Shown here in pieces: positions 1 to 14,519 of a stretch of 14,519 bases of DNA. Source of the DNA: a bacterium (GTDB lineage Bacteria; UBA9089; JASEGY01); assembly GCA_030019105.1 (NCBI GenBank), contig JASEGY010000043.1, forward strand, positions 1 through 14,519, given 5' to 3'. Every line of letters starts with the position of its first letter. The first letter of the stretch is position 1. The position numbers and the translations under genes are program-made. Under the pieces are notes generated by a model, which was not told the origin of the DNA, searched no databases, and saw only the letters and a list, made by a program, of their open reading frames with translations.

Positions 1-455
1 AACATTTTCATGTTCACTTGCCGCCTTTGAGAGAGAAGACGAAGAGTATCCCTTCCCTGGCCCGGCATTTTATCGGGGAATATGCTAAGAAGCTAAAACG
101 TGATGCCCCGGCCATTTCGGAAGAGGTCCTGGACCTCCTGACCGACTACCACTGGCCGGGGAATGTGCGGGAGTTGCAGCATGCCATTGAACGGGCAGTA
201 GTGGTCACCGATAACCACCGTCTTATCCCTGAGGACCTGCCGGCAGATATACTGGGGAAGGATGAATCACCTATTTTGAAAAAGATAGGGGAGTGCAAGG
301 GGCTGGATGAAATAGAGAAGGAGTATATCTTCAAGGTCTATCGGGGCACAAATGCTAATAAAACTATGACCGCGCGGCTGCTCAAGATAGAACGGAATAA
401 GCTTTACCGGTTGATGAAAAGATACGAAATCGGGGAATATTCGGCTGCTGTCTGA
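1..455 (+). CDS. Sigma-54-dependent transcriptional activator (NtrC family), C-terminal fragment
   Basis: This is the 3' part of a bacterial enhancer-binding protein that drives sigma-54 RNA polymerase open-complex formation; the start lies before the window. The frame is open from base 3 and reads HFHVHLPPLREK, the usual AAA+ segment after the RLN motif, so the TTG at 18 is internal and not a start. The motif WPGNVRELQHAIERAVV (about residues 50-65 of the visible part) is the conserved sensor-2/C-terminal AAA+ signature. The last 45 residues form a Fis-type helix-turn-helix (NANKTMTARLLKIERNKLYRLMKRY) that would bind enhancer DNA. The receiver or sensor domain is not visible, so the signal is unknown. 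It is the only rightward gene and converges on the DUF2442-like gene. A repeat-boundary motif begins 12 bases after its stop. The family call is very secure; the regulon cannot be told. Confidence 0.95.
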   Translation, partial: HFHVHLPPLREKTKSIPSLARHFIGEYAKKLKRDAPAISEEVLDLLTDYHWPGNVRELQHAIERAVVVTDNHRLIPEDLPADILGKDESPILKKIGECKGLDEIEKEYIFKVYRGTNANKTMTARLLKIERNKLYRLMKRYEIGEYSAAV

Positions 456-527
456 AATCACCTGTCGTAAGCGTTCGAGTTCGTCGTTAGCATCTACGTA
501 AAACGTTTTCTTAACATTCCGGCGCCG
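456..527. repeat. Convergent intergenic gap with repeat-boundary motif
   Basis: GTAAGCGTTC at 467-476 matches the motif that borders repeat elements elsewhere in this window (5474, 5748 on the opposite strand, 14440). It sits shortly after the regulator stop codon. The remainder holds a short AAAACGTTTT palindrome and the octamer CGGCGCCG just beyond the stop of the convergent gene. There is no T-run, so I do not call an intrinsic terminator. Confidence 0.4.
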
Positions 528-905
528 TTAGGCAGCCATTGCTTTTTCAGGTGTATCCAACTTTTTACCATACTTCTCACAAAAAAACCGAATACATTCA
601 GGCGCAATGTCAATCGTCTGCCCATCATACGCGCCGGTTTCGGGATTAGGCCAAACTAAAGCATAATCTCCTTCAACCAGGCGAAATCTTCCTTTGTTCT
701 TCAAAGACGAAAAGACACCCCCTGGACTTTCTTCCACAATCAAGGGATAAAAATCCAGTTCGTAAATGGATACGTCCAAATTTTCCTCAAACCATAAACG
801 CAGAATATAATCATTCACATATTCTGCTTTCAGTAATCCCTTTTCTTCTCGGTTTTGCCAGAGTGCTTCATTCCTGGCCAATTTATACCATTCTTCCCAC
901 TTCAT
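528..905 (-). CDS. DUF2442-like small protein
   Basis: A 125-residue soluble protein. The middle (about residues 24-110) follows the DUF2442 pattern: a strand around LKAEYVNDYILRLWFEE, then a phrase on position or profile (YELDFYPLIVEE), GGVFSSLKNKGRFRLV, and the closing VWPN...DIAPE motif, which is the best-known signature of that family. The N-terminal 20 residues (MKWEEWYKLARNEALW) and the tail KKLDTPEKAMAA are extensions. The start is the ATG at 905, preceded by GGGGTGA at a good spacing. DUF2442 proteins are common next to toxin-antitoxin-like small genes, but no biochemical function is established. No partner gene is adjacent here. The neighbour upstream is the hexosaminidase? No: that gene lies on the other side, ending at 978, with its 3' end facing this gene's 5' end across a 72-base gap, so the two could be co-transcribed. 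Confidence 0.75.
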   Translation of the reverse strand: MKWEEWYKLARNEALWQNREEKGLLKAEYVNDYILRLWFEENLDVSIYELDFYPLIVEESPGGVFSSLKNKGRFRLVEGDYALVWPNPETGAYDGQTIDIAPECIRFFCEKYGKKLDTPEKAMAA

Positions 906-935
906 TATTCACCCCACAATTAATACTGTTGAGGG

Positions 936-956
936 CTGATACCTGACACCTGGGTA
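936..956 (+). repeat. Short heptamer array (CTGATAC type)
   Basis: Three consecutive 7-base units, CTGATAC, CTGACAC and CTGGGTA, lie in the 72-base gap between the hexosaminidase stop and the DUF2442 start. On the other strand this reads CAGGTGTCAGGTATCAG, which resembles ATATCAGGTGATGTG near 14452. It is one of several unrelated 7-base families in the window. Confidence 0.5.
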
Positions 957-977
957 TATTATTTTCTCCCAAGTCCC

Positions 978-2705
978 TTACACTCTAACCGGTAACTGAC
1001 CGCCAGGACTGAATTTTCCGAAGATCACTTCCAGCGCAGCCTGCAAAGAAAAAGGGTGAGGCCAGTAGGTGGCTAAATAAGTGCCTGCGGCGGGAAAGGA
1101 AGCCAGATCGTAGGGGTCACGAGCAGCTACAACTATCAAGGGCTTCTTTAGGGCTAAAATACCCCTGACTAATTGCGCCTGTTCAGGATACTGGTGGGCA
1201 TTGCAAGTAATAAAAATAGTCACCCCGGCCTTCCTGGCCAGAGAGATTACCTGATGGATTGCGGATTGCGCACCCACTTCGTGGGTACCCGGGATTGCGG
1301 ATTGCGGATTTGCGCTTTCATCTTTTCCAGGTCGGATGTCAACTACCACTGTTCGGATTTCGGATTTCATATTCCGCAATCCGCAATCCGCAATCCGCAA
1401 TCCGCAATCCGCAATCGGCACCTCTCGGGTGTCTTCTACCCTGGTGAGCGGGGTCTGGGTCGTGCTGACAATCAGCACAGATTGAGTTAGCTCTGCCTTG
1501 AGAGGGATAAGCTTCTGATCGTCTTTAACCAGGGTGACAGCATCCCGCATCATATTGCGGATTGCGGATTTCGGATTTCGGATTGTTTTGACTTCAGGCC
1601 TTGCAATCCGCAATCCCGGGTACCCACGAAGTGGGTGCGCAATCCGCAATCGGTTGATCCGGTGGATGCTTTGATTAATCCGCTCTTCGGTTATCTCTTT
1701 CCTCTCTACGGCTATCCTGAAGGCTTCTAAAGCGGCTTTTTGCTTCTCCGGGCTGTGACAGATAAGGGCGATGTCTACGCCGGCCTTAACAGCCATCACC
1801 GCTGCCTCCGGCACACCAATTCCTGATTGGGGATTGCGGATTGCGGATTGCGGATTGTACCGATTGCGAGTTCCGGACATTACATTCCGCAATCCCCAAT
1901 CCCCAATCCCCAATCCCCAATTGGTTATTGCGCCCATCTCCAGATCGTCAGTAATAACTACTCCCTTAAACCCCATCTTTTTCCGAAGCAGATCAGTAAT
2001 AATTTTGGAAGATAAGGTAGCCGGCCTGGTTGGATCAAGGGCCGTAAAGACAGCGTGAGAGGTCATAACCAGGCCAACCCCAGCCGTTATTGCCTCTCTG
2101 AAAGGGTAGAGTTCTATCTCTTCTAATCTTTCAATAGAGCCGGATACGGTCGGTAATTCTAAGTGGGAATCAAGAGAGGCTTCACCTTTACCCGGGAAAT
2201 GCTTAGCGGTAGCAGAAATCCCCTGGCTCTGCATTCCTTTGATCAGAGCTGCGCCTAACTTAGCGGCCAGTACAGGGTCATGGCCAAAGGAGCGAACTCC
2301 TAAAGGGCTTTTAGGATTAGTGGCCAGATCAAGCACCGGCGCTAAATTAATGTCTATTCCCAGGGATGAAAGTTCAGTTCCGGCTATTTGCCCTGTTTGA
2401 TAAGCATATTGAGCAGACCTGGTTGCCCCGAGGGCCATATTTGAGGGCAGGGGAGTCACTTCATCTTTAAATCGAGTGACTACTCCCCCTTCGTGGTCGA
2501 TAGCAATAAGAGGAGGCGGGACATTTGCGGAGGCAGCTACAGCTTTAAGCCTGGCGCAAAGCTGTCTTACCTGTTCGGCTGAGACTATGTTTCGAGCAAA
2601 AAGGATCACCCCCCCCAGGTGATCCCTTTTAATCATTTGTTCTATTTCTTTGGTCGGTGCTTCTCCCTCAAAGCCGACCATAAGCATTTGACCAATCTGG
2701 TTCAT
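978..2705 (-). CDS. nagZ: Glycoside hydrolase family 3 beta-N-acetylhexosaminidase with in-frame repeat insertions
   Basis: A 575-residue GH3 enzyme expected to remove terminal beta-N-acetylglucosamine, as NagZ does in peptidoglycan recycling. Visible motifs: IDHEGGVVTRF (69-79, usually DQEGG), KHFPGKGEASLDSHLELP (168-185) with the Asp179/His181 general acid-base dyad, and VITDDLEMGAI (250-260), where Asp253 should be the nucleophile. A C-terminal alpha/beta domain follows, ending SPGGQLPVRV. No signal peptide is seen, so it is probably cytoplasmic. Three blocks (about residues 261-298, 351-385 and 428-483) are translations of heptanucleotide repeats, giving peptides such as AIRNPQS and ADCGLRI. 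Family alignment resumes cleanly after each, so they are insertions that kept frame. The ATG at 2705 matches the family N-terminus but lacks a Shine-Dalgarno sequence. Family assignment is firm; the symbol nagZ is by motif, and activity with the insertions is untested. Confidence 0.9.
   Translation of the reverse strand: MNQIGQMLMVGFEGEAPTKEIEQMIKRDHLGGVILFARNIVSAEQVRQLCARLKAVAASANVPPPLIAIDHEGGVVTRFKDEVTPLPSNMALGATRSAQYAYQTGQIAGTELSSLGIDINLAPVLDLATNPKSPLGVRSFGHDPVLAAKLGAALIKGMQSQGISATAKHFPGKGEASLDSHLELPTVSGSIERLEEIELYPFREAITAGVGLVMTSHAVFTALDPTRPATLSSKIITDLLRKKMGFKGVVITDDLEMGAITNWGLGIGDWGLRNVMSGTRNRYNPQSAIRNPQSGIGVPEAAVMAVKAGVDIALICHSPEKQKAALEAFRIAVERKEITEERINQSIHRINRLRIAHPLRGYPGLRIARPEVKTIRNPKSAIRNMMRDAVTLVKDDQKLIPLKAELTQSVLIVSTTQTPLTRVEDTREVPIADCGLRIADCGLRNMKSEIRTVVVDIRPGKDESANPQSAIPGTHEVGAQSAIHQVISLARKAGVTIFITCNAHQYPEQAQLVRGILALKKPLIVVAARDPYDLASFPAAGTYLATYWPHPFSLQAALEVIFGKFSPGGQLPVRV
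1257..1417. repeat. Heptamer foldback insertion 3 in the hexosaminidase gene
   Basis: ATTGCGG units run at 1257-1312, interrupted by the palindromic module CGCACCCACTTCGTGGGT. Degenerate units (ttcggat) follow at 1352-1368. At 1372-1417 the same heptamer runs in the opposite orientation as ATCCGCA, over six units. The block is open in the gene's frame and encodes residues about 428-483. Residues about 451-463 (TVVVDIRPGKDE) look like native protein, so this may be two insertions flanking a short native stretch. Confidence 0.85.
1553..1651. repeat. Heptamer foldback insertion 2 in the hexosaminidase gene
   Basis: ATTGCGG and TTTCGGA units at 1553-1585 face inverted ATCCGCA units at 1603-1651, again with the ACCCACGAAGTGGGT palindrome embedded. 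It encodes residues about 351-385, in the linker between the catalytic domain and the C-terminal domain. Bases 1603-1651 are an exact 49-base inverted copy of 1257-1305. Confidence 0.85.
1815..1924. repeat. Heptamer foldback insertion 1 in the hexosaminidase gene
   Basis: The left arm at 1815-1856 (CCAATT... followed by ATTGGGG and ATTGCGG units) and the right arm at 1887-1924 (CCGCAAT followed by four CCCCAAT units and TGG) are inverted, so the block can fold into a hairpin around a core of about 30 bases. It encodes residues about 261-298, directly after the DDLEMGAI nucleophile motif and before PEAAVMAVKAG. Confidence 0.85.
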
Positions 2706-2726
2706 CGCAAGTAATAGTAATAATTC

Positions 2727-2752
2727 ACCGCAGAGACACAGAGAGACAGACC
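2727..2752 (+). repeat. CGCAGAGACACAGAG dispersed intergenic motif
   Basis: TTCACCGCAGAGACACAGAG is a member of a motif family also visible at 3436-3458, 3893-3925, 3950-3975 and around 4018-4024. Here it occupies the region just upstream of the hexosaminidase start, where a ribosome-binding site would be expected and none is seen. Bases 2753-2832 hold no supported gene. Confidence 0.55.
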
Positions 2753-2832
2753 AACGTTGCTCACTTCTTTCAAACAGCGCAATGAATTTCCGTCAGTTCC
2801 AATGCCAAATTAGGCGTGCTTTCGATGTACTG

Positions 2833-3102
2833 TCACATCTGTTTTAGCAGCCACTCGTATTTGTCATGGTTACCAATCCAAAACCAGGTAACCGTATCGC
2901 CAAGTAGCAACCCCAATGCACGATAGTAATCTCCGATACGAATGGAGCAGACAGGTCGCCTGCGACCAACGCGTTTAAAATTCAAACTTGCTGCATCAGG
3001 ATGCTGCTGCCAGATTCGATACGACTTGCTTGCCTGGCGTCGAACATGCTTGGGTAACTGGTAATACAGTTTCCAAAACTGCGGCAGGGTTTGCGAGTTC
3101 AT
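2833..3102 (-). CDS. RelE/ParE-superfamily toxin-like protein
   Basis: An 89-residue basic protein with the compact RelE/ParE fold signature. An N-terminal helical half (FWKLYYQLPKHVRRQASKSYRIWQQHP, residues 9-35) precedes a beta half: LNFKRVG (40-46), CSIRIGDYYRALG (52-64), then VTWFWIGNHDKYEWLL (71-86). The SIRIGDYYRALG and WIGxHxxY elements are typical of ParE/RelE-like toxins, which either cleave mRNA on the ribosome or inhibit gyrase; the sequence does not say which. Its ATG overlaps the stop of the upstream gene (ATGA at 3099-3102), so the two are translationally coupled with the presumed antitoxin first. The stop is TGA; the same frame stays open for 19 further codons. The family call is good, the target unknown. 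Confidence 0.8.
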   Translation of the reverse strand: MNSQTLPQFWKLYYQLPKHVRRQASKSYRIWQQHPDAASLNFKRVGRRRPVCSIRIGDYYRALGLLLGDTVTWFWIGNHDKYEWLLKQM

Positions 3103-3425
3103 CCGGGCGTAATTTCTCCCTCTTCAGTGAAAACCATCGGCCTGGCACGTCCAGCTTGAATGTCTGCTAAAGCTTCGTCAGCCATCTTCTCAAGCAAGCG
3201 TTGAGATTTGTCGGTTGCCAGTAGTGTGTCCCATCGAGCATTTTCTGCCGCGACTTCTTCTTCGCTCGCATCCTTGTCTATCAAATCATCGTCGTAGGTT
3301 TTGGTTGTCTGGAACTCAATGAACTGAGCAAAATCAATCACTTGCGCCACACGCTCAGGCGGTAGCCTACGTACAATTCCACTAAGTTTCTGTTCGTATT
3401 CCTTAGTCTGAAAAATTGTCTTCAT
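3099..3425 (-). CDS. Putative antitoxin partner of the RelE/ParE-like toxin
   Basis: A 108-residue acidic, mostly helical protein. The segment LPPERVAQVIDFAQFIE (about residues 21-37) resembles the start of DUF2281-like or short antitoxin proteins. The C-terminal half is charged (DDDLIDKDASEEEVAAENARW, about 45-64), ending EEGEITPG. No ribbon-helix-helix or classical HTH is evident, so DNA binding is not shown. It is called an antitoxin from its position immediately upstream of, and 4-base overlap with, the toxin-like gene. An ACTCCTC/GAGGAGT inverted repeat at 3440-3467 lies just upstream of the start and could be an autoregulatory operator, although it coincides with the CGCAGAG repeat family. 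It is longer than many antitoxins of this class, which often have about 70-90 residues. Confidence 0.65.
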   Translation of the reverse strand: MKTIFQTKEYEQKLSGIVRRLPPERVAQVIDFAQFIEFQTTKTYDDDLIDKDASEEEVAAENARWDTLLATDKSQRLLEKMADEALADIQAGRARPMVFTEEGEITPG

Positions 3426-3439
3426 TAATTTTCTTCTCT

Positions 3440-3467
3440 ACTCCTCTGCGTCTCTGCAACGAGGAGT
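3440..3467. promoter_or_regulatory. Possible operator: inverted repeat upstream of the antitoxin gene
   Basis: ACTCCTC and GAGGAGT arms of 7 bases are separated by 14 bases (ctctgcgtctctgc type sequence), about 15 bases upstream of the antitoxin ATG. The position suits autoregulation, and the GAGGAG arm could also serve translation. Because the spacer belongs to the dispersed CGCAGAG repeat family, the symmetry may simply be a property of the repeat. Confidence 0.3.
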
Positions 3468-3482
3468 TGTCATCTTAGCAGC

Positions 3483-3866
3483 TCAAACAGGCAAAGGAAC
3501 CTCCACCTTTAATTGTTCCTTCATTTTCTGCACCTCCGGGCTCAAAAGCTGAAGGACAACATTGCCGGTCAGGGAAGCCACTATGGTAAAAAGATTAGTG
3601 ATAAAATGTTCAAACCCGGCTTTGATATCCTCAAAACTTTCGTTGGCACAATGGGTCTTAAGTTTATCCATATTCATACCCGTCGGCAATATCTCTATCT
3701 CTTGCAGAAAGCGGTATTCTAAACCCGTTTCATGTAGGGCCGTTTCCATCAGGCTGCTGATAGTGACTTCGCCAATTATAGCGGTTGCCTTAGACCAAAT
3801 AGAGTCAATTATACCTTCATAGAGAGAAATGAGATCTTTTTTATCTATTTTCATTTCATCAATCAT
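3483..3866 (-). CDS. Hypothetical small helical protein
   Basis: I do not recognise this protein. From the ATG at 3866 it has 127 residues, with no signal peptide or clear transmembrane helix. It is predicted mostly helical: an amphipathic N-terminal half (DLISLYEGIIDSIWSKATAI, residues 12-31), then the segment around EYRFLQEIEILPTGMNMDKL, and a hydrophobic stretch HFITNLFTIVASLTGNVVLQ (about 87-106) that could be a buried helix or a dimer interface. The frame is open upstream to 4007, but those 47 codons translate the CGCAGAG/ACGCAAAGG repeats (giving VLCVLCVN), so I exclude them. The Shine-Dalgarno sequence is weak, and the ATG at 3854 is an alternative start. It lies downstream of the OmpA-like gene across 162 bases of repeats. 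Confidence 0.6.
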   Translation of the reverse strand: MIDEMKIDKKDLISLYEGIIDSIWSKATAIIGEVTISSLMETALHETGLEYRFLQEIEILPTGMNMDKLKTHCANESFEDIKAGFEHFITNLFTIVASLTGNVVLQLLSPEVQKMKEQLKVEVPLPV

Positions 3867-4028
3867 AATAGGTTTCGACCTGTGTAAACGGAATTCACCA
3901 TGGAGACACGAAAGTACGGAGAAAAGTATAGCTGTATCAATCAATAGGTTAACGCAAAGGACGCAAAGGACGTAATGGTTAAATGTTCTTAGCAGGCATC
4001 TCTGCATCCTTAAGCTCTTTGCTCTGCG
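3867..4028. repeat. Repeat-filled gap between OmpA-like gene and small protein
   Basis: Contains TTCACCATGGAGACACGAAA at 3893-3912, ACGCAAAGG repeated about twice at 3954-3972, and CTTTGCTCTGCGC around 4016-4028. All are variants of the dispersed CGCAGAG/CGCAAAG family. No gene or terminator is supported here. Confidence 0.55.
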
Positions 4029-5444
4029 CTATTTCATTGGATGAATCTCTACTCGCCTGTTTTTAGCCTTGCCTAAAGGAGTGACGTTAGTTGTTACCGG
4101 TTCTTCCTCACCGTGAGCAGCGATTTCTTTAATCCGGGTAAGACTAATACCTTTATTTATCAAATACTGTTTTACTGTCTCCACTCTCCGCCTGGAGAGG
4201 TCCAGATTGTACTCATTGCTGGCATCACTGTCGGTATGTCCGCTGAGACCCACCTTTAAATCCGGCTCTTCTTTTAGTATCTTAACATTTTTATCCAGCG
4301 CAGCCTTAGCTTCTTCAGAAAGATCGGCTTGATTTACTGCAAAGTAAACCCATTCCAGACACGAAGTTATTATCTTTACGGGTTCAGCCGGGGTTACCAC
4401 TCTGGGTTCAACCGGGGCTGTTTTTCTGGGTTCAACCGGGGCTATTTCCCTGGGTTCAACCGGGGCTATTTCCCTGGGTTGAACCGGGGTTACCTTTCTG
4501 GATTTTACCGGCACCTCATCCGGGATCCCATCTTCGTCCAGATAGCCGTTAAAGGTTTCCGGTTCATTAGGGGCGCCATCTCGCACATCCGGGATGCCAT
4601 CGCCATCATTATCAGGATCAGGGCATCCATCTTCATCTTGAAAATTATCCAGGTCCTCACTGGTGTTTTCTCCTTTTGCCACTGTTTCATCCGTTCCCGG
4701 ACACTCATCTCTAACATCCGGGACACCGTCATCATCGTTGTCGTAATCAGGCGCGCCATCTTCATCCTCGAAATCATCAAAATCTTCAGGATTATCCGGA
4801 TCAGCATCAAAGCGGTCTTCTATTCCATCGCCATCTCTATCCTTTATGGGTGAATAGTAAGTCAATCCAGCCCGGGCAACGTAGTACCCATCATTATTGT
4901 CTTTTTCCGAAAGCCGGTCAAGCAAACCACTGGTCGTAAAACAATACCCACCTTCCAGAGTAAACATAAGGTCAGGTTTAACCTGGTATTCTATTCCCAG
5001 CCCTACCGGAATAATAACCGTTCCGGGACGATCACCGGATGGCTTTCGAAGATCCATGTCAGCGTGTTTGGGATCGAATACAACCGCCCCAAATCCGCCA
5101 AATAAATAAGGAGACAATACATCTTCCCTGGCGAATCTATACTTGGTTACTACATCCAGAGACCTTAGTTGGCCTTCAAAGGACTTAGATTTCTCCTCAG
5201 CCTTCAGTTCTCCCAGGCTAAACATGCCACGGAGAGAAAAAGGTGAATCAGCCCACCGGTATTCCAGATGGACACCACCACCAGGGGTGATCTTCGGGTC
5301 TTCAACTTCGCCCCTGTATCGGTTAAGGCCGAGGTTAATCCCTAATCCTAATCTATCTTTCTCAATTTCTTCCTCAGCCTGGGAAAGACAAGGGAGAGAG
5401 AAAAAGATGCTAAGGCCCAGCAGAACAACTACAAATTTCTTCAT
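4029..5444 (-). CDS. OmpA-family outer-membrane protein with thrombospondin type 3-like calcium-binding repeats
   Basis: A 471-residue exported protein. The start is the ATG at 5444, with a strong GAGGAGGGT site, followed by a signal peptide MKKFVVVLLGLSIFFSLPCLSQA (about 1-23). The longer open frame to 5534 translates AT-rich heptamer repeats and is not used. Residues about 30-198 look like an eight-stranded beta-barrel (alternating LGLGINLGL, YVARAGLTYY). Residues 201-310 carry Asp-rich DxDxDGxxD repeats typical of thrombospondin type 3 calcium-binding segments. Residues 317-356 are a Pro-rich linker of five REIAPVEP-like octapeptides. The OmpA C-terminal domain is at about 365-471, with SGHTDSDASNEYN and LSRRR; Asp405 and Arg420 fit the pair that binds diaminopimelate in peptidoglycan. 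It should tie the outer membrane to the wall. As the last gene of the kinase/phosphatase locus, it may be the envelope component of that pathway. Confidence 0.92.
   Translation of the reverse strand: MKKFVVVLLGLSIFFSLPCLSQAEEEIEKDRLGLGINLGLNRYRGEVEDPKITPGGGVHLEYRWADSPFSLRGMFSLGELKAEEKSKSFEGQLRSLDVVTKYRFAREDVLSPYLFGGFGAVVFDPKHADMDLRKPSGDRPGTVIIPVGLGIEYQVKPDLMFTLEGGYCFTTSGLLDRLSEKDNNDGYYVARAGLTYYSPIKDRDGDGIEDRFDADPDNPEDFDDFEDEDGAPDYDNDDDGVPDVRDECPGTDETVAKGENTSEDLDNFQDEDGCPDPDNDGDGIPDVRDGAPNEPETFNGYLDEDGIPDEVPVKSRKVTPVQPREIAPVEPREIAPVEPRKTAPVEPRVVTPAEPVKIITSCLEWVYFAVNQADLSEEAKAALDKNVKILKEEPDLKVGLSGHTDSDASNEYNLDLSRRRVETVKQYLINKGISLTRIKEIAAHGEEEPVTTNVTPLGKAKNRRVEIHPMK
4380..4499 (-). repeat. 24-bp minisatellite encoding the Pro-rich linker
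   Basis: Five adjacent 24-base units beginning GGGTTCAACCGGGG (starting at 4380, 4404, 4428, 4452 and 4476) encode the REIAPVEP octapeptides. Units 3 and 4 are identical, which suggests recent copy-number change. The repeat lies between the calcium-binding segment and the peptidoglycan-binding domain, so copy number would set the reach across the periplasm. Confidence 0.9.
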
Positions 5445-5450
5445 GATGTT

Positions 5451-5459
5451 ACCCTCCTC
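5451..5459 (-). promoter_or_regulatory. Shine-Dalgarno site fixing the OmpA-like start
   Basis: GAGGAGGGT lies six bases before the ATG at 5444 and directly precedes a textbook signal peptide. This decides against the longer open frame, which begins inside repeats. Confidence 0.85.
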
Positions 5460-5473
5460 GTATAAGTTTTTTG

Positions 5474-5748
5474 GTAGACGTTCACGGCTTGAAATTAGAA
5501 AGTAGAAATTAGAAATTGGGAATTGGGCCTTCATACTTTCTACTTTCTAATTTCCAATTTCGAGCCGTAAACGGCTACCTACTTTCCACAAGATATTGAG
5601 CAGTTACATTGGGTATTGTAGTTGCAGAGCTTGCTCTGCCGTAATGTCGAGCAAGCTCGACCACTACAAAATTGATCCAATGGCCCAAACGATGAACAAC
5701 GCCTAATTTCCAATTTCTAATTTCTAATTTCAAGCCGTGAACGCTTAC
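5474..5748. repeat. Composite inverted-repeat element between the phosphatase and OmpA-like genes
   Basis: The whole 306-base gap is repeat-derived. GTAGACGTTCACGGCTTG at 5474-5491 and its inverted copy CAAGCCGTGAACGCTTAC at 5731-5748 form the ends. Inside each end are 7-base AAATTAG units (5491-5516 and 5704-5730). A nested foldback spans 5474-5578, with its inner end the perfect palindrome AGCCGTAAACGGCT at 5563-5576. An 87-base REPIN-like element is at 5617-5703. TGAGCAGTTAC at 5598-5608 matches the border motif of the next gap. The right end begins three bases after the phosphatase stop codon. Confidence 0.85.
5617..5703. repeat. REPIN-like 87-bp element, copy 1
   Basis: Two short palindromes, GCAGAGCTTGCTCTGC (5623-5638) and TCGAGCAAGCTCGA (5647-5660), face each other across a 7-8 base spacer. 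Each is preceded by GTAG when read from its own outer side, and the TTGTAGT/ACTACAA ends can pair. A GTAG tetranucleotide 5' of a REP hairpin is the hallmark of RAYT-mobilised REP sequences. The copy extends through TTGATCCAATGGCCC to 5703 and matches 11523-11609 at 86 of 87 bases. Confidence 0.75.
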
Positions 5749-5750
5749 CG

Positions 5751-7322
5751 TTATTTCACCTCTATATTCTTTTCTGCCTCATAAAGGGTAAACTCTATTT
5801 TTCTAAAAAACCCTTTCTTTTCCAGGGCAAGAGTATGCACTCCTTTGGGGACAGCTATAGCTGACTGATAAGGGCTTAAATATCCCAGATCATGGTCGTC
5901 AATTATTATCTTAGCTCCGACAGCCTGCCTGGCTGTCTTCGGATCAGGAAAAATAAGATTGATCTTAGCCTCAGAGATAAGCTTATTTTCTATCTGCTTC
6001 TCCTGACCGGCCAGAACAGAAAAATGCTGCTCGCGCGAGGTTCGATAACCGAATTTAGTAAATTTAACCGTGTATTTCCCCGGCTTAATCCGATACTTCG
6101 TTAAAGGGGTCAGTTCCTTAAGACCCTTCCCATCCAAAAAGATATTAGCTTCAGAAGGAACAGTAGTTAAAGTAAGAAAGCCATCAGAAACAGTTACTTC
6201 TCTCCCCTTTTGAGGTTGAGGTGGAATTTGTTCCGTTTCAGTGGGCTGGCGAGCAACTAAATATATCCCTCCTCCTAAAAGGCCCAGGACAAAGATAGCA
6301 ATGATTAAGTATAATTCCTTCTTGATCGGTTTGCTTTCTTTAGCCTTTTGCCTGGGGGATTTATCTTCGCCGGAAACCTTTATTTTCTCTTTTCCGTAGA
6401 CCCTTTTTAAGACTTTATCTTCTTCAGCGAGGACCTGCTCATCCTCTTTACCAATTACCTGGATAATAGGATTGGGCAGGTATTCTTCCTTTGGAACCTT
6501 AGAGACCTTGAAAGTGACAACCGTAATATTATCCGGGCCCCCGCTATCATTGGCCGCCTTAACCAAATCACGACAAGCCGTACCCAAACTATCATCCGAT
6601 CTATTTAAGACATCTCTTATTTGTTCATCAGGTATCTGTCCGGCCAGGCCATCAGTGCATAGAAGGAAAAGGTCTCCTGATTCTACATTCTCGATCCTCA
6701 GGTCAACTTTCACATTTCCTGTTATACCAAGGGCCCTGGTAATAACATTTTTGTATTTGAAATTGGCGGCCTCTTCTTCTGATATTTCCTTATCTTCTAA
6801 CAGTTCGTTAACCCACGAGTGATCCTCCGTCAATTGTTCCAGGTTGCCCGCTCTCAATCGATAGACCCGGGAATCACCAACGTGGCAAATATAGATCAGA
6901 TTGGCTTCAAAGATGGCTGCGACTATGGTTGTGCCCATCCCGGCCAATTTGGGCTGGGCAACCGCCATATTATAGACCCTGCGGTTGGCCAATCTAACGG
7001 CCTTAACCAGATCAAGGGCCTTCTCCGGAAGGTCCTTGCCCAAAACCAGATCAGTTACTTTAACCGTTTCAAACTGATAAAGGTCTTCAGAAAGGAGAAG
7101 AAGGTTTTGTATCTGGATGAGAGAATAATTAGCTTCATAAGGCGACTGGATAAAATCCCTGACAGTTTCAATGGCAAGTTGAGAGGCTATCCTCCCCCCG
7201 GCGTGGCCACCCATGCCATCGGCCACCAGAAATAGGTTCTGTTCATCAAAGATACTATAAGCATCTTCGTTTACCTCTCGCTTCAGCCCCTTATCTGTCT
7301 GGGCACCAATTATTATCTCCAT
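5751..7322 (-). CDS. Membrane PP2C-family Ser/Thr phosphatase with PEGA-like C-terminal domains
   Basis: A 523-residue protein. Residues 1-273 form a PP2C (PrpC/Stp-type) domain expected to remove phosphate from Ser/Thr in a Mn/Mg-dependent way: KREVNEDA (14-21, metal Asp20), VADGMGGHAGG (33-43, Asp35), GMGTTIVA (128-135), HVGDSRVYR (147-155), CTDGL (222-226, Asp224) and GGPDNITVV (261-269, Asp264). All metal ligands are present, so it should be active. Residues about 61-105 are longer than usual for bacterial PP2C. A basic linker leads to one membrane helix (ELYLIIAIFVLGLLGGGIYL, about 336-355). Outside lie a PEGA domain (382-445) and a second PEGA-like domain (452-520). This mirrors the kinase in the same locus and suggests the two act on shared substrates and sense related envelope ligands. 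The ATG is well placed with GAGGG upstream. Confidence 0.93.
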   Translation of the reverse strand: MEIIIGAQTDKGLKREVNEDAYSIFDEQNLFLVADGMGGHAGGRIASQLAIETVRDFIQSPYEANYSLIQIQNLLLLSEDLYQFETVKVTDLVLGKDLPEKALDLVKAVRLANRRVYNMAVAQPKLAGMGTTIVAAIFEANLIYICHVGDSRVYRLRAGNLEQLTEDHSWVNELLEDKEISEEEAANFKYKNVITRALGITGNVKVDLRIENVESGDLFLLCTDGLAGQIPDEQIRDVLNRSDDSLGTACRDLVKAANDSGGPDNITVVTFKVSKVPKEEYLPNPIIQVIGKEDEQVLAEEDKVLKRVYGKEKIKVSGEDKSPRQKAKESKPIKKELYLIIAIFVLGLLGGGIYLVARQPTETEQIPPQPQKGREVTVSDGFLTLTTVPSEANIFLDGKGLKELTPLTKYRIKPGKYTVKFTKFGYRTSREQHFSVLAGQEKQIENKLISEAKINLIFPDPKTARQAVGAKIIIDDHDLGYLSPYQSAIAVPKGVHTLALEKKGFFRKIEFTLYEAEKNIEVK

Positions 7323-7340
7323 CTAATATAAAGCCCTCAC

Positions 7341-7510
7341 GTAACTACTCAGGTTCACAGTTCCAGGGTTCACGGTTCAAGGTTAGAGAGCAATGAAGAT
7401 TGGATATTGAGGTCTGGCATCTGGCATGCTAATTGACTCGGAAAGCATACTATCCCAGGAACGCAAGGCGACTAACCGTGAACCGTGAACCGTTGAACCT
7501 GAGCAGTTAC
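7341..7510. repeat. Foldback element between FHA and phosphatase genes (GGTTCAC heptamers)
   Basis: The left arm at 7341-7386 (GTAACTACTCAGGTTCA, then GGTTCAC-type units) and the right arm at 7472-7510 (ending TGAACCTGAGCAGTTAC) are inverted copies over about 40 bases. The core includes a doublet TCTGGCATCTGGCAT at 7413-7427. The right end starts four bases after the FHA-gene stop; the left end is 18 bases from the phosphatase ATG, so the element fills the 192-base gap. No separate gene is present. Confidence 0.85.
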
Positions 7511-7514
7511 GCCC

Positions 7515-9791
7515 TTACAGGCTGGCTACCCGCATTTTTTCTCTTCTGCTCACGTAGAACTTAACCAGAACAATAGTTGCTGCTTCCAGCAGTAAGGCGA
7601 CAAGGATCATCAGCCAATACCGGATAGTAGCAACCTTAAAAGAATATTGCCCGCTATGCTCTCCCGTTCGTTGAAGCATACCCCAATCGATTTTGTTATC
7701 AAAAACCCTCGTATTAGTTGACAGGGTATAAAACCTATTGTCATCGGTGCCAAAAATAAGGTTAAGATACCCATCACCATCTATGTCACCAATAGCTGAT
7801 GAAGAGGTGATAGGAGCGTTAAAGGCATAAACCTTTCCCCATTCTATCTTCTGGGAAGCCTTAGCTTCACTTTTCCATAAGAGTTGGCGTTTGGTTTCAG
7901 TTTTTTCTCCATTAAAGATATAGAGCCTTCCGTCTTCTGCTCCAATAACAACATCCAGGATGCCGTCTTTATCCAGGTCCGAGAGCGCTGGTGAAGCAAC
8001 TATCCTATTATCCTCTCCGGTCGAATAAGACCACAAAACCTTAGCCTTGCCTCTATCTCCTTTTCCATTAAAAGCCATCACCTGACCATTAAATGAGCCG
8101 ACGACTACATCCATCAGGCCATCATTATCTAAGTCAGCCATAACCGGCGAAGAATGTCTGAGGGGCGGCTCCTTTATAGTCGGGGGTTCAATCAGGTAGT
8201 GCCAGAGGAGCTTGCGGGATTTACCATTAATCATTATCACATAGTAGGCATTGGTGACCACCGCTATGTCGGCTATGCCGTCTCCATCCACATCACCTAC
8301 GGCCGGCACTCCCGTAATCTCGTTTAGAATAAGTTGAATCCCTAAACTCATGTTAAGCATCTCAGTAAGATTTACCGCCTCTGTTGTTTCTTTAATAGGA
8401 TCAATAATATAAATCTTACCGTCATGTGTCCCGACAATAATCTCCGGCCAACCGTCTTCATCTACGTTGGCTATTACCGGAGAACCCAGTACCTTGCTTC
8501 CGATAGAAGTGCGATATAGATCCTGGCGGGTCTTAGACAATCTGAAATATATTGTCCCGTCATCCTCTTCAGAAGCCACGACTATATCCAATCGCCCATC
8601 CATATCTATATCTCCTATCGCCGGGCTGCATCCGGCCACACCACTCAAAATATCACTCTTTTCAATTAGTTTGCCTGTATAGCCATCGATCACATAAAAC
8701 CTGGAACGGTTGGAACAGACCACTACATCCGGTTTACCATCAAGGTTTATGTCACCAAGGGCCGGAGAAGAAATGATCTCCGTGCCCAGTTGAAGCGGTT
8801 CCCATATCCTGGTTCCACTTTTACCATCCCAGGCATAGAGAAATCCATCCTTTGCACCAACCACCACATCTACTGTTCCATCCCCATTCAAATCACCTAA
8901 GGCCGGAGAAGATGTTATTTCCAGAACGGCCCCCCGGTAAAGGGCGACTTGCTTTTCCAAACCCTCCTTTTGTTGAGGTGTCCACGAACTTCGTCCCAGG
9001 GTTAAGGGGTCCGGCTGCTGGCCCAGGATTATAATGGCCTGCAAACCGGAGATGCCATAAATAATTCCGGCTAACATAATCAGGATAATAGCCAACTTTC
9101 TGGCCGGAGATTTTATCCTGACCCAGATAGTGCCGGCCACCCGTGGAGGGGAATAATCTTCCATCCCTTCCTGACAGAAACGAAAGATATTCTGACCAAT
9201 CTGGATCTCATCATTCTGGTTCAAAATTACTTCCTGGGATTCATCAATTTCACTTCCGTTAACAAAACTTCGATTTCGGCTCCTTCTATCAGTAAAGATA
9301 TATTCATTGTTTTGGAAAGTTATTTGAGCATGCCGCCTGGAGGTAGAAGCATCGTTTAAGACAATATCATTTAATTCCCGATTTCGTCCCAGCCTGGTCG
9401 GCTCCGTCTTTTTTAGTTCTATCCGTTGAATCTCTCTCTGGCCATAGATACCAACCAAATTAAAAAAGACTTCCGGCTCCTTAGTTGAAGCTTCTTCAGA
9501 TCGAGTGGGTCTAAAGACAATAGTATAGTTTCCAATACCAACTTCGTCCCTTAGATTGAGCCGGCGTGTGGTCTCTATCTTTTCGCCGTTAACCGTAACT
9601 CCATAAGCGCTTCTTAGATCTTCGACCACAAATATACCATGCTCTCGCCTTATTTGAGCATGCGCCATAGAAACACTCTTATCCATTAACACTAAGTCAT
9701 TGGCATCATTTCGACCAATACTTAAGACATCTTTATCTAAGATCTTCTCACGAACAATTTCTGCTTTTTGTTTAACGACGATCTTTGGCAC
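7515..9791 (-). CDS. Membrane protein with two FHA domains and an FG-GAP beta-propeller
   Basis: A 758-residue protein with an unusual fusion. Two FHA domains, which bind phosphothreonine peptides, occupy about residues 1-95 (GR at 26-27, His44, NG at 68-69) and 110-206 (GR at 135-136, SRRH at 151-154, NG at 178-179). The second has the full GR...SxxH...NG set; the first has SMAH in place of SRxH. A membrane helix (LAIILIMLAGIIYGISGL, about 233-250) follows. Residues 290-690 carry eight DxDxDG-type FG-GAP/VCBS calcium loops, for example DLNGDGTVD, DIDMDGRLD and DIDGDGYLN, consistent with a seven- or eight-bladed propeller. A second helix (YWLMILVALLLEAATIVLV, 725-743) ends in a basic tail. 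Predicted topology is FHA in the cytoplasm and propeller in the periplasm. The start is GTG at 9791, preceded by AAGGAGAGGT. It is likely the phospho-reader of the kinase/phosphatase pair. Confidence 0.92.
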   Translation of the reverse strand: MPKIVVKQKAEIVREKILDKDVLSIGRNDANDLVLMDKSVSMAHAQIRREHGIFVVEDLRSAYGVTVNGEKIETTRRLNLRDEVGIGNYTIVFRPTRSEEASTKEPEVFFNLVGIYGQREIQRIELKKTEPTRLGRNRELNDIVLNDASTSRRHAQITFQNNEYIFTDRRSRNRSFVNGSEIDESQEVILNQNDEIQIGQNIFRFCQEGMEDYSPPRVAGTIWVRIKSPARKLAIILIMLAGIIYGISGLQAIIILGQQPDPLTLGRSSWTPQQKEGLEKQVALYRGAVLEITSSPALGDLNGDGTVDVVVGAKDGFLYAWDGKSGTRIWEPLQLGTEIISSPALGDINLDGKPDVVVCSNRSRFYVIDGYTGKLIEKSDILSGVAGCSPAIGDIDMDGRLDIVVASEEDDGTIYFRLSKTRQDLYRTSIGSKVLGSPVIANVDEDGWPEIIVGTHDGKIYIIDPIKETTEAVNLTEMLNMSLGIQLILNEITGVPAVGDVDGDGIADIAVVTNAYYVIMINGKSRKLLWHYLIEPPTIKEPPLRHSSPVMADLDNDGLMDVVVGSFNGQVMAFNGKGDRGKAKVLWSYSTGEDNRIVASPALSDLDKDGILDVVIGAEDGRLYIFNGEKTETKRQLLWKSEAKASQKIEWGKVYAFNAPITSSSAIGDIDGDGYLNLIFGTDDNRFYTLSTNTRVFDNKIDWGMLQRTGEHSGQYSFKVATIRYWLMILVALLLEAATIVLVKFYVSRREKMRVASL

Positions 9792-9810
9792 CCTTTTTTC
9801 ACCTCTCCTT

Positions 9811-10007
9811 CATTCAGAATTCAGAATTCTGGGATGGTTCACCTTACTGTGAAAGCTTGCGGCTAAAAATTATCATTAACTTTCCGGAGTTAATCCTTTA
9901 GGATTTCATTAGTTATGAAAGGCTAAAGCCTAAACTCCAGAAAGAACGCAAGGTTTCACAAGAAAATGGACGATTTTTGAACCGTCCCAGAATTCTGAAT
10001 TCAGAAG
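9811..10007. repeat. Nested foldback (MITE-like) element upstream of the FHA gene
   Basis: Terminal inverted repeats at 9813-9841 and 9978-10006 share GAATTCAGAATTCTGGGA, then (T/C)GGTTCA. Further inward, GTGAAAGCTTGCG (9849-9861) pairs with CGCAAGGTTTCAC (9947-9959). In the centre, GGAGTT...TTTAGGATTTC (9886-9906) pairs with GAAAGGCTAAAG...AACTCC (9917-9938) around a perfect TTTCAT/ATGAAA hairpin at 9904-9920. No open reading frame of note is inside, so it would be non-autonomous if mobile. Confidence 0.85.
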
Positions 10008-10021
10008 TTAGAAGTTGTCTT

Positions 10022-10091
10022 ACTTCTTACTTCTGAATTCTCACTTCTTACTTCTGAATTCTCACTTCTTACTTCTCACTTCTCACTTCTG
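10022..10091. repeat. Ten-unit ACTTCTN heptamer array
   Basis: Ten perfectly phased 7-base units: ACTTCTT, ACTTCTG, AATTCTC, then the same three again, then ACTTCTT, ACTTCTC, ACTTCTC, ACTTCTG. The array stops three bases short of the coiled-coil gene's stop codon at 10095-10097. Together with the adjoining foldback it fills the 303-base gap between the two genes. Confidence 0.9.
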
Positions 10092-10094
10092 AAG

Positions 10095-11630
10095 TTATTG
10101 AGCGAGCAATATAGCTGCAAAAGCAGCCACTAAGCCGAGATAGGAAACGACTTCACTCCTCTTGAGCCGGCGGCTAAGCTGAGAATACTCTTCACCCTCA
10201 GGTCTGCTAATGTCCCCACGTGGAGTTTTGGCAATCATTCGATCAATCTCATCTCTGGTAACTATACTTTTTCGCAAATTACGCACCTCACGTTGAATCA
10301 TATCCAGGCCGACTTCCAGTTCAGGGCTTCCGCCTAAATAGGTCTCTCCACCTGTTCCCCTGCTTTTTTCTAATGTTTCTACCCGGGTAGAAAGTCCGTA
10401 GAGTGTCCCTTCTAACCAGGATTTATCTATATCTCCCCCGCTGGATTTACCTTGCTTCTCGATCTTAGAAAGCTGGTATTCAATATCTTTCATTTCCTTT
10501 TTTATTTCGTCTTTGACCAGCGAAGGGATCTTTTCTTCTACGCTGCGCATTATCTTATCATAATCAATGGATACTTCCTTTCCACCAGCAGATACAGGCT
10601 GCTTCTCGATTTTAGAAAGCCGGTATTCCACATCCCCCATTCCCTTTTTCATTTCATCTTTGACCAGCGAAGGGATCTTTCCTTCCACGCCGCGCATTAT
10701 CTTATCATAATCAATGGATACTTCCTTTCCACCGGCAGATACAGGCTGCTTCTCGATTTTAGAAAGCCGGTATTCCACATCCCTCATTCCCGTTTTCATT
10801 TCATCTTTGACCAGCGAAGGGATCTTTCCTTCTACGCCGCGCATTATCTTATCGTAATCAATGGATACTCCTCCCGTCCCTTTTGTTTCCATGTCATCCA
10901 ATCTTGAGGCAAGCCTCTGGAGGTTGGCTTCTATTCTGGACATATCCGTCACCGAAGCCCCGCCGCCACCACCAGACGGCCTCCTCTCTAAGGAATCCAG
11001 CTTGCGTTTAAGCCAATCTATTTCCTGTTCCGTCACCTTAGACATTGTGGGGGAATTAATGATCAACTGAGGCAGAAGATATTCGACCTCCTTTATCACC
11101 TCGTCGACATTACCCCCTTTTCCTCCTGTCGTTCCTGCTGTGGAAGGCATCTTTTTGAGTTGGCGATCAAGACTATTTACGGTCCCTTCTAAAGTCGACA
11201 CCTTCTCTGAAAGGAAACGATTCTGAGTTTCCAGCCATCTTCTAAACTGGTCATATTCATAAAAGGCCTGGATAAGGTCCTGTCTGGTTACATTCTGGTA
11301 AGGTTGAAACTTAGGGCCGCGGAATTTGCCAATAAAGTTCTTCATAAGGTCCCACAGGCTGTTAATAGCCTCCTGAGTCTCTTTCGATACATCTTCATAT
11401 TCCTGGGCACCACTTGAAACAGGAGCAAATAGCAGCACGCAGATTAACATTGCTACAAATCTAATCTTGTTACGGCCTTGTTCATCTTTTCGGCCAATAG
11501 CGCTTGACCAAACTTGTTTCGATGTAGTTGCAGAGCTTGCTCTGCCGTAATGTCGAGCAAGCTCGACCACTACAAAATTGATCCAATGGCCCAAACAATG
11601 AACAACGCCCTTGTTACCTTTCCTGGACAT
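10095..11630 (-). CDS. Coiled-coil membrane-anchored protein with 49-residue tandem repeats
   Basis: I do not recognise a named family. Counted from the ATG at 11630 (GGAG seven bases upstream, overlapping the kinase 3' end) it has 511 residues. Residues about 1-38 are encoded largely by an 87-base repeat. A basic-then-hydrophobic segment RNKIRFVAMLICVLLFAPVSSGAQ (about 53-76, quoted as RNKIRF plus AMLICVLLFAPVSSGA) looks like a signal peptide. The body is highly charged, Gly-spaced coiled coil, with three near-identical 49-residue units (255-401) beginning VSIDYDKIMR. The end is a hydrophobic helix (VVSYLGLVAAFAAILLAQ, 494-511). The likely product is a periplasmic coiled coil held by its C-terminus. 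Start choice is uncertain: GTG at 11648 and ATG at 11450 are alternatives. Position between kinase and FHA genes suggests a scaffold or spanning component. Confidence 0.8.
   Translation of the reverse strand: MSRKGNKGVVHCLGHWINFVVVELARHYGRASSATTSKQVWSSAIGRKDEQGRNKIRFVAMLICVLLFAPVSSGAQEYEDVSKETQEAINSLWDLMKNFIGKFRGPKFQPYQNVTRQDLIQAFYEYDQFRRWLETQNRFLSEKVSTLEGTVNSLDRQLKKMPSTAGTTGGKGGNVDEVIKEVEYLLPQLIINSPTMSKVTEQEIDWLKRKLDSLERRPSGGGGGASVTDMSRIEANLQRLASRLDDMETKGTGGVSIDYDKIMRGVEGKIPSLVKDEMKTGMRDVEYRLSKIEKQPVSAGGKEVSIDYDKIMRGVEGKIPSLVKDEMKKGMGDVEYRLSKIEKQPVSAGGKEVSIDYDKIMRSVEEKIPSLVKDEIKKEMKDIEYQLSKIEKQGKSSGGDIDKSWLEGTLYGLSTRVETLEKSRGTGGETYLGGSPELEVGLDMIQREVRNLRKSIVTRDEIDRMIAKTPRGDISRPEGEEYSQLSRRLKRSEVVSYLGLVAAFAAILLAQ
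10428..10868 (-). repeat. Three tandem 147-bp units in the coiled-coil gene
   Basis: Units 10722-10868, 10575-10721 and 10428-10574 each encode 49 residues starting VSIDYDKIMR and centred on KIPSLVKDEM and LSKIEKQ. Units 1 and 2 are nearly identical at DNA level; unit 3 is more diverged. Forty-nine residues equals seven heptads, so each duplication could preserve coiled-coil register. Confidence 0.95.
11523..11609. repeat. REPIN-like 87-bp element, copy 2 (inside the coiled-coil reading frame)
   Basis: Identical to 5617-5703 except for one base (A at 11598 where copy 1 has G). Here it begins just after the kinase stop codon (on the - strand, TAACAAGG then the element) and is open in the coiled-coil protein's frame, translating to a segment around GVVHCLGHWINFVVVELARH. 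It therefore separates the kinase gene from the native start of the next gene. Confidence 0.8.
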
Positions 11631-14421
11631 TAACCGCTCCATCTTCACCGATAATCACGACAAAGGTCTGATTAGGACTCTCAATAGTAATCGTGGCGAC
11701 AGCATCTGCCAGGAATTGCGGATGTTTTACCACTATCCTATGCACACCCTGTGATACATCCCTGATTCTCTGTAATCCTTTTCCCTTAGACTGGCCATCC
11801 ATCCAGATTTCAGCATCATAATAATAAGGATCTACCGTAATATTCCCTGTTATAGCTGATTGTCCCAGATAGATATTCTTTGACCAGGTAAAATCTCCGC
11901 CTAAGCTCTCCCTGGAGATATCAGCCTCTACCGTAGCCGTCATATAACCTTCCCTGGTTACCTTAATTAGATAATGTCCCGTTCCTTCTATCGGGCCTTC
12001 CGATATCCCTTTATTGTCAGTTCGTCCAAAGTAACGGTCATTTTGCCAGATATATGCCTTTGCGACCGGTTTTTTGGTCTCTTCATCATAGACAGCGATC
12101 CGGATTCTGGGGGGCGGCAGGGCCAGAAAAGCCGCTACCCGGTTGTCCTGCTGCGTGTTGAACCTTACCTCTTTGGACTGATAAGGGGATTTCTCAAAGG
12201 TAAAGGTATGTTGTCCCGGTTGTAATGAGTAGCGCAAAATGGGCGTAGTGCCTATCTGTTTCCCTCCCAGGTAGACACTGGCCTTAATATCGTTGGCCTG
12301 ATTCTGACCGGTGGTCCCTTCCGGAAAGGCAAAAAAGTCCACAAACTTCTTTAATACAGTACTTATCGGTGGTATTTGAGCTGTGTCGACCACCAATTTT
12401 TTAGAATAGGATTCGAAATTAGGCAGTTTAATATCTATTTGATGTTCGCCGGCTTTAATCAGGAGGTCGGTCATAGGCGTTCGGCCTCTAACTTCATTAT
12501 CAACCAGGATATTGGCCCCGTCCGGATTAGATGTTACCGCAACGTATTTAAACATCTCTCCTTTTACGCGGTAAACCTCGAGGTTATTTTCTTCCTCCGG
12601 TTGGAAAGACCAGAACCTTCGATCCACCTCTGCCCCGCCCATCGGGTCCAGAGTATCAATAAGACATCCTTCTAACAACTCAAAGCCCCTGACTTCTAAT
12701 TTAATATCGTGCTTGCCGACATAAACCGACTGTCTTAACGGGGTCTTTTGGCCCACCTTTCGGTCATCTAAATAAACAGCCGCCCCTGGCGGATTAGACT
12801 CAATGATCAGATCACTCTCAAAGGTGAAGGCCAGCACATTTGCTCCTTCTTCAGTCACATCACCTTTTCCGCCCCCAGCCTCAATAGTTCCTTGCTTTCC
12901 TGTAATGGTAATGGTTCGGATAATGGGGGCAAACCCCTCTTTTTCCAATCGCAGCTCATAATTACCAGGTGAAATCTTTAGCACCTTGAGGGTAGGTTTA
13001 GCCACCCCGATTTTATCCCCGTCTAAAAAGATATTTGCCCCCGGCGGACTGGATTTAATAATTAATGCCGGCGGCCAAATAGTATCATAGACTGTTGTTC
13101 CCAGGGCTGTCCATTGGAAAAAAGTATCAACACATAAAAAGAGGATAAAGGTGGATAAGACCCCAATAAGAGAGCCGACTACCATCCGCTTGTACTTTTG
13201 AGCCGAGGATATCATCAGATCGAAGACGGTCTTTTCACCTTCTTCTGCCGGAGATGGCGCTGCAGGCTGGGGGGCCGGGGCTTCTCTTACAGGAGGAGGA
13301 GAAGGAGAAGGAGAAGGAAAAGGAGAAGGAGAAGGAGGAGCTTCAACCGGCGGCGCTCCCGCCCACGAAGTATCACTTGCCGACGCAGGTTGAACAGGCT
13401 TCACAGGCTTAACAGGTTGAACAGGTTGAACAACTTGACGGCTTGCTTCCTTTTTAAGCTGCTCTTCTTTTATTTCTTTAGAAAAGAGGTCATGCATAAA
13501 GGCCTGAAGATTCTCTTCCTTCAAGCTAAACCTGTTTTCAGCTATGAAAAGTTCCAGGTCATTATACATCTCCTGGGCATCTTTGTATCTTTTGGCTGAA
13601 TCACGCTGCAAGGCCTTGCTTAATATGGCCTTAAGCCTTTTAGGCGCCCCCAGTTTGTCTAAAGGAGAAAAATCTACTTTGGCGGCGATCACTTTTTGCA
13701 AGGTGGCGGCATCAGTATCGGCCCGAAAGAGTCTATCTCCGGTAAGAACCTCGTACATCACCGACCCTAAAGCAAAGACATCTGAGCGCGCATCAATCTC
13801 TTCTTCTTTCCCCTGTCCTTGCTCAGGCGACATATACGGAATTTTACCCTTAAGCGACCCTTTTTCTCCTTCTACCCTGGTAGAAGCTGCTTTGGCAATA
13901 CCAAAATCAGTTAGTTTGACCTTGCCTTCGTGATAGAGCATTATGTTACTGGGAGTTACATCTCTATGCACGATATTAAGGGGGCGATCGGTTGCTTCTT
14001 CCTTCTTTCGGTGGGCATAGGCCAACCCCCTGGCTACCTCTGTGATAATATAGGTGACTAATTCCAGCGGGAGGGTTGTTTTGGTTTCCTGACATTTATC
14101 CAGTATCTCTTTCAGGTTATTGCCATCTACATACTCCATAACAATATAAAAGGTATTATCGTCGGTCCTGAGAAAATCATAGGCCTGGACAATATTGCGA
14201 TGGTTAAGAATGGCCGTATGGACGGCCTCATCCCAGAACATATCCACAAATCGCGCATCTTCAGAATAAGTCTTCAGGATTTTCTTTAAAGCGACAATCC
14301 GTTTCAAAACCAAATCCTGGGCCTTAAAAACTTCAGCCAGACCACCAACCGCAATACGGTTCAGAATTTTATATCTCTTCCCTAAAACCTCGTACTGGTC
14401 CTCAAAAGTATTCTCTTGCAT
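11614..14421 (-). CDS. Membrane Ser/Thr protein kinase with multiple extracytoplasmic PEGA domains
   Basis: A 935-residue Hanks-type kinase. Kinase domain about 17-293: AVGGLAEVF (24-32, first Gly of the loop replaced by Ala), VALKK with Lys46, Glu65, HRDVTPSNIML (152-162, with Thr where many kinases have Lys), DFGIAKA (172-178) and PYMSPEQ (195-201). A Pro-rich linker (330-395) and a membrane helix (MVVGSLIGVLSTFILFLCV, 413-431) follow. Outside lie PEGA-type domains at about 451-508, 536-585, 625-682 and 711-765, a carboxypeptidase-regulatory-like segment (772-835) and a final PEGA-like unit (858-915). Asp154 and Asp172 are present, so catalysis is likely. PEGA domains are thought to contact wall or surface polymers. 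The ATG has AAAGG upstream. It is the first gene of the locus and overlaps the next reading frame, consistent with an operon with the FHA and PP2C genes. Confidence 0.95.
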   Translation of the reverse strand: MQENTFEDQYEVLGKRYKILNRIAVGGLAEVFKAQDLVLKRIVALKKILKTYSEDARFVDMFWDEAVHTAILNHRNIVQAYDFLRTDDNTFYIVMEYVDGNNLKEILDKCQETKTTLPLELVTYIITEVARGLAYAHRKKEEATDRPLNIVHRDVTPSNIMLYHEGKVKLTDFGIAKAASTRVEGEKGSLKGKIPYMSPEQGQGKEEEIDARSDVFALGSVMYEVLTGDRLFRADTDAATLQKVIAAKVDFSPLDKLGAPKRLKAILSKALQRDSAKRYKDAQEMYNDLELFIAENRFSLKEENLQAFMHDLFSKEIKEEQLKKEASRQVVQPVQPVKPVKPVQPASASDTSWAGAPPVEAPPSPSPFPSPSPSPPPVREAPAPQPAAPSPAEEGEKTVFDLMISSAQKYKRMVVGSLIGVLSTFILFLCVDTFFQWTALGTTVYDTIWPPALIIKSSPPGANIFLDGDKIGVAKPTLKVLKISPGNYELRLEKEGFAPIIRTITITGKQGTIEAGGGKGDVTEEGANVLAFTFESDLIIESNPPGAAVYLDDRKVGQKTPLRQSVYVGKHDIKLEVRGFELLEGCLIDTLDPMGGAEVDRRFWSFQPEEENNLEVYRVKGEMFKYVAVTSNPDGANILVDNEVRGRTPMTDLLIKAGEHQIDIKLPNFESYSKKLVVDTAQIPPISTVLKKFVDFFAFPEGTTGQNQANDIKASVYLGGKQIGTTPILRYSLQPGQHTFTFEKSPYQSKEVRFNTQQDNRVAAFLALPPPRIRIAVYDEETKKPVAKAYIWQNDRYFGRTDNKGISEGPIEGTGHYLIKVTREGYMTATVEADISRESLGGDFTWSKNIYLGQSAITGNITVDPYYYDAEIWMDGQSKGKGLQRIRDVSQGVHRIVVKHPQFLADAVATITIESPNQTFVVIIGEDGAVNVQER
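13291..13440 (-). repeat. Low-complexity tandem repeats coding the kinase Pro-rich linker
   Basis: A GGAGAA hexamer tract at 13291-13340 encodes the SPSPFPSPSPSP stretch, and about five 9-base AGGTTGAAC/AGGCTTCAC units at 13387-13431 encode QPV/KPV tripeptides. Both can change copy number without breaking frame, which would alter the distance between kinase and membrane. Confidence 0.85.
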
Positions 14422-14439
14422 TTTAATTTTACCTTTTTT

Positions 14440-14519
14440 GTAAGCGTTCAGATATCAGGTGATGTGTATCCTCTTCAAATCTATGGGTGTATCTGGTTGT
14501 AGGTTGTAGGTTGTAAGTT
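14440..14519. repeat. Repeat element upstream of the kinase gene, running off the window
   Basis: GTAAGCGTTCA at 14440-14450 repeats the border motif, followed by GATATCAGGTGATGTG and, at 14495-14519, about three and a half 7-base GGTTGTA units. This is the start of another element that ends 18 bases from the kinase ATG. I see no convincing promoter in these 98 bases, so transcription may start outside the window. Confidence 0.65.

Follow-up and report, generated by a model that had tools for sequence, protein, structure and literature searches.

The best-known kinase/phosphatase/FHA circuits are those of actinobacteria and of type VI secretion systems (T6SS). The actinobacterial PknB-type cluster encodes a PASTA kinase and contains rodA and pbpA, and in the PknA/PknB-PstP-FhaA/FhaB system, as at the locus described here, a membrane-bound Hanks-type kinase, a PP2C phosphatase and FHA readers are encoded together. 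The T6SS threonine phosphorylation pathway (PpkA, PppA, Fha1, TagQRST) takes its inputs from outside and likewise combines a kinase and a phosphatase with an FHA reader. GltG and other FHA-transmembrane gliding proteins resemble the reader protein of the present locus in pairing FHA with a membrane helix, and we know of no propeller in the GltG family. For the outer-membrane tether Omp-alpha of Thermotoga (OmpA1), two papers give a layout of SLH domain, coil and C-terminal transmembrane helix (PMC9388160; PMC3387000).

The locus described here differs from each of these systems. Unlike the actinobacterial cluster, it has PEGA rather than PASTA domains on the outside, a PP2C protein with a PEGA region of its own, and an FHA protein with membrane helices of its own and a propeller. 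Unlike the T6SS pathway, it has no adjoining tss or tag genes, has an FHA-propeller architecture, and encodes an exported rod in place of TagQRS. Whereas the propellers of BamB, YxaL and integrin alpha are the nearest comparison for its propeller, the propeller here is fused through a membrane helix to two FHA domains. Its coiled-coil (CC) protein appears to be exported and, like Omp-alpha and the SlpA/OmpM tethers, to combine an SLH-like head with a coil that varies in length and a C-terminal helix. It differs from Omp-alpha in that its SLH match lies under the cut-off, that module copies in a second phylum (phylum B) have no C-terminal helix, and that it is linked to a kinase module, a linkage unmentioned for those tethers in the parts of PMC9388160 and PMC3387000 consulted. 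Among the matches listed from open-licence PMC full text, no title or abstract beginning describes the module.

Results

Gene content of the locus

The window, by which we mean the whole stretch of DNA analysed, is an entire contig of 14,519 bases from a draft genome of 4.34 Mb in 1053 contigs (Table 1). The initial annotation proposed that five co-oriented genes in this contig form a trans-envelope phosphosignalling locus, and all five ORFs are indeed present, on the minus strand. In the direction of transcription the order is kinase, CC, FHA protein, PP2C, barrel/OmpA, small gene, small ORF, GH3, small ORF, so that the same-direction run extends past OmpA by four further ORFs. Pfam matches and hydropathy agree that the writer (kinase), reader (FHA protein) and eraser (PP2C) each combine a membrane helix with a domain predicted to lie outside the cytoplasm; the kinase and the PP2C protein have one helix each, and the FHA protein, for which a single helix had been proposed, spans the membrane with two by hydropathy. 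Comparison with a same-genus genome (G001) gives dN/dS values of 0.13-0.18 for four of the genes and 0.32 for CC. Together, the Pfam and NCBIfam matches, the helices and the dN/dS values of the five ORFs place the locus far beyond chance.

Table 1. Features of the window (coordinates on the 14,519-base contig)
Feature	Positions	Strand	Remarks
Ser/Thr kinase, Hanks-type, membrane helix, four PEGA stretches	11614..14421	-	935 aa; Pfam, hydropathy
Coiled-coil (CC) ORF: signal-peptide-like segment, SLH-like domain, coil, C-terminal membrane helix	10095..11648	-	
Double FHA, membrane helix, eight-bladed FG-GAP propeller, membrane helix	7515..9791	-	758 aa
PP2C phosphatase, membrane helix, PEGA	5751..7322	-	523 aa
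Outer-membrane barrel, DxDxDG linker, OmpA protein	4029..5534	-	likely start 5444
Small protein, no assigned function	3483..4007	-	adjoins in G001 too, 68% over 109 aa
Small ORF	3099..3425	-	
GH3 beta-N-acetylhexosaminidase-like (NagZ/YbbD-like) gene	978..2705	-	adjoins in G001 too
Small ORF	528..905	-	
87-nt dispersed palindromic repeat, kinase/CC junction	11523..11609	-	second copy 5617-5703
Conserved SLH-like N-terminal domain of CC	11232..11402	-	ORF residues 83-139; alignments of 24 and 11 members
Three 147-nt direct tandem repeats, coiled-coil region	10453..10893	-	79-100% alike
C-terminal membrane helix of CC	10101..10157	-	hydropathy
FHA2, conserved phosphothreonine-binding site	9195..9398	-	R136, S151, H154, N178
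Eight-bladed FG-GAP propeller, predicted extracytoplasmic	7713..8930	-	

Some of the gene models require correction. The first ~60 codons of the CC ORF consist of the kinase 3' end read in another frame and a dispersed repeat (11470-11609), which places the start of the gene further 3', near the signal peptide; a segment resembling a signal peptide, just before residue 82, opens the conserved CC protein. The OmpA ORF is probably over-extended, with its likely start at the ATG at 5444, because the G001 OmpA protein starts at the equivalent of an internal MKK, and the ORF at 3483-4007 is probably over-extended as well. In the OmpA protein, Pfam matches the OmpA domain with 77.5 bits and an N-terminal beta-barrel with 41 bits. 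Rfam yields no match anywhere in the window. Terminator-like sites number 16 (shuffled mean 11.4, sd 3.6) and promoter-like sites 18 (17.6 in shuffled sequence); with counts this near the shuffled values, transcription as one transcript is neither supported nor excluded.

Conserved active sites of the kinase and phosphatase

The kinase matches Pfam Pkinase with 144 bits and PEGA with 179 bits in four stretches; K46, HRD and DFG are all present, and the membrane helix spans residues 413-431. In an alignment of 20 rows, counting at each position only the rows that cover it, the catalytic Lys (K46) and DFG are kept in 14 of 14 rows and the HRD Asp in 14 of 15. The PP2C protein matches PP2C_2 with 57 bits and PEGA with 43 bits, and scores 252.8 bits against the NCBIfam Stp1 model (NF033484; cut-off 230), which makes it an Stp1-type phosphatase. 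Its residues D20, D35, D150, D224 and D264 are kept in 28 of 28 sequences, and D10 in 22 of 28. Judged from these residues and the predicted topology, each of the two enzymes has its PEGA region across the membrane helix from an intact active site. The kinase is not a PASTA kinase by the NCBIfam model (NF033483 PknB_PASTA, 266 bits against a cut-off of 450), and neither the window nor the annotated genes of the 24-kb G001 contig include rodA or pbpA.

The FHA-propeller protein

The FHA protein matches Pfam FHA with 113 bits in two stretches and FG-GAP_3 with 134 bits in seven; it has eight DxDxDG-type motifs, and its two membrane helices flank the FG-GAP repeats. In the second FHA domain (FHA2), S151, H154 and N178 are invariant (28/28) and R136 is present in 26 of 28 sequences, the exceptions being the paralogues L189 and L192. 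In the first (FHA1), which resembles GarA in profile comparison, the binding Arg occurs in only 4 of 27 sequences: those of the window's genus and the same two paralogues. The conserved residues and helix positions thus predict that FHA2 is a canonical phosphothreonine reader placed before the first helix, with the propeller between the two helices. Models of described FHA proteins fit less well: TagH (TIGR03354) scores 72.4 bits, under its cut-off of 120.25, and GltG matches residues 7-95 only, with 34 bits against a cut-off of 650. An FHA-protein tree, from which two paralogues and a fragment were left out (L189, L190 and L192), groups G718, a genome of the third phylum, with phylum B and the window's genus at 100/100 support and carries a long-branch warning. 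Given the long branches, the FHA gene may have been transferred between phyla.

The coiled-coil protein

The initial annotation called the CC protein a repeat-rich coiled coil. The repeats are there, and alignment adds a conserved N-terminal domain and a conserved layout. Three weak Pfam matches, two of them to coiled-coil models, all lie under their cut-offs; the signal-peptide-like start, the coil and the C-terminal helix of the window protein are seen by hydropathy, repeats and alignment. The N-terminal domain of ~57 residues is common to 24 relatives, in which coil length varies and total length ranges from 214 to 689 aa. The domain is SLH-like by reading (DV...TR-D/E-L); Pfam SLH (PF00395) matches six of the 24 members at E <= 10, the best at 0.0056 and under the curated cut-off, and a CC profile searched against the PDB found no SLH structure. 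A C-terminal hydrophobic segment, usually ending in AR or AQ, is present in 19 of the 24. The module copies in all three phylum B genomes and at two third-phylum loci (L238, L241) have no C-terminal helix, and second CC copies in phylum B (L111, L112) do have one. The structure model of the CC protein is unusable (pLDDT 37.8).

Four of the five genes are conserved as a unit in three phyla

FHA-propeller proteins are carried by 2 of 19 genomes searched in the window's phylum, by 3 of 3 in phylum B and by 39 of 340 in a third phylum, where carriers were scored at a match of 1e-30 or better with at most three candidates per genome, and where four of the 39 (G640, G681, G700, G718) match in pieces only. 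FHA domains as such occur in 5 of the 19 genomes of the window's phylum, and the combination of FHA-propeller and CC occurs there only in the window genome and in G001. A CC search of 386 genomes found relatives outside the phylum in G134 and G271, and a weak one in G170 (5.5e-4); an FHA profile search of 386 genomes, with two candidates scored per genome, matched the FHA-propeller protein over its full length in six genomes, two of them (G217, G348) from the third phylum and the other four already known. A contig scan with the single window FHA protein as query gave no match. The same scan with a four-row profile gave 25 loci, three of which (L123-L125) contain the whole or the beginning of the FHA-propeller protein, and the other 22 of which match within the first 252 query residues, the FHA part. 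In phylum B (loci taken as records JAUVLC010000041.1, JAGLHV010000026.1 and JAGLYT010000046.1), CC, FHA-propeller (41% over the whole length) and PP2C-PEGA (36-37%) are adjacent in G134 and G271, and in G134 the kinase adjoins too; in two phylum B genomes the contig ends inside an ORF that matches the N-terminus of the G134 kinase with 58 and 69% identity.

We read 27 neighbourhoods, two from the window's phylum, three from phylum B and 22 from the 39 third-phylum carriers, assigning gene families by blastp clustering with Pfam run on representatives only. In every one of the 27, the gene immediately downstream of FHA is PP2C. Directly upstream lies CC in 23 of 27, and the kinase instead in the other four (G217, G348, G648, G639); since these four genomes keep kinase, FHA and PP2C without CC, the rod is not required. 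A kinase is found in all 22 neighbourhoods with room for it, in 20 on the same strand within six genes and in two by an N-terminus at the contig end; the other five contigs end before the kinase position. The FHA and PP2C genes overlap by 4 nt at 20 of the 22 third-phylum loci, an arrangement suggestive of translational coupling. Besides the locus with CC, G134 carries a second triad of FHA-propeller, PP2C and kinase genes that lacks it.

In G001 the full order of kinase, CC, FHA, PP2C, OmpA, small gene and GH3 is kept. Its flanks on the 24-kb contig carry aminotransferase, SerA, MoxR and GGDEF genes in one direction and HtrA-like, ArgS, CBS-HTH and Rho genes in the other; none of the annotated genes of the contig is a T6SS gene, the TssC-family genes of this genome being on other contigs. 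These mostly housekeeping flanks bear out the view that the locus does not lie inside a secretion cluster. The initial annotation also counted OmpA as a fifth component. The OmpA and GH3 clusters are confined to the window and G001 among the 27 neighbourhoods (one third-phylum locus, L241 in G709, ends in a 171-codon OmpA-like ORF outside the OmpA cluster), and OmpA, as a family of the same genus only, was therefore dropped from the module definition. The expected adjacency in related genomes accordingly holds for kinase, CC, FHA-propeller and PP2C, which occur together in three phyla, and not for OmpA; within the window's own phylum it is limited to 2 of 19 genomes. Kinase/PP2C, FHA/PP2C or kinase/FHA neighbours without propeller or CC occur in G006, G009 and G018 of the window's phylum and in G235, so part of this adjacency is common. 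We conclude that kinase plus PEGA, CC, FHA-propeller and PP2C plus PEGA form a four-gene module conserved as a unit beyond the window genome, and that the module is real, apparently old, and built from known kinds of domain.

Additional families join the module in other phyla

At third-phylum loci the module is accompanied by further families. A receiver-domain family, identified by its representative, is present at 19 of 22 loci; in G134 a receiver domain is fused to the kinase, so the receiver joins the system in two ways. Between kinase and CC lie two families, one PorV-like (15 of 22 loci) and one FlgD_ig-tailed (13 of 22). The FlgD_ig tail of the latter's representative scores 39.6 bits against a cut-off of 27. 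The PorV-like label comes from reading by eye and from a PF19572 match on the G134 copy (20.7 bits, under the cut-off of 27); the third-phylum representative has a sub-threshold barrel match only. The second CC copy of G134 adjoins the same two families.

Discussion

From sequence data the module itself can be taken as demonstrated, and a role for it in envelope control is plausible. According to the hypothesis that the module is a reversible Ser/Thr-phosphorylation switch linking cytoplasm, periplasm and an outer-membrane tether, to which we give an even chance, the kinase would write, FHA2 read and PP2C erase on the inside, and PEGA domains on writer and eraser, the propeller on the reader and the exported CC rod would act on the outside. 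The PEGA and propeller domains would contact the rod or peptidoglycan; a changed state of the tether or wall (rod, wall or outer membrane) would shift kinase against phosphatase activity; FHA2 would bind the phospho-threonine so formed, carried by the kinase or by some partner; and the FHA-propeller protein, recruited or released on binding, would adjust assembly of the tether or envelope. Binding by FHA2 would lock the reader in place, and PP2C would reset the switch. In the other phyla, two-component input may enter through a receiver domain, either as part of the kinase chain or from a gene next to PP2C. The inside half of this scheme follows well-known domain chemistry, and the outside half is what we infer from gene linkage. 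For the tether model count the conservation of the module, the kept active sites, the helices between the domains, the Omp-alpha-like layout of CC, and the adjacency of the CC family to the PorV-like and FlgD_ig-tailed families in the third phylum and in G134. Against it count the weak SLH match, the unusable CC model, the four genomes without CC, the neighbour pairs that occur without propeller or CC, the C-terminal helix missing from some CC copies, a PorV-like label that comes from one sub-threshold match and reading by eye, and gaps of 192-303 nt between the genes from CC to OmpA in the window, several of which contain repeats.

The same genes could serve other ends. Were the module to regulate cell-wall synthesis and division in the manner of PknA/PknB-PstP-FhaA/FhaB rather than a tether, one could point to the likeness of FHA1 to GarA, to a NagZ-like GH3 gene downstream in the window and in G001, to the HtrA-like protease of G001, and to third-phylum families that look by eye like ScpA and ScpB (upstream, 6 loci each) and like FtsX and EnvC (downstream, 14 and 11 loci); but the FtsX-like protein has no Pfam match at E <= 0.01, the M23 match of the EnvC-like protein is sub-threshold (28.2 against 28.7), there is no PASTA domain and neither rodA nor pbp on the G001 contig, and the flanks differ by phylum, with polysaccharide and SSB/S6 genes in phylum B and other housekeeping genes in G001. 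We consider such a role unlikely. Control in trans of a secretion machine, whether of T6SS type or a T9SS-like PorV/C-terminal-signal export, is also doubtful. Kinase/PP2C/FHA triads do control T6SS, the PorV-like and FlgD_ig-tailed families belong to the third-phylum cluster, and a search for T6SS genes in two genomes (G000 and G001) returned two TssC-family matches in G001 and a partial one in G000. Yet the Pfam-annotated neighbourhoods (G001, G134 and third-phylum L236) include no T6SS gene or SprA, tblastn finds no relative of the window kinase, FHA or PP2C protein on G001:C61 or on 14.7 kb of G001:C10 (39.7 kb), and the FHA protein falls short of the TagH cut-off. SprA_N (PF14349) is matched in 7 of 15 carriers and unmatched in 8, among the latter both G000 and G001, all counts being from draft genomes; with a match in only 7 of 15, a T9SS role as the general function was rejected.

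Two further explanations have little to recommend them. A kinase/phosphatase-type antiphage defence module is very improbable: the PADLOC matches of the kinase to the PD-T4-6 and mad6 models (25 listed of 33 families) all end, as far as listed, by residue 418, before the PEGA region, and are thus generic kinase-domain matches, and although PP2C matches PDC-M21C with 37.6 bits and the OmpA domain ZorB with 44.9 bits, neither FHA nor CC has a PADLOC match, the surrounding genes are of the housekeeping kind, and most third-phylum carriers show just one FHA-propeller match. That unrelated genes became neighbours by chance is more improbable still. That just 2 of the 19 genomes from the window's phylum have the locus might suggest it, but the same adjacency recurs in three phyla with different flanks and in two gene orders, with a second triad in G134, and the adjacency counts rule the explanation out.

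A phosphorylation switch coupled to an outer-membrane tether remains our preferred reading, and a more specific form of it, which we offer tentatively as improbable in its details, would make the FHA-propeller protein a two-way phospho-gated receptor in which phospho-threonine binding by FHA2 is coupled to a calcium-loop propeller that grips the SLH-like rod. If so, Ser/Thr phosphorylation would directly set the hold of the outer membrane on the wall in several little-known phyla, as a regulated counterpart of the Tol-Pal/OmpA/OmpM tethers. If the envelope link is real, the module offers a starting point for learning how attachment of the outer membrane is sensed and controlled in these bacteria. 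The module is in any case a further syntenically conserved form of kinase, phosphatase and FHA protein, from little-studied phyla, in which the reader spans the membrane, bears a propeller and is adjoined by a tether-like rod, and it can serve as a marker operon by which many genes of candidate phyla now labelled 'hypothetical' could be annotated.

Additional sequence observations

The two copies of the 87-nt element in the window are 99% identical, with two hairpin-like palindromes each, and up to 140 nt around the element recurs on at least six other contigs of the window genome; the element looks like a dispersed non-autonomous repeat that artificially extends ORFs. Short tandem and inverted repeats take up the junctions at 9792-10094 and 7323-7514, and 159 nt of the first junction are identical on contig C120. 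Within the GH3 coding sequence, repeats of heptamer type lie in frame at 1257-1930; they comprise CCGCAAT and inverted copies of it, among them one perfect inverted pair of 49 nt, and encode NPQSAIRN-like peptide segments at and past the domain boundary. Upstream of GH3, the stretch 2706-3098 resembles a decayed small gene by eye, and the two small ORFs, which match no Pfam or NCBIfam family, are possibly antitoxin-like, again by eye.

Elsewhere in the genus, TssC/VipB-family contractile sheath genes lie at L113 (G001:C61), L114 (G001:C10) and, in part, L117 (G000:C189), and G001 encodes a further FHA protein away from the module in a 615-codon frame (L115; G001:C39, ~3052-3378). Phylum B kinases have a Cys-rich N-terminus. 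The third-phylum kinases at L228 (3500-3550) and L194 (9540-9639) end in a C-terminal CxxC...CxxC zinc-ribbon-like tail, which would lie outside the membrane if the topology is simple.
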